Shown piece after piece: positions 1 to 64,000 of a stretch of 64,000 nucleotides of DNA. Position 1 is the stretch's first letter; each line of letters starts with the position of its first letter. The position numbers and the translations under genes are program-made. Source of the stretch: Caulobacter sp. BK020 (GTDB lineage: Bacteria; Pseudomonadota; Alphaproteobacteria; Caulobacterales; Caulobacteraceae); NCBI RefSeq assembly GCF_004342605.1, contig NZ_SLZL01000010.1, positions 124,001-188,000 on the forward strand, in the 5' to 3' direction. The notes under the pieces are model-generated. The model saw only the letters and a program-made list of their open reading frames with translations. It made no database searches and was not told where the DNA came from.

Positions 1-696
1 CGAGACCTTCGCGCCCGGACGGTTGTAGCCGTAGAACGGACCGGCCGCGACGTCGTGGAAGAACTGGGCGCGGTTGGCGTTCTGGGCGGCGCGGAAGCCG
101 TCGAACACCTCGATCGGCAGGCCGCCCGGGTTCTTGTCGGACTTGACCATGATCGGCGGCACGGCGCCGATCAGCACCACCTTGGCCACCCGGCCCGGCT
201 TGGCGCGGGCGGCGTAGTGGATGGCCTCGCCGCCGCCGGTGGAGTGGCCCACGTGCACGGCGTTCTTCAGGTCCAGGTGGTCGGTCAGGGCGATGACGTC
301 GGCGGCGTAGGTGTCCATCTCGTTGCCGGTATCGGTCTGGGTCGACCGGCCGTGGCCGCGACGATCATGGGCGATGACCCGGAAGCCCTCGCCCAGGAAG
401 AACATCATCTGGGCGTCCCAGTCGTCGGCGCTGAGCGGCCAGCCGTGGTGGAACACGATCGGCTGGGCGGTCTTGGGACCCCAGTCCTTGTAGAAGATCT
501 GCACGCCGTCCTTGGTGGTGACGAAGCCGCTGCTCATTTTGGTGTCTCCTGGGGATTTGGACGAAGCCTGGGGCGTCGCCGCGGACGATGGGGCGGGCGC
601 GAGGGACGGCAGGACCGCCACCAGGGCCAGGCTGAGGCCGCTGACGACGACGCCGCGCCGCGAGGCGCCGTCCGGGTCGTTGGAAGATGTGGTCAT
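1..696 (-). CDS. Tat-exported alpha/beta hydrolase (non-haem chloroperoxidase/arylesterase type), 3' end cut by window
   Basis: The reading frame runs off the left edge, so the C-terminus is missing. The body is an alpha/beta hydrolase: oxyanion region [12 protein letters not shown], the strand/turn HDRRGHGRS, and the nucleophile elbow GHSTGGGE, whose Ser is the expected catalytic residue. This combination is typical of cofactor-free haloperoxidases and related esterases. A start at 537 gives the bare enzyme, but the same frame continues upstream to an ATG at 694-696 and adds a 53-residue leader. The leader contains SRRGVVVSG, a hydrophobic stretch and an Ala-rich cleavage region, which is a plausible twin-arginine signal peptide. 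I therefore chose 696 and infer periplasmic export in folded form. It is separated by 155 bp from the nag operon and may be transcribed independently. Substrate unknown. Confidence 0.8.
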
Positions 697-851
697 GCCC
701 CGCCCTCTCTGCCGGTCCGGCGGAATGGACCGCCAAGTTCGGGCCGGAGGCTAGGCCGTTCGCCGGCCCGGGGCTTGGACATGTCTGCCGTGACTTGAAG
801 GTTCTGCGCGCCTGACAGCGTTGGCGCCCAGGTCGTGCGCGGCGGGCGAGA

Positions 852-1568
852 TCAGCCTTCCGGGCGGAAAAAGGTGTTGGCCGTCAGCCGGCCCATGCGG
901 GGGTCGGCGCTGGCCGGGCGGTCGGCCAGCACGCCGGCGTGCAGCAGGTTGCTGGCGTAGACCACGATCCTGTTGAACCCCGGCGCCACCACGGCCGTCT
1001 GTTCGTAGTGGGCGTCGGAGGCCGTGATGTAGCCGCCCTGGCCGCCCGCGCCGTCGGCCAGCTCCTGGCGCACGGCCGCCAGATAGGCGGGACCGCGCGC
1101 GGGGTCGATCGCCTCGAACCCGGTGGCGCGGTGGCGATAGAAGGCCGTGCCGCCGTGCGGGGGGCCGCACAGATAATGCAGGATCGCCAGCTGCCCCGGC
1201 GCGGTGGTGTCGATGTGCGGCAGGCGCTGGGGCTGGGTCGCCTGGTCGGCCGGCAGGGTGGCCATCGACAGGGCGCAGGTGACGTGGGCGCGGCCGTCGA
1301 GCGGCGCGCCGAAGGTCGTCGCCAAATGCGGCCGCAGGGCGGAGATAAGCGCCTGGACATAGCCGGCCGGCGCGGGGGCCCGGACGCCGGGATAGAAGTT
1401 GGCGGCGGTCCGGACCGGCGCCAGCCTGGCCGTCTCGGCCGCGAACGCCACCAGGTCTTCCGCGCCCGTCAGCAGGCCGTCGATCACCAGCACGGGATGG
1501 CCTTCGCGGCCGATCCGCAGCGCCTCGACGCGCCGATCCGGACCTGGCGCGAAGGCGGGTCCGTTCAC
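852..1568 (-). CDS. DUF6445 family protein, dioxygenase-like
   Basis: A 238-residue protein that I recognise as the DUF6445 type, a family commonly found beside Trp-halogenase-like genes. Function is not established. Visible residues fit a 2-oxoglutarate/Fe(II) dioxygenase fold: an HxD pair at H118-I-D120 (LPHIDT), a glycine-rich GGTAFYRHR segment at about 139-147, a distal H210 (NLLHAGV) and an Arg at about 227 (GRLTANTFF). The H..R spacing matches a 2-oxoglutarate-binding site, but the assignment is inference. Its ATG overlaps the halogenase stop by 4 bases, so the two are translationally coupled. It is the last gene of the GlcNAc operon. No signal peptide, so cytoplasmic. Confidence 0.8.
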   Translation of the reverse strand: MNGPAFAPGPDRRVEALRIGREGHPVLVIDGLLTGAEDLVAFAAETARLAPVRTAANFYPGVRAPAPAGYVQALISALRPHLATTFGAPLDGRAHVTCALSMATLPADQATQPQRLPHIDTTAPGQLAILHYLCGPPHGGTAFYRHRATGFEAIDPARGPAYLAAVRQELADGAGGQGGYITASDAHYEQTAVVAPGFNRIVVYASNLLHAGVLADRPASADPRMGRLTANTFFRPEG

Positions 1569-3157
1569 CGCCGGGGCGCCTCGCCGGCCTCGGCCGTGGC
1601 CAGGCCGGGGGCCTGGGTCGAGAAGCCGCGCGTATAGATGTCGGTCAGCAGGGCGCGATGGTCGGGCAGGCTGGCGGCGGCGCGCAGGCCCGCTTCCCGC
1701 ACCCGCGCGAAGTCGGCCCGGGCCAGGTCGCCATGCACGTGGGCCGCCGGGTCGACGGTGGTCTCAAACCCCATGCCGTACAGAATGTACTGGTAATTGA
1801 AGTACTTGAAGCTCTCGTGCAGGTTCGGGAAGTCGAACACGTTGGGCGGCCGGTGCTTCCACATCGCCAGGTGGTCCAGCAGCGTCTCGGGGATCGAGGC
1901 CGGGTCGGCGTTGTCGGTCCAGAAGCGGTTGTCGGTGCGCTGGCTGAGGCAGTAGTGCAGCTTGATGAAGTCGATGGCCCGCAGGTAGCGGTCGGTCATG
2001 GCCGCGTTGAACTGGCGGGCGGCGGCGTCCATCCCGCCCCGGCGCGGCAGGTTGCGGGCCAGCATGTAGGCGGCGGCCTCGATCAGTACGACGCCGGTCG
2101 ATTCCAGCGGCTCCAGGAAGCCGCCGGACAGGCCCACCGCGACGCAGTTCCCGATCCAGTGCGCCTGGCGATGGCCGACCTTCAGCTTCAGCAGCCGGGG
2201 CGTCAGCCCGTCGCCGGCCCGGCCGACATAGCCGCGCAGCACCTGCTCGGCGCGCTCGTCGGTGGTGTGGCGGCTGGAATAGACATAGCCCGTGCCCCGG
2301 CGGTCGGGCAGGCCGATGTCCCAGGTCCAGCCGGCCTCGTGGGCGGTGGAGATCGTGGTCGTGGCCACCGGGGCGTCGGGGCGCTCGTAGGGGACTTGCA
2401 GGGCCAGGGCCCGGTCGACGAACAGGGTGTCGCCCCTGTCGATCCAGGCCGAGCCCATCGCCTCGCCGATCAGGGCCCCGGCGAAACCCGTGCAGTCGAC
2501 ATAGAGGTCGGCGACCAGGTCGCCGTGCTCGCGCGTCGTCACCGAGGCGATCGAACCGTCCTCGGCCTTGTTCACAGTCAGCACGTTGCCCAGCAGGTGC
2601 TTGACGCCCGTGGCCTTGCCGACCTCGCGCAGCAGGCTCGCCAGCTTGCCGGCGTCGAAATGGTAGGCGTAGGCCATCGGCCCGCCGTACTGCGGATCGT
2701 CCAGCCGCTTGGGCCCGCGCATCGCCTCGCAGACCTTGTCCTGCAAGGTGACGGCGTCGGAGAACGGGATGTCCCCCGCCTCGCCCATCAGCCAGTAGGG
2801 CGCCAGGTCCAGGCCGCCATTCAGCAGCCGGGGCTGGGCGAACGGGTGGTAGTAATGGCTGTGGACCCCGTCCCTCGGCGCGGTCTTCCAGTCGACGAAC
2901 CTGATGCCCTGCTTGAAGGCCGCTCCGGCCTCGCGCATGAACCGCGCCTCGTCGACGCCCAGCGTGCGCATGGTGTTCTGGATGGTCGGGAACGTGCCCT
3001 CGCCCACCCCGATGATGCCGATCTCGCTGGACTCGATCAGGGTGATGCGCACCCCGTCCGGCCGGGTCGAGCCCAGCCGCCGGGCCAGGTAGGCGGCGGT
3101 CATCCACCCGGCCGTGCCGCCGCCGACGATCAGGATGTCGTTGATCGCCTGGCTCAT
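1565..3157 (-). CDS. Flavin-dependent tryptophan-halogenase-like protein
   Basis: 530 residues, the usual length for the PrnA/RebH family. FAD-binding GGGTAGW lies at 12-18. The catalytic Lys equivalent is K82 in AAFKQGIRF, the flavin-halogenase signature appears as WTWDIGL at 277-283, and EPLEST at about 349-354 includes the expected catalytic Glu at about 352. Key residues are therefore intact, so halogenating or related FADH2-dependent chemistry is possible; the substrate need not be free tryptophan. Start chosen at the ATG at 3157 (MSQAINDILIVGGG) because the FAD motif follows at once; the frame stays open further upstream only because it reads through nagE out of frame. It sits 4 bp after nagE and overlaps DUF6445 by 4 bases, so it belongs to the sugar operon. 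No flavin reductase was seen in the window. Confidence 0.88.
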   Translation of the reverse strand: MSQAINDILIVGGGTAGWMTAAYLARRLGSTRPDGVRITLIESSEIGIIGVGEGTFPTIQNTMRTLGVDEARFMREAGAAFKQGIRFVDWKTAPRDGVHSHYYHPFAQPRLLNGGLDLAPYWLMGEAGDIPFSDAVTLQDKVCEAMRGPKRLDDPQYGGPMAYAYHFDAGKLASLLREVGKATGVKHLLGNVLTVNKAEDGSIASVTTREHGDLVADLYVDCTGFAGALIGEAMGSAWIDRGDTLFVDRALALQVPYERPDAPVATTTISTAHEAGWTWDIGLPDRRGTGYVYSSRHTTDERAEQVLRGYVGRAGDGLTPRLLKLKVGHRQAHWIGNCVAVGLSGGFLEPLESTGVVLIEAAAYMLARNLPRRGGMDAAARQFNAAMTDRYLRAIDFIKLHYCLSQRTDNRFWTDNADPASIPETLLDHLAMWKHRPPNVFDFPNLHESFKYFNYQYILYGMGFETTVDPAAHVHGDLARADFARVREAGLRAAASLPDHRALLTDIYTRGFSTQAPGLATAEAGEAPRR

Positions 3158-3161
3158 GGCC

Positions 3162-4922
3162 TCACCCCGGCAGCAGGCAGCGCACCGCCTCGCCGATACG
3201 CTCGGCGTCAGGACCCAGCACCACGTGCACGGCGCGGGCGCCGACCCGGACGACGCCGCGCGAGTCCAGGGCCGCCAGGGCCGCCTCGTCGACGGCGGCG
3301 TTGTCGCGCACCACCAGCCGCAGGCGGCTGGAGCAGGCCCCGACCGCCTCGACATTGGCCAGGCCGCCCAGGGCGCCGACCAGGGCCTCGGCCCGGGCGT
3401 CGTCGGCGGCGGTCGGCAGGGCGACCGGGGCCGCGGCCTTGGCGACGGCGGGCTTCACCGGCGCCGGTGCGGAGACGGCGCCTCCAGCCATCGCGGCGCG
3501 GATCTCGCCGGCCACGCCGTCGGCGATCGGGCCGAGCACCACCTGCAGGGCCTTGTCCGAGGGCTTGACGATCCCGCGCGCGCCCAGGGCCTTCAGGGCC
3601 GGTTCGCTGACCGCGCCCTGGTCGGCGACGATCAGGCGCAGGCGGGTGGTGCAGGCGTCGACCGAGACCAGGTTGGCCGCCCCGCCCAGGGCCGCGACGA
3701 AGTCGGCCCCGCGCCCGCCGCCCGTGGTCGCCGCCTCGGCCGAGACCACGTCGTCGGCCTCGCGCCCCGGGGTCTTCAGGTCGAACTTGACGATGAAGAA
3801 GCGGAACAGGCCGTAATAGACGGCCGCGTACAGCGCCCCCAGCGGCAGCAGCCACAGCGGATGGGTGGCCTTGCCGAAGTTCAGCACATAGTCGAACAGC
3901 CCAGCCGAGAAGGTGAAGCCCAGCTTGATGTCCAGGGCGTTCATCGCCGCCATGGCCACGCCGGTCAGCACCGCGTGCACCGCATAGAGCAGCGGGGCCA
4001 GGAACATGAACGAGAACTCGATCGGCTCGGTCACCCCGGTCAGGAACGAGGTCAGGGCCAGCGAGGTCAGCATGCCGCCGACCGCCTTTTTCTTCTCCGG
4101 CCGGGCCGTGTGGTACATGGCCAGGCACGCGGCGGGCAGGCCGAACATCATCACCGGGAAGAACCCGCTCATGAAGCCGCCGGCGCTGGGGTCGTCGGCG
4201 AAGAAGCGCCGCAGGTCGCCGGTCGCGCCGTGATAGTCGCCGATCACGAACCAGGCGATGTTGTTGAGGATGTGGTGCAGGCCGGTGACGATCAGGATCC
4301 GGTTCAGGAAGCCATAGACCAGCAGGCCGAACTCGCCCGAGCCGACGATGGCCCGGCTGGCCCCGTCGACCGCGCCGTTGATGCCGTCATAGCCCAGGCC
4401 GATCAACACCGCGATCAGCAGGCCCGCCAGGCCGCTGACGATCGGCACGAAGCGCCGGCCGCTGAAGAAGGCCAGGTATTCGGGCAGCTTGAAGGTCGAG
4501 AAGCGGTTGTAGAACATCCCGCCGACCAGGCCCGAGGCGATGCCGATCGGTACGCTGAGCTTGGCCAGGGCCTTGGCCTTGTAGGCGGCCGAGGCCAGGT
4601 CGGCGTGAGCCTTGATCAGGCCGGCCGTGACGTCCGGCGGCACGTGCAGCAGGGCCTTGGCGCCCTCGGTGGCGATCAGGAAGCAGACCACGCCGGCCAG
4701 GCCGGCCGCGCCGTTGTTCTCCTTGGCGAAGCCGACGGCGACGCCGATGGCGAACAGCAGGCCGAGGTTGGAGAAGATCGCGTCGCCGGCCGCGGCCACG
4801 AAGGCGATGTTCAGCAGGTCCGGCTGGCCCAGCCGCAGCAGCAGTCCGGCCACCGGCAGGACGGCGATCGGCAGCATCAGGGCCCGGCCCAGGGGCTGGA
4901 GGAATTCGAGCGGGGACTTCAT
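3162..4922 (-). CDS. nagE: PTS N-acetylglucosamine permease, IIC-IIB-IIB
   Basis: 586 residues. The N-terminal two thirds (about 1-370) is a PTS glucose/GlcNAc-type IIC membrane domain, starting MKSPLEFLQPLGRALMLPIA and with the conserved TEPIEFSFMFLAPLLY loop. It is followed by two IIB domains: phosphocysteine candidates C424 (VDACTTRLRL) and C530 (VGACSSRLRL), each with the downstream VVLGP strand. E. coli NagE instead carries one IIB and a IIA; here IIA is on the neighbouring NagF. It imports GlcNAc across the inner membrane and phosphorylates it to GlcNAc-6-P. The start lies 5 bp after the nagF stop and the next gene begins 4 bp downstream. The ATG at 4922 was chosen because the IIC family N-terminus begins there. 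Confidence 0.93.
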   Translation of the reverse strand: MKSPLEFLQPLGRALMLPIAVLPVAGLLLRLGQPDLLNIAFVAAAGDAIFSNLGLLFAIGVAVGFAKENNGAAGLAGVVCFLIATEGAKALLHVPPDVTAGLIKAHADLASAAYKAKALAKLSVPIGIASGLVGGMFYNRFSTFKLPEYLAFFSGRRFVPIVSGLAGLLIAVLIGLGYDGINGAVDGASRAIVGSGEFGLLVYGFLNRILIVTGLHHILNNIAWFVIGDYHGATGDLRRFFADDPSAGGFMSGFFPVMMFGLPAACLAMYHTARPEKKKAVGGMLTSLALTSFLTGVTEPIEFSFMFLAPLLYAVHAVLTGVAMAAMNALDIKLGFTFSAGLFDYVLNFGKATHPLWLLPLGALYAAVYYGLFRFFIVKFDLKTPGREADDVVSAEAATTGGGRGADFVAALGGAANLVSVDACTTRLRLIVADQGAVSEPALKALGARGIVKPSDKALQVVLGPIADGVAGEIRAAMAGGAVSAPAPVKPAVAKAAAPVALPTAADDARAEALVGALGGLANVEAVGACSSRLRLVVRDNAAVDEAALAALDSRGVVRVGARAVHVVLGPDAERIGEAVRCLLPG

Positions 4923-4927
4923 CGCTT

Positions 4928-7456
4928 TTAGGCTCCAACCTTCGAATGGAAGGCTTTGCAAAGATCTCGGACCGCCTCGGGCGAGGTCTGGTCCAGCGCC
5001 TGGCGGGCCAGGGCCTGGCAGGCTTCGACGTTCAGGGCGCGGACCAGGGCCTTGACCTCCGGCACAGTGGCGGCCGTGGCCGACAGCTCGGTGACGCCCA
5101 GCCCGACCAGCACCGGCACGGCGACCAGGTCGGAGGCCAGGCCGCCGCAGACGCCGACCCAGCGGTGGTGCTTGGCGGCGCCGGCGCAGGTCTGGGCGAT
5201 CATCCGCAGCACCGCCGGGTGCAGGGCGTCGATGCGGGCGGCCAGCTCCGGATTGCCCCGGTCCATGGCCAGCACGTACTGGGTCAGGTCGTTGGTGCCC
5301 ACGGACAGGAAGTCGGCCTCGGCGGCCAGCAGGTCGGCGGTGACGGCCGCGGCCGGGGTTTCGATCATCACCCCCAGCTCGACCCGCTCGGTGATCTCCA
5401 GTTCGCGCTTGGCCTCCTCCAGCACGGCGCGGACGGCGCGCAGCTCGTCGAGGCTGGCGATCATCGGGACCATGATCCTGCACTGACCCAGTGGCTTGAC
5501 CCGCAGGATGGCCCGCAGCTGGGTCTTCAGCAGGTGCGGCCGCCACAGCGAGACACGCACGCCGCGCAGGCCCAGGGCCGGGTTCTCCTCGGCCGGGATC
5601 GGCAGGTAGGGCGCGGCCTTGTCGCCGCCGACGTCCAGGGTGCGGATGATCAGCGGACGGCCGTCCAGGGCCGAGGCGATGGCCTGGTACTGGCGGGCCT
5701 GCTCATCCTCGTCGGGCGGGGTCTCGCGCTCCAGGAACAGGAACTCGGTGCGCAGCAGGCCCGAGCCCTCGGCGCCGTTGGCGGCGGCGGCCAGGGCGTC
5801 GTTCAGCGAGCCGACATTGCCGAACACCTCGATCCGCGTCCCGTCGGCGGTGCGGCTTTCCTGGTGGGCGGCGGCCTTGGCGGCGGCCTTGCGCTCGTGG
5901 CGGGCGGCGATGGCGGTCTGGGCGTCGGCCAGCTGGCCGGCGTCCGGCCCGACCCGGAGCGTGCCGTTCTCGGCGTCGAGGATCAGGCTGGCGCCCTCGG
6001 TGACGTCCAGCACGCCCGGACCGGCGGCGACGATGGCCGGGATGCCCATGGCGGCGGCCAGGATGGCCACGTGCGAGGTCGGCCCGCCCTTGGCGGTGCA
6101 GAAGCCCGCCACCTGGCCGGCCTCGACGCCCATCAGCTGCGAGGGCAGCAGTTCGTCGGCCAGCAGGATGGCGCCGGGCGGCAGGGCGCGGGCCTCATCC
6201 TCCTCGCCGCTCAGGGCGCGCAGCACCTGGCGCTCCAGGTCGATCAGGTCGTCGACCCGCTCGGCCAGCCGCCGGTCGCCCAGGCCGCGCAGGGCCTCGA
6301 CATAGCCGCCGACCGCGCGCCGCCAGGCGAAGCCGGCGCTCTTGCCCTCGGCGATCAGCCGGTGGGCCGAGGCGGTCAGTTCGGGATCCTCCAGGAAGGC
6401 CAGGTGGGCGCCGAGGATGGCCTTGCGGGCGGTGTCGCCCCCCAAGGCGCTTTGGGCCGCGGCCTGCTCGATCCGGGCCCGCACCTGGGCCAGGGCGCTC
6501 TCAAGAGCGGCGCGCTCGACGCCCGCGCCGGCGCCGGCCTCGACCACCGCGATGTCGCTGGACACGAAGCGCACGGCCTGGCCGATCGCCAGCCCCGGCG
6601 CGGCCATCACCCCGCGCAGCAGGCCCGGCTCGCTGGGCGGCGCGACACGGACGGCCTCGACCACGGCGGCCGGGGCGGCGGCCGGCGGCGGGGCCGCGCC
6701 CTCGCCCATGCCGCCCTCGATCAGCTCGACGACGGCGGCGACGGCGAAGTCGGCGTCCGGGCCGCTGGCCACCACGCTGATGCGGTCGCCGTGGCGGATG
6801 GCCAGGGACATCACCCCGACCGGGCTCTTGGCGCTGGCCCGGCGGTTGACCGCGACCAGGGCGACCTCCGAGGCGAACTTGCGAGCGGTCTCGGCGATGC
6901 GGGCGGCGGGCCGGGCGTGGACGCCGTGCTGCAAGGGGACAATGACCTCGCGCGACACCTCGCCCTCGGCGACGGCCAGGGTCGCGCCGGCTCCGGCGAT
7001 CGGGGCCAGCTCCATCAGGAAGTCGCCGACCGCGGCGGCGTGGTCCTGCTCGCGGCGGACGATCTGGAAGGCGTCGGGATTGGTGATCACCACCGGAGTG
7101 ATCAGGCTCTTGGCGCGTTGCGACAGCAGGTCCAGGTCGAAGCTGATCAGCTTGTCGCCGGCCTTGACCGCGTCGCCGTCCTTGACGTGGACCTCGAAGC
7201 CCTCGCCGCCCAGTCCGACGGTCTCCAGCCCTACGTGCATCAGGATCTCGGCGCCGTTGCCGGCCCGCAGGGTGACGGCGTGGCGCGTGGCGTGCACGGA
7301 GATCACCCGTCCGTCGCAGGGGGCGTGCAGGGTCGAGCCCAGCGGGTCGATGGCCAGGCCGTCGCCCAGCATGCGCTCGGCGAACACGGCGTCGGGCGTC
7401 TCGTCCAGCGGGGCGATCCAGCCCTTGAGCGGCGAGGACAGTACGAGATTGGGCAC
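4928..7456 (-). CDS. nagF: Multidomain phosphoryl-transfer protein IIA-HPr-EI
   Basis: 842 residues in three modules. IIA of the glucose type (about 1-150) has its phosphohistidine at H74 in ILMHVGLETV. HPr (about 170-255) has H180 in GVHARPAA and the later SPVGVMSLA helix. Enzyme I (about 280-842) has H462 in GGPTSHVAILA and the PEP-site CGG segment near residue 770 (GVCGGLASD). It moves phosphate from PEP to NagE in the cytoplasm, so uptake is self-contained and independent of a general PTS. It lies 27 bp downstream of the hexosaminidase and 5 bp upstream of nagE in one operon. All three phosphorylation sites are present. Confidence 0.94.
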   Translation of the reverse strand: MPNLVLSSPLKGWIAPLDETPDAVFAERMLGDGLAIDPLGSTLHAPCDGRVISVHATRHAVTLRAGNGAEILMHVGLETVGLGGEGFEVHVKDGDAVKAGDKLISFDLDLLSQRAKSLITPVVITNPDAFQIVRREQDHAAAVGDFLMELAPIAGAGATLAVAEGEVSREVIVPLQHGVHARPAARIAETARKFASEVALVAVNRRASAKSPVGVMSLAIRHGDRISVVASGPDADFAVAAVVELIEGGMGEGAAPPPAAAPAAVVEAVRVAPPSEPGLLRGVMAAPGLAIGQAVRFVSSDIAVVEAGAGAGVERAALESALAQVRARIEQAAAQSALGGDTARKAILGAHLAFLEDPELTASAHRLIAEGKSAGFAWRRAVGGYVEALRGLGDRRLAERVDDLIDLERQVLRALSGEEDEARALPPGAILLADELLPSQLMGVEAGQVAGFCTAKGGPTSHVAILAAAMGIPAIVAAGPGVLDVTEGASLILDAENGTLRVGPDAGQLADAQTAIAARHERKAAAKAAAHQESRTADGTRIEVFGNVGSLNDALAAAANGAEGSGLLRTEFLFLERETPPDEDEQARQYQAIASALDGRPLIIRTLDVGGDKAAPYLPIPAEENPALGLRGVRVSLWRPHLLKTQLRAILRVKPLGQCRIMVPMIASLDELRAVRAVLEEAKRELEITERVELGVMIETPAAAVTADLLAAEADFLSVGTNDLTQYVLAMDRGNPELAARIDALHPAVLRMIAQTCAGAAKHHRWVGVCGGLASDLVAVPVLVGLGVTELSATAATVPEVKALVRALNVEACQALARQALDQTSPEAVRDLCKAFHSKVGA

Positions 7457-7483
7457 CGATACGCTTCCTGCTTCTTGGAGGGT

Positions 7484-9838
7484 CTAGTAGGGGGTGGGGG
7501 CCAGCGTGACCTGGTCCAGCACCAGGGTCGGCTCGACCGTGCGCGCTGTAAAGGTCAGGCAAAGGTCGTGGACGCCCTCGCGCTTGGGCAAGGGGCCCGA
7601 CACCGTCCCCAGCCCGGGGCCGCGCGCGGCCGCGCCCAGCGGGATGGCGGCGATCGGCTCGCCCGCGCAGCCGTCGATCCGCACCTCCAGCTCGCCGGCC
7701 CGGGTGGCGGGCGGACGCAGCGGGATCTTCTGGCGGTCGGCGCCGATCTGGAAGTTGAACGGGACCTGGCCGATGCGGGCGGTCAGCGTCAGGCCCGCCG
7801 ACAGGTCCGCGTCCTTCCACACCCAGCAGGGATTCATCAGGTCGACCGCGAACACCGCGCGCGGGCCGTTCCCGGAGCCGCTCTTCGGAGCGTCATCCTC
7901 AAGCGACAGGTTGATGCCGCTGCCGCAAAGCTCCAGCTGGTGGCTGTCGCGCGTGCGGGCCGCCCGCAGGCTGACCGGATAGTCGCGGACGCGGCCCAGG
8001 GCGTCGTCGCCCAGGAACGTCCGGGTCCGGACGGTCTTGCCGGGCGCCACGGCCAGGGGCGCCGCGTAGAGGTCCGAAGCCTTGGTCGGGGCCTTGCCGT
8101 CGGTGGTGTAGCGGATCTCGCCCAGGCCCAGGCCCGAGGCCAGGGCGACCGAGACCTGGCCGCCGTCGGCCGGGCTTAGGGTCGCCTGCGGCTCGTACGG
8201 CACGGTGTCGTGGGCCACGCCCAGCACGTCCAGCCGCGCGGTCTCGGCCGGCAGGCGGGCCGCAAAGTTGCTCCAGTCGTGCTTGTCGACGGGGGTCCAG
8301 CCGTTCTCGGCCACCGCGACCAGGCGGGGGAAGGTCATCCGTTCCAGCCGTTCGTCGGTGCGCATGTGCTCGGTGAACGAGGTGGCCTGCAGGCCCAGGA
8401 TGTGGGCGCGCTGGGCCGGGGTCAGCGCCGCCGGGGCGGCGTCGAAGTCGTAGACGTCCCTCAGGCTGATGATCTTGATCCGACCCGGCGGCTCGTCGGC
8501 CGAGGCGCTCTGGCGGCGGTCCAGGTAGAGGGTGCTGTCGGGGGCCAGCACCGCGTCGTGGCCCTGCGAGGCGGCGGCGACCGCCCCGTCGATCCCGCGC
8601 CAGGACATCACCGTGGCGTTGGGCGCGAGCCCCCCTTCCAGGATCTCGTCCCAGCCGATCATCCGCCGGCCGCGGGCGTTGATGTGCTTTTCGGCCCGCT
8701 GGATGAACCAGCTCTGCAGGCCGTGCTCGTCCTTGACGCCCAGGGCCTGGATCTGGGCCTGGACCTCGGGGCTGGCCTTCCACTGGTCCTTGACCGCCTC
8801 GTCGCCGCCGACGTGGATGTACTCGGATGGGAACAGGTCCATCACCTCGTCGAGCACGTCATTGAGGAACGTGAACGTCTCCTCGCTGGGCCGGTAGAGG
8901 TAGGGGAACACGCCCCAATCGCCCATCGACGCGCGCGGCGGGGCCTTGGTCATGCCGAACTGCGGATAGGCCACCAGCGGCGCCAGGGCGTGGCCCGGCA
9001 TCTCGATCTCCGGGACGACGGTGATCCCGCGCGCGGCGGCGTAGGCGACCAGGTCGCGCACCTGATCCTGGGTGTAGAAGCCCTGATAGCGGATCGCCTT
9101 GCCGGTCCGCGGATCCCGGCCCGCCGCCCCGGCCGGGACGCGCCAGGCGCCTTCGGAGGTGAGCCTGGGATATTTCTTGATCTCCAGCCGCCAGCCCTGG
9201 TCGTCGACCAGGTGCCAGTGCAGGACGTTCAGCTTGTGGGCGGCCATGGCGTCGAGGATCGCCTTGATCGTCTCCACGCTCTGGAAATGGCGGGCGCTGT
9301 CCAGCATGAAGCCCCGCCAGGCGAAACGCGGGCTGTCGTCGATGGCGACGGCCGGCAGCTGGGCCGGCCCCTTGGCCGCGTCCTGGACGGCCAGCTGCCA
9401 GACGCTGACCGCGCCGTAGAACAGGCCGGCGCGTTGGGCGGCGGTGATGGTCACGCCGGTCGGGGCGACCCGGAGGGCGTAGGCCTCGGCCTTGTCGCCG
9501 CCAGCCTGGCCGCGCGCCAGGACGATAGCCGCCTCGCCGGCGGGCGGCGCGCCCTCGACCACGGCGAGCTTCAGACCCCGGGCCTTGAACAGCATGTCGG
9601 ACAGCTGGCCGGCCACGACGCGGGCCTCGACGTCGCCCCGGGGGACAAAGATCCGGGTCCGGGCGGTCAGGGCGAAGACCCCTTGTCCCATCGTCGCCTG
9701 GGCAGGCGCCGGCGTCAGGGTCAGGGCCGGTTCAGCGGCCCAGGCCGCCGAGGCGAAGGCCAGGGCGGCGGCCGAAACCGACAGGGCGCCGGCCAATCTC
9801 CGGGCAGCGCGGGTGAAGGACAGGGCTGGGATCATCAA
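7484..9838 (-). CDS. Beta-N-acetylhexosaminidase (GH20), secreted
   Basis: 784 residues with an N-terminal signal peptide (basic MMIPALSFTRAARR, hydrophobic core, cleavage near ASAAWAA at about 35). A GH20b-like domain is followed by the GH20 catalytic barrel, with the catalytic Asp-Glu pair D346-E347 in HVGGDEAVKDQW and the substrate-site HWHLVDDQGWRLEI at about 207-220. After the barrel comes a chitobiase C-terminal-like segment (IRYTTDGKAPT) and a C-terminal region resembling a carbohydrate-binding NPCBM-type beta domain. It releases terminal GlcNAc from chitooligosaccharides in the periplasm or at the cell surface and supplies the PTS encoded just downstream. It has its own 228-bp upstream region holding a terminator after the TonB receptor gene. 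Confidence 0.93.
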   Translation of the reverse strand: MMIPALSFTRAARRLAGALSVSAAALAFASAAWAAEPALTLTPAPAQATMGQGVFALTARTRIFVPRGDVEARVVAGQLSDMLFKARGLKLAVVEGAPPAGEAAIVLARGQAGGDKAEAYALRVAPTGVTITAAQRAGLFYGAVSVWQLAVQDAAKGPAQLPAVAIDDSPRFAWRGFMLDSARHFQSVETIKAILDAMAAHKLNVLHWHLVDDQGWRLEIKKYPRLTSEGAWRVPAGAAGRDPRTGKAIRYQGFYTQDQVRDLVAYAAARGITVVPEIEMPGHALAPLVAYPQFGMTKAPPRASMGDWGVFPYLYRPSEETFTFLNDVLDEVMDLFPSEYIHVGGDEAVKDQWKASPEVQAQIQALGVKDEHGLQSWFIQRAEKHINARGRRMIGWDEILEGGLAPNATVMSWRGIDGAVAAASQGHDAVLAPDSTLYLDRRQSASADEPPGRIKIISLRDVYDFDAAPAALTPAQRAHILGLQATSFTEHMRTDERLERMTFPRLVAVAENGWTPVDKHDWSNFAARLPAETARLDVLGVAHDTVPYEPQATLSPADGGQVSVALASGLGLGEIRYTTDGKAPTKASDLYAAPLAVAPGKTVRTRTFLGDDALGRVRDYPVSLRAARTRDSHQLELCGSGINLSLEDDAPKSGSGNGPRAVFAVDLMNPCWVWKDADLSAGLTLTARIGQVPFNFQIGADRQKIPLRPPATRAGELEVRIDGCAGEPIAAIPLGAAARGPGLGTVSGPLPKREGVHDLCLTFTARTVEPTLVLDQVTLAPTPY

Positions 9839-9862
9839 CGAAGGCTCTCCAGCCGACCGGAA

Positions 9863-9897
9863 GCAAAAAGCGGGCGGAGCGTTTTACCGCTCCGCCC
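9863..9897 (-). terminator. Rho-independent terminator between the TonB receptor and hexosaminidase genes
   Basis: Read on the minus strand, a perfect 10-bp stem (GGGCGGAGCG with its complement, arms 9888-9897 and 9872-9881) with a 6-base loop is followed by a run of five T at 9864-9868. It lies 170 bp after the receptor stop and 25 bp before the hexosaminidase start, so it should limit read-through from the receptor into the enzyme/PTS genes. Confidence 0.85.
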
Positions 9898-9992
9898 CAG
9901 CTCCATGCTTGCAGTCAGGAGGACTTGGGTCGCGATCGGCGGCGGGCAGGTCATGAAGCGATCCTGGACCATGCCGCCTCCGACGCGACAAT

Positions 9993-10025
9993 CTGAAAAA
10001 CAAGGACTGGCTGAAAAACAAGGAC
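9993..10025. repeat. Tandem 15-bp direct repeat
   Basis: CTGAAAAACAAGGAC occurs at 9993-10007 and again at 10011-10025, separated by three bases. On the minus strand it gives two T-rich tracts directly after the TonB receptor stop. No function is evident; it may be a small duplication. Confidence 0.8.
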
Positions 10026-10066
10026 GGGGCCCGCGGCCCGGATGCCGATGACCCCGTCCATGCCGG

Positions 10067-12838
10067 CTAGAACTTGAACCGGACGCCGCCAAAGACCATG
10101 CGGCCGTTCTTGTAGATACGGGCCGGACGGTTCTTGTCGTTGTCGTAGTTGTCGGTCTGCTTCTCGTCGGTGAGGTTCACCGCGTCGAGGCTGAGCGAGA
10201 TCTGGTCGGTCAGGTTGACGCTGGCCGACGCGTCGAGCGAGGCGATCGAGTCCGACCACAGCTGCCGGTAGCCGCGCTCGGCGTCGTAGTCGACGAAGAA
10301 CTTGGACCGGTAGTTGTAGGACAGGCGGGCGCTGAAGCGCTCGTTCTCGTAGTAGCCGCTGACGTTGAAGATGTTCTTCGAGTTCGACGGCACCGGCACG
10401 CCCGACGACGAACTGGCGTCGGAATAGGTGTAGTTGGCCAGGACGCCGAAGCCGTTCCAGACGGGCATCTGGAAGTTGACCTCGAAGCCCTTGGTCTCGC
10501 CGCCGGCCACGTTGACCGGACGGCCGACATTGTAGTCGCAGCTGTAGAGGCCGGCCGATTGCAGGACGCAGTTGTTGGCCGGGTTGACGACCCGCGGGTC
10601 GTTGGCGGCCGCCTGCAGCGGCAGCTTCTCGACCGTCGCGCCCTGGACGATGTAGGTCGAGATGTCCTTGTAGAAGAAGTCGACCGACAGGATCGACTGC
10701 GGCGCGAAGTACCACTCCACCGTCGCGTCGTACTGGTTGGCGCGATAGGGATCCAGGTCCGGGTTGCCGCCCGAGGCCGTCAGCAGGGACTCGGTCAGCG
10801 AGGTGAAGCCGGCCATCTGGGCGTAGTCCGGACGCGCCAGGACACGACCGGCGGCCAGACGGATCACCACGTCGTCGCGGACGTCGAACGAGAAGTTCGC
10901 CGACGGCAGGATGTCGGTATATTCCTTCTCGCCCGTGGTCGGGGCCATCAGGCCGAACGGGTTGTTGATGGCGCCCGGCGTGCCGGCCGACACGCCCACC
11001 CGCCAGGCGTTGGTCTCGATCTTGGTGTTGACGACGCGGACGCCGACATTGCCGCGCCAGCCCTCGCCCTTCAGGTTGCCCATCACGTAGCCGCCGAAGG
11101 TCTTCTCGTTGAAGTCGAAGCTCTCCAGCGGGCCGAAGTGGTCGCAGTTGCTCAGGCCGATGCAGCCGCCGACATTGGGGTTGTTCGGGTCATAGACCGT
11201 CGCCGGCCCCATCGCGGCGTAGATCGCCTCGATCTTGTCCTTGCTGGCGGTCAGGTACGAGCTGAGCACGCCCGGCCCCTTGATGCCGTCCAGATAGTCG
11301 CCCGGCGTCACGCCATTGGCCACGTCGGCCAGCGAGCAGGCATGGCCGCCGCACGCCGTCGCGCCGAACAGGGCCCGACGCTGACCGTAGGTCTGCACCA
11401 CGTCGCGGTCATGGTCGGTGTATTTCAGGCCGAACTTGACCGAGCTGAAGACGCCGCCGTCGAGGAACTTCTCGCCGTCGACGAAGGTGTAGAACTCGTC
11501 GTCGTCGTTGACCGTGGTGTTGGCCGAGACCCAGCCCAGGGTCATCTCGTCGTCGGCCGTGGTCGGGGTGATGTTGGTGAACGCCACCTTCGGCAGGCCG
11601 TTCGACAGGTCGTAGGTCAGGCCGGTCGGGGCGTTGGTCTCCCAGAACGGCTGCAGGTCGGTGGCGCCCTTGGCCTTGGTGTAGCCGACGCGGCCGCTGA
11701 ACTCCCAGCCCTCGGACGGACGCCACTTGCCGGCCAGGTCGATCGAGCCGACGTTGGTGTGGGCGATGCGGTCGATGGCGTCGAACACCACGCCGTTGCC
11801 GCCGATGGCGTTGAAGTTGCCGGCGGTGGCCGTGCCGTTCTCGACGCGGGTGATGTTGAACTGCGAGCCCGGCGAGGTGGAGAGGGCGCCGATCTTCTGG
11901 CTGATCCAGGCCATGTAGTTCTGGTTGAAGTTGTCGGCGTCCATCTTGGAATAGAGGCCGGTCAGGTTCAGTTCGAACTTGTCGGTCGGCGCGTACTGGA
12001 TGGCGAAGTTGGCGCCCTTGCGCTCGCGCGTCTGGGTGAACAGCGACGAGCCGATCAGGCTGGGCGCATAGACCGTCTGGTCGGGCGTGATGCCGCTGAT
12101 GTTCGTGCCGTCGCCCGAGGCGGTGGTCACCGCCTGGTAGCCCAGCACCTCGATGCCGTCGCGGCGGATGCGGCGCTTGTCGTAGATGCCGCCGACCAGG
12201 ACGCCCAGGGTCTTGTCGGCGTTGTGCCAGCTGAGCATGGCCGAGGCGGTCGGATCGGTGTTGCCCGACTTCTCGTCATGGAAGGCCTGGACCGAGCCGG
12301 AGACCGACAGCGGCGCCAGGTCCAGCGGGTTGCGGGTGTGCACATTGACCGTGCCGCCCACGCCGCCTTCGTCGATGTCGGCCATCGGGCTCTTGAACAC
12401 CTCGACCTTGCCGACGATTTCCGACGGCAGCATCAGGTAGTTGAAGCTGCGGCTGGCCTTGAACTGGTCGAGAATGAACCAGTCGGCCGTGGCCACGGCG
12501 TGGCCGTTCAGCAGGGTCCGGTTCAGGGTCGGCGCGGTGCCGCGGATCGAGATCCGCTCGCCTTCGCCGAATTCGCGCTGGATGGTGACGCCGGGAACCC
12601 GTTGCAGGGATTCGGCGACGTTCTTGTCCGGGAACTTGCCAATGTCCTCGGCGGTGATCACGTCGATCACCGCATCGGCGTTACGCTTGGCCTCGACCGA
12701 CGCCTGCAAAGAGGCCCGGATGCCGGTGACGACCACTTCGTCGACTTGCGTTGAGTCCTGCGCGAAGGCGGGCGCGGCCAACGCAACCGCCAGGACGCTG
12801 GCGGACGCGGTCAGTATGGTTTTATGGATTCTTTTCAT
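10067..12838 (-). CDS. TonB-dependent outer-membrane receptor, probable GlcNAc/chitooligosaccharide importer
   Basis: 923 residues. Signal peptide 1-26 ending APAFAQ, then a TonB box-like VDEVVVTG at about 31-37, a plug domain (ESLQRVPGVTIQRE, SIRGTAPTLNRTLLNG) and a long beta-barrel ending in the outer-membrane C-terminal signature GGVRFKF. Start chosen at the ATG at 12838 (MKRIHKTIL) because a strong Shine-Dalgarno GGGGAG precedes it and the signal peptide begins there. It is divergent from the GntR regulator and upstream of the hexosaminidase/PTS genes, which points to uptake of GlcNAc oligomers; substrate is inferred from context only. Confidence 0.92.
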   Translation of the reverse strand: MKRIHKTILTASASVLAVALAAPAFAQDSTQVDEVVVTGIRASLQASVEAKRNADAVIDVITAEDIGKFPDKNVAESLQRVPGVTIQREFGEGERISIRGTAPTLNRTLLNGHAVATADWFILDQFKASRSFNYLMLPSEIVGKVEVFKSPMADIDEGGVGGTVNVHTRNPLDLAPLSVSGSVQAFHDEKSGNTDPTASAMLSWHNADKTLGVLVGGIYDKRRIRRDGIEVLGYQAVTTASGDGTNISGITPDQTVYAPSLIGSSLFTQTRERKGANFAIQYAPTDKFELNLTGLYSKMDADNFNQNYMAWISQKIGALSTSPGSQFNITRVENGTATAGNFNAIGGNGVVFDAIDRIAHTNVGSIDLAGKWRPSEGWEFSGRVGYTKAKGATDLQPFWETNAPTGLTYDLSNGLPKVAFTNITPTTADDEMTLGWVSANTTVNDDDEFYTFVDGEKFLDGGVFSSVKFGLKYTDHDRDVVQTYGQRRALFGATACGGHACSLADVANGVTPGDYLDGIKGPGVLSSYLTASKDKIEAIYAAMGPATVYDPNNPNVGGCIGLSNCDHFGPLESFDFNEKTFGGYVMGNLKGEGWRGNVGVRVVNTKIETNAWRVGVSAGTPGAINNPFGLMAPTTGEKEYTDILPSANFSFDVRDDVVIRLAAGRVLARPDYAQMAGFTSLTESLLTASGGNPDLDPYRANQYDATVEWYFAPQSILSVDFFYKDISTYIVQGATVEKLPLQAAANDPRVVNPANNCVLQSAGLYSCDYNVGRPVNVAGGETKGFEVNFQMPVWNGFGVLANYTYSDASSSSGVPVPSNSKNIFNVSGYYENERFSARLSYNYRSKFFVDYDAERGYRQLWSDSIASLDASASVNLTDQISLSLDAVNLTDEKQTDNYDNDKNRPARIYKNGRMVFGGVRFKF

Positions 12839-12990
12839 CTTCGAATTCTCCCCGTGTTCCAGGCCTCTGGCTCGGAGCGAACTCCAAGTCCAATCTGATA
12901 CCAATCATCTGCGGACATCCGTAGAATGCGGTACTTCTCGGGCCTCGGAGGGCGACTGTGACGGAAATCTGTCGGATGACAAGGCCAAAA

Positions 12991-13022
12991 AAGAACCAAT
13001 TCCAGACCAGGTTCTTATTGGT
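12991..13022. promoter_or_regulatory. Candidate GntR operator in the receptor/gntR divergent promoter
   Basis: Two nested inverted repeats are visible. AAGAACC (12991-12997) pairs with GGTTCTT (13010-13016) across 12 bases, and ACCAAT (12995-13000) pairs with ATTGGT (13017-13022) across 16 bases. The centre contains CCAGACCAGG, which includes AGACCA, a half-site known for GlcNAc-responsive GntR/HutC regulators. A further TACCAAT lies at 12899-12905, close to the receptor start. The position between divergent genes fits autoregulated repression. Symmetry is seen directly; the regulator assignment is inference. Confidence 0.45.
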
Positions 13023-13093
13023 ACGGAAATGGTCATATGCTATCTCCCGGGTCACGGGGTGGCGCGGTTTTGAGCGGGGGCGTGGAATTGGCG

Positions 13094-13831
13094 ATGTTTT
13101 CTGAGAAGATCGGCGGCCTCGCCGGCGACGATCACGCCCCGCTCTACAAGCAGCTGCAGCGCGCCCTGCGCGAGGCCATCCAGACCAAGGTGCTGTCGCC
13201 CGACGACGCCCTGCCGGCCGAGCGCGACCTGGCCGAGGAATTCAACATCTCGCGGATCACCGTGCGCAAGGCGCTGGACGGCCTGGTCAGCGAGGGCCTG
13301 CTGACCCGCCGCCAGGGCGCGGGCACCTTCGTCGCCGCCCGGGTGGAGAAGAGCTTTTCCAAGCTGTCGTCGTTCACCGAGGACATGATCTCGCGCGGAC
13401 GCACGCCGCGCAGCGAGTGGATCAGCAAGGCCGAGGGCTCGGTCACTCCCGAGGAGTCCCTGACCCTGGGCCTGTCGCCGGGCACCCAGGTCTATCGCTT
13501 CGCCCGGATCCGCTACGCCGACGGCGCGCCGATGGCGGTGGAATATTCGACGATCGCCGGCTTCGCCCTGCCCTCGGCCGAGGCGGTCGGGGTCTCGCTC
13601 TATGAGGCGCTGGCGGCCACCGGCCACCGGCCCGCCCGCGCCCTGCAGCGGCTGCGCGCGGTGCTGTTCACCGCCGAACACGCCGAGCTGCTGGGCGTTC
13701 CGGCCAAGGACGCCGGCCTGCTGATCGAGCGCCGCGGCTTCCTGAAGGACGGCCGGGCCGTCGAGGTGACCCAGTCCTATTACCGCGGCGACGCCTACGA
13801 CTTCGTCGCCGAACTGAACGCCCTTTCCTGA
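13094..13831 (+). CDS. GntR/HutC-family regulator of the GlcNAc locus
   Basis: 245 residues from the ATG at 13094. The N-terminal winged helix (about 16-80) reads APLYKQLQRALREAIQ, LPAERDLAEEF, SRITVRKALDGLVSEGLL and RRQGAGTFV, the standard GntR pattern. The rest is a UTRA ligand-binding domain (VYRFARIRYADGAPMAVEYSTI, ending YRGDAYDFVAELNAL). Homologous regulators sense GlcNAc-6-P or GlcN-6-P and act as repressors. An in-frame GTG at 13082 and an ATG at 13037 are alternative starts; the family N-terminus favours the later ones. First gene of the gntR-deaminase-nagA operon and divergent from the TonB receptor. Confidence 0.9.
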   Translation: MFSEKIGGLAGDDHAPLYKQLQRALREAIQTKVLSPDDALPAERDLAEEFNISRITVRKALDGLVSEGLLTRRQGAGTFVAARVEKSFSKLSSFTEDMISRGRTPRSEWISKAEGSVTPEESLTLGLSPGTQVYRFARIRYADGAPMAVEYSTIAGFALPSAEAVGVSLYEALAATGHRPARALQRLRAVLFTAEHAELLGVPAKDAGLLIERRGFLKDGRAVEVTQSYYRGDAYDFVAELNALS

Positions 13832-13884
13832 AGGGTCCGTACTGAACGGGGCCCGCCCCGCGCTTATCTGAAGGAACGCCCGTC

Positions 13885-14976
13885 TTGGAGGCCCATGTCT
13901 TGACCCGATCCGTCCCCCCCGCCGAACCTTCCTCCACGCGTGGGCCTCTGACGGCGGAATCGACCCGCATGTTCCTGGAGGCCGGCCAGGCCTCGCAGGT
14001 GGTCGCCGCCCAGCTGGGGGCCAACGCCGCCCGCGCGGCCAGGATCGCCGAGCGCCTGCGGGCCAAGCCGCCGCGCGCCGTCGTCACCTGCGCGCGCGGC
14101 AGCTCGGACCACGCCGCCACCTTCGCCAAGTACCTGATCGAGACCCGCACCGGGGTGCTGACCTCGTCGGCCGCCCTGTCGGTCAGCTCGGTCTACGCCG
14201 CCCAGCAGGACCTGGGCGAGGTGCTCTACCTGGCCATTTCGCAATCGGGCAAAAGCCCCGACCTGCTGGCCTCGGTCCAGGCCGCCAAGGACGCCGGCGC
14301 CTTCGTCATCGCCCTGGTCAATGTCGTCGACTCGCCGCTCGCCGCCCTGGCCGACGAGGTCCTGCCGCTGCACGCCGGGCCCGAACTGAGCGTGGCGGCC
14401 ACCAAGTCCTACATCGCCGCCCTGTCCGCCATCGCCCAGCTGGTCGCCGCCTGGACCGGCGACGACGACCTGACCGCCGCGCTGTCCACCCTGCCCGCCC
14501 TGCTGGCCGAGGCCTGGACCCTGGACTGGACCCCGGCCGTCGAGCGCCTGAAGCTGGCCCGCAACCTCTATGTGCTGGGCCGCGGCGTCGGCTTCGGCGT
14601 GGCCCAGGAGGCGGCCCTGAAGTTCAAGGAGACCTGCGGCCTGCACGCCGAGGCCTTTAGCGCCGCCGAGGTGCTGCACGGCCCGATGGCCCTGGTCAAG
14701 GAAGGCTTCCCGGTGCTGGTGTTCGCCCAGAACGACGAGAGCCGCGACAGCGTCGACGCCATGGCCAAGGGCGTGACCGAGCGCGGCGGCGACGTGCTGC
14801 TGGCCGGCGCCGGCGAAACGGGGGCGGGCGTACTCCCCGCCCTGGCCGCCCATCCGGTGATCGAGCCGATCCTGATGATCCAGAGCTTCTACCGCATGGC
14901 CAACGCCCTGTCGGTGGCCCGCGGCTACGATCCCGACAGCCCCCCGCACCTCAACAAGGTCACAGAAACCGTCTGA
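13885..14976 (+). CDS. nagB-II: SIS-domain glucosamine-6-phosphate deaminase (NagB-II type)
   Basis: 363 residues with two SIS domains. The first has CARGSSDHAATFAKYLIE and AISQSGKSPD at about 70-125. The second has LGRGVGFGVAQEAALKFKETCGLHAEAFSAAEVLHGP at about 230-270, as in the isomerase half of GlmS, and the C-tail DSPPHLNKVTETV is also GlmS-like. It lacks the glutaminase domain, so the expected role is conversion of GlcN-6-P to fructose-6-P plus ammonia. The start is a TTG at 13885 with AAGGA nine bases upstream; the nearby ATG at 13895 is in another frame and hits a stop at once. Its stop overlaps the nagA start (TGATG). Confidence 0.9.
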   Translation: MEAHVLTRSVPPAEPSSTRGPLTAESTRMFLEAGQASQVVAAQLGANAARAARIAERLRAKPPRAVVTCARGSSDHAATFAKYLIETRTGVLTSSAALSVSSVYAAQQDLGEVLYLAISQSGKSPDLLASVQAAKDAGAFVIALVNVVDSPLAALADEVLPLHAGPELSVAATKSYIAALSAIAQLVAAWTGDDDLTAALSTLPALLAEAWTLDWTPAVERLKLARNLYVLGRGVGFGVAQEAALKFKETCGLHAEAFSAAEVLHGPMALVKEGFPVLVFAQNDESRDSVDAMAKGVTERGGDVLLAGAGETGAGVLPALAAHPVIEPILMIQSFYRMANALSVARGYDPDSPPHLNKVTETV

Positions 14977-16115
14977 TGCAGTCCGTTCTCGTCAATGGCC
15001 GCATCCTGACGCCGCAGGGGATCGTCGACGGCAAGGCCGTGGCGATCCGCGACGGGCGGATCGACGGCCTCATCGACCCCGCCGCGGCGCCGGTCGGCGT
15101 TCAGCGCCACGACCTGGACGGCGGCCTGCTCGTTCCCGGTTTCATCGACACCCAGGTCAATGGCGGCGGCGGGGTGCTGTTCAACGACTCGACCACGGTC
15201 GAGGCCATCGCCGCCATCGGCGCCGCCCACCGGCCCTATGGGACCACCGGTTTCCTGCCGACCCTGATCAGCGACGACCTGGCCGTGGTCGACGCGGCCA
15301 TGCGGGCGACCGAGCAGGCGATCGAGGCCGGCGTGCCCGGCGTGCTGGGCGTGCACATCGAGGGCCCATTCCTCAACGCCAAGCGCAAGGGCATCCACGA
15401 CGCCAGCAAGTTCCGCACCCTCGACGACGAGGCCGTGGCCCTGCTCAGCTCGCTCAAGCGCGGCAAGACCCTGGTGACCCTGGCGCCGGAGACCACCACG
15501 CCCGAGCGGGTGCGGCGCCTGGCCGAGGCCGGGGTGATCGTCGCGGCCGGCCACACCAACGCCGCCTATGGCACGGCGCGCAAGGCGCTGGACGCGGGCC
15601 TGACCGGCTTCACCCACCTGTTCAACGCCATGTCGCCGCTGACCAGCCGCGAGCCGGGCGTGGTGGGCGCGGCCCTGGAAAGTCAGACCGCCTGGTGCGG
15701 GATCATCGTCGACGGCCGTCACGTGGATCCCGCCGTGCTGCGCATCGCCTTGCGCACCCGGCCGCTGGACCGCTTCATGCTGGTGACCGACGCCATGCCC
15801 ACCGTCGGCATGGCCGACAAGAGCTTCGACCTGCAGGGCCGGCATATCCGCGTGGTCGACGGGGTCTGCGTCGATGACCACGGCACCCTGGCGGGCTCGG
15901 ACCTGGACATGATCGGCGCGGTGCGCAACGCCGTGGCGATGCTGGGCCTGTCGCTGGAAGAGGCCGTCTCGATCGCCGCCTCCGCCCCCGCCGCCTTCCT
16001 GGGCCTGGGGGGGCAGCGCGGCGCGATCCAGGCCGGCCAGACCGCCGACCTGGTGCTGCTGGACGAGGCGCTGAATGTGCGCCGCACCTGGATCGACGGC
16101 GCCGTGAACGCATAG
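14976..16115 (+). CDS. nagA: N-acetylglucosamine-6-phosphate deacetylase
   Basis: 379 residues of the amidohydrolase superfamily. Motifs include PGFIDTQVNGGGG near 50-60, HIEGPFLNAKRKGIHD (metal-ligand Glu), AGHTNAAYG and THLFNAMSPL (metal-ligand His residues), and VTDAMPTVG (catalytic Asp). It removes acetate from GlcNAc-6-P, the product of NagE uptake, giving GlcN-6-P for the SIS deaminase encoded just upstream. The ATG overlaps the previous stop by one base, so translation is coupled. A strong hairpin follows at 16150-16179. Confidence 0.95.
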   Translation: MQSVLVNGRILTPQGIVDGKAVAIRDGRIDGLIDPAAAPVGVQRHDLDGGLLVPGFIDTQVNGGGGVLFNDSTTVEAIAAIGAAHRPYGTTGFLPTLISDDLAVVDAAMRATEQAIEAGVPGVLGVHIEGPFLNAKRKGIHDASKFRTLDDEAVALLSSLKRGKTLVTLAPETTTPERVRRLAEAGVIVAAGHTNAAYGTARKALDAGLTGFTHLFNAMSPLTSREPGVVGAALESQTAWCGIIVDGRHVDPAVLRIALRTRPLDRFMLVTDAMPTVGMADKSFDLQGRHIRVVDGVCVDDHGTLAGSDLDMIGAVRNAVAMLGLSLEEAVSIAASAPAAFLGLGGQRGAIQAGQTADLVLLDEALNVRRTWIDGAVNA

Positions 16116-16149
16116 TCCTCCCGACGGGACGCGGGCGAGGACCAAAGAA

Positions 16150-16179
16150 GAAGGGCGCTGGCTTGCACCAGCGCCCTTC
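16150..16179. terminator. Bidirectional terminator between nagA and the second TonB receptor
   Basis: A perfect 12-bp stem (GAAGGGCGCTGG with its complement) around a 6-base loop lies between two convergent genes, 34 bp after nagA and 23 bp after the receptor stop. The minus-strand side is followed by TTCTTT, the plus side by a weaker GGTCGTTTC, so it should work best for the receptor transcript. Confidence 0.8.
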
Positions 16180-16202
16180 GGTCGTTTCGGGAGGGCGGCG
16201 AC

Positions 16203-19200
16203 CTAGAACTTGTACCGCACGCCCAGATAGAACTGACGGCCGAAGTGCACGTACTCTTCCGAGCTCATGCGCGTGGAGTCGTCGACCTTGCTGTCTTCCT
16301 GGTCGGTCAGGTTGATCGCCTCGAAGGTGACCGTGAACTTGTTGAACTCGTAGCTGACCTGGCCGTCGAGGTTGAAGGTCTTTTCCTTGATCCGCACGTC
16401 GTTGTTGTTGGTCGCCGAGGGGGCCACCTGGATCAGGTACTGGTCGCGGTATGAGCCCGAGATCCGCGCCTTGAAGCCGGCGTTCTCGTAGTAGAGCGTG
16501 GCGTTGAAGGCGTCGGGCGACAGGTTCAGCAGCGGCTGGGTGACCAGCACCGCCGGGGCGGTCTGGACCCGGGGCGTGCCGCCGAAGGTCGGCGACTTGA
16601 TGATGTAGTCGATGTCGCTCTTGACGTGGGTGTAGTTGACGATCGCGCCGAACTTGTCGAACGGGGCCGGCAGGAAGGTGAACGGACGCTGGGCGCTCAG
16701 TTCGAAGCCCTTCAGCTTGCCGCCGGGACTGTTGATGTTCGTCGTCACCGTGAACGGCGTGGCGCTGGTGTTGCCGTTGCTCAGCAGGCTGTTGGGCAGA
16801 CCGGTCTCGGACCAGGCCATGACCTCGGCCGTCTGCTGGATGTAGGACTTGATGTCCTTCTGGAAGAAGCCCGCCGACAGCAGGGTTTCCTTGTCCGGAT
16901 ACCATTCGAAGCTGAGGTCCAGGTTGTTGGCCAGCATCGGATCGAGATCCGGGTTGCCGCGCGTCAGGGTCTGGGCGCTCTGGCTCATGGCGGTGAAGCC
17001 CGGCGTCAGGTTCTGCAGTTGCGGACGGGTCATCACCTTGGCGGCGGCGAAGCGGATGAAGAAGTTCTCCATCGGCTGGGCCGAGATGTTCAGGGCCGGC
17101 AGGGTGTTGGTGTATTCGCGGTTGACGGTCTGGATGGCGTCGGTGGCCATCTGCTCGGAAATCGTGCCGAACGGCGTGGCCACCGGCGTGGCGACGTTGC
17201 CGGCGTTGTAGTGGCCGGTCGCCGACTGCTCGGTCTTCACGTAGCGGACGCCCAGGTTGCCGCGCACCGGGATGTTGAAGATGTCGTAGTCGAAATCACC
17301 CTGGATGTAGAAGGCGGTGTCCTTCTCGGTGATCGCCCGCAGGGCGCCCAGCTGGTTGAGCACGCTGAGGCGGAAGTCGCCGTTGGCGTTGATGCAGTTG
17401 CAGTCGTAGCCGATGGCCTTCTTCAGCTTGTCCAGGTCGGGCGCGATCCACGAGGTCGGCACGCCGGAGGGCAGGTCGAGACCGCGGCCGAAACCGGTGA
17501 TCAGGCGCGAGACGTCGGCGACGGTGACGCCGGCCGGCAGCGGGAAGCCGGCTTCGGCGGTGAAGGTCGTGCCCGTGGCGGCCAGGTTGCGCGAGAACAG
17601 GCGCTTTTCCCACGAGGAGAAGCCGTATTCCTTGTAGTCGCCGCCGTAGCGCAGCTTGAAGCCGTCCAGGATCTCGTAGTCGACGTCGGCCCGGAAGGTC
17701 TTGAAGGTGTTGACCGCCTTGCTGGGCCGCAGGCGCAGCAGCGACGCGTCGCCGTTGGCGTTGCTGGCGCTGTAGGTGAAGTTGGCCGGGTTGGTCGGGT
17801 CGAAGCCGTAGTTGAAGTTCGGCAGCTTGTCGTTCTGCGAGTAGTCGTAGCTGTAGCCGTCGCTGTTGTAGCGATCGAACGAGAAGGTGGTCTGGACCGG
17901 GTTGTCCTGGATCGACCGCGACTGGCCGTAGACGACGTTCAGGTGGCCCGCGTCGCCGAACCGGGTGTCGTAGGTCAGGGTGAACTGGTTGAACTCGGTC
18001 TTCAGGTCGTCGTGGCGGTACTCGACCCGGGCGTCGACGTCGTCGAACGTGCCCTTGATCAGGTGGCCCTTGTCGTCGGCCTGGAAGTTGACCACGTCGG
18101 TCTGAGGCAGGCCCGCGCCGCTGCGGCTAAAGGAGATGACTTCCAGATAGGTCTCGTCGCGGTTGTTGGTGAACTTGGCCAGCAGGGCGTCGAGGGTCAG
18201 GGTCGAGTTCTCGGTCGGGCGCCATTGCAGCGAGCCGGTCACGCCCAGGCGCTTCTGGTCATATTGCAGGCGGCCGTAGCGCGGAATGCGCGGGTGCCAC
18301 AGATTGTTGGCGGTGCCGGCGGCGGCCGTCGTCGTCGGCGTGGTGCCGCCCACCACGGTGCCGATCTGGGCGCAGGTCAGAGGCGGGCCGCTGACCGGAT
18401 TATAGGCCGCGCCCGTGCAGGGGAACGCGGTCGAGGAGTTGAAGGCCACGCTGGGGTTTTCCCAGCGGCCGGTCGAGGAGCCCTCTTCCAGCGTCTTACG
18501 CTCGGCGTAGGCCACCGAGATCAGGGCGCCGATCTCGCCGATGCCGGTGTCCCAGCGGTTGCTGGCCAGGAAAGTGAAGCGCGGGTCCTTCTTCCGCGAC
18601 AGGTCGTTCCAGCCGATCTTGGCGCCCATGCTCAGGGCGGGGCCGCTGAAGTCGAACGGACGCGAGGCCTGCAGGTCGATGATCGCGCCCAGCGAGCCTT
18701 CCTCGTTCATGGCCGAGGTCGACTTGCGCACGGTGACGCTGTTGAACAGCTCCGAGGCGAAGATCGAGAAGTCGAACTGGCGGCCGCGGTTGGCGCCGCC
18801 CGAGCTGTCCTTGCCGCCGGTGGTGGCCAGGGCTTCCAGGCCGTTCAGGCGCACGACGGTGAAGTCGGGACCCAGGCCGCGCACGGTGATCGTCCGGCCT
18901 TCGCCGCCGTCGCGGTCGATCGACACCCCCGGCACGCGCTGCAGCGACTCGGCCAGGTTCAGGTCGGGGAAGTCGGCGATGTCCTGGGCCTTGATGACGT
19001 CGACCAGGTCGTTCTCGCGGCGCTTGATGTCCAGGGCGTTGGCCAGGCTGGCCCGGAAGCCGGTGACGACCACTTCCGCGACGGCGTTGTCGGGTTCGGT
19101 CGCCGGAGCGGGCGCGGGCGTTTCCTGCGCGGCGGCGGCGCCGGCCAGCGCCAGCGCCATCAGCATGGCGCCGCTGGACGCACCGAGCTTCAGCGCACGG

Positions 19201-19226
19201 ACGCGCTGCTTAGAGACCTGAGACAT
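16203..19226 (-). CDS. TonB-dependent outer-membrane receptor (large, sugar-type)
   Basis: 1007 residues. Signal peptide of about 34 residues (MSQVSKQRVRALKLG, hydrophobic run, AAAQE), TonB box-like AEVVVTGFRASL, plug with ESLQRVPGVSIDRDGGEGRTITVRGLGPDF, and a barrel ending FYLGVRYKF. Length and plug sequence match the large receptors that import oligosaccharides. Start at 19226 is supported by GGAGGAGG just upstream; an earlier in-frame ATG at 19247 would put extra residues before the signal peptide. Convergent with nagA, so it is probably a second chitin/GlcNAc-linked importer. Its promoter region holds LacI-type palindromes not seen at the first receptor. Confidence 0.92.
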   Translation of the reverse strand: MSQVSKQRVRALKLGASSGAMLMALALAGAAAAQETPAPAPATEPDNAVAEVVVTGFRASLANALDIKRRENDLVDVIKAQDIADFPDLNLAESLQRVPGVSIDRDGGEGRTITVRGLGPDFTVVRLNGLEALATTGGKDSSGGANRGRQFDFSIFASELFNSVTVRKSTSAMNEEGSLGAIIDLQASRPFDFSGPALSMGAKIGWNDLSRKKDPRFTFLASNRWDTGIGEIGALISVAYAERKTLEEGSSTGRWENPSVAFNSSTAFPCTGAAYNPVSGPPLTCAQIGTVVGGTTPTTTAAAGTANNLWHPRIPRYGRLQYDQKRLGVTGSLQWRPTENSTLTLDALLAKFTNNRDETYLEVISFSRSGAGLPQTDVVNFQADDKGHLIKGTFDDVDARVEYRHDDLKTEFNQFTLTYDTRFGDAGHLNVVYGQSRSIQDNPVQTTFSFDRYNSDGYSYDYSQNDKLPNFNYGFDPTNPANFTYSASNANGDASLLRLRPSKAVNTFKTFRADVDYEILDGFKLRYGGDYKEYGFSSWEKRLFSRNLAATGTTFTAEAGFPLPAGVTVADVSRLITGFGRGLDLPSGVPTSWIAPDLDKLKKAIGYDCNCINANGDFRLSVLNQLGALRAITEKDTAFYIQGDFDYDIFNIPVRGNLGVRYVKTEQSATGHYNAGNVATPVATPFGTISEQMATDAIQTVNREYTNTLPALNISAQPMENFFIRFAAAKVMTRPQLQNLTPGFTAMSQSAQTLTRGNPDLDPMLANNLDLSFEWYPDKETLLSAGFFQKDIKSYIQQTAEVMAWSETGLPNSLLSNGNTSATPFTVTTNINSPGGKLKGFELSAQRPFTFLPAPFDKFGAIVNYTHVKSDIDYIIKSPTFGGTPRVQTAPAVLVTQPLLNLSPDAFNATLYYENAGFKARISGSYRDQYLIQVAPSATNNNDVRIKEKTFNLDGQVSYEFNKFTVTFEAINLTDQEDSKVDDSTRMSSEEYVHFGRQFYLGVRYKF

Positions 19227-19335
19227 GGATCCTCCTCCCGTGACCACATTCTTTTTGAACGACGCTTTCGCATCGCCCGGCCGAAGAGTGCGTACGCGCT
19301 TCCTTCCCGCGCGGCCGTTCTTGGGCCGTCTATTC

Positions 19336-19399
19336 TGACACCGGTGTCAAATCTGCTCGAAGCATTGTCCTGACACCGGTAGCAATGCAAGCGGTATCA
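19336..19399 (-). promoter_or_regulatory. Three LacI-type operator palindromes upstream of the second TonB receptor
   Basis: TGACACCGGTGTCA at 19336-19349 is a perfect 14-bp palindrome and fits the LacI-family consensus TGnnAnCGnTnnCA at every fixed position. TGACACCGGTAGCA at 19371-19384 is a near copy, and TGCAAGCGGTATCA at 19386-19399 is a weaker third. They lie 110-173 bp upstream of the receptor start. The receptor is therefore probably repressed by a LacI-family protein, but none is encoded in this window. Confidence 0.7.
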
Positions 19400-19505
19400 A
19401 ATGAAACCGCCGATCACAAGATGGCTGAAGCGTGGCGGAATGTAGCGGCCCGGAAATCGTGTCGTTTGGGCCACATCAAGGCCAAGCTTGTCTCCAAGCG
19501 TGGCT

Positions 19506-19976
19506 TCAGGCCTCGTCGATCCGCCGTTGACTGACCTTGTTGAGGCCCTCGATCACCGCGCGGCGCTGGTCAGGACCGAGGTCGGCGGTGCGCAGCAGGC
19601 GCAGGGCGTTGATGTGCACGTCGACGGCGTCCCAGCGCCAGGCGCCGGCCTCGGCGCAGTTGTCGACCAGGGCGCAGAACGAAACCGCCGCCTGGTCGAC
19701 GCACGAGCCCGGCAGGAAGCCGGACACGTCGATGATGCGCAGGGCCAGGGCGTAGAGGTCCTCGAAGACCCCGGCCGCCCTCGTCGCCGCCGCCGACCGG
19801 CCGAACCGGGCGTCGATCTCGGCCAGGGCGGCGTCCAGCACCGCCAGCGACTCGGCGCGCAGCGGCTCCAGCGCCGCGTCGGCGGCCGCCAGGGCCTCCT
19901 TGGCCGTCACGCCGCCATTGGCCCGCACCAGCATCGACAGGCGGTTGGGGGCGCGGAACTTGCGGACGGTGCTCAT
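19506..19976 (-). CDS. Conserved-looking chemotaxis-operon protein of unknown function
   Basis: 156 residues, largely alpha-helical by inspection, with no signal peptide or membrane segment. It begins MSTVRKFRAPNRLSMLVRANGG, and helices such as EALAAADAALEPLRAESLAVLDAALAEI suggest a coiled coil at about 27-60. I do not recognise a named domain. The start overlaps the pseudo-receiver stop by 4 bases (ATGA), so it is the last gene of the chemotaxis operon and is probably an accessory of the signalling array. Function unknown. Confidence 0.75.
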   Translation of the reverse strand: MSTVRKFRAPNRLSMLVRANGGVTAKEALAAADAALEPLRAESLAVLDAALAEIDARFGRSAAATRAAGVFEDLYALALRIIDVSGFLPGSCVDQAAVSFCALVDNCAEAGAWRWDAVDVHINALRLLRTADLGPDQRRAVIEGLNKVSQRRIDEA

Positions 19977-20560
19977 GATTTCACTTTCTCGAGGTCGAGC
20001 CCGGCCTGGGCCGCGACCGCGCCCGGCGGACGCAGCGCCTCGGGCGGGTCCTCGCGTCGCCGTCCCTTGACGCCAGCCGGCGGGCCGTCGTTCTTGAACC
20101 GGCGATCGGGGCCCAGATAGCTGTCGCACTCGACGAACTGGCGATCTTCCTTGGCCGCCCACAGGATCCGCTCCAGCACGATCTTGGGGGTGATCGGCTT
20201 GGCGATCGTGAAGTTGGCCCCCGCGTCGCGGCCCTTGAACACCTGCGAGGGCGGGGTGTGGCCCGAGACCAGGATCACCGGCAGGTAGCGGTTGGCCTCC
20301 AGCGCGCCGCGGCGCTGCCACTTGACCAGTTCGTAGCCGTCGACCCCGGCCATGTTGGTGGCGCTGACCACCAGGTCGAAGGTGCGCTCGCGCAGCATCG
20401 CCTGGGCCGCCTTGGCGCTTTCGGCCCGGGTCAGGTTCTTGATGCCGAAGCCTAGCAGCACCTGGGCCAGCAGGTTCAGCGACGGAAGGCTGTCGTCGAC
20501 GAGCAGGACGTCGACCTTTTCGAGATTGATCCGGGTGGCGGCTTGGAGCGGTTCGCGCAT
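19973..20560 (-). CDS. CheY-like pseudo-receiver protein with Arg-rich tail
   Basis: 195 residues. The receiver domain (about 15-140) keeps the acidic pocket D22-D23, a Ser/Thr switch region (VSGHTPP) and the conserved Lys121 (AKPITP). The phosphorylatable Asp is replaced by A67: the strand reads FDLVVSATNMAGVDG where SDxNMPG is normal. It should therefore not be phosphorylated in the usual way. The tail at about 145-195 is basic and proline-rich (GPDRRFKNDGPP, GVKGRRRED). It may act as a phosphorylation-independent adaptor or bind a nucleotide or partner through the tail; that is inference. It overlaps the next gene by 4 bases and lies 3 bp after the previous one. Confidence 0.85.
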   Translation of the reverse strand: MREPLQAATRINLEKVDVLLVDDSLPSLNLLAQVLLGFGIKNLTRAESAKAAQAMLRERTFDLVVSATNMAGVDGYELVKWQRRGALEANRYLPVILVSGHTPPSQVFKGRDAGANFTIAKPITPKIVLERILWAAKEDRQFVECDSYLGPDRRFKNDGPPAGVKGRRREDPPEALRPPGAVAAQAGLDLEKVKS

Positions 20561-20563
20561 GGC

Positions 20564-20953
20564 CTAGAAGAAGTCGAGCTCGCCGGCCATGGCGTCCCAG
20601 CCCTCGTGGTTCTGGGCGTCGCGCAGGCGCACCACCAGGTCGGCCAGGCCCAGGCCTTCGAGCAGCGGCTCGACGGCCATGCTCCACTCGCCCGAGGCGT
20701 GCTGGCCGATACGGGCCAGGACGTCGGACAGGCCATGCAGGCGCTGGCTCAGCTCGTCCAGGGCCTGCAGCCGCGACAGGTTCTCCAGGGCCGCGCCGCC
20801 GCTGGCTAGATCGCCGGCGATGTGCTCGCAGTCCCGGCAGATCGCCGCCGCCGCCATCAGCTCCGCCGCCAGCCGACGCGAAAGCTCGCCCACGGGCAGC
20901 TGCCCGGGTGCGGTCTCGTCGGTGTCGGTCAGGGCGAGCGGCTGGACGGTCAT
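20564..20953 (-). CDS. Small helical chemotaxis-operon protein
   Basis: 129 residues starting MTVQPLALTDTDE, mostly helical: a segment rich in Ala/Leu with CRDCEHIAGDLASGG near 45-60, then repeated heptad-like stretches (LENLSRLQALDELSQRLHGLSDVLARIG). It ends in an acidic WDAMAGELDFF tail. No catalytic motif or known domain seen. It lies between cheD (5 bp) and the pseudo-receiver gene (3 bp) in the same operon, so a role in chemotaxis signalling is likely but unproven. The ATG at 20951-20953 was chosen over a far longer open frame that reads through cheD. Confidence 0.72.
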   Translation of the reverse strand: MTVQPLALTDTDETAPGQLPVGELSRRLAAELMAAAAICRDCEHIAGDLASGGAALENLSRLQALDELSQRLHGLSDVLARIGQHASGEWSMAVEPLLEGLGLADLVVRLRDAQNHEGWDAMAGELDFF

Positions 20954-20958
20954 GGGCG

Positions 20959-21531
20959 TCAGAACAGGTCCACGTCGCCGCTGGACGCGGCAGGCATCGG
21001 GGCGGGCGCGGGACGGCGGACGTCCTGCGGGGCGTTGTCGACGGCCACCAGGCGCTGGCGCACCCGGCCGGACGCCGGCCAGAACTCGACGCGGCGGGCC
21101 GACAGGCCGCCGGTGCTGGACGAGACGATCGGAATCCCTTCGTCGCGCAGGAAGCGCTCGGCGAAGGCGGCGTTGCTGGCGCCGACGTCCGAAAGGCCGT
21201 CGAACAGCTTGCCGCCGCCGAAGATCTTCGCCTCCAGACGGTCGCGGCGGGCGCCCTTCTTCAGGAGGCCGTTGATCAGCAGCTCCATGGCGTAGGCGCC
21301 GTAGCGGACGGCGTCGCCGCTGTCCTTGCTGCGGTCGCCGGAGTCCGGCAGCAGGAAGTGGTTCATGCCGCCGATGCCCGTGGTCGGGTCGCGCAGGCAG
21401 GCGGCGATGCACGAGCCGAGCACCGTGGTCATGACCACGTTCGGGTCGGCCGACACATGGCTCTCGCCCTGGGTGACGTGAACCTTGATCGCGGGACCCG
21501 CTTCGTCTGGATAGGGCTCTCGACCGATCAT
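20959..21531 (-). CDS. cheD: Chemoreceptor glutamine deamidase
   Basis: 190 residues. The CheD core is clear: catalytic Cys41 in [13 protein letters not shown], His58 in [11 protein letters not shown], and the Thr motif SSSTGG near 155. It deamidates Gln residues in chemoreceptors and in many species is controlled by a CheY-like partner. The last 30 residues are Pro/Ala-rich and extend beyond the usual domain, ending GDVDLF. The start overlaps the cheY stop by 4 bases (ATGA), so it is co-translated with cheY. Confidence 0.93.
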
Positions 21532-21917
21532 GTCAGCTGGCCAAAGACCTGTTCGATCTTTTCCTTCAGGCCTTGGACGGTGAACGGCTTGACGCAGTAG
21601 TTGTTGACGCCGAACTGCACGGCGCGCTGGACCAGCTCGCGGTCGGCCCGGCCGGTCAGCATCACGAAGGCCGTCTGGCGGATCGGCGGGTGCGAGCGCA
21701 CCGCGCGCAGCAGGGCCAGCCCGTCCATCTTCGGCATGTTGAAGTCCGAGATGACCAGGTTGGCCGGCTTGGCCAGGAGGTTCTTGAGCGCCTCCTCGCC
21801 GTCGGGGGCCTCGCGGATGTCCTTGAAGCCGATCTGCTGCAAGGCGTTGCGGATCAACGCCCGCATGGTCAGCTGGTCATCGACGACGAGAACGGAAATG
21901 GAGCTTGCTTGGGGCAT
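21528..21917 (-). CDS. cheY: Chemotaxis response regulator CheY
   Basis: 129 residues, a single receiver domain with an intact site: acidic VVDDQ at 11-15, phospho-acceptor D58 in [13 protein letters not shown], Thr in MLTGRAD and Lys in CVKPFT. Phospho-CheY from CheA would act on the flagellar switch or on CheD. Start at 21917 ([14 protein letters not shown]). It lies 4 bp after cheB and overlaps cheD by 4 bases. It is one of two intact CheY genes in the cluster. Confidence 0.93.
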
Positions 21918-21921
21918 GGGT

Positions 21922-22950
21922 TCATCGCCTCGCGGAGGCCAGATCGAGGATGGTTTGGCCCATGGAGGACAGGGGGACCTGCTTCTCCACGGCGCCGAGT
22001 TCAAAGGCCGTGCGCGGCATGCCGTAGACGACGCAGCTCTGTTCGTCCTGGCCGATCGTCCGGGCGCCGGCCTTGCGCATGGCCAGCAGGCCCTGCGCGC
22101 CGTCGCGGCCCATGCCGGTCAGGATGGCGCCCACCGCCTTGTCGCCGACCGCCTGGGCCACCGAGTTGAACAGCACGTCGACCGACGGCCGGTGGCCGCT
22201 GACCGGGTCGCCCTGGACCAGGCGGCAGCGCAGCCCGGCCGAACGGACGACCTCCAGGTGGGTCGCCCCGCCCGGCGCGACATAGACCTTGCCCGGCTCC
22301 AGCAGGGCGCCGTCGACGGCTTCCTGCACCTTGGCGCCGCTGGCGCGGTCCAGGCGGGCGGCGAAGCTGGCCGTGAAGGTGGCCGGCATGTGCTGGGTGA
22401 TCACCGTCGGCGGGCCGGTCTCGGGGAACTGGCTGAGGATCGACAGCAGGGCCTCCACCCCGCCGGTCGACGAGCCGATCGCCACGATGTCGCCGGACGG
22501 CAGGTAGTTCAGGCGGCGGGCCGTGGCCGGTGCGGCGTCGGCCTTGGTCCGCACCGAGGCGCGGGCCGCGGCCTTGACCTTGTCGGCCACCTCGGCCAGG
22601 GCCTCCGCGGTGCCGGTGGCGTTGGTCGGCTTGCCCACGCAGTCGACCGCGCCCAGCTCCAGCGCGCGCAGGGTCATCTCGGCCCCGGCCTGGGTCAGGC
22701 TGGAGACCATGACCACCGGCATCGGCCGCAGGCGCATGATCTTCTCGAGGAACTCAATGCCGTTCATGTTCGGCATCTCGATGTCGAGGGTGACGACGTC
22801 GGGATTGAGGGCCTTGATCATGCCCCGGGCCTCGAACGGGTCGCCGGCGGCGCCGACCACCTCGATCTCGGAATCGCGGTTGAGAGCGGCCGTGATCAGG
22901 CCGCGCATGGTGGCGGAGTCGTCGACGACGAGAACGCGAATCTTCGCCAT
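21922..22950 (-). CDS. cheB: Protein-glutamate methylesterase/deamidase CheB
   Basis: 342 residues. N-terminal receiver (D56 in [14 protein letters not shown]) joined by a linker at about 120-155 to the methylesterase domain. The catalytic triad is Ser in [12 protein letters not shown], His in ITQHMPATF and Asp in LTGMGRDGA. It demethylates or deamidates receptor Glu/Gln residues to reset sensitivity and is activated by CheA. The start overlaps the cheR stop by one base. Confidence 0.96.
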
Positions 22951-23834
22951 CAGCGGCCTCCCACCTTGCGATAGGCGGTCAGGCCGGCGCTTTCAAAGGC
23001 CGTGACCGACGCGCCCACGCGTTCGGAGTGGCCGACATAGAGCTTGCCGCCCGGCGACACCAGCGGCGCGAAGCGCTGCCAGACCCGCTCCTGGGTGGGC
23101 TCGTCGAAATAGATCACCACGTTGCGGCAGAAGATGGCGTCGAACGGCCCCTTCATCGGCCAGCTGGGACCGTTCAGGTTCAGCTCGCGGAACGCCACCA
23201 GCTGGCGGGCCGCCTCGCAGACGCGGAAGCTGCGGCGGTCGCTGGCGTCGCGTTCGAAATACTGGCTGCGCATGTTGGGGGGGATGCCCTCGAGGAGCTG
23301 TTCCTCGTAGACGGCCGCCCGGCCGGTGGCCAGCACGTTGGTGTCGATGTCGGTGCCCAGGATCCGGATGTCCAGCTCGGCCGCGTTCGGCCAGACCGAC
23401 AGCACGGTGAAGGCCATCGAATAGGGCTCCTGGCCCGACGAGCAGGCCGCCGACCACAGGCGCAGGCGCCCGCCGGCCCGGACCTTGTCGGCCACCGGCT
23501 CCAGGATGTTGGCGCGCAGGTCGTCGAAATGGTGCGGCTCGCGGAAGAACCGGGTGACGTTGGTCGTCAGGGCCCGGAGCATGTGCTGCTGCTCGTCGAT
23601 ATTGCCGTCCTGGGCCACGAACGCGCAGTACTCGGCGAACGACTTCAGGCCCAGGGTGCGCAGGCGCTTGGCCAGGCGCGAATAGACCAGCGTCGCCTTG
23701 CTGTCGGGCAGGCTGATGCCGGCCTGGTCGTACAGCAGGCCCGCGATCCGCTTGAAGTCCGCGCTCGTGAAGGCGAACTCGCCGTCGACGAGGGCCTCGC
23801 GGCGATCGGAAAAGGAGGTCGAGGGGGTGGTCAT
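22950..23834 (-). CDS. cheR: Chemoreceptor glutamate methyltransferase CheR
   Basis: 294 residues. An all-alpha N-terminal domain (about 20-90) is followed by the SAM-binding methyltransferase domain with [13 protein letters not shown] (motif I) and [18 protein letters not shown] (motif IV). It methylates Glu residues of chemoreceptors. The MCP in this operon ends in GWEEF, a fit to the pentapeptide that tethers CheR in other species. One base separates it from the cheW stop region, and it overlaps cheB by one base. Confidence 0.95.
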
Positions 23835-23835
23835 A

Positions 23836-24303
23836 TCAGGCGGCCAGGGCCTCGCGCTCGGGGAGCAGGCGGTCCAGCGAGATCTCGCTGATCATCCGCC
23901 CTTCGATGGAAATGATGCCGCGCACGAAGTGGCGGACGTTCTCGCAGGCGATGTCCGGGGTCGGCTGGCACATGTCGTCTGTGATCGACAGGATGTCGGA
24001 CACCGCGTCGACCAGCAGGCCGACGGTGCGGTCGCCGGCCTGGACCACGATGAACACGCTGCGCACGTTCGGTTCGGTGGTCGGCATGCCGATGCGGGCG
24101 GCCAGGTCCATGATCGGCAGGACCGCGCCGCGCAGGTTGATCACGCCGCGCATGTAGGCGGGCGACTGCGGCAGGGTGGTGGCCGGGCTCCAGCCGCGGA
24201 TCTCGCGGACGGCCATGATGTCCACGCAGTATTCCTGCTCGCCGACGCGGAACGAGATCAGTTCGCGGGTTTCGGTGCTGGACGTGGGTGTGGGTTCGGT
24301 CAT
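23836..24303 (-). CDS. cheW: Chemotaxis coupling protein CheW
   Basis: 155 residues, a single CheW-like domain: [23 protein letters not shown] at the start, then [22 protein letters not shown] and a final [13 protein letters not shown] strand. It links the chemoreceptor tip to the P5 domain of CheA. It lies 4 bp downstream of cheA and 1 bp upstream of cheR, as expected for an array operon. Confidence 0.95.
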
Positions 24304-24307
24304 CGGG

Positions 24308-26587
24308 CTATTCCGCGGCGATGAGGGTGGGATCGGAGGGCAGCGGCGGACCGCGGCGACGCAGGTTGATCACCGCGTCGACGTCGAGGATCAGGGCCAC
24401 CCGGCCATCGCCCAGGATGGTCGCGGCGGCGACCCCCTCGACCTGCTGGTAGTTCTGCTCCAGCGACTTGATGACCACCTGGCGCTGGCCGTGGATGGCG
24501 TCGGCCACCAGGGCGGCGCGCGAGCCGTCCTCGCCCTCGACCAGCAGGACCACGCCCTCGGTCGCGGCCGGCGAGCGGTCGCGGTAGTTCAGGGTCAGTC
24601 CCACGTCGATCAGCGGCACGAAGCTGTCGCGCACGGCCAGGACCGAGCCGACCGGGCCCAGCGGCCGGATTTCCTCGGCCTTCGGGCGCAGGCTCTCGAC
24701 GATGCAGGCCAGCGGGATGACCAGGGTCTCGCCGGCGACGTCGACCACCATGCCGTCCAGGACGGCCAGGGTCAGAGGCAGGCTGAGGGTGAAGGTCGAG
24801 CCTTGGCCCGGACGCGAGGCGATCGAGATGCGGCCGCCCAGGGCCTGCACCGAACGCTTGACCACGTCCATGCCGACGCCGCGGCCCGAGACGTCCGAGA
24901 TCTTGTCGGCGGTCGAGAAGCCGGGGAGGAAGATCAGGTTGTCGATCTCTTCGTCCGTCAGCTGAAGATCCGGCGAGATCAGGCCCTTCTTGACCGCGAT
25001 CGAGTGGACCCGCTCGCGGTTGATGCCCTTGCCGTCGTCCTGGACCTCGATGACGATCCGGCCGCTGCGATGCAGGGCGGCCAGGCGCACCACGCCTTCG
25101 GGATTCTTGCCGGCCGCCTTGCGCTCCTCGGGGCTTTCCAGCCCGTGGTCGATGGCGTTGCGCAGCATGTGGGTGATCGGGTCGGACAGGCGCTCGATGA
25201 CCGTCTTGTCGACCTCGGTGTTCTCGCCGTCCATCACCAGGCGGGCCTGCTTGCCCGTCATGTTGGCGACTTCGCGGACCAGGCGCGGCATGCGCTGGAA
25301 CACCGACTTCACCGGCTGGGCGCGGATGGCCATGACGCTGTCCTGGATCTCCCGGGTCAGCTGCTCCAGCTCGTCGAGACCCATGGCCAGGTTGGAGGAC
25401 GGGGCGATGCCGTATTCGCCGACGCGCTGGGCCAGCATGGCCTGGTTGATGACCAGCTCGCCGACCAGGTCGATCAGGCGGTCGATGCGCTCGGGGTCGA
25501 CTCGGATCACCGACTGGCCGGGACCGGGGACGTCGATCTGGGCCGGCTTGGCGGCCGGAGCGGCGGGGGCGTTGGCGGCCACGGGGGCGGGCGCCGGCGC
25601 GGACACCGGAGCCGGCGCGGCGGGCTCGGGCGCCGGCGCGGCGGCGACGACCGGCGCTTCGACGGGGGCTTCGATCGCGGCGGGCGCCAGCTCCGGCGCC
25701 GGGGCGGCCACGTCCAGCAGGCTGGCCAGCACGTCGGCCGCCGGGGCCTCGCCGCGGGTGATCTCCAGTTCGCAGTCGCCGTCGACGAATTCGAAGACTT
25801 CGCGGATGGCCTCTTCGCCCTGGTCCGTCTCGAGCCGGACGCTCCAGGTGACGTAGGCGGCTTCGGGATCGATGAATTCCAGGGCCGGCAGGGCGCTGTC
25901 GTCCAGGGTGGCCTGGATCGGACCCAGGCGGCTCAGCTCGCGCAGCAGCAGGGCCGTTTCGTTGGCCTTGCGGTACAGGTCCGACTTCGGACGGATCGAC
26001 ACCGTCCAGACATTGCCGTCGAGCACGGCCGCGTCGGCGGCCTGGGCGTCGAGGGTGATGGTCATCGGCTGGAAGTCGAAGCCCAGGTCGTCGTCGTCCA
26101 GGGCGTCGTCAGCCCCGATGACGATCGGGGCGGCGTCGACATACTGGGGCGCGGCGTCCACCGGCGCGGCGGCGACGGGGGCAGGCGCGGCCGGAGCCGC
26201 GTTGGGGTCGGTGGCGATCTTCAGCTCGGCGGCCATGGCGGCCGAGACGTCCATGTCGACGACGCCCAGGCCGCGGGCGGCGCTGACGTGGTCGGCCAGC
26301 ACGTCCGAGGCGCGCAGCAGCAGGGCCGTCAGGTCCGGCGTGCCCGGGATCTCGTTCGACCGCAGGGCGTCCAGCAGGGTCTCGAACACGTGGGCGAAGC
26401 GCACCAGCGGTTCCAGGCCGAAGGCGCCGGCGCCGCCCTTGATCGAGTGCACGGCCCGGAAGACGGCGTTGACGGTGTCGCCGTCGTCGTTGCCGTCCTG
26501 CATGGCCAAGAGCCCGCCTTCAAGATCGGCGAGCAGTTCCTCGCATTCCTGAAAGAAGGTGACCTTGATGGCCTCTAGCTCGTCCAT
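24308..26587 (-). CDS. cheA: Chemotaxis histidine kinase CheA
   Basis: 759 residues. P1/Hpt domain with phospho-His47 in [13 protein letters not shown] second Hpt-like or P2 region with a long Ala/Pro linker (about 270-350) follows. P3 dimerisation helices at about 360-420. P4 ATPase has the N box [18 protein letters not shown]1 [10 protein letters not shown] and G2 [12 protein letters not shown]-terminal P5 CheW-like domain ends near 745. It autophosphorylates under receptor control and passes phosphate to the CheY and CheB proteins encoded in the same operon. Preceded by a 48-bp gap after cheY. Confidence 0.96.
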
Positions 26588-26635
26588 TCCCCGACTTCCT
26601 ACAAAGGTATTTCAGTACCTAGAGCACTTGGACGA

Positions 26636-27001
26636 TCAGGCCGCGACGCGGCGGATCGCCTCAACGAGCTTCTCGGGATTGAACGGCTTGACGATCCAGC
26701 CCGTCGCGCCGGCCTCGCGGGCCCGCTGCTTCTTGCTGGGGTCGCTTTCCGTGGTCAGCACCAGGATCGGGATGGCGCGATAGTCGTCGTCGACCCGCAC
26801 CGCCTCGATGAAGCCGAAGCCATCCAGCTTGGGCATGTTGATGTCGGTGATGATCACGTCGGGGCGATGGGCGGACAGCACTTCCAGCCCGTGTTCGCCG
26901 TCGACGGCTTCGACGACGTTGAACCCGGCGCCGGCGAGGGCCATGCGCAGCATGTCCCGCATCGTACGCGAGTCATCGACCGTGAGGACAGTACGCGTCA
27001 C
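26636..27001 (-). CDS. cheY: Response regulator CheY (second copy)
   Basis: 121 residues, a minimal receiver domain with all active residues: VDDS at 8-11, D53 in VIITDINMPKLDG, Thr in LTTESDPSKKQ and Lys in WIVKPFNPEKL. Start is a GTG at 26999-27001, which overlaps the STAS-gene stop by 4 bases (GTGA). An ATG-initiated frame further upstream would read through the STAS gene and is rejected. It lies promoter-proximal to cheA. Confidence 0.93.
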   Translation of the reverse strand: MTRTVLTVDDSRTMRDMLRMALAGAGFNVVEAVDGEHGLEVLSAHRPDVIITDINMPKLDGFGFIEAVRVDDDYRAIPILVLTTESDPSKKQRAREAGATGWIVKPFNPEKLVEAIRRVAA

Positions 27002-27285
27002 GATGCAGCTCCTTGGATTTCGGCCTGAAGCAGGGCCCCTTCGGCCCCGAAAAGACGGATGGTTTCCACGAACGCCTCGGAAGGCGCGGTGATCGAAAAA
27101 GGCTTGCCGTCCTCGGCCCAGGCCTTGCGGGCGGCCAGCAGGACCTGCAGGCACAGCCCGCCGAGACGGCGCACCTGGTCGGCATGGACCTCGATGTCCT
27201 GGCCGCGGCGTTCGACGAACGCCTGCTTGAGCGGCCCCGAAGCCTTCAGGTCAAGGGTTTCGGGCAGAGCGATCGCTGTCGACAT
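26998..27285 (-). CDS. STAS-domain protein of the chemotaxis operon
   Basis: 95 residues. The pattern of an opening beta strand (AIALPETLDLKASGPLKQAFVE), a second strand/helix (IEVHADQVRRLGGLCLQVLLAARKAW) and KPFSITAPSEAFVETIRLFG matches the STAS fold of anti-sigma-factor antagonists. The usual phospho-Ser position (after the second strand) reads RRLGGLCLQ, so a Ser typical of SpoIIAA is not seen. Stand-alone STAS proteins appear in several chemosensory clusters with unknown roles. It overlaps mcp by one base and cheY by four. Confidence 0.85.
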   Translation of the reverse strand: MSTAIALPETLDLKASGPLKQAFVERRGQDIEVHADQVRRLGGLCLQVLLAARKAWAEDGKPFSITAPSEAFVETIRLFGAEGALLQAEIQGAAS

Positions 27286-29267
27286 CAGAACTCCTCCCAG
27301 CCGTCGCTGGCCGGGGCGGCCGCGGTCGCGGTCGCCGCGCCGCCGCGTCCGGGACGGGCGAAGGCGTTGAGGCGGGCGCGCTGCTCGGCCACCGGATTGG
27401 CGGCGGGAGCGTGGTAGGCGGCGTCGGCGACCTGCGGACGCTCGTAGGACGCCGTCTGCTGGCGGCCGTCGCCGACCCGGAAGCGGCCGATCAGGCGCAC
27501 CAGCTCGCCGGTCTCGCCCTTCAGCGAGTGGGTGGCGGCGGTCGACTGCTCGACCATGGCGGCGTTCTGCTGGGTCACCTGGTCCATCTGGTTGACGGCG
27601 GTGTTGACCTCGTTCAGGCCGGTGGCCTGCTCGGCGGCCGAGGCGGCGATCTCGGTGACCAGGGCGTCGATCTCGCCGACCTTGGTGACGATCCGCTGCA
27701 GGGCCTCGCCGGTCTGGCCGACCAGGCTGACGCCCTGGCTGACCTGCTGGGTCGAAGACGAGATCAGGGTCTTGATCTCCTTGGCGGCCTCGGCCGAGCG
27801 CTGGGCCAGGGCCCGGACTTCCTGGGCCACGACCGCGAAGCCTCGGCCAGCGTCACCGGCCCGGGCCGCTTCGACGCCGGCGTTCAGGGCCAGCAGGTTG
27901 GTCTGGAAGGCGATCTCGTCAATCACGCCGATGATCTGGTTGATCTGCTTGGACGAGTCCTCGATGGCGCCCATCGCCGAGACGGCCTCGTGCACGACCT
28001 GGCCCGAATGGGTGGCTTCGCCGCGGGTGCTGGAGACCACTTCCGAAGCCTGCTTGGCGCCGCTGGCGGTGCGGCGCACCGTGGCGGTCAGCTCGTCCAG
28101 GGCGGCGGCGGTTTCTTCCAGCGAGGCGGCCTGCTGCTCGGTGCGGCGCGACAGGTCGTCCGAGGCGTGGGCGATCTCGTCGGCGCCGGTGCGCAGGCCG
28201 TCCGTCGAGGCCGCGATGACCTTGATGGTTTCCTGCAGCTGGGTGATGGCGGCGTTGAAGTCGTCCTTCAGCTTGCGATAGTCGCCCGGGAAGTCGGCCT
28301 GGACGCGATAGGTCAGGTCGCCCTTGGCCAGGTGCTCCAGCGCGTCGGCCAGCGACGACACCACCAGGGCGTTCTCGCGGGCGGCGGCGGCGGCGGCTTC
28401 TTCCTTGGCCCGGCGCTCGTCCGCGGTCAGGGCGGCCGACTTCTCCTGCTCGGCGCGCATCTGCTCCAGGTGCAGCTGGTTGTCGCGGAAGACCTTCAGC
28501 GAGCGGACGATGGCGCCCAGCTCGTCGCCGCGGGTCATCTTCTCCAGGTCGATCGTGTTGTCGCCCTTCGACAGCTTCTCGGTGGCGCCGGCGATGTCGC
28601 CGATCGACTTGCGGGTGGTCATGACGGTCATGAAGGCCAGGCCGGCGACCGCGCACAGCGTGATCAGCGACAGGACGATCGTGGCGCTCATCGCCGCATT
28701 GGCCTCGGCCTGCTTCTTGGCGGTCTCGGTCGCGATGCGGGTGTTGGCGGCGGCCACGACCCCGTCCAGCTGGGCGGTCATCTTGGCGTACTGTTCTTCG
28801 AACGGGGCGATGAAGCCGGCGGCCATGTTGAAGTCGACGCCGATCATCCCGCTGACCGTGTCGATGGCGCTGCGGCACTCGTCGAGCGACTTGATCAGCT
28901 CGGCGATCTTGCCCTGCTCTTCCTTGGGCAGCTTGCCCTTCAGAGCGGTCAGGTCCTTCTTGATCGCGTCCGTCTCGGTCAGGATCGCCGCCATGCGGGC
29001 GTCGTTCTTGTCGACCTCGATGTTCCCCGCCTTGTGGGTCATCACGGTGAACAGTTCGCCGTTGATGTTGGAGATCCGCTTGGAGATCGCCTGGATCTCC
29101 ATGTTCTCGCGCATGTCGTTCTCGACGACCTGCCTGAGCGCGGCGGACTGGCTCTTCTGCACGACGACCGCGCCGCCGGCCATCAGGGCCAGCATCAAAA
29201 GCGCGAAAGCCGGCGCGAAGCCGATTTTGATGATCAACGGAAGATCGACGAGCCGGAAGCGCTTCAT
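27285..29267 (-). CDS. Methyl-accepting chemotaxis protein
   Basis: 660 residues. Transmembrane segment 1 at about 11-36, a periplasmic helical ligand domain at about 37-192, transmembrane segment 2 at about 194-216, then two HAMP-like stretches and the MCP signalling hairpin centred on EIAFQTNLLALNAGVEAARAGD with EVRALAQRSAEAAKEI. The C-terminus ends GWEEF, matching the aromatic-x-x-aromatic pentapeptide that recruits CheR/CheB. Start chosen at 29267 (MKRFRLVDLP) just before the first membrane segment. First gene of the chemotaxis operon; its stop overlaps the STAS gene start by one base. Confidence 0.93.
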   Translation of the reverse strand: MKRFRLVDLPLIIKIGFAPAFALLMLALMAGGAVVVQKSQSAALRQVVENDMRENMEIQAISKRISNINGELFTVMTHKAGNIEVDKNDARMAAILTETDAIKKDLTALKGKLPKEEQGKIAELIKSLDECRSAIDTVSGMIGVDFNMAAGFIAPFEEQYAKMTAQLDGVVAAANTRIATETAKKQAEANAAMSATIVLSLITLCAVAGLAFMTVMTTRKSIGDIAGATEKLSKGDNTIDLEKMTRGDELGAIVRSLKVFRDNQLHLEQMRAEQEKSAALTADERRAKEEAAAAAARENALVVSSLADALEHLAKGDLTYRVQADFPGDYRKLKDDFNAAITQLQETIKVIAASTDGLRTGADEIAHASDDLSRRTEQQAASLEETAAALDELTATVRRTASGAKQASEVVSSTRGEATHSGQVVHEAVSAMGAIEDSSKQINQIIGVIDEIAFQTNLLALNAGVEAARAGDAGRGFAVVAQEVRALAQRSAEAAKEIKTLISSSTQQVSQGVSLVGQTGEALQRIVTKVGEIDALVTEIAASAAEQATGLNEVNTAVNQMDQVTQQNAAMVEQSTAATHSLKGETGELVRLIGRFRVGDGRQQTASYERPQVADAAYHAPAANPVAEQRARLNAFARPGRGGAATATAAAPASDGWEEF

Positions 29268-29675
29268 CGGATTGGGTCCCCTCTTGCGGTGGTCCGTGCG
29301 CACGGATCACCAACGTCGAGGGCGATCATCACGACATATTCCTAATAGTTCCTGACTTTGGTTAAGGGCGTTTGCCGCAGGGTGTGTCGCACCCTCGGAT
29401 TCCGCGCGAGGCAAGGCCTTCCATCCGGCGGCCCCGTTATCAAGGACCGGGCGCGCGCGTGAGTCACGCCCATGCAAGGGTCGAGTCGTCGACGATGAAA
29501 TCTGAGTGTAGTTTCAAGTGAAACTGGCGTATTCGCCAAGTAAGCGTGGTTACCAATAAATGAAGAAAACTATCTTCCGCTGACTCAGAATATTTTAACT
29601 CGCTTCTGCGAAAAAGCTCAGGCGTCCGGACGACGCGACGTCCAAGGGGCGAGACACACTACTAGGAGCAGCGGG
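29268..29675. other. 408-bp intergenic region upstream of mcp and the TonB-C-like gene
   Basis: A divergent promoter region, clearly more AT-rich in its right half (29480-29630) than the surrounding genes. It should hold the promoter for the chemotaxis operon (minus) and for the small secreted-protein gene (plus), which has AGGAG close before its ATG. I saw no convincing sigma-54 or CtrA full site and no gene. Confidence 0.5.
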
Positions 29676-29987
29676 ATGAAATATCCGATCGCTATTGCCG
29701 CGGGAATCGCTGGCAGCTTTTTCGTCGCTCAAGCCGCCTCGGCGGCTGGCGGCTTCGAAGACCAAATGGGCCGTTGCCTGCAACAATTCGCCAACACGCG
29801 CGACGCCGCCCAGGTCATGCTGGAATGCACGGCCGACGCCGGCAAGCTGACCGAGTGCAAGGTCGTCGACAACAGCGCGGCCGGCAAGGGTTTCGACAAG
29901 GCCGCCATGTGCATCGCTGAAAAGCTGCCGATGGGCGCCAAGACCGGCACCGTGAAGGTTCCGTTCCGCTTCCCGGGCGGCGCGTAA
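29676..29987 (+). CDS. Small secreted protein with a solitary TonB-C-like domain
   Basis: 103 residues. Signal peptide of about 23 residues (MKYPIAIAAGIAGSFFVAQAASA). The mature part resembles the TonB C-terminal fold found in many alphaproteobacterial proteins: VMLECTADAGKLTECKVVDNSAAGKGFDKAAMCIA and a closing TVKVPFRF strand. It contains Cys residues near 34, 51, 61 and 79 that could form disulfides. There is no transmembrane anchor or proline-rich spacer, so it cannot work as a classic TonB energiser. AGGAG lies just upstream of the ATG. Likely periplasmic; role unknown. Confidence 0.75.
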   Translation: MKYPIAIAAGIAGSFFVAQAASAAGGFEDQMGRCLQQFANTRDAAQVMLECTADAGKLTECKVVDNSAAGKGFDKAAMCIAEKLPMGAKTGTVKVPFRFPGGA

Positions 29988-30126
29988 GTCTAAAAGCTCC
30001 CCACTCCAGGCTTTCCTGGGGGGATCTTAATACGCCTCCGCTGGCTCCGCCGGAGCGTCCTTACAGGGGACGTTCCGGCCCGGGGCCGGCGGGGGCGTTT
30101 TGCGTTTGGGGGGCCGTGCGCCGATT

Positions 30127-30152
30127 GGGGACAGGCGCATGCGCCTGTCCCC
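30127..30152. repeat. Perfect 26-bp palindrome, GGGGACA family
   Basis: The outer arms read GGGGACAGGCGCA and its exact complement. It lies 8 bp after the acyl-CoA dehydrogenase stop and could form a stem-loop at that transcript's 3' end. Related palindromes with GGGGACA ends occur at 32883-32905 and 33025-33103. Confidence 0.8.
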
Positions 30153-30159
30153 AGCAGCC

Positions 30160-31308
30160 CTACCCGCCCCGCTTCAGCGTCTCGCGGGCGATGACCAGCT
30201 GCTGGATCTGGCTGGTGCCTTCGTAGATCCGGAAGATCCGCACGTCGCGGTACAGCCGCTCGATGCCGTAGTCGGCCACATAGCCGGCCCCGCCGAAGAT
30301 CTGCACCGCCCGGTCGGCGACCCGGCCGACCATTTCCGAGGCGAACAGCTTGGCGGCCGCCGCCTCCAGGGTAACGCCCTGGCCGGCGTCGCGCTTGCGG
30401 GCGGTTTCCAGAACCAGAGCCCGGGCCGCCAGGGCCTCGGTCTTGCTGTCGGCGATCATCGCCTGGATCAGCTGGAAGCTGGCGATCGGCTGGCCGAACT
30501 GCCTGCGCTCGCTGGCATAGGCCACGCAGTCGGCGATCAGCCGTTCCGCCACGCCCACGCACACCCCGGCGATGTGCAGCCGCCCGCGGTCCAGCACCTG
30601 CATGGCCACTTTGAAGCCCTCGCCCTCCTGCCCCAGCCGGTTCCAGGCCGAGACGCGGACATTGTCGAAGGTCACGTCGTGGATGTGGGCCCCCTGCTGG
30701 CCCATCTTCTTCTCGGGCTTGCTGACGCTCAGGCCCGGCAGGTCGCGCGGGACCAGGAAGGCCGAGACGCCCGAACCGCCCTTGGCGGCGGGATCGGTGC
30801 GGGCCATCACCGTGAACAGCGAGGCCTTGCCGGCGTTGGTGATGTAGCGCTTGGAGCCGTTCAGCACATAGTCGTCGCCGTCGCGCACCGCCCGGGTCTG
30901 GACCGCCGCGCTGTCCGACCCGGCCTCGGGCTCGGTCAGGGCGAACGAGGTGACGATCTCGCCGGACGCGATCCCCGGCAGCCACCTGGCCTTCTGCGCG
31001 TCCGTGCCGAACATCACCAACCCCTGGCTGCCGATGCCGACATTGGTGCCGAACACCGAGCGGAAGGCCGGCGAGGCGCGGCCCAGCTCGATCCCGACCA
31101 GGCACTCCTCCTCCATGTTCAGCCCCAGGCCGCCGAAGTCTTCCGGGATCGACAGGCCGAACAGCCCCAGCCCCTTCATTTCCTCGATGATCTCGGCCGG
31201 CACGGCGTCGTCCTCGGCGACCTTGGCCTCGATCGGGCGCAGCCGTTCAGCGACGAAACGCCGCACCATGTCGATCAGCTGCTCGCGGGTCTCGAGGTCC
31301 AGGGCCAT
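30160..31308 (-). CDS. Acyl-CoA dehydrogenase
   Basis: 382 residues, normal length for the family. N-terminal helices (EIIEEMKGLGLFGLSIPEDFGGLGL), the FAD/substrate segment FALTEPEAGSDSAAVQT, and the C-terminal catalytic stretch IFRIYEGTSQIQQL with E363 as the expected base. DRGRLHIAGVCVGVAERL and GGAGYVADY are also standard. It oxidises an acyl-CoA to the 2-enoyl-CoA, passing electrons to ETF; chain specificity cannot be told. It is followed by a short palindrome and preceded by the permease gene on the same strand, 76 bp away. Confidence 0.93.
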   Translation of the reverse strand: MALDLETREQLIDMVRRFVAERLRPIEAKVAEDDAVPAEIIEEMKGLGLFGLSIPEDFGGLGLNMEEECLVGIELGRASPAFRSVFGTNVGIGSQGLVMFGTDAQKARWLPGIASGEIVTSFALTEPEAGSDSAAVQTRAVRDGDDYVLNGSKRYITNAGKASLFTVMARTDPAAKGGSGVSAFLVPRDLPGLSVSKPEKKMGQQGAHIHDVTFDNVRVSAWNRLGQEGEGFKVAMQVLDRGRLHIAGVCVGVAERLIADCVAYASERRQFGQPIASFQLIQAMIADSKTEALAARALVLETARKRDAGQGVTLEAAAAKLFASEMVGRVADRAVQIFGGAGYVADYGIERLYRDVRIFRIYEGTSQIQQLVIARETLKRGG

Positions 31309-31384
31309 GGCGTTCCTTCCGCTTCAAACATCTGTTTTGAGCAGACTGTAGCGGCGGCCGGCCGGAAGGAAAGAGGCGGCGGCT

Positions 31385-32800
31385 CTAGGCCCGCGCCAGG
31401 ACGCTCCGTCGCACCCCGTACAGCAGGTACACCGCCGCCCCGATCAGATGGGCGTACAGGAAGTAGAGCTGGGTCTTGGCCGGCAGGCTGGAGAACAGGT
31501 AGAGGCAGCCCAGGATCGCCCCGGGCGCCACTACCTGCCACAGCGGGGTGGCGAACACTCGCGGCCGGCTGGGGTCGCGCACCCGCAGGATGATCACCGA
31601 CAGGCCCACGGCGATGAAGGCCGCCAGGGTGCCGGCGTTGGCCAGCTCGGCGATGTCCTTCAGCGACAGCCAGCCCGACAGCACCGCCGACAGCACGCCG
31701 GTCAGCAGGGTCATCAGCACCGGCGTGCCGGTCTTCTGGTTCACCCGCGACAGGGCCGGGGGCAGCAGGCCGTCGCGGGCCATCACGAAGAAGATCCGGC
31801 TCTGGCCGTACATGAAGGCCAGGATCACGGTCGGCAGGGCGACCACCGCGGCCAGGGCCACCAGCTGGGCCATCCGCGGATGCTTCAGGGTCTCCAGGAT
31901 GAAGACCAGCGGCGCTTCGCTCTTGGAGAACACCTCGGCCCGCGAGGCGCCGATCGCCACCGCGGCCACCAGCATGTAGATCAGGGTGCAGGCCAGCATC
32001 GAGCCGACGATGCCGATGGTCAGGTCGCGCTTGGGGTTCTTGGTCTCCTCGGCGGCGGTCGACACCGCGTCGAAGCCGTAGAAGGCGAAGAAGATCAGGC
32101 TGGCGGCGGCCATCACCCCGACCTTGACCCCGTCCGGGCCAGCGCCCGCGACCGTATGGGCGGCGAAGCCCTGCGGCATGAACGGGGTGAAGTGGCTGGC
32201 GTCGAAGGCCGGCAGGCACAGGGCCACGAACACCGCCAGGGCCGCGATCTTGATCACCACCAGCACCATGTTGACCGTGGCGCTCTCCTTGGTGCCCAGG
32301 GCCAGCAGACCGGCCACCGCCATCGAGATGATCACCGCCGGCAGGTTGACGACCCCGCCCTGGTGCGGCCCGGCCAGCAGCGCCGGCGGGAAGCCCGCCA
32401 TCTGGAACAGCCCCTGGGCGTGGGCCGACCAGCCCACCGCCACGGCCGCGCAGACCAGGGTGTATTCGAGGATCAGGCTCCAGCCGACGAACCAGGCGAC
32501 CGGCTCGCCCATGGCCACGTAGCTGTAGGTGTAGGCGCTGCCCGAGGCCGGGATCAGGGTCGACAGTTCGGCGTAGCACAGGGCCGCGCAGGCGCAGACC
32601 GCCCCGGCGACCAGGAACGACAGCATCACCCCCGGCCCGGCCAGCCCCGCCCCGACCCCGGTCAGGGTGTAGATGCCGGTGCCGACGATGGCCCCGACGC
32701 CCAGGGCGACCAGGTGATACCAGCTCAGGGTCTTCTTCAGGGCGTGGGCGGCGTCGCCGCTGGCGGTGTCGATCGCCTTGCGGCGGTTCCAGATGCTCAA
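31385..32800 (-). CDS. APC-family amino-acid permease (cationic amino-acid transporter type)
   Basis: 471 residues with about twelve hydrophobic segments. The N-terminus reads SIWNRRKAI, then LSWYHLVALGVGAIVGTGIYTLTG (the conserved APC first segment), with FFAFYGFDAVSTAAEETKNPKRDLTIGI and FVMARDGLLPPALSRVN later. These are typical of YfnA/CAT-type transporters. Start is a TTG at 32798-32800 with GGGAGA eight bases before; no ATG fits at that position. A much longer upstream frame to 33097 would run through an inverted repeat and is rejected. Imports amino acids; substrate unknown. Confidence 0.88.
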   Translation of the reverse strand: MSIWNRRKAIDTASGDAAHALKKTLSWYHLVALGVGAIVGTGIYTLTGVGAGLAGPGVMLSFLVAGAVCACAALCYAELSTLIPASGSAYTYSYVAMGEPVAWFVGWSLILEYTLVCAAVAVGWSAHAQGLFQMAGFPPALLAGPHQGGVVNLPAVIISMAVAGLLALGTKESATVNMVLVVIKIAALAVFVALCLPAFDASHFTPFMPQGFAAHTVAGAGPDGVKVGVMAAASLIFFAFYGFDAVSTAAEETKNPKRDLTIGIVGSMLACTLIYMLVAAVAIGASRAEVFSKSEAPLVFILETLKHPRMAQLVALAAVVALPTVILAFMYGQSRIFFVMARDGLLPPALSRVNQKTGTPVLMTLLTGVLSAVLSGWLSLKDIAELANAGTLAAFIAVGLSVIILRVRDPSRPRVFATPLWQVVAPGAILGCLYLFSSLPAKTQLYFLYAHLIGAAVYLLYGVRRSVLARA

Positions 32801-32882
32801 GTTTCGTCTCCCGACTCCAGAGCGTGGCAGCCGAAAGTGGATGCCGGTTTCGGCGTCCGCCACGCTCTGAATGCTTGATTCG

Positions 32883-32905
32883 CGCCTGTCCCTTGGGGAC
32901 AGGCG
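32883..32905. repeat. GGGGACA-family short palindrome
   Basis: CGCCTGTCCC at 32883-32892 pairs with GGGACAGGCG at 32896-32905 around a 3-base gap. It shares the CGCCTGTCCC/GGGACAGGCG arms with the perfect palindrome at 30127-30152. Confidence 0.75.
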
Positions 32906-33024
32906 TGGGCGGGACCTTGGGGCAGCCGGAAGCCGCCGCCAAGGGGGAGAATTTGCTCCGGAGGCGACGAATTCTGACAAGCTTGTACGGCGACCGCTCA
33001 CAAGCGGGGTGAACGGCGCCCAAC

Positions 33025-33103
33025 GGGGACATGCCCTTGCGGCGTGTCCCCAACCGCTTGGCGCCATGCGACGTCTGGGGACACGCCGCAAGGGCATGTC
33101 CCC
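33025..33103. repeat. 79-bp element with perfect 27-bp inverted repeats
   Basis: The left arm at 33025-33051 starts GGGGACATGCCCTTGCGGCG, and the right arm at 33077-33103 is its exact reverse complement, separated by 25 bp. It lies 16 bp beyond the stop of the convergent-facing small gene at 33120. It could form a stable hairpin or cruciform. Confidence 0.9.
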
Positions 33104-33119
33104 GGCCGGAGTCTCGGAT

Positions 33120-33371
33120 TCAGATCACCGCGTCGAACGCCGCCCAGTTGGGCAGCTCGGCGTCGGGCCTGCGGCCGCGGTTGGCGATCCGGGTGTAGAG
33201 CAGCTTCACGCAGCGGCTGCCGGTGGTCTCGAACAGGAACGGGAAGATCCCGTGGACGAAACAGGCCAGGCCGCCCAGCAGCATGGGAAAGGCGAAGCTC
33301 CAGGCCATGGCCAGGTGCTGGCCATAGGTCTCGTCGACCGAGCGGGGGTGGCGGGTGAACAGATCGAGCAT
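33120..33371 (-). CDS. Small DUF6356-like membrane protein
   Basis: 83 residues from the ATG at 33369-33371, beginning MLDLFTRHPRSVDETYGQHL, which fits the usual start of DUF6356 proteins. One clear hydrophobic segment is present (SFAFPMLLGGLACFVHGIFPFLF, about 25-47), followed by a short C-terminal region with KLLYTRIANRG. The same frame continues to ATGs at 33425 and 33440; those would place the start within the promoter of the divergent AsnC gene, so the shorter form is preferred. Function unknown; probably in the inner membrane. Confidence 0.7.
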   Translation of the reverse strand: MLDLFTRHPRSVDETYGQHLAMAWSFAFPMLLGGLACFVHGIFPFLFETTGSRCVKLLYTRIANRGRRPDAELPNWAAFDAVI

Positions 33372-33490
33372 GGCGGGCCCCAGGTAAACCTCGTTCCATG
33401 ATGCCGCGCTTGGCGAGAATGACATGGTCTCATTCGCCACGCCGTGCCAGGTTTGGAGAACTCCATTCTTCAGTCACGGCCGCATAGAGA

Positions 33491-33958
33491 ATGATTTCGC
33501 TGGACCAGATCGACCGCCGCCTGCTGGCCATCCTGCAGCAGGACGCCACCGTCCCGATCGCCGAGCTGGCCGAGCGGGTGGGGCTGTCGCAGACGCCGTG
33601 CTGGAAGCGCGTCAAGCGGCTGCAGGACAGCGGCGTGATCACCGCCCGCGTCGCCCTGATCGACCGCGAGGCCCTGGACCTGCCGCTGACGGTGTTCGTG
33701 GCGGTCAAGACCGGCCGCCACGACGAAGAGTGGCTGGCGACCTTCGCGGCCGGCGCCAAGGCCCTGCCCGAGGTGGTCGAGTTCTACCGGATGAGCGGCG
33801 AGGTCGACTACCTGCTCAAGGTCGTGGTCCGCGACATCGCCGCCTATGACCGCTTCTACCGCCGCCTGATCGCCACCGCCCCGCTGACCGACGTGTCGTC
33901 GTCGTTTGCGATGGAGCAGATCAAGTTCACCACGGCCCTGCCGATCGCGACGGGGTGA
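33491..33958 (+). CDS. Lrp/AsnC-family transcription regulator
   Basis: 155 residues. N-terminal helix-turn-helix (IDRRLLAILQQDATVPIAELAERVGLSQTPCWKRVKRLQ, about 7-45) and a C-terminal RAM/ligand domain (EVVEFYRMSGEVDYLLKVVVRDIAAYDRF). These octameric regulators respond to amino acids and often control a divergent gene. Here it faces away from the small DUF6356-like gene, and an amino-acid permease lies one gene further on, so control of that permease is possible but only inferred. Confidence 0.92.
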   Translation: MISLDQIDRRLLAILQQDATVPIAELAERVGLSQTPCWKRVKRLQDSGVITARVALIDREALDLPLTVFVAVKTGRHDEEWLATFAAGAKALPEVVEFYRMSGEVDYLLKVVVRDIAAYDRFYRRLIATAPLTDVSSSFAMEQIKFTTALPIATG

Positions 33959-33995
33959 AGTTATCCACAGGGTTGTTCTTCAGAAGCCCTTCAGC

Positions 33996-34123
33996 CCGTC
34001 ATCCCGGGCCGTGCCCGGGAACTCTGGTTCAGCTGACGGTGAGAAGCCATGGCGCGTTAGCGCGCCACACAATTGCACCGGCGGCGGACGGAGGGGTCCC
34101 GGGCACGAGGCCCGGGATGATGG
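33996..34123 (-). repeat. 128-bp intergenic element, family A (copy 1, inverted)
   Basis: The ends are near-perfect inverted repeats of about 24 bp beginning CCGTCATCCCGGGCC at the left. The interior contains the palindromic GGCGCGTTAGCGCGCC and GGTTCAGCTGACGGTGA. The last motif is the reverse complement of the one near the right end of copies at 38512 and 48007, so this copy lies in the opposite orientation. It carries no protein gene. Confidence 0.85.
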
Positions 34124-34249
34124 TTGGGAGGCCGCGTCGCGGTCGCTTATCCCCGCCATTTCCGAAATCGCCCCCAACGAAATCAACGCCCTACACGAAA
34201 ACGCACGTTTCCTGTCCCCACCCTCCAGGACGGGCGCACACTTCTGGAC

Positions 34250-34585
34250 ATGACCCAGACCCAACACGCCCCCGCCCCGTCGCTTGCCTGGTCCCAGGCC
34301 CTGCAAGCCAAGCTCATGGCCGCCCTCGACGCGGCCTGGGCGACCCTCGAACGCAGCCACGACCCGGCCGAGATCCGCAAGGTCCGCGACAAGGCCAAGG
34401 CGATCGGCGAGCTGGCCGCCATGGCCCGCAAGGTGGCGCTGATGACGCCGACGCCGCGCAAGCCGCCGGCCGGCGCAGACACCGCCCCGGCTTTCAGCGC
34501 CGCCCTGGCCCCCGTCGCGGCTCAAGCCGACCACGCCCGCCGGGCGCTGGACAAGCTGAAGGGCGGCGGTCGCGCGCGGTTGTGA
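34250..34585 (+). CDS. Small hypothetical helical protein
   Basis: 111 residues starting MTQTQHAPAPSLAWSQALQAKLM. It is mostly Ala/Lys/Arg-rich helix: a central stretch AALDAAWATLERSHDPAEIRKVRDKAKAIGELAAMARKVALM at about 25-65, then a Pro-rich linker and a final basic helix ending LKGGGRARL. No known motif, signal peptide or membrane segment. Codon use is typical of the genome, which supports a real gene, but a good ribosome-binding site is not obvious. It is flanked by repeat elements on both sides. Confidence 0.5.
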   Translation: MTQTQHAPAPSLAWSQALQAKLMAALDAAWATLERSHDPAEIRKVRDKAKAIGELAAMARKVALMTPTPRKPPAGADTAPAFSAALAPVAAQADHARRALDKLKGGGRARL

Positions 34586-34595
34586 CCTCCAACGA

Positions 34596-34700
34596 CCGCT
34601 CATCCCGGCGAAAGCCGGGACCCAAGCGGGGTTGGCAGTTCCTGGCTCAGCGCGAAACTTCGAACTCGGCTTGGGTTCCGGCTTTCGCCGGGATGAGCGG
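34596..34700. repeat. 105-bp inverted-repeat element, family B (copy 1)
   Basis: Left arm CCGCTCATCCCGGCGAAAGC continuing to GGGACCCAAGC; the right arm is its reverse complement with one mismatch over 32 bp, ending GGGATGAGCGG at 34700. The centre is about 40 bp. A second copy with the same outer arms lies at 53237-53348. Confidence 0.85.
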
Positions 34701-34776
34701 AGTTCAAAGAACGCCGCTTCGCCCTCCGCCCGCAGCGGCGAGGCCTCACCTTAAGACCTTGATGGCGAGCCTGCGT

Positions 34777-34861
34777 TGGCGTCTGGCCGTGTCAAGGACC
34801 GGCCTCTGGCCGGCCGCGCCGCGGCGGCGCCCTGCACCGTCCTTGACACGGCCAGACGCCA
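34777..34861. repeat. 85-bp element with perfect 23-bp inverted repeats
   Basis: Arms at 34777-34799 (starting TGGCGTCTGGCCGTGTCAAG) and 34839-34861 are exact reverse complements, with a 39-bp GC-rich centre rich in CCGGCC and GCGCCG. Non-coding. The rest of the 397-bp interval 34586-34982 holds the family B element and the promoter-side sequence of the next gene; no other gene is visible. Confidence 0.85.
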
Positions 34862-34982
34862 GAGCTCCGATCCACCAAGGGTTTAAAGTGAGGCTCCATC
34901 CGCTGGGGCGAATGCATCTTTCCCTCAAGGCACGCGAATTCGTAACAACAGTTGACCCAGAGTTAGAACTTGGGGGCACGCC

Positions 34983-35630
34983 ATGTCCAACAAACTAACT
35001 GCGAACATCGAAAGAATTGCAGCCTACACCGCCGAACACGCCGAGTTGCTCGCCGCTCACCATTTTCTCTACGACCTTCGGCAACCTCCCAGCGGGACGC
35101 CCCGGTTCGTAGTGATGGGCGTCAATCCTGGAGAGACGCCATACGACTGGAAAATCTCGCCCAAGCCGACCGAGGAAACCAGTCGGTTCGACTTTCATGT
35201 CGCGCTCGGCGGCGGCCGTAGCGCGATCAGGTGGTCAAAGGCAGCAAAGTATTTTCTGGATGACAGCGACTACGTTCTGGCGGAGCTGTTCTTCTGGAGT
35301 TCACGCGATAGTCGCGCCTTCAACGAGCGTTTTGGGCGACTCGCCACTTCGAAGCACTTGCCGCTCTGCGTGGGAATGAATCGAGATTTGATCGACCACT
35401 ACCAGCCAAGGGCGGTGGTTCTTCCTGGCCTAACGAATATGCCTCTGGTTCGAAAGCTCTATGAGCTCACGCCTCTCAACGTCGTAAAATATCAAGCTGC
35501 TCGCGTCGCAGAGCACTACACCGACGGCAAACGTCCTTGGGTCTTCACCAAACATTGGACGGCGGCGTTTGGCTTTTCGAAGGTGCAACGGGAACTGGCG
35601 CGGGAAGCCGTGCGGGCAGCAACGATCTGA
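34983..35630 (+). CDS. Uracil-DNA-glycosylase-like protein, low-GC, possibly acquired
   Basis: 215 residues. The segment RFVVMGVNPGETPYDW at about 41-56 resembles the first active-site motif of the MUG/TDG branch of uracil-DNA glycosylases (GINPG). PRAVVLPGLTNMPLV fits an internal strand/helix, and TKHWTAAFGFSKVQRELARE near the end could be the second, His-containing loop. Assignment to the superfamily is tentative. Base composition is visibly different from its neighbours: roughly half GC, with many A/T third positions and codons such as AAA, CTA and TTG. The gene sits alone between inverted repeats and a convergent TetR gene, so horizontal transfer is likely. Confidence 0.75.
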   Translation: MSNKLTANIERIAAYTAEHAELLAAHHFLYDLRQPPSGTPRFVVMGVNPGETPYDWKISPKPTEETSRFDFHVALGGGRSAIRWSKAAKYFLDDSDYVLAELFFWSSRDSRAFNERFGRLATSKHLPLCVGMNRDLIDHYQPRAVVLPGLTNMPLVRKLYELTPLNVVKYQAARVAEHYTDGKRPWVFTKHWTAAFGFSKVQRELAREAVRAATI

Positions 35631-35657
35631 GAATAGGCGGACAGACGTCCCGCCCCC

Positions 35658-36287
35658 TCAATCCGGCCAAAGATCCTGCACGTCGCCCTTGCGGTTGAGC
35701 ATGTGCGTGGCCCGCTTGATCAGCGTCAGCAGGCGCTCGCGCCGGCCGTCGCTGTCGTAGGTCAGCGAGGCCCGCGCCAAGCCCTCCAGCATGAACCGCG
35801 CCAGGTCGCGCGAGGCCTGGAACCTCGGGCCGGCGCCGGCGTGGAGGATCTTCAGGAAGTGGTCGCCCGCCTGGGCGCGGTCGAACTCGGCCTGGGCCGG
35901 GGCCAGCAGGGCCTGGACGGCCGGGTCGGTGCGGCCGGCGGCCTCCAGCTCGGCGAAGGCCAGGAACGGCACGGTGTGCAGCAGGTCCCAGTAGCTGTCG
36001 ATGGCGTGCTCGGTGACGTCGGCGCCCGGCGGCAGGCTGTCGGCGGCGGCGCGGAACAGGGCCGAGCGCTCGGCCTGGACGTGGGCCACGGCCGCCTCGA
36101 CCAGGGCCTCGCGGCTGGGGAAGTGGTAGAGCATCGCCCCGCGCGTCAGGCCCGCCGCGTCGGCGATCACCGGGTTGGTCGCGGCGTAATAGCCGATCTC
36201 GGCGATCAGCCGCATCGCGTGGTCGAGAATCCGCGCCCGGGTCTTCAGCGACTTGGGCGTATCCTTGGCGAGGCGGGCGGCGTCCAT
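35658..36287 (-). CDS. TetR-family transcription regulator
   Basis: 209 residues. N-terminal helix-turn-helix at about 15-62: TRARILDHAMRLIAEIGYYAATNPVIADAAGLTRGAMLYHFPSREAL, the standard TetR signature. The C-terminal ligand domain is helical, with no recognised ligand motif. No obvious target gene is adjacent: the downstream neighbour is the convergent glycosylase-like gene and upstream lies a divergent metallophosphatase 264 bp away. It may repress the latter or its own gene; inference only. Confidence 0.9.
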   Translation of the reverse strand: MDAARLAKDTPKSLKTRARILDHAMRLIAEIGYYAATNPVIADAAGLTRGAMLYHFPSREALVEAAVAHVQAERSALFRAAADSLPPGADVTEHAIDSYWDLLHTVPFLAFAELEAAGRTDPAVQALLAPAQAEFDRAQAGDHFLKILHAGAGPRFQASRDLARFMLEGLARASLTYDSDGRRERLLTLIKRATHMLNRKGDVQDLWPD

Positions 36288-36550
36288 GGCCCTGGTCTAG
36301 TCCAAAGCCATGTTGCGCTGCAACAGCCGAGCGCCGGCAAAGCCTCGCCCGTCCGGCAAGTTTCATCCGATGGTCAAAAATCGGGCGGCGCTGCGGCGCC
36401 GCGCCACGTGACGGGCGGGGCCCCGTTTCATGAAAGCGACATGCAATCAGCTTAATCGCCGCCCTGAAGCGCCCGGACAGGACCGGGGCCGCGACCGGTC
36501 CGGAGGGGGACCGGACGGGAACGCCGACCAGACCGCCGGAGGGGCAAGCC

Positions 36551-37381
36551 ATGGTCACCGACAACGACATCGAGATCCGCCGCTACCGCTCGATCTTCAT
36601 CAGCGACGTGCACCTGGGCACCCGCGGCTGCCAGGCCGAGCTGCTGCTGGACTTTATCCGCCACATCGAGTGCGACAAGCTCTACCTGGTCGGCGACATC
36701 ATCGACGGCTGGAAGCTGCGCAGCGGCTGGTACTGGCCTCAGGCCCACAACGACGTGGTGCAGAAGATCCTGCGCCTGGCGCGCAAGGGCGTGGAGGTGA
36801 TCTACGTCCCCGGCAACCACGACGACCGGGTGCGCGACTTCTGCGGCGTCCACTTCGGCGGGGTGGTGGTGGCCCGCGACATGATCCACGAGGCGGCCGA
36901 CGGCAAGCGCTACCTGGTGGTGCACGGCGACGAGTTCGACGGGGTGGTGCAGCACGCCAAGTGGCTGGCCTTCCTGGGCGACTGGTCCTATAGGACCATC
37001 CTGATGCTGAACACCTTGCTCAACCGCGCGCGCCGCAAGCTGGGGTTCGGCTACTGGAGTCTTTCGGCCTATCTGAAGGTCAAGGTGAAGAACGCCCTGC
37101 AGTTCATCGAGAATTTCGAGGCCGCGGTCGCCGACGAAGCCCGTCGTCGCGGCGTCGACGGCGTGATCTGCGGCCACATCCACAAGGCCGAGATGCGCGA
37201 GATCGACGGCGTGCTCTATGTGAACGACGGCGATTGGGTGGAAAGCTGCACCGCGCTGGTGGAACATATGGACGGACGGCTCGAAATCCTGGAATGGTCC
37301 AAGCTTAGGTCCTGGTCGGTGATCGACCGGGCGCGGGCGCTCACCCTCGAGCCCCCGATAGCGGAGCCTGCCGCCGCCTGA
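36551..37381 (+). CDS. Metallophosphoesterase of the LpxH-like family
   Basis: 276 residues with all dinuclear-metal motifs: SDVHLG (D19, H21), GDIIDGW, GNHDD, HGDEFD and GHIHKAEM. The family is annotated as UDP-2,3-diacylglucosamine diphosphatase-like, but many alphaproteobacteria use another enzyme for that lipid A step, so the substrate may be a different nucleotide- or lipid-linked phosphate. The middle insert (KWLAFLGDWSYRTILMLNTLLNRARRKLG) is hydrophobic/basic and may contact the membrane. The stop overlaps the glycosyltransferase start (TGATG), so the two act together. Confidence 0.88.
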   Translation: MVTDNDIEIRRYRSIFISDVHLGTRGCQAELLLDFIRHIECDKLYLVGDIIDGWKLRSGWYWPQAHNDVVQKILRLARKGVEVIYVPGNHDDRVRDFCGVHFGGVVVARDMIHEAADGKRYLVVHGDEFDGVVQHAKWLAFLGDWSYRTILMLNTLLNRARRKLGFGYWSLSAYLKVKVKNALQFIENFEAAVADEARRRGVDGVICGHIHKAEMREIDGVLYVNDGDWVESCTALVEHMDGRLEILEWSKLRSWSVIDRARALTLEPPIAEPAAA

Positions 37382-38472
37382 TGCGGATACTACTCGCCAC
37401 CGATGCCTGGGAACCGCAAGTCAATGGCGTGGTCCGGACCCTCACCAAGGTGATGGCCGAGCTGAAGGCCATGGGCCACGAGGTCGACGTCGTCAGCCCC
37501 GACCAGTTCCCGACCTTCCCGCTGCCGACCTATCCGGAGATCAAGCTGGCCATCGGCGCCTACGAGCCGGTGATGGAGCGCTTCAAGTCGTTCGAGCCCG
37601 AGGCGATCCACATCGCCACCGAGGGGCCGATCGGCCTGGCCGCCCGCCGCATCTGCCTGGAATGGAAGCTGCCGTTCACCACCAGCTACCACACGCGCTT
37701 TCCGGAATACGTCTCGGCCCGCCTGCCGCTGCCGCTGTCGGCCGGCTACACCTACATGCGCTGGTTCCACAAGCCGTCGGGCCGACTGATGGTGGCCACC
37801 CCCACCATGCGCGACGAGCTGATCCGCCACGGCTTCCGCAACATCTCGCCCTGGACGCGCGGCGTCGACACCGACGTGTTCCGCCCGCGCCAGGACGGCG
37901 AGCCGGACGTGTTCGAGGGCCTGGCTCGGCCGATCTTCCTCAATGTCGGCCGCGTGGCCGTCGAGAAGAACATCGAGGCCTTCGCCAGCCTCGACCTGCC
38001 CGGCACCAAGGTCATCGTCGGCGACGGCCCCCAGCGCGAGGAGCTGGCCGAGAAATATCCCGACGTGGTGTTCACCGGCGCCAAGTTCGGCGAAGAGCTG
38101 GGCCGCTATTTCGCCTGCGCCGACGTCTTCTGCTTCCCCTCCCTGACCGACACCTTCGGCCTGGTGATCCTGGAGGCCATGGCCGCCGGCGTGCCCGTAG
38201 CGGCGTTCTCGGCCCCGGGCCCGATCGACATCATCCCCGGCTCCGGCGCCGGCGTGCTGGCTCCCGGCCAGACCGACGGCCTGCGCGAGGCCTGCCTGGC
38301 CTGCCTGGAGATCGACCACGCCGCGGTGCGCAAGTTCGCCGAGGGCTTCTCGTGGCGGGCCTGCGCCGAGGAGTTCTACAAGAACCTGCAGCCCTATCCC
38401 GAGCCGGAAAAGACCCGCTTCTGGCGCCGGCTGCGACGCCTGGCGCGGCTGAGGCGCAAGCCGGCGGCCTGA
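37381..38472 (+). CDS. GT4-family glycosyltransferase (GT-B fold)
   Basis: 363 residues. The N-terminal Rossmann domain begins MRILLATDAWEPQVNGVVRTL with the glycine/asparagine acceptor-side loop seen in alpha-mannosyl- and sulfoquinovosyl-type transferases. The C-terminal donor domain has FLNVGRVAVEKNIEAF, VGDGPQREEL and SLTDTFGLVILEAMAAGVPV, where the first Glu of the usual E-x7-E pair is Asp. It likely glycosylates a lipid or surface polymer at the inner membrane. Translationally coupled to the preceding metallophosphatase. Followed by a family A repeat. Confidence 0.9.
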   Translation: MRILLATDAWEPQVNGVVRTLTKVMAELKAMGHEVDVVSPDQFPTFPLPTYPEIKLAIGAYEPVMERFKSFEPEAIHIATEGPIGLAARRICLEWKLPFTTSYHTRFPEYVSARLPLPLSAGYTYMRWFHKPSGRLMVATPTMRDELIRHGFRNISPWTRGVDTDVFRPRQDGEPDVFEGLARPIFLNVGRVAVEKNIEAFASLDLPGTKVIVGDGPQREELAEKYPDVVFTGAKFGEELGRYFACADVFCFPSLTDTFGLVILEAMAAGVPVAAFSAPGPIDIIPGSGAGVLAPGQTDGLREACLACLEIDHAAVRKFAEGFSWRACAEEFYKNLQPYPEPEKTRFWRRLRRLARLRRKPAA

Positions 38473-38511
38473 GGCGACGGGGCTGGCCCACCTTTTCGCT
38501 CCCTCTTTCGG

Positions 38512-38640
38512 CCGTCATCCCGGGCCTTGTGCCCGGGACCCCTTTGTCCATCGCAGGTGCGGAGGTGTGGCGCGCCAGCGCGCCAAGGCGCTTCACCGTC
38601 AGTTGAACCAGGGATCCCGGGCACAAGGCCCGGAATGACG
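38512..38640 (+). repeat. 129-bp intergenic element, family A (copy 2)
   Basis: Begins CCGTCATCCCGGGCCTTGTG and ends TCCCGGGCACAAGGCCCGGAA followed by TGACG, so the ends are inverted repeats of about 25 bp with one or two mismatches. The interior has CGCAGGTGCGG, GGCGCGCCAGCGCGCC and CTTCACCGTCAGTTGAACC in the same order as the copy at 48007. It lies between two convergent genes. Confidence 0.88.
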
Positions 38641-38678
38641 AAGGTTGGGGATATGAACACTGGCGCTTGAGCGCCAAC

Positions 38679-39347
38679 TCACACCACGAACACCTCGCTC
38701 CGCGCCATGCGCACGTTGCGGACGGCGCGGCAGGCCTCCTCGTTCGCCCGGTCGCGCTCGGGCTTGAAGCTCAGCAGCAGCGAGCGGCGGCGCGCGCCGG
38801 AGCGGTTGCGGGTGGCGCCGTGCAGCAGGTCGGCGTCGAACACCAGGACGTCGCCCGCCTCGCCCGCCAGGACCTGGGCCAGGGCCTCGTCCGGCCGGCC
38901 CGGGTCGAGCGGGCGCGGCACCAGGCGGGTGGCGCCGTTGTCGGGCCCGTAGGGATCGAGGAAGACCAGGGCGGCCACGGCCTTCTGGCCGGCGCCGTCG
39001 CGGTGCAGCGGCTGGTGGCCGGCGTCGGCCAGCGGCTCGCGGCCCTCGACCTGGGCGAGGAAGAACGGACCGCCCAGCATCCGTCCCGCCGCCGCCAGCA
39101 GGGGCGGCAGCCGGCAGGTCCGCAGCACGACGGGATCCAGGTCGACCAGGGCGTGGCGCCAGCCGGGACTGCGCGGCGCGGCCCACTGGTCGGGCGTCCC
39201 CACGCCGTCGTCGAAGGCCTCGCGCAGGGCGGCGCGCCAGGCCTCGGGCACGGCGCCGCGCAGCAGCAGATAGCCGTCGCGGTCCAGGGCGGCGGCCATG
39301 TCCGGCCTGAGCGGGGCGACCTTGGCGGGCGTCAGGGTGTCGCTCAT
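38679..39347 (-). CDS. Phytanoyl-CoA dioxygenase (PhyH)-family protein
   Basis: 222 residues. The double-stranded beta-helix iron site is visible: HxD in QPLHRDGAG, a distal His in LLHGATRN and a downstream Arg-rich RRRSLLLSF that would bind 2-oxoglutarate. The N-terminal AALDRDGYLLLRGAVP is also typical of the family. It hydroxylates an unknown small molecule or acyl chain using Fe(II), 2-oxoglutarate and O2. Start at 39347 (MSDTLTPAKV) was chosen because the family N-terminus follows; upstream the frame merely reads through the next gene. Located 80 bp after an enoyl-CoA hydratase gene. Confidence 0.85.
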   Translation of the reverse strand: MSDTLTPAKVAPLRPDMAAALDRDGYLLLRGAVPEAWRAALREAFDDGVGTPDQWAAPRSPGWRHALVDLDPVVLRTCRLPPLLAAAGRMLGGPFFLAQVEGREPLADAGHQPLHRDGAGQKAVAALVFLDPYGPDNGATRLVPRPLDPGRPDEALAQVLAGEAGDVLVFDADLLHGATRNRSGARRRSLLLSFKPERDRANEEACRAVRNVRMARSEVFVV

Positions 39348-39427
39348 GGCGCTCCGGGATCGACGGGAAGTCGCCGCGATCCTGCCTCCGCCGCCCCGCG
39401 CCGTCCACCCAGGGGGCCGGCTTCGAA

Positions 39428-40168
39428 CTACCCCCGCCGGAACAGCGCCGAGCGCTTGGCCATGAACGCCGCGATCGCCTCGCGGTGGTCGGCGCTGGCC
39501 ACCAGGGCCGGCAGCTCCTCCTCGACATAGGAGCGGCCGTCGACGACCCGCTTGGTGGCCTCCACGGCCAGGGGCGCGCGCGAGGCGATCCACTCGGCCA
39601 GGTGGAAGGCTTCGGGCAGCAGGCGCTCGGGCGGGTGCACGGCGGTGACGACCCCGTCGGCCAGGGCCCGCTCTGGGCCGAACTGGGCGCCGGTCAGCAG
39701 GTGGGCCTTGGCCCGCGCCAGGCCGATCAGCCGGGGCAGGCGCGCGACCGAGGCCATCAGCCCGATATTGACCCCCGAGGCGGCGAACGCCGCGCGGTCG
39801 CTGGCCAGGCGGATGTCGCAGGCCAGGGCCAGCTCCAGCCCGCCGCCGAAGCACCAGCCGTCGATGGCGGCGATCAGCGGCACGCGCAGGGCCTCGATCC
39901 AGTCCATCAGCCGGTTGAAGTTCTCGACCGCCGCCAGGGCGTCGGGCGCGGTGCGGCCATGGGCCTCGCGCAGGTCGTCGCCGGCGCAGAACACCCCGCC
40001 CCGGCCGGTCAGCACCACCGCGCGGACCTCGTCGTCGGTGGCGATCTCGTCGAGGATCTTCACCAGCTGGGCCCGCACGGCCAGGCCCAGGGCGTTGGCC
40101 GGCGGGGCGTCCAGCTCCAGCAGCAGGATCGAGCCGGTGGGGCGGCTGACGTGGATCATCGCGCTCAT
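39428..40168 (-). CDS. Enoyl-CoA hydratase/isomerase family protein
   Basis: 246 residues of the crotonase fold. The oxyanion-hole segments are GRGGVFCAGDDL and DGWCFGGGLELALACDIRLAS. The glutamates of typical hydratases are partly replaced in the following stretch, FAASGVNIGLMASVARLPRLIG, so it may be an isomerase or another crotonase-type enzyme rather than a classic hydratase. It could work with the crotonyl-CoA reductase encoded divergently. The start may instead be the Met at residue 4. Confidence 0.88.
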   Translation of the reverse strand: MSAMIHVSRPTGSILLLELDAPPANALGLAVRAQLVKILDEIATDDEVRAVVLTGRGGVFCAGDDLREAHGRTAPDALAAVENFNRLMDWIEALRVPLIAAIDGWCFGGGLELALACDIRLASDRAAFAASGVNIGLMASVARLPRLIGLARAKAHLLTGAQFGPERALADGVVTAVHPPERLLPEAFHLAEWIASRAPLAVEATKRVVDGRSYVEEELPALVASADHREAIAAFMAKRSALFRRG

Positions 40169-40486
40169 CGGTGGAACGTGGCCGATAGGGGCGGATTTGG
40201 AAAGCTGAGCCTTTGCCGCTTTCGGCCCGCCCTCCTCGCCTCCGCGCGTCCGGGCAACGCCGAGATGCGCGGATCAGAAGGAGTCGTTTCACGCGCAACC
40301 ATGCTGCGACGCAATAGATTCCCGCTTGCCAGAGTCAAACGCTTGTCACAGCTTAGGCGGGCTTCGGGGAGAAACTGCCCTCCAGGAGCCCGGGAAAGAT
40401 GGGTCCACGCCGCGCCGAACGATCCACGGAGCGCAGGAAGCTGTTCGGGCGTTTGTGTTGCAGCGCCGAAGAGACTGGGGAGAGAC
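40169..40486. other. 318-bp divergent promoter region between the crotonase-fold gene and ccr
   Basis: The stretch separates two divergent acyl-CoA genes and so should contain both promoters. The part from 40300 to 40360 is less GC-rich (GACGCAATAGATTCCCG, CAAACGCTTGTCAC) and is the likeliest promoter zone. No gene or convincing palindrome was found. Confidence 0.45.
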
Positions 40487-41764
40487 ATGAGCACCGCGAC
40501 GCTGGACCCGACGCCCGGGCTGAAGGACCTCTACGAGATCGGCGAGATCCCGCCGGCTTTCCATGTGCCCAAGACCATGTACGCCTGGGCGATCCGCAAG
40601 GCGCGTCACGGCAAGCCGTCCCAGGCCATGCAGGTCGAGGTCGTGCCTACCTGGGAGATCGGCGAGGACGAGGTGCTGGTCCTGGTGATGGCCGCGGGCG
40701 TCAATTACAACGGCGTCTGGGCCGCCCTGGGCGAGCCGATCAGCCCGCTGGACGGCCACAAGCAGCCCTTCCACGTCGCCGGGTCCGACGCCTCCGGGAT
40801 CGTCTGGAAGGTGGGCGCCAAGGTCAAGCGCTGGAAGCTGGGCGACGAGGTGGTCATCCACTGCAATCAGGACGACGGCGACGACGAGGAGTGCAACGGC
40901 GGCGACCCGATGTACTCGCCCAGCCAGCGGATCTGGGGCTATGAGACCCCGGACGGCAGTTTCGCCCAGTTCTGCCGGGTGCAGTCGCGCCAGCTGATGC
41001 CGCGCCCCCGCCACCTGACCTGGGAGGAGGCCGCCTGCTACACCCTGACCCTGGCCACCGCCTACCGCATGCTGTTCGGCCACAAGCCGCATGAGCTCAA
41101 GCCCGGCCAGAACGTGCTGGTCTGGGGCGCCTCGGGCGGTCTGGGCGTCTTCGCCGTGCAGCTGGCCGCCGTGGCCGGAGCCCACGCCATCGGCGTCGTC
41201 AGCGACGACGACAAGATCGACTTCGTCAAGAGCATGGGCGCCAAGGCGGTGCTGAACCGCAAGGAATTCAACTGCTGGGGCCAGCTGCCCAAGGTCAACG
41301 GCCCGGAATTCGCCGACTACATGAAGGAAAGCCGCAAGTTCGGCAAAGCCATCTGGCAGGTCACCGGCAACCGCGACGTCGACCTGGTGTTCGAGCATCC
41401 GGGCGAGTCGACCTTCCCGGTCAGCGTGTTCGTGGTCAAGCGCGGCGGCATGGTGGCCATCTGCGCCGGCACCAGCGGCTTCAACCTGACCATGGACGCC
41501 CGGTTCCTGTGGATGCGCCAGAAGCGCGTCCAGGGCAGCCACTTCGCCAACCTGATGCAGGCCAGCGCCGCCAACCAGCTGGTCATCGACCGCCGGGTGG
41601 ACCCCTGCCTGTCGGAAGTGTTCCCCTGGAACGACATCCCCGCCGCCCACGAGAAGATGCTGGCCAACCAGCACCTGCCCGGCAACATGGCCGTGCTGGT
41701 CTGCGCCCAGCGCCCCGGCCTGCGGACGTTCGAGGAGGTGGTGGAGCTGGGCGGGGGCGGCTGA
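40487..41764 (+). CDS. ccr: Crotonyl-CoA carboxylase/reductase
   Basis: 425 residues, correct length for Ccr and longer than ordinary quinone reductases. N-terminal YEIGEIPPAFHVPKTMYAWAIR is characteristic. MAAGVNYNGVWAALGEP, the insert HCNQDDGDDEECNGGDPMYSPSQRIWGYETPDGSFAQF and the NADPH-binding GASGGLG at 214-220 all match. It reductively carboxylates crotonyl-CoA to ethylmalonyl-CoA, the entry step of the ethylmalonyl-CoA pathway or a route to ethylmalonyl extender units. Start at 40487 has GGGAGAGAC just upstream. The other pathway enzymes are not in this window. Confidence 0.95.
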   Translation: MSTATLDPTPGLKDLYEIGEIPPAFHVPKTMYAWAIRKARHGKPSQAMQVEVVPTWEIGEDEVLVLVMAAGVNYNGVWAALGEPISPLDGHKQPFHVAGSDASGIVWKVGAKVKRWKLGDEVVIHCNQDDGDDEECNGGDPMYSPSQRIWGYETPDGSFAQFCRVQSRQLMPRPRHLTWEEAACYTLTLATAYRMLFGHKPHELKPGQNVLVWGASGGLGVFAVQLAAVAGAHAIGVVSDDDKIDFVKSMGAKAVLNRKEFNCWGQLPKVNGPEFADYMKESRKFGKAIWQVTGNRDVDLVFEHPGESTFPVSVFVVKRGGMVAICAGTSGFNLTMDARFLWMRQKRVQGSHFANLMQASAANQLVIDRRVDPCLSEVFPWNDIPAAHEKMLANQHLPGNMAVLVCAQRPGLRTFEEVVELGGGG

Positions 41765-41884
41765 CGCCCGCCGGGCGAGGATGGTCGATCTCACCACGGC
41801 GCGGCGCGTCCCAGGGTGGAGAATGACTGTTCAGCCCGTTCCCGACCGGCTAGACCCAAGCGGGAGTGTGGACGGGGGCGTCGC

Positions 41885-43585
41885 GTGATCATCGGTATCG
41901 ACCTGGGCACCACCAACAGCGCGGTGGGCGTTTGGCGCGACGGCAAGGTGGAGCTGATCCCCAACAGCCTGGGCGCGGTCCTGACGCCGTCGGCCGTCGG
42001 CATCGACGACGACGGGGCCCTGCTGGTCGGCCTGGCTGCGCGCGAGCGCCGCTCGACCCACCCGGCCCTGACCGCCACGACTTTCAAGCGCTACATGGGC
42101 TCGACCCGGACCATGCGACTGGGCAAGCAGGATTATCTGCCCGAGGAGCTGTCCGCTCTGGTGCTGGCGCGACTGAAGGCCGACGCCGAGGCCTATCTGG
42201 GCCAGCCGGTCACCGAGGCGGTGATCACCGTGCCGGCCTATTTCAACGACAAGCAGCGCAAGGCCACCCGCCGGGCCGGCGAGCTGGCGGGCCTGAAGGT
42301 CGAGCGCCTGCTGAACGAACCCACGGCCGCGGCCCTGGCCTACGGCATCCACGAACTGGGCGACGAGACCCGCTTCCTGGTGTTCGACCTGGGCGGGGGC
42401 ACCTTCGATGTCTCGGTGCTCGAGATCTTCGAGGGCGTGATCGAGGTCCGCGCCTCGACCGGCGACAACCAGCTGGGCGGCGAGGATTTCAACGCCGTCC
42501 TGGTGCAGATGATGCGCGAGGCGCATGGCAAGGCCTGGGGCAAGGCCGAGGCCGACTTAGGCTTCCGCCAGCGCCTGCAGGTCGCCGCCGAGAAGGCTCG
42601 CCGAACCCTGACCGACCAGCCGGCCGCCAAGATGACGGTCACTTGGGAAGACGAAAGCTGGACGCTGGACGTCACGGCCGAGGCGTTCGAGAGCGCGGCC
42701 GCGCCCCTGCTGGCCCGCCTGCGCGAGCCGGTGCTGGGAGCCTTGCGCGACGGCTCGGTGCAGGCTGTCGCCCTCAAGGAGATCGTCCTGGTCGGCGGCG
42801 CCACCCGCATGCCGATCGTGCGTCGCGCGGTGACCCGGATGTTCGGCCGCTTTCCATCCAACGCCGTGCACCCGGACGAGGCGGTGGTGATCGGCGCGGT
42901 GATCCAGGCGGGCCTGAAGGCGCGCGACGCCGCCCTCAAGGACGTGGTGATGACCGACGTCTGCCCCTATTCGCTGGGCGTCGACGTCGCCGAGACCGGG
43001 CCGGGCGGCACGTTGCGCGACGGCATCTTCTCGCCGGTCATCGAACGCAACACCGTCGTGCCGGCCAGCCGCATGAACGTGTTCAGCACCATCCAGCCGG
43101 GCCAGCGCAAGGTGGTGTTCAACGTCTTCCAGGGCGAGTCGCGCCTGGTCGCCGACAACATCCGCCTGGGTCGGATCGAGATTCCCGTGCCGCCGGCTCG
43201 GGCGGGCGAGATCCAGGTCGAGGTGCGCTTCAGCTACGACGTCAACGGGCTGATCGAGGTGGACGTCCACGTTCCACACACCGGCGAGCGCAGGCAACTG
43301 GTCATCGTCGACGACGAGGACGGCCCGCCGCCCGACCTGGAAAAGCGCCGCGCCGCCCTGGCCGCCCTGAAGGTCAACCCCCGCGACCAGGACGCCAACC
43401 GCGCCGCCAGCGCCCGGGCCGCGCGCTGCTATGAACTGTTCCTGGGCGAACGCCGCGCTCACGTCGCCGAGTTGATCTCGCGCTTCGAGGCCGTCCTGGA
43501 CCGGCAAGACCCGCGGGCGATCGACGCCGCCCGACAGGAGCTGATCCAGGGCCTGGACGCGCTGGACGGCGAGACCTTCCTGTGA
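41885..43585 (+). CDS. hscC: HscC-type Hsp70 chaperone
   Basis: 566 residues, shorter than DnaK (about 630) and like HscC. The ATPase domain has IIGIDLGTTNSAVGVW (phosphate 1), VITVPAYFNDKQRKATRRAGELAGL, RLLNEPTAAALAYG, FDLGGGTFDVSVLE and EIVLVGGATRMPIV. The substrate-binding domain is present (DVCPYSLGVDV, VIERNTVVPAS) but the C-terminal lid is short and no EEVD-like tail is seen. Start is a GTG at 41885, directly before the ATPase domain. It overlaps the J-like gene by 4 bases, the arrangement expected for an Hsp70 with a dedicated co-chaperone. Confidence 0.9.
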   Translation: MIIGIDLGTTNSAVGVWRDGKVELIPNSLGAVLTPSAVGIDDDGALLVGLAARERRSTHPALTATTFKRYMGSTRTMRLGKQDYLPEELSALVLARLKADAEAYLGQPVTEAVITVPAYFNDKQRKATRRAGELAGLKVERLLNEPTAAALAYGIHELGDETRFLVFDLGGGTFDVSVLEIFEGVIEVRASTGDNQLGGEDFNAVLVQMMREAHGKAWGKAEADLGFRQRLQVAAEKARRTLTDQPAAKMTVTWEDESWTLDVTAEAFESAAAPLLARLREPVLGALRDGSVQAVALKEIVLVGGATRMPIVRRAVTRMFGRFPSNAVHPDEAVVIGAVIQAGLKARDAALKDVVMTDVCPYSLGVDVAETGPGGTLRDGIFSPVIERNTVVPASRMNVFSTIQPGQRKVVFNVFQGESRLVADNIRLGRIEIPVPPARAGEIQVEVRFSYDVNGLIEVDVHVPHTGERRQLVIVDDEDGPPPDLEKRRAALAALKVNPRDQDANRAASARAARCYELFLGERRAHVAELISRFEAVLDRQDPRAIDAARQELIQGLDALDGETFL

Positions 43586-45312
43586 ACTCGGAGATCTGGC
43601 AGGTCCTGGGCCTGGAACCGGTCCGCGACCGCGACGCCATCCGCCGCGCCTATGCCCGCCGGCTGAAGGTCACCAGCCCCGAGGACGACGCCGAGGGCTT
43701 CAGGATCCTGCGCGAGGCCTACGAGCAAGCGCTGAGCGCTCTGGACTGGGATTGGGCGTGGGAAGACGACGACGGCCAGCAGAACCTGGAGCAGCAGGAG
43801 GGCGAGCCTCCGCCCGTGGCCGGCGTCTTCGCCGACGCCGCGGACGTGCTGACCCTGCTGCGCGGCGGCGTTCCCGCGTTCGAAGCCGCGCGGCGTCCGG
43901 ATCCATCGGCGCTGCACGGCCACGACGCGCACGAGCGGCTGCTGGCCGAGCTGGAGGGGCTGGTCGCCGATCCGACGGACGACGCTCCGGCCCGCCTGGA
44001 GGCCTCCCTGGCTGCGATCGTCGCCTCGCCGGCCATGGAGGTGCTGGCGGTGGCGGTTCACACCGAGCAGCACATCGCCCACCTGATCGCCGACAACGCG
44101 CCGCGTTCCGATCCCCTGGTGCGCCCAGCCATCAACGCCTTTCGCTGGAGCCGCGATCGCACCGGCCTGCATGGCGGCGGCGTGATCGAGGCGGTGCTGG
44201 ACCGCGACGCCGACATCATCTTCCGCTCCGGCCTGCTTCGCGACCAAGGCCCGCGGCGCCCGGCCTTCCTGGCCCTGACCCGGCCGCTGAACCGGGGACC
44301 AAGCTGGCGTGACCGGTGCTGGCCAGGCTTCGAACCAGCCATGCGCGCGGTGCTGGCCGAGATCGGCCGCCGGCCCAGCCTGCGCGCCGACGTCGATCCC
44401 GAGACCTTGACGGCCTGGGAGGAGCGCCTGACTCGCCCCCACCTGTCGCCTCTGGTCCTGTGGATCGCCGCCCTGATCCCCCTGATCCCCGCGCCGCTCG
44501 GCCTGATGACCAGCCCGCTGACGGCGCTGGGACTCTACATGATGGGCGCCGCGGCCTGCCTGGCCGTGTCCAGCCTCTGGATCTTCGGCGTGCTCCCGCT
44601 TCGCCGGGCGTGGGGCGAGACCTGGGCGTGGCGGGCGCCGATCTGGGCGCGCGCCGGCTGGGCGCCCCTCAGCCTGGCCTTGCTGCTCCTGGCCAGCCTG
44701 GCCCCCGCCAACGCCTGGGCGACGGCTGGGATCGGCCTTTGCGCGGCCGCCCTGGCGCTGTGGGCGGTGGTCACCAGCGAGGTCGACGCCGACCCGTCAC
44801 CGAAAGCTTGGCCCCTGCCGCTGAAGCTGCTGGTCGGCCAGAGCGTCCTGGTGGTCTGGTGGGGCTTCCTGATGACGGTCGCTCCGGAAGCGACGCCGCC
44901 CGCCGCCACCGTGGCCTTCGCTGGCGCGATGATCGCCAGTGCGGCCGGCGCCTCAAGCCTGCCGATCCTCTGGTACCGCTGGACTATCCGGCCTCTGCGC
45001 TTCGCCCTGATCCTGGCCCTGGCCGGCGCGGCGATCTGGACCGCCCTGCAGCTCCTGGACCCGCGCGAGGCGACCGGCGGCGCGGCCATGGCGGCTGCGG
45101 CGACGGCGGCGGTCATCCTGGCGCACCGCCCCGCCGCCGGCGGACTGGGCCCGACCGCCCTGCAATGGCGCTATCGGGTCCAGGCCTTCTCGTTCATTCC
45201 CGTCATCGGGGCCGGGACCGAACTGGGCTGGCTGAAGGTCAGCGGCCTGTGGCTGCTGGCGGGGGTGGCGACCGCCCTGATCGGAGCGATCGTCCTGGAA
45301 AAGGACCTTTAG
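43582..45312 (+). CDS. Membrane protein with degenerate N-terminal J domain, HscC partner
   Basis: 576 residues. Residues 1-55 resemble the J domain of DjlB/DjlC proteins (EIWQVLGLEPVRDRDAIRRAYARRLKVTSPEDDAEGFRILREAYEQAL), but the HPD loop needed to stimulate Hsp70 reads SPED at 32-35. Residues about 60-290 are acidic and helical. From about 290 to the C-terminus there are roughly eight to ten hydrophobic segments. It probably anchors the Hsp70 to the inner membrane. Start is a GTG overlapping the hscC stop (GTGA). Its 3' end overlaps the convergent SDR gene by 4 bases. Confidence 0.85.
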   Translation: MNSEIWQVLGLEPVRDRDAIRRAYARRLKVTSPEDDAEGFRILREAYEQALSALDWDWAWEDDDGQQNLEQQEGEPPPVAGVFADAADVLTLLRGGVPAFEAARRPDPSALHGHDAHERLLAELEGLVADPTDDAPARLEASLAAIVASPAMEVLAVAVHTEQHIAHLIADNAPRSDPLVRPAINAFRWSRDRTGLHGGGVIEAVLDRDADIIFRSGLLRDQGPRRPAFLALTRPLNRGPSWRDRCWPGFEPAMRAVLAEIGRRPSLRADVDPETLTAWEERLTRPHLSPLVLWIAALIPLIPAPLGLMTSPLTALGLYMMGAAACLAVSSLWIFGVLPLRRAWGETWAWRAPIWARAGWAPLSLALLLLASLAPANAWATAGIGLCAAALALWAVVTSEVDADPSPKAWPLPLKLLVGQSVLVVWWGFLMTVAPEATPPAATVAFAGAMIASAAGASSLPILWYRWTIRPLRFALILALAGAAIWTALQLLDPREATGGAAMAAAATAAVILAHRPAAGGLGPTALQWRYRVQAFSFIPVIGAGTELGWLKVSGLWLLAGVATALIGAIVLEKDL

Positions 45313-46274
45313 CGCCCCATCTCGTCGGCCACGGTCCGGGCCAGCGCTTCGTCGAAGTCCGTCACCTCGGCATAGCCCAGCCGGCGGCGGATCTTGGCGT
45401 TGTCGACGAACAGCGGGTAGCCGAGGTCCAGGCCCGAGACCGCCTTGGCCAGGGCGCCGCGCGCCACGTCGGGATGGGCCAGCTGGACCTGGCCGGGCCA
45501 GTTCAAATGTTCGGCGAAGGTCGCCGCCCAGGCGATGTTGGTCGGGGTGTTGGCGCGGCCGAGATTGAAGGTCTCGCCGCCGGCCCGAGGATGGACGGCC
45601 GCCAGGGCGATCCCCGCCGCCACGTCGTCGACATAGCCGAAGGTCGCCCGCCAGCTGGCCCACGGATGGGGGATCACGAACCGCGGCCGGCCCTGGACCA
45701 TCGGCCGGATGGCCCACGAGAACCGCCGCTGGCGGTCGCCGGGCCCGAACACCATCGGCAGGCGCAGGATGGCCGTTTCGAACCCACGGGCGGCGCGCGC
45801 CGCGTCTTCAAGAGGAATCTTGTCGTAGTCGTCCATCCAGGCCTGAGGATCGCCGGCGGCGCGCGGCCGGGCCAGTCGGTAGGGAAAGCGGCTGTCGCGC
45901 AGCGGGGCGTCCTCGGCCAGGCGGTCCCAGATCGGCGTCGGCCGGCCCTTGCGGTGCAGGCCCTCGTAGTTGCGATAGACGTCGACCGAGCTGACCAGCA
46001 CATAGCGAGCGATCCGGCCCGACAGGGCGTCCAGCAGCGGCAGGGTGTCGGCCGCGGTGTAGGCGATCAGGTCGACCACGGTGTCGGCGCCCAGCGCGCG
46101 CACGGCCGCCAGCACCGCCGCCGAGTCGCGGCGGTCCAGCACCACCGACGCCGCCCCGGCCGCGACGGCCCGCGCCCCGTGGTGGGCGACGCCCGTCTCG
46201 ACGCCGTCGGCCAGCAGCCGCGCGGCCACCGGGCCGCCGATGAAACCCGTCCCTCCAAGGACCAGGACGCCCAT
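45309..46274 (-). CDS. NAD-dependent epimerase/dehydratase-type SDR
   Basis: 321 residues. Rossmann motif GGTGFIGG at 7-14, then VVDLIAYTA and LVSSVDVYRNYEG. The Tyr/Lys region reads MDDYDKIPLED, so the Tyr is two rather than four residues before the Lys. LRLPMVFGPGD and FGYVDDVAAGI are typical of the extended SDR class. It probably reduces, oxidises or epimerises a nucleotide-sugar or similar small molecule; substrate unknown. It is convergent with, and overlaps by 4 bases, the J-like membrane protein gene. Confidence 0.85.
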   Translation of the reverse strand: MGVLVLGGTGFIGGPVAARLLADGVETGVAHHGARAVAAGAASVVLDRRDSAAVLAAVRALGADTVVDLIAYTAADTLPLLDALSGRIARYVLVSSVDVYRNYEGLHRKGRPTPIWDRLAEDAPLRDSRFPYRLARPRAAGDPQAWMDDYDKIPLEDAARAARGFETAILRLPMVFGPGDRQRRFSWAIRPMVQGRPRFVIPHPWASWRATFGYVDDVAAGIALAAVHPRAGGETFNLGRANTPTNIAWAATFAEHLNWPGQVQLAHPDVARGALAKAVSGLDLGYPLFVDNAKIRRRLGYAEVTDFDEALARTVADEMGR

Positions 46275-46454
46275 GCCGCTTCTCGAAACTCCTGACTCGC
46301 GAGCGCCAGCCTATGCGCGAGGCCGGGCCGCAAGGCAAACGCGACCGCCGCTTGCGTCCCTTGGAACCGGAGCGCGGGCCCCCGCGAACTTGGCGGTTGG
46401 CACGCTTCTCAACTCGTCGCACAGTCCTCGAAACAGATGTTCGGGGGAACGGCC

Positions 46455-47927
46455 ATGGGCTGGACGGGCAAGGCGGCGCTGACGGCCGTGGGGCTGGTGC
46501 TGGCGGTCGGGGCCGTGGTGGCGGTGCGGACGGCGACCTTCAAGGCGCCCGTGGCCGACACCTCGGGCGTCCACCTGGCCTCGGCCCGTCCGGTCGACGC
46601 CGGCCTGGCCGCCCGGCACCTGGGCGAGGCCGTGCGCTTCCGGACCGTCAGCCACCAGGACCCGGCCGAGGACCAGCCGGCCGAGTGGGACAGGCTGCAC
46701 GCCTGGCTGCAGGCGACCTATCCCGACGCCCACCGGGCGATGGGCCGCGAGGTCGTGGCCGGCCAAGCCCTGGTCTACACCTGGCCCGGAACCGACCGGA
46801 GCCTGGCCCCGATCGTGCTGATGGCCCACCAGGACGTGGTGCCGGTCACCCCCGGCAGCGAGGGGGCGTGGACCCATCCGCCGTTCGACGGCGTGGTCGC
46901 CGACGGCGCGGTCTGGGGCCGGGGCGCGATCGACGACAAGGGCAGCCTGGTCACGCTGTTCGAGGCGCTGGACGGCCTGGCCAAGGCCGGCTTCGTCCCC
47001 AGGCGCACGGTGATCGTGGTCAGCAGCCACGACGAGGAGGTGCGCGGCGGCGGGGCTCGGGCGGCGGCGGCCCTGCTGAAGTCGCGCGGCGTGAAAGCCC
47101 AGTTCGTGCTCGACGAGGGCATGGTGGTGGTCGAGGACCATCCGGTGACCAACAAGCCCGTGGCGCTGATCGCCACCGCCGAGAAGGGCTACGCTACCCT
47201 GACCGTGACGGCCCCGGCGGTCGGCGGCCACTCGTCGGCCCCGCCGGCCCGGACCGGGGTGACCACCCTGGCCAAGGCGGTGCTGGCCATCGCCGATCAT
47301 CCGTTCCCGATGCGGTTCAGCGGCCCGGGCGCGGACATGCTGAAAAGCCTGGCGCCGCACAGCTCGACGACGATCAGGATGGCGGCGGCCAACACCTGGC
47401 TGTTCTCACCGCTGCTGGTCAGCCAGACCGCCAAGACCCCGGCCGGGGCGGCCATGCTGCACACCACCATCGCCCCGACCATGCTGAAGGGCTCGCCCAA
47501 GGAGAACGTGCTGCCGCAGGACGCCACGGCCTGGATCAACTACCGCATCGCGCCGGGCGACAGCTCGGTGCAGGTGATGGCCCGGGCCAGGGACGCGGTC
47601 GGCGACCTGCCGGTCAGGCTGGCCTGGGTGAAGACCCCGGACGAGCCCAGCAAGGTGTCGTCCACCACCTCCGAAGGCTGGAAGACCCTGGCCGCCCTGG
47701 CCGGCGACGAAAGTCGCGCCCCCGTCGCCCCGGCCCTGATGACCGCCGCCAGCGACAGCCGCTACATGGGCCCGATCGCCGACGACATCTACCGCTTCCA
47801 GCCCCTGCGGTTGTCGGTCAAGGACACCGAGATGATCCACGGCACGAACGAGCACATGACCATCGCCAATGTCGAACGCATGGTGCGGTTCTACCAGCGC
47901 CTGGTGGAGACGGCGGCGAGCCGGTAG
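46455..47927 (+). CDS. M20-family zinc peptidase/carboxypeptidase
   Basis: 490 residues. An N-terminal hydrophobic segment (KAALTAVGLVLAVGAVVAV, about 6-24) is a signal anchor or uncleaved signal. The M20 catalytic parts follow: LMAHQDVVPV (metal His), GRGAIDDKGSLV (bridging Asp) and SSHDEEVRGGGA (catalytic Glu pair). A dimerisation lid domain lies between about 235 and 370. It resembles the Cps1/PM20D-type carboxypeptidases of about 490 residues. The ATG at 46455 has GGGGGAA eight bases upstream and is preferred over the ATG at 46437. Probably acts outside the cytoplasm on N-acyl amino acids or dipeptides. Confidence 0.9.
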   Translation: MGWTGKAALTAVGLVLAVGAVVAVRTATFKAPVADTSGVHLASARPVDAGLAARHLGEAVRFRTVSHQDPAEDQPAEWDRLHAWLQATYPDAHRAMGREVVAGQALVYTWPGTDRSLAPIVLMAHQDVVPVTPGSEGAWTHPPFDGVVADGAVWGRGAIDDKGSLVTLFEALDGLAKAGFVPRRTVIVVSSHDEEVRGGGARAAAALLKSRGVKAQFVLDEGMVVVEDHPVTNKPVALIATAEKGYATLTVTAPAVGGHSSAPPARTGVTTLAKAVLAIADHPFPMRFSGPGADMLKSLAPHSSTTIRMAAANTWLFSPLLVSQTAKTPAGAAMLHTTIAPTMLKGSPKENVLPQDATAWINYRIAPGDSSVQVMARARDAVGDLPVRLAWVKTPDEPSKVSSTTSEGWKTLAALAGDESRAPVAPALMTAASDSRYMGPIADDIYRFQPLRLSVKDTEMIHGTNEHMTIANVERMVRFYQRLVETAASR

Positions 47928-48006
47928 GGGGGCCGGTGGAAGAGACGAGATTGCGGCGGCGGAGCTAGTTGAGGACGCGGACTCAAGGAACGCTTCCCCC
48001 ATCTCG

Positions 48007-48133
48007 CCGTCATCCCGGGCCTTGTGCCGGGAACCCTGTATCCACCGCAGGTGCGGGGGTTTGGCGCGCTGGCGCCATTTCGCTTCACCGTCAGCTGGAC
48101 CAGGGTTCCCGGGCACAAGGCCCGGGATGACGG
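48007..48133 (+). repeat. 127-bp intergenic element, family A (copy 3)
   Basis: Begins CCGTCATCCCGGGCCTTGTG and ends with the reverse complement of that arm at 48133. The interior CGCAGGTGCGG, GGCGCGCTGGCGCC and TTCACCGTCAGCTGGACC matches copy 2 in order and orientation. It separates two convergent genes. Confidence 0.88.
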
Positions 48134-48147
48134 TTCTATAAGAACGC

Positions 48148-48372
48148 TCAGTCCTTGCGATCAGGCAGTTTGGTGACCGCCAGGAGACATAGCCCGCCGA
48201 CAAGGAAGACGACTGCTAGTCCAAGCCAGATCGAAAGATCGATCCCGGTTTCCTGCACCCACTCCCGTGCGGTCCGGTGCCGGTTGCCGAAGGGCCATAT
48301 GAACATGCCGGCGCCGACGGCCATCAAGATGAACGCCGCCCAATCGCCGATCTTTCTTGTCAGGCTCTTCAT
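48148..48372 (-). CDS. Small two-span membrane protein
   Basis: 74 residues with two hydrophobic segments: WAAFILMAVGAGMFIWPF (about 11-28) and IWLGLAVVFLVGGLCLLAV (about 48-66). The loop between them, NRHRTAREWVQETGIDLS, is polar and the C-terminus is charged (TKLPDRKD). No family recognised. It lies 35 bp upstream of the CorC-like gene's 3' end, on the same strand, and close to the repeat element. Function unknown. Confidence 0.65.
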   Translation of the reverse strand: MKSLTRKIGDWAAFILMAVGAGMFIWPFGNRHRTAREWVQETGIDLSIWLGLAVVFLVGGLCLLAVTKLPDRKD

Positions 48373-48407
48373 TGACGCGGGGCGCTTTCTTTCGACAGGC
48401 CCACGCC

Positions 48408-49700
48408 CTACTCCTTCGCCACGCAGCGCAGGATCAGCTTGTCGATCCGCGAGCCGTCCATGTCGACGACCTCGGCGTCGAAGCCACCCAGGGGCACGAT
48501 CTCGCCCTCGCGGGGGATGCGGCCCAGGCGGTCGAGGATCAGGCCGGCCACGGTGTGGTAGCCGCCCTCGGCCTCGAAGCTCTCGCCCAGGGCGTCGTTC
48601 AGCTCCTGGATGTCGAGGCGGGCGTCGACCAGCCAGGTGCCGTCCTCGCGGCGCAGGATGCGGCTGTCGCTCTCGTCGTGGTTCTCGGGGAAGTCGCCGG
48701 CGATCATTTCCAGCAGGTCCAGCGGGGTGATCGCCCCCTGGATCGAGCCGAACTCGTCGACCACCAGGGCCATGTGCAGCGGCGTCGACTTGAACACCGC
48801 CATGGCCCGCAGCAGCGACATGGTCTCGGGGATGGCGATCGGCTGCTGGACGTGGGCCTTGATGTCGATGGCCTCGCCGCCCAGGCAGGCGTCCAGCAGG
48901 TCCTTCTTGAGGATCACGCCGATGTCGCCGTCCAGGTCGCCCTGGCTGGCCACCACGATGCGCGAATAGGGGCAGTCGCGGATCTCGGCCAGGATCTGGT
49001 CCTGGCTGTCGGTCAGCGAGATCCAGAACAGGTCGCGGCGCGGGGTCATGGCCACGCGGACCGGACGGTCGCCCAGGCGCAGCACCTCCTGGATCATCGA
49101 GCGCTCCTCGGGCTCGATCAGGCCGGCGTCGGCGCCTTCGGCCAGGACGGTCTCGACCTCCTCGGCGGTGATGTCGTTGGTCCGCTCGTCGCGCACGCCC
49201 ATCAGCTTGAGGATGCCGGCGGTCGAGACCGTCAGCAGGGTGACGAACGGGCGCAGCACCGTGGCCACCACGGCCAGGAACGGCGACATCCGACGGGCGA
49301 TCACGTCCGGGAACAGCAGGGCCAGGCGCTTGGGCACCAGCTCGCCCAGGATCACCGAGACATAGGTCAGGCCGATCACGACGATGGTGGTGGCGATCGC
49401 CTCGGAATGGGGCCCGACCACCGGCTTGTCCTTCAGCCAGGCGTCCAGGGCCCCGGCGATGGTGGCCTGGCCATAGGCGCCGGCCAGGATGCCGATCAGG
49501 GTGATGCCCACCTGCACGGCCGACAGGAACCGGGTGGGATGCTCGGCCATGGCCAGGGCCAGCTTGGCGCCCTTGTCACCGCGGTCGGCGAAGGTCTGCA
49601 GCCGGGCGCGGCGGGCCGAGACCACCGCCAGTTCGGACATGGAGAACACCCCGTTCAGGAGAACGAGGAGCAGGACGACGGCGAGCGCGAGGAGGATCAT
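48408..49700 (-). CDS. CorC/HlyC-type transporter protein with DUF21 and CBS domains
   Basis: 430 residues. The N-terminal DUF21/CNNM transmembrane domain (about 1-180) has ALAVVLLLVLLNGVFSMSELAVVSARRARL and VILGELVPKRLALLFP. A paired CBS module (about 200-330) has MTPRRDLFWI, YSRIVVASQGDLDG and MALVVDEFGSIQGAITPLDLLEMIAGDFP. A CorC_HlyC domain follows (about 345-425). Such proteins handle Mg2+/Co2+ export or sensing at the inner membrane. Standard length; start at the ATG immediately before the first membrane segment. Followed downstream by the small membrane protein gene on the same strand. Confidence 0.93.
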   Translation of the reverse strand: MILLALAVVLLLVLLNGVFSMSELAVVSARRARLQTFADRGDKGAKLALAMAEHPTRFLSAVQVGITLIGILAGAYGQATIAGALDAWLKDKPVVGPHSEAIATTIVVIGLTYVSVILGELVPKRLALLFPDVIARRMSPFLAVVATVLRPFVTLLTVSTAGILKLMGVRDERTNDITAEEVETVLAEGADAGLIEPEERSMIQEVLRLGDRPVRVAMTPRRDLFWISLTDSQDQILAEIRDCPYSRIVVASQGDLDGDIGVILKKDLLDACLGGEAIDIKAHVQQPIAIPETMSLLRAMAVFKSTPLHMALVVDEFGSIQGAITPLDLLEMIAGDFPENHDESDSRILRREDGTWLVDARLDIQELNDALGESFEAEGGYHTVAGLILDRLGRIPREGEIVPLGGFDAEVVDMDGSRIDKLILRCVAKE

Positions 49701-49749
49701 GGCCCTTCAGGGTTGGCGCGACCCAGGCGGGCGCGGTGGCCCAGTATAC

Positions 49750-49785
49750 AAAAGAAAACGCCGCGGCCCACTGGGGACCGCGGCG
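49750..49785 (-). terminator. Rho-independent terminator after pstS
   Basis: Minus-strand stem CGCCGCGG/CCGCGGCG (arms 49778-49785 and 49759-49766) around an 11-base loop, followed by TTTTCTTTTG. It lies 27 bp after the pstS stop and closes the porin-pstS transcript. Confidence 0.9.
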
Positions 49786-49811
49786 TCGCCTTGTCGGACG
49801 CTGTTTCGGCC

Positions 49812-50855
49812 TTACTGAGCCGGACGCGCCATCGCCGTCTTGTTGGCGGCGACTTGCTTCTGGGCTTCGTGCTGGCCGGGGGGCAGCGGGATCAGGCCAC
49901 GGCCTTGCAGATAGCCGCCGCGACCGGTCGCCGCGTCGGAGGTGAACTCCTGCACGAACTCGGCCAGGCCCGGCGTCACGCCGATATTGGCCTTCTTGAC
50001 GTAGATGTAGAGCGAGCGCGACAGCGGGTAGGAGCCGTCGGCGATCGTCTGGGCCGAGGGACGCACGCCGTTGACCGACGCGCCCTTGATCTTGTCCATG
50101 TTCTCTTCGAGGTAGGACCAGCCGAAGACGCCCAGCGAGCCGGGGGTCTTGGTCAGGGTGCCGACGATGGCGTTGTCGTTCTCGCCGGCGTCGATCCAGC
50201 CGTCGTTACGCAGCGGGTCGACCAGGGCCTTGAACTTCTTCTCGTTGTCGCCGCGGATCGCGTCGGCGGTCGGGAACTTGCGGGCGCCGGCCTCGATGGC
50301 CAGTTCGACGAACGCGTCGCGGGTGCCCGAGGTGGGCGGCGGGCCGTAGACGTTGATGCGGTTGCCCGGCAGGCCCGAGCCGATCTCGTCCCAGGTCTTG
50401 TACGGGTTGGCGACGAACTGGCCGCCCTTCAGCACTTGCTTGGACAGGCCCAGGTACAGGTGCTCGGTCTTGAAGTTGTAGTCGGCGCCGTCCTTGTCGG
50501 TGGCGATCACGATGCCGTCGAAGCCGATCTTGATGGCCACGATGTCCTTGACGCCCTTGGCGGCGCAGGCGTCGAATTCCGACTTCTTCATCGGGCGCGA
50601 GGCGTTGGCGATGTCCGGGAAGCCTTCGCCGGCGCCCGAGCAGAACAGCTTGATGCCGCCGCCGGTGCCGAGGCTTTCGACCTTCGGAGCCTTCTTGCCG
50701 GTCTTCTTGGCGAAGTTTTCGGCGGTGCGGGTGGCGAACGGGAACACGGTCGACGAACCGGCGGCCCAGACGTAGTCGCGGGCGGCGTGGGCGGGGGCGG
50801 CGGCGAGGCCCGACAGGGCGACGGCGGCGGCCGCGCAGGAAAGCAGCTTCTTCAT
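49812..50855 (-). CDS. pstS: Phosphate-binding periplasmic protein
   Basis: 347 residues. Signal peptide of about 24 residues (MKKLLSCAAAAVALSGLAAAPAHA). The phosphate-binding loops of PstS are present: GSSTVFPFATRTAENF (about 33-48), NASRPMKKSEF and GPPPTSGTRDAFVELA. It captures phosphate for a PstABC transporter, whose membrane parts are not in this window. Start at 50855 has AGGAG about eight bases upstream. It lies 70 bp downstream of the porin gene, behind a hairpin, and is followed by a strong terminator. Confidence 0.94.
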   Translation of the reverse strand: MKKLLSCAAAAVALSGLAAAPAHAARDYVWAAGSSTVFPFATRTAENFAKKTGKKAPKVESLGTGGGIKLFCSGAGEGFPDIANASRPMKKSEFDACAAKGVKDIVAIKIGFDGIVIATDKDGADYNFKTEHLYLGLSKQVLKGGQFVANPYKTWDEIGSGLPGNRINVYGPPPTSGTRDAFVELAIEAGARKFPTADAIRGDNEKKFKALVDPLRNDGWIDAGENDNAIVGTLTKTPGSLGVFGWSYLEENMDKIKGASVNGVRPSAQTIADGSYPLSRSLYIYVKKANIGVTPGLAEFVQEFTSDAATGRGGYLQGRGLIPLPPGQHEAQKQVAANKTAMARPAQ

Positions 50856-50894
50856 GGAGGACTCCTGGAGTCTCTGGAGCGTTGTGAGAAGGTC

Positions 50895-50918
50895 GGGCCG
50901 CCCCGGAGAGGGCGGCCC
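50895..50918 (-). other. Intercistronic hairpin between porin and pstS genes
   Basis: GGGCCGCCC at 50895-50903 pairs with GGGCGGCCC at 50910-50918, with a 6-base loop. No T-run follows on the minus strand, so it may be an attenuator, mRNA-stability element or processing site rather than a terminator. Confidence 0.65.
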
Positions 50919-50925
50919 GTGGGTC

Positions 50926-52212
50926 TTAGAAGTCCAGCTGGGCGCGCAGCTGGAATTGCTTGATGTCCGTGCCGCGGCCGACGACGACCGGATCGACCGA
51001 GCCGTCGGTGTAGTTGGCCTGGAAGCGGACATAGGCGGTCGGGTAGTAGTTCACGCCCAGGGTCCAGGCGGTGTACTTGCCGGCGTCCTGCGACAGGGTC
51101 TTGCTGGCCGCGGTCGAGGCGGTCTTGTAGGCCTCGGTCAGGTCGGCGTAGTCGTAGCGCAGGGCCAGTTCGACGCCGCCGAAGCCGCCGGCGGTGATCG
51201 GGTTCAGGATCTTCGGACGCTTGATCTCGCCGGCGACCGGATCGTAGTTGCGGGTCTCGCCGGTCGGCCAGAAGCTGACGAAGGCGTAGCCCACCTTGAT
51301 GTCCGGGTTGGAGCCCGGGGCCGTGGTGGCCAGGCGCTCGACCGAGATGTTCGAATATTCGCCCTGGACCGAGAACGGACCGTGGATCCAGGCGCCTTCG
51401 GCGGCCAGGGTGGTGTCGCGGTCGGCGATGGCGCCGGTCTTGTAGTACAGGCCGTTGGTGCCGTAGTTGGTGTCCGGGCGGCCCTGGTAGTTGAAGGCGC
51501 TTTCGTTGCCGTGGTTGCGGTAGCGGGCCGAGACGGCCAGGTGGACCTTGTCGGTGTCGCTCAGCAGCGGGGCGTAGTGGACGCGGCCGGTGAAGCCCAG
51601 GCGCTCTTGCGAGTTCTGGTTGGTGTTGGTGGCCGACGAGGTGTTGTTGATGTCGGCGTTGTTGATGCTGTCGCCCTGGACGGCGCCGGTGACGCTCCAG
51701 TTGGGGCCCTGCACCTTGCCCACGACGCTCAGCAGGTAGCTGTCGACGCCGAAGTCACCGTACGGACCGCGGTCCATGAAGGTGGTGAAGCGGGTCGAGG
51801 TCAGGTTTTCCAGGCCGGTGGCCTTGACGTTGCCGATCAGGATCGACGTCATTTCGGTCGGCTTGACCTCGATGACCACGTCGTCCCAGGTCGGGTTGTT
51901 GCCGTTCACCCAGCCGCCTTCGGCCTTGTAGGCGATATAGTTGTTCAGCTTGCCTTCGACGCCGAGGAACACCTGGCGACCACGGATGTTGCTGGTCTTG
52001 TAGTCGGTCGCCGCGCCTTCGCGGTCGACGTCCTGGAACACGCCGTCGATCAGGATCCGGCCGCGGACCTTGAAGTAGACGTCGTCGTTGGTCCATTGCG
52101 GAGCGCCCTTCCAGGCGATCGTGTTGTCTTGCGCGTGAGCCGCGACGCCGAGGCCGCAGGCCAGCATGGCGCCCAGCGCCGCGCCGCAGACCAGCGAGGT
52201 CTTGTTCCGCAT
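50926..52212 (-). CDS. OprP/OprO-like phosphate-selective porin
   Basis: 428 residues. Signal peptide of about 28 residues (RNKTSLVCGAALGAMLACGLGVAAHAQD) and a beta-barrel of alternating strands ending FQLRAQLDF, a C-terminal aromatic outer-membrane signature. The N-terminal YFKVRGRILIDGVFQDVD and the FWPTGETRNYDP stretch match phosphate/pyrophosphate porins. It likely lets phosphate cross the outer membrane when it is scarce. A clear Pho box lies about 96 bp upstream, and pstS follows on the same strand, so both are probably PhoB-dependent. Confidence 0.88.
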   Translation of the reverse strand: MRNKTSLVCGAALGAMLACGLGVAAHAQDNTIAWKGAPQWTNDDVYFKVRGRILIDGVFQDVDREGAATDYKTSNIRGRQVFLGVEGKLNNYIAYKAEGGWVNGNNPTWDDVVIEVKPTEMTSILIGNVKATGLENLTSTRFTTFMDRGPYGDFGVDSYLLSVVGKVQGPNWSVTGAVQGDSINNADINNTSSATNTNQNSQERLGFTGRVHYAPLLSDTDKVHLAVSARYRNHGNESAFNYQGRPDTNYGTNGLYYKTGAIADRDTTLAAEGAWIHGPFSVQGEYSNISVERLATTAPGSNPDIKVGYAFVSFWPTGETRNYDPVAGEIKRPKILNPITAGGFGGVELALRYDYADLTEAYKTASTAASKTLSQDAGKYTAWTLGVNYYPTAYVRFQANYTDGSVDPVVVGRGTDIKQFQLRAQLDF

Positions 52213-52307
52213 GTGAGAATTCCCCTTAAGGCTTTGCCCCCTGCCCGTTGGTCCGGATCAGGTAGGAGCGCTTTACGGGGGTCCCGTGACGGTTCCGCCA
52301 CCCTTTG

Positions 52308-52325
52308 ATGACAGACCGATGACAA
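52308..52325 (-). promoter_or_regulatory. Pho box upstream of the porin-pstS genes
   Basis: On the minus strand the site reads TTGTCAT, four bases, CTGTCAT, matching the tandem 7-bp PhoB half-site pattern (CTGTCAT) at 13 of 14 positions. It begins about 96 bp upstream of the porin ATG. PhoB should therefore activate this transcript under phosphate limitation. Confidence 0.85.
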
Positions 52326-52371
52326 GCCTTTTCAAGGCGTTAATTGTGGCCCCCGGGCCACAGAACGGTCC

Positions 52372-53187
52372 CTAAAGCAGACGTGTGCGGATGATCTGCG
52401 ACAACAGGTCGATCAGCGAGACGGCCACCACGATGACGAGAACGATGCAGCCGGTCTGGTCGTACTGGAAGCCGTTGATCGAATCGAGCAGCACCTGGCC
52501 CACGCCGCCGGCCCCGATCAGACCCAGGACGGTCGCCGACCGGCTGGAGCTTTCGAAGCGGTAGAGCGCATAGCTGGTCCACAGCGGCGCGACCTGCGGG
52601 ATCACCCCCCAGACCACCTCGGCCAGCTTGATCGCGCCGGTCGCCCGCACGCCCTCGACCGGACCCTTGTCGATCGACTCGACCGCCTCGGCGAACAGCT
52701 TGGCCAGCACCCCGCCGGTGTTGAACATCAGGGCCATGACCCCGGCGAACGGGCCCAGGCCCACGGCGGTGATGAAGATCAGCGCCACCACCAGGTCGGG
52801 GATCGAGCGGATCAGGTCCAGCAGGCGGCGCACCGGCTGCTGGATCCACCACGGGCTGATGTTGCGCGCCCCCAGCAGGCCCAGCGGGATGGCCACGACG
52901 ATGGCCAGGGCCGTGCCCCACAGCGCCATCTGGATCGTCTGCCACATCTTGCCGATGTACAGCTCCCAGTCGGCGGCCATGAACGCCTTGGGATCGCCGA
53001 ACGGCGAGAAGAAGCCGCTGGCGAAGCCCTGCATCTTGCTGGCGTCGGTGAACAGCTGCGGGAACTTGTCGATCTCGGCCGGCTTGAAGCTGACCACCAG
53101 CAGGGCGATCACCCCGCCCCACAGCAGCAGGTCGAAGGCCCGCGCCGAGAGCGGCTTGCTGGGCGGGGGCGGGATCGTGTCGCTCAT
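52372..53187 (-). CDS. phnE: Phosphonate/phosphite ABC transporter permease
   Basis: 271 residues with six or so hydrophobic segments. It starts MSDTIPPPPSKPLSARAFDLLLWGG, then has the family's PQLFTDASKMQGFASGFFSPFGDP periplasmic region and a C-terminal core with the EAA-type loop (AVESIDKGPVEGVRATGA, GVIPQVAPLWTSYALYRFE). It forms the inner-membrane channel for the PhnC/PhnD system. It is the third gene of phnCDE but is separated from phnD by 189 bp holding a family B inverted repeat. Confidence 0.92.
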   Translation of the reverse strand: MSDTIPPPPSKPLSARAFDLLLWGGVIALLVVSFKPAEIDKFPQLFTDASKMQGFASGFFSPFGDPKAFMAADWELYIGKMWQTIQMALWGTALAIVVAIPLGLLGARNISPWWIQQPVRRLLDLIRSIPDLVVALIFITAVGLGPFAGVMALMFNTGGVLAKLFAEAVESIDKGPVEGVRATGAIKLAEVVWGVIPQVAPLWTSYALYRFESSSRSATVLGLIGAGGVGQVLLDSINGFQYDQTGCIVLVIVVAVSLIDLLSQIIRTRLL

Positions 53188-53236
53188 GGCTGTTGGCTCA
53201 TGGGAGGCTCAGGCTTCTCTCCTTGAAACCCCTTTG

Positions 53237-53348
53237 ATCCGCTCATCCCGGCGAACGCCGGGACCCAGATCATAAGACGGGGTTTCTCGGATGAATCCTG
53301 GAGGCTCAGGCTGGATCTGGGTCCCGGCGTTCGCCGGGATGAGCGGAT
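53237..53348. repeat. 112-bp inverted-repeat element, family B (copy 2), in the phnD-phnE gap
   Basis: The arms at 53237-53270 and 53315-53348 are perfect 34-bp reverse complements; the left begins ATCCGCTCATCCCGGCGAAC. The centre is 44 bp. The outer 20 bp and the GGGACCCA block match copy 1 at 34596. Being transcribed within phnCDE, it would form a long hairpin in the mRNA. Confidence 0.92.
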
Positions 53349-53376
53349 GGATGTTGGTGCATCAGAGCATCGCCCC

Positions 53377-54417
53377 CTAATTGGCCGGCGCGGCCAAGCC
53401 GGCCTTGCCTTCGGCGGCCAGGCGCTCGGCCTTGATGCCGGCCAGGGACTTTTCCGCCGCCGCCAGCTTGGCCTTGTCGCCGGACTCGCGGGCCAGGCCC
53501 ACGTTCTCCAGCGCCTCCATCTCGCGCACCACCAGCAGGTGGGTGTCGTCGGCCGGCTTGAACCCGCCCATCGACAGCCGCGCCAGGTTCTTGCGCTGCT
53601 GGGCCGCCACCGGGGTGTCGCCCTGGCCGTAGGTCAGGAAGAACTGGCGCAGCTTTTCCTTGACCACCGGGTCGAGGTCCTTGCGCCAGACGATCGGGTC
53701 CTCGGGCAGGGTCGGCGACTCCCAGATCACCTTGACCTTCCTGGCCTGGGCCCCGCCCTTGGCGTACTCGTTCAGGCGCAGGGCCGTGGTGTTGTTGGTC
53801 GCCGCGTCCAGCTTGTGGTTGGCCACCGCGAACAGGTTGGCGTCATGGCTGGCGCTGAGCACGGTCTTGAAGCAGGTCTCGGGCTTCTTGTCGGCCGGGA
53901 TGAACAGGTAGGTCATCGGCGCCAGGGTGCCCGAGGTCGACTTCTTGTCGCCGATGCCGAAGTTCAGGCTCTTGTCGCACTTGAGCAGGCCCTCGACCGT
54001 CAGCTTGCTGTCGGCCGGGACGATGATCACCGACTTGTAGCCGTCGACCCCCGACGGGTCGAAGGTGCGGGCGAAGACCTCGCCGCCCGAGCGGCGCACC
54101 GCCTCCAGGCCCGAGGCGTTGGAGAACCAGCCCACGTCGGTCTGCTTGGCGCCCATGGCCACGATCAGCGACGAATAGTTGGACGAGAAGAACGGCTTCA
54201 CCTTCATGCCGGTCGACGTCTCCATGTCGGCCAGGATGGGCTTCCAGTAGCTCTCCATGTTCTGGGCCGACTCGGTCGACAGGATCGAGAACACGATCGT
54301 GTCCTTGGGCGCGGCCGGGCCGGCGGCCTTGTTGTCCCCGCACGCGGCGAGCGTCAGGGCGGCGAGGAGGCCGAGGCCGGCGACCCCAAGGCGCGAGATT
54401 GCGGTGCGGCGGATCAT
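53377..54417 (-). CDS. phnD: Phosphonate/phosphite-binding lipoprotein
   Basis: 346 residues. Signal peptide with a lipobox (LLAALTLAAC, Cys at about 26), so it is membrane-anchored in the periplasm. The PhnD family features are TIVFSILSTESAQNMESYWKPILADMETSTGMKVKPFFSSNYSSLIVAMGAKQTDVGWFSNASGLEAV and later VIWESPTLPEDPIVWRKDLDP. It binds phosphonates or phosphite for uptake through PhnE with PhnC. Start overlaps the phnC stop by 4 bases. Confidence 0.93.
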   Translation of the reverse strand: MIRRTAISRLGVAGLGLLAALTLAACGDNKAAGPAAPKDTIVFSILSTESAQNMESYWKPILADMETSTGMKVKPFFSSNYSSLIVAMGAKQTDVGWFSNASGLEAVRRSGGEVFARTFDPSGVDGYKSVIIVPADSKLTVEGLLKCDKSLNFGIGDKKSTSGTLAPMTYLFIPADKKPETCFKTVLSASHDANLFAVANHKLDAATNNTTALRLNEYAKGGAQARKVKVIWESPTLPEDPIVWRKDLDPVVKEKLRQFFLTYGQGDTPVAAQQRKNLARLSMGGFKPADDTHLLVVREMEALENVGLARESGDKAKLAAAEKSLAGIKAERLAAEGKAGLAAPAN

Positions 54418-55226
54418 TGCGGGGCTCCTTCCCAGAACACGTCCTCGAATTCCGGGCCGTAGATGTCGATGAGTTTCGCGCGGTCCAGGCCCGCGGTCGG
54501 GCCGTCATAGACCTTCCGGCCGGCCTTCAGCGCCACCACCCGGTCGCAGTAGCGCAGGGCGTAGTCGACCTGGTGCAGGGTGACGACCACGGTCAGGCCG
54601 TCGGTCTTGTTCAGATCACGGAGGATTTCCATGACCTTGCGCGCCGAGACCGGGTCCAGCGAGGCGACCGGCTCGTCGGCGAGGATGATCTTGGCCTTCT
54701 GGACCAGGGCCCGGGCGATGGCCCCGCGCTGCTGCTGGCCGCCCGACAGGGTGTTGGCGCGCTGGGCGGCGTAGTCGGCCACGCCCACCCGGTGCAGGGC
54801 GGCCATGGCCGCCGCCTTGGTCTCGGCCGGCCAGGCCCCGAACAGGCCGCGCAGCGTGCCGATCCGCCCCAGCGAGCCCAGGGCGACGTTGGTGAACAGG
54901 GTCAGGCGGCCGACCAGGTTGAACTGCTGGGCGATGAAGCCGATGCGGATGCGCGCCTTGCGCACCTGGTCGCTGACCTTGCCCCGGGCCTGGACCGGTC
55001 CGCCGAAGGCGGTGATGACCCCGTCTCCCGCATTACCCTCCGGGGGGGCGTCCACGGTCTGCAGGCCGTCGATCGAGCGCAGCAGGGTCGACTTGCCCGA
55101 ACCCGACGGGCCGATGAGGGCGATCATCTCGCCGCGACCCACGTCGAGCGAAACGGCGTCCAGCGCCCGGCGCGACCCGAAGGTCTTGGAGGCGGCGCGG
55201 ATCGAGAGAACAGGGTCCGACGTCAT
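54414..55226 (-). CDS. phnC: Phosphonate/phosphite ABC transporter ATPase
   Basis: 270 residues. Walker A GPSGSGKSTLLRS near 40-52, signature LSGGQQQRGAIARAL, Walker B KIILADEPVASLD and the switch His in VVTLHQVDYALRY. It drives import of the substrate captured by PhnD through PhnE. First gene of phnCDE; phnD overlaps it by 4 bases. A possible degenerate Pho box lies about 70 bp upstream. The window has no C-P lyase, phosphonatase or phosphite dehydrogenase. Confidence 0.94.
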   Translation of the reverse strand: MTSDPVLSIRAASKTFGSRRALDAVSLDVGRGEMIALIGPSGSGKSTLLRSIDGLQTVDAPPEGNAGDGVITAFGGPVQARGKVSDQVRKARIRIGFIAQQFNLVGRLTLFTNVALGSLGRIGTLRGLFGAWPAETKAAAMAALHRVGVADYAAQRANTLSGGQQQRGAIARALVQKAKIILADEPVASLDPVSARKVMEILRDLNKTDGLTVVVTLHQVDYALRYCDRVVALKAGRKVYDGPTAGLDRAKLIDIYGPEFEDVFWEGAPQ

Positions 55227-55531
55227 GGTCGGGGCGAATCCTTACCGTGGTTTCAGGCGCTGGGAAATGCGTTCGTCGGTTTGGGGCATGGACGCAACGG
55301 ATTTGTGACGGACGGTGGATCGATTACCCAGCCCGGCCTGGGCGGGGCGGGATGCAAACCGCGCCGAAAGCTTGGCCGGGACGGCGGCTTGCCCGTGCGC
55401 AAGGCCCGCGTCCAAAAGACTCTTTACATCCTCTGGCTATGACCCTATTTCGCTCGCTCCGGCGGACCCGAAGTCCTCATAAGCGCTGCTAACGCCGGCC
55501 TGGGTTTAACTTCTGCAGGGGTCTACGTGAA
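55227..55531. other. 305-bp divergent region between phnC and ornithine decarboxylase
   Basis: Should hold both promoters. It contains a weak Pho box candidate (55294-55311) on the phnC side. The right part (55430-55530) is less GC-rich, with CTTTACATCC and GGGTTTAACTTC upstream of the decarboxylase. No gene is visible. Confidence 0.45.
55294..55311 (-). promoter_or_regulatory. Weak Pho box candidate upstream of phnC
   Basis: On the minus strand CCGTCAC, AAAT, CCGTTGC. The spacing matches a PhoB direct repeat, but only 5 and 4 of the 7 half-site bases agree with CTGTCAT. Position 68 bp before the phnC start is suitable. Low confidence. Confidence 0.3.
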
Positions 55532-56791
55532 TTGCACACGTACCATAATCCCCTGGACCTGGTCCGTGAGCGGTCACCGGAACGTCCCGTCGCACTCGTG
55601 CGGCCAGACGCGGTTTCCGTAGCGGCGCGCTGGTTCCAGGCTGAATTCAAAGGCGATGTCTTTTACGCGGTGAAGGCCAACCCTTCGCCATGGGTGATCC
55701 GCGAGCTGGCGGACGCCGGCGTCCGGTCCTTCGATGTCGCCTCGCTGAACGAGGTCGAGCTGGTCACCCAGCACGCCCCCGGCTCGCGCATGGCCTTCAT
55801 GCACCCGGTGAAAAGCCGCGTGGCGATCTCGGCCGCCTATTTCGATCACGGCGTGCGGACCTTCTCGTTCGACACCCATGAGGAACTGGCCAAGATCCTG
55901 GACGCCACCGGCCAGGCCAAGGATCTGAACCTGATCGTCCGCATGGGCGTCCAGGCCGACGGCGCGGCCTACAGCCTGGCGGGCAAGTTCGGCGTCGAGC
56001 CGCACAACGCCCCGGCCCTGCTGCTGGCCGCCCGCCGTTCGACCCAGGACCTGATGGGCGTGTCGTTCCACGTCGGCAGCCAGTGCATGCGCCCCACCGC
56101 CTACCAGGCGGCCATGGCCCAGGCCTCGCGCGCCCTGGTGCGGGCCGGCGTACTGGCCGACGTCGTCGACGTGGGCGGCGGCTTCCCGTCGATCTATCCC
56201 GGCATGGTGCCGCCCGACATGTCCGAATACCTGGCCGCCATCGACCGGGGCTTCGCCGACATGATGGTCCACGAGACCACCGAGCTGTGGTGCGAACCGG
56301 GCCGGGCCCTGGTGGCCGAGGCCTCGTCCCTGCTGGTCAAGGTCGAGCTGAAGAAGGGCGACGCGCTGTATCTGAACGACGGCTCGTACGGCTCGCTGTT
56401 CGACGCCGCCCACATGAAGTGGCCTTTCCCGGTCAAGCTGTACCGCAAGAACGGCGAAGTGGTGGAAGAGGGCCTCAAGCCCTTCCGCTTCTACGGCCCC
56501 ACCTGCGACAGCGTCGACCACATGCCCGGCCCGTTCTACCTGCCGGAAAGCGTCGACGAGGGCGACTATATCGAGATCGGCATGCTGGGCGCCTATGGCG
56601 TGGCCATGTCGACCCGCTTCAACGGCTTCGGAGAAACCGACACCGCCCAGGTTTCGGACGCCCCGATGGCCTCGATGTACGGCCTGGCCAAGCGCTCGAT
56701 CGCCACGCCCCGGCCCGAGGCCGAGGAACGCAAGATCGTCCGCTTCTCGCGCCCCAAGGGCGCGGCCGGCAAGAAGCGGCGGCGTCGATAG
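55532..56791 (+). CDS. Fold-III PLP decarboxylase, ornithine decarboxylase type
   Basis: 419 residues. PLP-binding Lys48 in FYAVKANPSP, the phosphate loop VDVGGGFPSIYPGMVP and the cross-subunit catalytic Cys in YGPTCDSVDHM. The absence of the longer DAP-decarboxylase C-terminal motifs and the length favour ornithine (or ornithine/lysine) decarboxylase, giving putrescine or cadaverine. Start is a TTG at 55532 with AGGGG about ten bases before; the family start follows at once. The C-terminus is very basic (KKRRRR). Upstream of the DHS-like gene, so a polyamine role is likely. Confidence 0.9.
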   Translation: MHTYHNPLDLVRERSPERPVALVRPDAVSVAARWFQAEFKGDVFYAVKANPSPWVIRELADAGVRSFDVASLNEVELVTQHAPGSRMAFMHPVKSRVAISAAYFDHGVRTFSFDTHEELAKILDATGQAKDLNLIVRMGVQADGAAYSLAGKFGVEPHNAPALLLAARRSTQDLMGVSFHVGSQCMRPTAYQAAMAQASRALVRAGVLADVVDVGGGFPSIYPGMVPPDMSEYLAAIDRGFADMMVHETTELWCEPGRALVAEASSLLVKVELKKGDALYLNDGSYGSLFDAAHMKWPFPVKLYRKNGEVVEEGLKPFRFYGPTCDSVDHMPGPFYLPESVDEGDYIEIGMLGAYGVAMSTRFNGFGETDTAQVSDAPMASMYGLAKRSIATPRPEAEERKIVRFSRPKGAAGKKRRRR

Positions 56792-56802
56792 GGCTGCTCC
56801 GC

Positions 56803-56910
56803 CGTGCGTCCTTCGAGGCTCGCCGGCGGCGAGCACCTCAGGATGAGGACCTCACCGCACTGAATTCCTCATCCTGAGGCGCCCACGCAGTGGGCCTCGA
56901 AGGACGCACG
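56803..56910. repeat. 108-bp nested inverted repeat, family C
   Basis: The outer arms CGTGCGTCCTTCGAGG (56803-56818) and CCTCGAAGGACGCACG (56895-56910) are exact complements. The inner arms CCTCAGGATGAGG (56836-56848) and CCTCATCCTGAGG (56867-56879) are too. The element lies 12 bp after the decarboxylase stop and could form a long hairpin. Confidence 0.9.
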
Positions 56911-57081
56911 ACGCGAAAACGTCACTAAGCGCCGTGACAAATCTGAGTTAAACCGCGCGCCGCATCCATCGCTTGAGCGTTTGGACACGAACCGCATTTC
57001 CCCATTACCCCCGTCGGTCGCTCCGTCCCGGCGAAGGGTTCCTATCAACGACGGGCGTCCAAAGTCAGGGAAACCGAAGCG

Positions 57082-58134
57082 ATGAACGCTCCCGTTCCGA
57101 ACAACACCAAGGCCGAGCTTCTCCAGACCGTCGTCGAGCATATCGACATCACCGCGTTCGACGCCCGCCCGATCATCGACTCCATGCGCAAGATGTCGTT
57201 CAGCTCGCGCGACACCGCCCGCGCCGCCGACATCTTCAACATGGCCCTGGCCGACAAGGACTGCTCGCCGTGGCTGATCCTGGCCGGCTCCACCTCGGCC
57301 GGCGGCTGCATGCACGTCTACCGCGACATGGTGAAGAACGGCATGATCGACGCCGTGGTCGCCACCGGCGCCTCGATCGTCGACATGGACTTCTTCGAGG
57401 CCCTGGGCTTCAAGCACTATCAGGCCGCCGGCCCGGTCGACGACAACGTGCTGCGCGACAACTATATCGACCGCATCTACGATACCTATATCGACGAGGA
57501 AGAGCTCCAGAACTGCGACCACACGATCCTGGAGATCTGCAACCGCCTGGAGCCGCGCGCCTATTCCTCGCGCGAGTTCATCTGGGAGATGGGCAAGTGG
57601 CTGTCGGAAGGCAACGCCAAGAAGCCCGGCTCGCTGATCCAGACCGCCTATGAAGAAGGCGTGCCGATCTTCTGCCCGGCCTTCGTCGACAGCTCGGCCG
57701 GCTTCGGCCTGGTCAAGCACCAGAAGGAGCGCATCGCCGCCAAGCAGCCCTATCTGATGATCGACGCGGTCGCGGACTTCCGTGAACTGACCGACATCAA
57801 GATCGCGGCCGGCACCACCGGCCTGTTCATGGTCGGCGGCGGCGTGCCCAAGAACTTCGCCCAGGACACCGTGGTCTGCGCCGAGATCCTCGGCGTCGAG
57901 GCCGACATGCACAAGTACGCGGTGCAGATCACCGTGGCCGACGTGCGCGACGGCGCCTGCTCGTCGTCGACGCTGAAGGAAGCCGCCTCGTGGGGCAAGG
58001 TCTCGACCACCTATGAACAGATGGTGTTCGCCGAAGCCACCACCGTGGTGCCGCTGATCGCCTCGGACGCCTATCACCGCGAGCACTGGAAGGGCCGCGA
58101 AAAGCCGCGCTGGCAGAAGCTGTTCGGCAAGTAG
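57082..58134 (+). CDS. Deoxyhypusine-synthase-like protein, probable homospermidine synthase
   Basis: 350 residues of the DHS family. The catalytic Lys is conserved as K306 in EAASWGKVSTT. NAD-site features include AGSTSAGGCMHVY and VATGASIVDMDFFEAL, with VGGGVPKNF and a DGACSSSTL loop near the substrate site. Bacteria have no eIF5A, and DHS-like enzymes in bacteria make homospermidine by transferring an aminobutyl group to putrescine. That fits the neighbouring ornithine decarboxylase. A strong terminator follows directly. Specificity is inferred from family and context, not proven. Confidence 0.88.
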   Translation: MNAPVPNNTKAELLQTVVEHIDITAFDARPIIDSMRKMSFSSRDTARAADIFNMALADKDCSPWLILAGSTSAGGCMHVYRDMVKNGMIDAVVATGASIVDMDFFEALGFKHYQAAGPVDDNVLRDNYIDRIYDTYIDEEELQNCDHTILEICNRLEPRAYSSREFIWEMGKWLSEGNAKKPGSLIQTAYEEGVPIFCPAFVDSSAGFGLVKHQKERIAAKQPYLMIDAVADFRELTDIKIAAGTTGLFMVGGGVPKNFAQDTVVCAEILGVEADMHKYAVQITVADVRDGACSSSTLKEAASWGKVSTTYEQMVFAEATTVVPLIASDAYHREHWKGREKPRWQKLFGK

Positions 58135-58162
58135 GCTTGATACGGAAGAACCGAGACTGCAG

Positions 58163-58193
58163 GGTCCCCGAAGTTTGCTTCGGGGACCTTTTT
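58163..58193 (+). terminator. Rho-independent terminator after the DHS-like gene
   Basis: Perfect 11-bp stem GGTCCCCGAAG/CTTCGGGGACC with a 4-base TTTG loop, followed by TTTTT (58189-58193). It ends one base before the start codon of the next gene. Confidence 0.95.
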
Positions 58194-58194
58194 C

Positions 58195-58968
58195 ATGCGC
58201 GTCGGCTTGATGATCGGGATGACCGCCCTGGCGCTGGCCGGCTGCGCCAGCCTGACAGGGTCCCAGGCCGATCCCTACCTGGCCAAGGGCGCCTATGACG
58301 CGCGCCAGGCCGTGCCGCCGCCCCCGCCCGCCGGATCCGCCGCCGACCAGCGGGACCGGGCGGTGTTCCTGGCCACGCGGCGGCTGAAGGACACCCCCCG
58401 CTGGTCGCTGGCCAGGCAGGACGCCCACAAGGCCGGGATCGTCGACGCCTACAGCTGCGCCCTCGGCGTGACGCCCAGCCGCCAGGCCACGCCGCGGCTG
58501 GCGGCGCTGCTGCAGCGGGTCGGTCGCGACGTGCGCCCGGCCGTGGCGGCGCCCAAGCGGCTCTACGACCGCAAGCGTCCCTACCAGGTCCAGCCGGGCG
58601 CGATCTGCGTGCGCAGCGGCCTGGTCACCGCCCTGACGCCCGACTATCCGTCCGGCCACGCCACCTGGGGCTGGACCGTCGGCCTGGTCCTGGCCAAGGC
58701 CCAGCCGGAGCGGGCCGAGGCCATCCTGGCTCGCGCCCGGGCCTATGGCGAAAGCCGGGTGGTCTGCGGCGTGCACAACGCCTCCTCGGTCGAGGCCGGC
58801 CGGCTGAACGCCGCCGCCCTGGTCAGGACCCTGGATACCTCGCCCGCCTTCACCGCCGACCTGGCCGCCGTCGGCCGCGAGCTGGACGCCGCCCGGGCGG
58901 CCGGCCTCGTCCCCGATGCCGCCCGCTGCGCGGCCGAGGCGGCGGTGCTGGCCCAGCGACCGTACTGA
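58195..58968 (+). CDS. PAP2-family acid phosphatase lipoprotein with variant active site
   Basis: 257 residues. The N-terminus MRVGLMIGMTALALAGC is a lipoprotein signal (Cys17). The class-A acid-phosphatase motifs are KRLYDRKRP (121-129), PSGH (152-155) and SRVVCGVHNASSVEAGR (187-203). H194 is the expected nucleophile, but the Asp normally four residues later is S198; E200 lies close. Activity may therefore be changed. The start codon lies one base after the terminator T-run, leaving no room for a normal ribosome-binding site; later Met codons would remove the signal peptide. Periplasmic, lipid-anchored; substrate unknown. Confidence 0.85.
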   Translation: MRVGLMIGMTALALAGCASLTGSQADPYLAKGAYDARQAVPPPPPAGSAADQRDRAVFLATRRLKDTPRWSLARQDAHKAGIVDAYSCALGVTPSRQATPRLAALLQRVGRDVRPAVAAPKRLYDRKRPYQVQPGAICVRSGLVTALTPDYPSGHATWGWTVGLVLAKAQPERAEAILARARAYGESRVVCGVHNASSVEAGRLNAAALVRTLDTSPAFTADLAAVGRELDAARAAGLVPDAARCAAEAAVLAQRPY

Positions 58969-59021
58969 CCGGGGACGCCAACGCGGTTGCAACGGGCCCT
59001 CACCGGCTCTACCTCTTGGCC

Positions 59022-59507
59022 ATGGCCCATCACGCCGCGTGCGATCACGACCACCACAACCACGGCGTCGCCGGTTCCGCCCTCGCGGCCGAGCTGGACG
59101 CCGCCGAGGCGCGCTGCGGCGCCGTCGACCAGCGCCTGACCGCCCCGCGCCGCCGGGTGCTGGAACTGCTGCTGCAGGCGGGCCAGCCGGTGAAGGCCTA
59201 CGACCTGATCGCCAGCTTCGCTGTCGACGGTCCCCCCGCCAAGCCGCCCACCATCTACCGGGCCCTGGACTTCCTGGAGAAGCAGGGCTTCGCCCACCGG
59301 ATCGAGAGCCTCAACGCCTATGTCGCCTGCCGCAAGGAGGCCGACGGCCACGCCGCCGCCTTCCTGATCTGCGACTGCTGCGGCGCTACCCGCGAGATCG
59401 AGCCCAAGGCCAGCGCCGAGATCATCGCCGCCGGCGCCGCCGCCGGCTATGCCCTGACCGGCGTGACCATCGAGGCCCACGGGCTGTGCGCGGATTGCAA
59501 GGGGTGA
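59022..59507 (+). CDS. zur: Fur-family regulator, Zur-like
   Basis: 161 residues. N-terminal His-rich stretch (MAHHAACDHDHHNHG). The winged helix then follows: RLTAPRRRVLELLLQAGQPVKAYDLIASF and KPPTIYRALDFLEKQGFAHRIESLNAYVAC. The C-terminal dimerisation domain contains two Cys pairs, LICDCCGATREI and HGLCADCKG, of the structural zinc site. Composition and Cys spacing resemble Zur (zinc) more than Fur. It probably represses zinc uptake genes, none of which is in this window. An upstream TTG at 59016 is a less likely start than the ATG at 59022. Confidence 0.85.
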   Translation: MAHHAACDHDHHNHGVAGSALAAELDAAEARCGAVDQRLTAPRRRVLELLLQAGQPVKAYDLIASFAVDGPPAKPPTIYRALDFLEKQGFAHRIESLNAYVACRKEADGHAAAFLICDCCGATREIEPKASAEIIAAGAAAGYALTGVTIEAHGLCADCKG

Positions 59508-59544
59508 CGCGGGCGCGTTGAGCGGCGGACGGAAGACATTTGCT

Positions 59545-59677
59545 CCCTCTCCCAAAGGGAGAGGGTTGGGGAGAGGGGTTACCGCGTCGGACGGAGCGCC
59601 GGCACGCCGTCCAGCCTCGTAACCCCTCTCCCTCCCATCGCTTCGCGACGGGCCCCTCCCTCTCCCAAGGGAGAGGG
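59545..59677. repeat. 133-bp nested inverted-repeat element, family D
   Basis: Outer parts are two small palindromes, CCCTCTCCC..GGGAGAGGG, at 59545-59565 and 59658-59677. Inside, AGAGGGGTTAC (59572-59582) pairs with GTAACCCCTCT (59619-59629). The centre includes GGACGGAGCGCCGGCACGCCGTCC. Non-coding, between the Zur-like and thioesterase genes. Confidence 0.8.
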
Positions 59678-59756
59678 TGAACCAAAGGCTCGATTGCGGA
59701 ATCTCGACAAACCCCGCTAGACTCGAACATCCGTTCACCCGCACCGAGACGACGCC

Positions 59757-60707
59757 ATGACGACCGAACAGGCCGCCTTACCCGGCGTCGAGATCTGGCG
59801 CGGCGGGGTCAACACCTGGGACTGCGACGAGATGGGGCACATGAACGTGCGCTTCTATGTCGCCCGGGCCATGGAGGGGCTGGCCGGGCTGGCGGCCGAG
59901 CTGGGCCTGCCGCACGCCTTCTCGCCCTGGGCCAACGCCACCCTGATGGTCCGCGAGCAGCACATCCGCTTCCTGCGCGAGGCCCATGCCGGGGCGGCGC
60001 TGCACATGCTGGGCGGGGTGATCGCGATTTCCGAGACCGAGGCCCGGGTGCTGCAGCTGCTGGTCCACACCGCCACCGGCCAGCTGGCGGCCACCTTCCA
60101 GACGACGATCGCCCACGTCACCCCGCGCGAGGGCGAGGCCTTTGCCTGGCCGCGCATCGTCCACGAGCGGGCGGCGGCGCTGAAGGTCGAGCCGCCGGAG
60201 CAGGCCCAGGCCCGCAGCCTCGACCTGTCGCCCTTTACCCCGACCGCCAGCCTGGCCCGCGCCGAGGCCCTGAACCTCAAGCGCATCGGCCTGGGCGCCC
60301 TGTCGCCGGCCGATTGCGACGTGTTCGGACGAATGCGCGCCGAGTACTTCATCGGCCGGGTCTCGGACGGCATCGGAGCCTTCATCGGTCCGTTCCGCGA
60401 CATCGTGGTCGGCCACGCCGAGCCTCGGCCGGCCCGGGTCGGAGGGGCGGTTCTGGAGTACCGCCTGGCTCAGCTGGCCTGGCCCCGGGCCGGCGACCGG
60501 GTCGAGGTGCGCTCCGGCCTGGTCGGGACCCAGGGCTCGGCGATGCACGTGGCGCACTGGCTGCTGGACCCGACCACCGGCCAGCCCTGGGGCACGTCGG
60601 AAGCCGTGGCGGTCACCTTCGACCTCGACGCCCGCAAGGTGGCGCCGATCAGCGACGCGGCGCGGGCCGAGCTGATGACCCACGCGGTGGCGGGGCTGGC
60701 GCTGTAG
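59757..60707 (+). CDS. Thioesterase-family protein with two hotdog domains
   Basis: 316 residues. The N-terminal hotdog domain has VNTWDCDEMGHMNVRFYVARAMEGL, resembling the acidic-His active site of 4-hydroxybenzoyl-CoA-type thioesterases (DxxGHxN). The second half, from about 165, repeats the fold with a similar DCDVFGRMRAEYF, where the His of the first motif is not seen. The C-terminal strand has SAMHVAHWLLD. It probably hydrolyses an acyl-CoA thioester in the cytoplasm. Substrate unknown. Not obviously in an operon. Confidence 0.82.
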   Translation: MTTEQAALPGVEIWRGGVNTWDCDEMGHMNVRFYVARAMEGLAGLAAELGLPHAFSPWANATLMVREQHIRFLREAHAGAALHMLGGVIAISETEARVLQLLVHTATGQLAATFQTTIAHVTPREGEAFAWPRIVHERAAALKVEPPEQAQARSLDLSPFTPTASLARAEALNLKRIGLGALSPADCDVFGRMRAEYFIGRVSDGIGAFIGPFRDIVVGHAEPRPARVGGAVLEYRLAQLAWPRAGDRVEVRSGLVGTQGSAMHVAHWLLDPTTGQPWGTSEAVAVTFDLDARKVAPISDAARAELMTHAVAGLAL

Positions 60708-60774
60708 GCCGAACAAGGATCAGGCGCAGCGCGCGGTCCTTGTCCTTCGCGCCCAGGTCGGATGACGATAGGCC

Positions 60775-61683
60775 CTAGCCCGCCGCCATCTCGAAGATCG
60801 CCTCGCGCGCCAGGTCGGGACGCTCCATCGGCAGGAAGTGGCTGGCGCCGGTCACCGTCTCGACGCGGATCGACGGATGGCGGCGCATCACGCCCGCGCC
60901 GTCGCCGACGTGGCAGGTCGAGCCCTTCTCGGCCTTGAGCACCCGCGCCGGGCAGCGGATGCGGCCCATGGCCCGCCAGGGATCATGGGCCTGGGCGGCG
61001 TAGTTGGAGGCCTCCCAGGCCGGCGCGCAGGCCAGCTCGACCTTGCCGTCGTCGCGATCCTTGAAGCCGCCGCCGACATAGTCGGCCAGCATGGTCTCGG
61101 GCCAGGTCCTGAACGCCCCACGGCCGCGATAGGCGGCGAAGGCGGCCTCGCGGTTGTCGAACACCGCCCGGCGGCGCAGCGCGCCCTGCACCAGCGGCAG
61201 ATGCCGCCACAGGGCGCCGGACGTCCAGGGCATGTGGGCGTAGAAGGCCAGGATCCGCGGCATGATCACCGGGTCGAGCAGGACCAGGCCGCGCACCTTT
61301 TCCGCCGCCGCGGCGGCGGCCAGCAGGCTGACTGTGCCGCCCATCGAATGGCCGGCCAGCACCACGGCCCCCTGGTCCAGCACGGCCAGCAGGGCCAGCA
61401 GATCGTCGCGCAGGTCCAGCCAGTTCCGGCGATGGTCCGGATCGGCCGCCAGGCGGCTGGAGCCGTGGCCGCGCTGGTCGACCGCCAGGATCCGCAGGCC
61501 GGCCGACAGCGGGGCCAGCAGGGCGCGGTAGGTCTGGCCGTTGAAGCCGTTGGCGTGGACGAAGACCACGTCCACCGGCCGGTCGGCGGGGCCGAACTCC
61601 AGCACCGCCATCTCGCCGGCCCCGGCGCGGCTGGCGATCGGGATGAAGCGTCGGCGAGGTTCCCGGAAGACGGCCGCGTCCAT
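60775..61683 (-). CDS. Alpha/beta-hydrolase fold protein
   Basis: 302 residues. The fold's landmarks are VVFVHANGFNGQTYRALLAPL (oxyanion loop), LAVDQRGHGSS, and the nucleophile elbow LAGHSMGGTVSLLAA, with Ser expected as catalytic residue; a C-terminal His in TGASHFLPMERPDL completes the triad. A lid region lies at about 150-210. Start at 61683 (MDAAVFREPRRRF) is preferred over a longer frame to 61776. Probably an esterase or similar hydrolase; no substrate evidence. Confidence 0.88.
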   Translation of the reverse strand: MDAAVFREPRRRFIPIASRAGAGEMAVLEFGPADRPVDVVFVHANGFNGQTYRALLAPLSAGLRILAVDQRGHGSSRLAADPDHRRNWLDLRDDLLALLAVLDQGAVVLAGHSMGGTVSLLAAAAAAEKVRGLVLLDPVIMPRILAFYAHMPWTSGALWRHLPLVQGALRRRAVFDNREAAFAAYRGRGAFRTWPETMLADYVGGGFKDRDDGKVELACAPAWEASNYAAQAHDPWRAMGRIRCPARVLKAEKGSTCHVGDGAGVMRRHPSIRVETVTGASHFLPMERPDLAREAIFEMAAG

Positions 61684-61778
61684 GGCGGAAGGGCTCCTGT
61701 TGCGGCGGCTGGTTCCTAGGTTAGGCCCGCGGGGCGACCTCGTCCATGGAGGGCCGACGAAACCGGCATGGGCCATGC

Positions 61779-61897
61779 CCTTGCCCCCACCTGGCCGCTG
61801 CGCGGCCTGTCCGCCCCCACAGGGGGCGGAGCCTTCACCGCGCGGCTCTTCCCCCTATGGGGGAAGACGACCGCGCAGCGGTCCGTAGGGGGCAAGG
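61779..61897. repeat. 119-bp nested inverted-repeat element, family E
   Basis: Outer arms CCTTGCCCCC (61779-61788) and GGGGGCAAGG (61888-61897), inner arms CCGCTGCGCGG (61795-61805) and CCGCGCAGCGG (61871-61881), plus two internal small hairpins, TCCGCCCCC-AC-AGGGGGCGGA at 61811-61831 and CTTCCCCCTATGGGGGAAG at 61848-61866. It ends 14 bp after the stop of the following gene's 3' end on the minus strand. Confidence 0.85.
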
Positions 61898-61910
61898 AAT
61901 CAGCCCCCGA

Positions 61911-62702
61911 TCAGGCCGCCGTCAGCCGCCACTCGCCGCGGTCGTCCTTGCAGGCGCTGTAGCGCTCGGTGGTCGGGCGGTCGCCCCGGGTGCTGATCGA
62001 GGCGTTGATGATCCGGCAGCTGGGCTCGGGGCCGTAGCCGCTCTGGTTCAGCAGCGCGGCCGAGACATAGCCGACGCCGTAGCCGTCACGTCCCACCAGC
62101 AGCCAGTTGCTGCCCGGCGCCCCGCCCAGCACCTCGACCCGCTGGCCGGCCGACAGCTTGCCGACCACCTTGCCGGTGGTCGAGGGGCTGGAGCGCAGGT
62201 TGGCGGTCCCGCGGGCGGTGTAGTCGCCGCCGACCGCGTCGTAGCTGCGCAGCACCAGGACGCCGCGCTCGAAGCGCAGGGTGTCGCCGCTGATCGGCGG
62301 GCCGTAGGACGAGGACACCACGTCGATGCGGCCCGAGGCGCCGGTGCGCGAATTGCTCCAGCTCTCCGAGCGACCGCTGTCCAGGGCGCGCTTGGTGGCC
62401 TGCTGGGCCATGGCCTGGTCGGTCGACTGCATCCGGCAGCCGATATAGGCCCCGGCCGCCGCGCCGGCCGCCGCGCCCAGCACCGTGCCCAGGGTCTTTT
62501 CGTTCTTGCTGACCGCACGGCCGACCAGGGCCCCGGCGGCGGCGCCGATCAGGGCCCCGCCCTCCTGCTTCTTGCCCGAGCCTTCGCAGCCGAACAGGCC
62601 GCTGATCCCCCGCGACTGGGCCGCGGCCGGCGGCGGCGCGGCGACCAGCGAGGCGAGGACGGCGCCGACGCCGAGCGTGGCGGCGAACGAGTGTTTGGCC
62701 AT
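61911..62702 (-). CDS. Exported glycine-zipper protein with SH3-like domain
   Basis: 263 residues. Signal peptide of about 28 residues (MAKHSFAATLGVGAVLASLVAAPPPAAAQ). A glycine-zipper double span follows (GALIGAAAGALVGRAV and GTVLGAAAGAAAGAYIG, about 49-90), like the 17-kDa surface-antigen type. Then a bacterial SH3 domain (about 155-215: NLRSSPSTTGKVVGKLSAGQRVEVLG and GYVSAALLN). Cys residues near 39 and 91 could pair. It is probably a periplasmic or outer-membrane protein binding peptidoglycan. AGGAGA precedes the ATG at 62702. Confidence 0.87.
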   Translation of the reverse strand: MAKHSFAATLGVGAVLASLVAAPPPAAAQSRGISGLFGCEGSGKKQEGGALIGAAAGALVGRAVSKNEKTLGTVLGAAAGAAAGAYIGCRMQSTDQAMAQQATKRALDSGRSESWSNSRTGASGRIDVVSSSYGPPISGDTLRFERGVLVLRSYDAVGGDYTARGTANLRSSPSTTGKVVGKLSAGQRVEVLGGAPGSNWLLVGRDGYGVGYVSAALLNQSGYGPEPSCRIINASISTRGDRPTTERYSACKDDRGEWRLTAA

Positions 62703-62798
62703 GGGGAAGGTCTCCTTTGGAAAGCGGCGGGCCCTCGACGGAAGGCCCGTTGGCGCCCGACGCCCCCGTGATACAAACTGATCAACGATAAGGGAGAA

Positions 62799-63674
62799 AT
62801 GAGCGTGCCGGACAAGCCAGACTATAGCTGCTTCGATGTCGAGATCGAGACAGGCGTGGCGCATCTGCGCCTGAAACGCCCCGAGGCCCTCAACACCATG
62901 ACCCGGGCGTTCTGGAACGAGCTGCCGGCCATCATCCGCGACATCGACGACAACGCCCGCGCCCGCTGCATCGTCATCTCCTCGACCGGCAAGCATTTCT
63001 GCGCCGGCATGGACCTGTCGGTGTTCACCGACGGCGAGGGCGTGACCAATCTTGTCAATGGGGGCGGCGAGCCCGCCGACCGCTTCGTGGCCGCCGAGAG
63101 CTTCCGCCGGCATGTGCACCACCTGCAGGGCACGTTCAGCTGCCTGGACGAGGCGCGGATGCCGGTGATCGCCGCCATCCAGGGCGGCTGCATCGGCGGG
63201 GCAGTCGACTTCACCAGCGCCTGCGACATCCGCTACGCCAGCGCCGACGCCTTCTTCACGATCCACGAGATCAATATCGGCATGACCGCCGACGTCGGCA
63301 CCTTCCCGCGCCTGTGCAAGCTGATCCCCGAGGGCTGGGTGCGGGAGCTGGCCTACACCGGCCGGCGGCTTCCGGCCGCTCGGGCGCGTGACATCGGCCT
63401 GGTCAACGAGGTGCTGCCCACCCACGAGGAGGTCGTCGCCCACGCCCTGGCCACCGCCCGCGAGATCGCCAGCAAGTCGCCCCTGGCCGTGGCCGGCAGC
63501 AAGGTGATGATCAACTACGCCCGCGACCATTCGATCCGGGACGGGCTGGACTACATCGCCACCTGGCAGACCGGCATGTTCTCGCCGCCGCACATGCTGG
63601 AAGCCTTCCAGGCCAAGGCCCAGAACCGCGAGCCGGTCTATCCGGACCTCGTGCCGGTCAGGAAGCGGATGTAG
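62799..63674 (+). CDS. Dienoyl-CoA isomerase-like crotonase family protein
   Basis: 291 residues. It is a crotonase-fold protein with an oxyanion hole (TGKHFCAGMDL) and GGCIGGAVDFTSACDIRYAS. All three acidic residues of delta3,5-delta2,4-dienoyl-CoA isomerases are in place: D137 (GAVD), E157 (HEINIG) and D165 (TADVGT). This sets it apart from a plain enoyl-CoA hydratase. The likely role is shifting double bonds of unsaturated fatty acyl-CoA during beta-oxidation. Monocistronic as far as seen. Confidence 0.88.
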   Translation: MSVPDKPDYSCFDVEIETGVAHLRLKRPEALNTMTRAFWNELPAIIRDIDDNARARCIVISSTGKHFCAGMDLSVFTDGEGVTNLVNGGGEPADRFVAAESFRRHVHHLQGTFSCLDEARMPVIAAIQGGCIGGAVDFTSACDIRYASADAFFTIHEINIGMTADVGTFPRLCKLIPEGWVRELAYTGRRLPAARARDIGLVNEVLPTHEEVVAHALATAREIASKSPLAVAGSKVMINYARDHSIRDGLDYIATWQTGMFSPPHMLEAFQAKAQNREPVYPDLVPVRKRM

Positions 63675-63771
63675 GGGGCTGGGGGGCGGCTTCGGGTCAC
63701 TGCCAGATGCTGGGCCGCCTCCAAAACGCGACCTTCGCCAGCGATACCGTCCGGCGGGGAGGCTGCATCCG

Positions 63772-64000
63772 CTATCGAAAGGCCGACAGGTCCGGGAGCG
63801 GATGGGCCTGGAGTTCGGCGTCGTCGCCGATCGCCCGTATGGACGCGTTGGATCCATCGAACGCCGGCCACGCCGGCAGCCCCTGGCCCGCCGGGCTTCC
63901 AGTTCGCGCGAACTGGATCACGGTGTCGGCCAATTGGTTCGCCAGCCGCCGATCTTCCGCGGTCCAGGCCCGCGGGTCCACGGCGAGATTGTCGAGCAGG
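63772..64000 (-). CDS. Carboxylesterase type B, C-terminal part only
   Basis: Only about the last 75 residues are in the window; the rest lies beyond the right edge. The visible end reads PRAWTAEDRRLANQLADTVIQFARTGSPAGQGLPAWPAFDGSN, which matches the C-terminal helix and the FARTGSP/LPAWPAFD signature of the carboxylesterase/cholinesterase family. The active site is outside the window, so nothing can be said about the catalytic residues. Confidence 0.8.
   Translation of the reverse strand, partial: LLDNLAVDPRAWTAEDRRLANQLADTVIQFARTGSPAGQGLPAWPAFDGSNASIRAIGDDAELQAHPLPDLSAFR

Follow-up and report, generated by a model that had tools for sequence, protein, structure and literature searches.

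A halogenase and a DUF6445 protein in a Caulobacter GlcNAc operon go with the type of its TonB-dependent receptor

The window (the whole stretch of Caulobacter sp. BK020 DNA that was analysed, 64,000 nucleotides) carries a nag cluster in which the receptor-to-nagE operon ends in genes for a flavin-dependent halogenase and a DUF6445 protein. Across nag operons, the presence of this pair goes with the type of TonB-dependent receptor and not with NagE, EI or NagR. The two proteins are probably a cytoplasmic oxidative pair partnered with the nag receptor, which serves GlcNAc or chitooligosaccharides. The cluster contained the following features, in window coordinates:

852-1568, minus strand: DUF6445 protein (PF20043), 238 aa, GTG start; predicted P4H-like 2OG-Fe(II) oxygenase with an H118/D120/H210 triad and R227
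1565-3157, minus strand: flavin-dependent halogenase (PF04820), 530 aa; K82, WTWDIGL and EPLEST; function predicted from sequence
3162-4922, minus strand: NagE, GlcNAc PTS IIC-IIB, carrying another IIB-like domain at its C-terminus (profiles; two tandem PTS_EIIB stretches)
4928-7456, minus strand: PTS EIIA-HPr-EI fusion (profile matches)
7484-9838, minus strand: GH20 beta-hexosaminidase; translation probably starts from the ATG at 9835
9872-9922, minus strand: conserved leader CTCCTGACTGCAAGCATGGAG, then a terminator-like hairpin with a T-run, 5' of GH20
10067-12838, minus strand: TonB-dependent receptor (TIGR01782) of type A, the halogenase-linked type; start taken at MKRIHK
13037-13831, plus strand: GntR/UTRA regulator, NagR-like (profile matches)
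13885-14976, plus strand: NagB-II-like SIS deaminase (profile matches)
14976-16115, plus strand: NagA, GlcNAc-6-P deacetylase (profile matches)

The nagR, nagB-II and nagA genes are divergent from the strand encoding receptor-GH20-EIIA-HPr-EI-nagE-halogenase-DUF6445, and NagE matched TIGR01998 above that profile's cut-off. The pair closes the nag operon, as the sequence-only reading of this DNA had described: the gap between nagE and the halogenase gene was 4 bp (3158-3161), the halogenase and DUF6445 genes overlapped by 4 bases (1565-1568), and all lie on a single strand (minus). A second TIGR01782 receptor gene (16203-19247) adjoins nagA; its receptor type differs, and no halogenase accompanies it.

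A NagE match was found in 33 of the 119 sampled Caulobacteraceae genomes. The common layout of the nag operons was NagR/receptor-GH20-EI-NagE, and most had no pair. A halogenase lay 3' of NagE only in G000 (the source genome), G136, G191, G645 and G583, which represent two genera, and in all five it was followed by DUF6445. The other nag genomes checked had no DUF6445, except G612, where it was found elsewhere, and G604, which gave a weak match. Receptors from the five pair-bearing genomes were 100, 97, 85, 84 and 64% identical to that of the window; pairless nag receptors were at most 47% identical to it, except that of G595 (locus L163), at 56%. The G595 receptor was 53-56% identical to the halogenase-linked type, its locus lacked the pair, the genome lacked DUF6445, and a halogenase triplet was found elsewhere. 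In G583, at a locus placed by coordinates only, the receptor (64%) was accompanied by NagE, two halogenases and DUF6445 in a row, and these were the genome's only halogenases and DUF6445.

The contrast between receptor and operon was clearest in a comparison of locus L155 (G645, with the pair) and locus L151 (G091, without it). Identity to the window was 68 vs 79% for NagE, 79 vs 80% for EI, 85 vs 86% for NagR and 62 vs 66% for GH20; for the receptor it was 83 vs 37%. On a tree of NagE, EI and NagR, G645 was surrounded by pairless genomes, and pairless G091/G101 formed the sister group of the window trio. Receptor type and pair changed together at two places on this tree, with G595 discordant. 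Only three independent contrasts were available (two agree, one shows no difference), too few for significance in a sign test; what counts in the nag comparison is how large the swap is and which way it goes, not significance. Because the receptor swaps with the pair while EI, NagE and NagR differ in history, the pair tracks the receptor and not GlcNAc metabolism. Pairless orthologous operons have a nag receptor of their own, so modification by the pair would not be needed for GlcNAc uptake generally. In G074, from another family, receptor, halogenase and DUF6445 genes were contiguous beside EI and NagE in a different order; the trio is thus kept together in two layouts. The functional link to the import locus drawn by the sequence-only reading is supported: the pair lies 3' of nagE in five of the sampled Caulobacteraceae genomes, from two genera, and adjoins the nag receptor in a genome from another family.

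The receptor may be transcribed apart from the pair. A GC hairpin with a T-run (9872-9897) separates the receptor from GH20, and the leader CTCCTGACTGCAAGCATGGAG and hairpin were kept in nine operons with any receptor type (window, L053, L060, L148, L151, L152, L155, L156 and L166). This suggests a candidate attenuator or terminator, with the receptor perhaps on a separate or attenuated transcript. The pair is coupled to GH20-EI-NagE and perhaps not to the receptor transcript, which makes simple linkage a weaker explanation for the joint swap. No sigma-70 promoter was found 5' of the halogenase in a sequence scan, a method that covers alphaproteobacterial promoters poorly, and no convincing small ORF for a peptide substrate was found in the receptor-GH20 gap.

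The link of halogenase to receptor class extends beyond the nag site. In the source genome, TIGR01782 matches above or close to the cut-off gave 32 receptors. A halogenase lay within 9 kb of 11 of these, against 1 of the 65 remaining receptors that carry a plug domain (Fisher p 1.2e-5), and the receptor-halogenase distance was usually 400 bp or less. This enrichment ties the halogenase to the receptor class. The halogenase is not special to the nag site, since about 20 PF04820 genes were present in the source genome, nearly all of them beside TIGR01782 TonB receptors. The window halogenase belonged to the same branch as other receptor-linked halogenases and the nag-linked halogenase of G074. 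One further halogenase of this branch (L020, G000:C4:168776-170152) adjoins a gene for a protoglobin-MCP sensor, without a receptor.

In a Pfam profile search, the window halogenase matched PF04820 over residues 7-472 (E 4.9e-128), with GGGTAGW at the GxGxxG flavin site, catalytic K82, WTWDIGL at 277-283 and EPLEST at 349-354. The canonical motif of flavin-dependent halogenases is WxWxIP, of which WTWDIGL retains WxWxI and replaces P with G. Its key residues, earlier called intact, are so for K82 and EPLEST; WTWDIGL is present as described but is the variant of a minority branch. WxWDIGL was found in 15 of the 115 halogenases collected, and the solved relative 2pyx has WIWDIGL. The PF04820 fold, catalytic Lys and GxGxxG are common to the window enzyme and the group-C flavin-dependent halogenases BrvH (6frl), Xcc4156 (6y1w; PMC7336383) and 2pyx; the window enzyme differs in having WxWDIGL for WxWxIP and in its operon with DUF6445 and NagE. 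Group-C halogenases are distinct from the free-tryptophan enzymes, and relatives in the FDH branch halogenate free indole, their native substrate being unknown (PMC8269204). Tandem halogenase clusters contained middle genes (L013:5874-7382, L015:8505-10061, L086:15278-16894 and L105:6589-8055) without the catalytic Lys and/or Glu and WxWxI; judged by these residues, they are apparently kept as inactive partners in several genomes.

The DUF6445 protein matched PF20043 (E 9.4e-71) and no other Pfam family at E 0.001, and its comparison with the sequences of solved structures gave nothing meaningful. Among 72 aligned sequences, H118, D120 and H210 were at least 90% conserved and R227 was invariant. 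The predicted structure (pLDDT 94.8, pTM 0.92) had a double-stranded beta-helix fold. The nearest folds (Foldseek and VIA; Foldseek E down to 3.7e-5) were OGFOD1 (Z 14.6, rmsd 2.9 over 179), Tpa1 (Z 13.4) and LH3 (Z 13.3), followed by a bacterial P4H (Z 12.3), PHD2 (Z 12.2) and the receptor-linked PiuC (Z 12.2); small-molecule oxygenases, e.g., PasI and SnoN, were also structural neighbours. From this fold and the HxD...H...R motif, DUF6445 is a predicted prolyl-hydroxylase-like 2-oxoglutarate/Fe(II) oxygenase. Along nearly all of its length it has the fold, and also the HxD...H triad, of bacterial and eukaryotic protein oxygenases resembling prolyl hydroxylases (OGFOD1, Tpa1, PHD2 and P. putida P4H, which acts with EF-Tu), but identity to them was 10-18%. 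DUF6445 lies outside the Pfam family of YbiX, PiuC and CciO, and its likeness to PiuC is in fold only.

DUF6445 was present in 68 of the 200 genomes sampled from the order and in 34 of the 397 sampled from the phylum; outside the taxonomic class, a recurring gene order was receptor-halogenase-SapC-Cupin_8/JmjC-halogenase-DUF6445. In total, 92 DUF6445 neighbourhoods were compared, excluding the same-genus nag loci L053 and L060, which both carry the pair and were lost to an ORF filter. A halogenase was within 500 bp of DUF6445 in 37 of the 92 loci, where fewer than one would be expected by chance as estimated from gene counts, and within 10 kb in 55. Near these 55 were GH13 (27 loci), GH97 (19), GH3 (13) and, in few, GH20/nag genes. 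DUF6445-halogenase loci are thus for starch, beta-glucan and GlcNAc alike, i.e., many sugars and one receptor class. None of the partner set was found near DUF6445 in 31 of the 92 loci, including a syntenic housekeeping group, and DUF6445 is therefore not confined to a halogenase or receptor role. The refuting condition set by the sequence-only reading, a pair lying mainly away from sugar genes, does not hold where a halogenase is present, but these 31 DUF6445 loci do lie apart from the partner set. The housekeeping group comprised loci of one genus (L046, L051, L055-L057, L059, L065 and L066) with DUF6445 in a fixed neighbourhood (dapE-like, PBP1-like), without receptor or halogenase. The source genome has a second, diverged DUF6445 copy (L024, G000:C28:43687-44328) with no halogenase or receptor nearby.

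A receptor partnership of this general kind has a precedent. In Caulobacter crescentus, CciT cannot function as a receptor without CciO, a 2OG dioxygenase of the cytoplasm; the two are broadly co-conserved, and the substrate of CciO is unknown, with three models proposed (PMC12004947). The window pair resembles CciT-CciO (and Fiu-YbiX and PiuA-PiuC) in the co-conservation of a TonB receptor with a cytoplasmic 2OG/Fe(II) oxygenase. It differs in that those systems have iron/catechol receptors and no halogenase, whereas the window has glycan-type TIGR01782 receptors, a halogenase and, in DUF6445, a protein of another sequence family. The halogenase-DUF6445 pair may be the glycan-receptor analogue of CciT-CciO. 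It would be dedicated to the outer-membrane receptor at the front of the cluster and would act oxidatively, by hydroxylation and halogenation, on the receptor polypeptide or on some other component that only that receptor type needs. Modification would take place before or during receptor export and would enable the receptor to work. Taken as a whole, an oxidative pair dedicated to the receptor and not to GlcNAc metabolism is the best explanation, with perhaps an even chance of being correct.

Since the same enzymes occur at receptors for different sugars, the simplest shared target is the receptor polypeptide or something that only that receptor type handles. We tentatively infer that the polypeptide is the actual substrate, a part of the reading that is less likely than not and much more doubtful than the partnership itself, which is likely. 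Two alignments gave no Trp column separating halogenase-linked from unlinked receptors, and a composition comparison gave no Trp, Tyr or His enrichment in the halogenase-linked receptors; Asn and Pro differences were seen between receptor groups, with only three halogenase-linked sequences, too few to interpret. That no receptor residue tracks the pair suits a different target, a receptor-specific small aromatic molecule, such as a ligand carried by the receptor or an inhibitor blocking it, made, activated or degraded by the pair. The same models have been proposed for CciO/PiuC (PMC12004947, PMC12004943), the FDH-branch relatives act on free indole (PMC8269204), and small-molecule oxygenases are among the fold neighbours of DUF6445. 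Against this stand the receptor loci for chemically different glycans, which would require one shared aromatic ligand, and the locus itself, in which no biosynthetic or precursor gene was recognised. A small-molecule target is possible though rather unlikely, at odds nearly equal to those of the receptor polypeptide. Wider still, dedicated cytoplasmic sets of halogenase, DUF6445 oxygenase, Cupin_8/JmjC oxygenase and SapC might halogenate and hydroxylate proteobacterial glycan TonB receptors post-translationally; this is a speculative and rather unlikely extension, and we know of no such modification of an outer-membrane protein.

Two other explanations do without a dedicated receptor partner. 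The sequence-only reading had suggested as the target a product, signal or wall component linked to GlcNAc import, to which the tight coupling to nagE and the fact that two families share the nag linkage would point. This target is not favoured here and is improbable, because most nag operons whose NagE, EI and NagR are close have no pair, DUF6445 is missing from most of the genomes that carry them, the pair and its relatives are also at starch and beta-glucan loci, and presence follows receptor type. It is slightly less improbable, yet still unlikely, that the pair entered an inducible operon but does something unrelated, e.g., makes an inhibitory bromo-indole, and matches the receptor type only through shared ancestry or joint transfer. 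The few independent events, the G595 exception and the third of DUF6445 loci that lie elsewhere are in keeping with such hitchhiking; the 7 kb between receptor and pair, filled by genes of other history, and the strong enrichment beside one receptor class speak against it.

The window otherwise resembles the TonB-receptor carbohydrate utilisation loci of Blanvillain et al. (2007; PMC1790865), in which a regulator and an inner-membrane transporter join the receptor and a glycoside hydrolase in handling a single sugar; a search of that paper's main text gave no mention of tryptophan halogenases or SapC. Searches of the open-access literature returned no paper on DUF6445, none linking a halogenase to both SapC and TonB-dependent receptors, and none on tryptophan halogenase, TonB-dependent and Caulobacter in combination; those that paired tryptophan halogenase with TonB seemed irrelevant by their titles. 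To our knowledge, the receptor-halogenase-DUF6445 association is undescribed within the open-access literature, the subscription literature being mostly outside the search.

Caulobacter-like bacteria have many halogenases of this branch. With one of them and a newly recognised predicted oxygenase tied to a receptor class, their native role can be tested in a single operon that occurs naturally both with and without the pair. A receptor-oxygenase partnership of this kind would extend the CciT-CciO finding from iron to glycan uptake.
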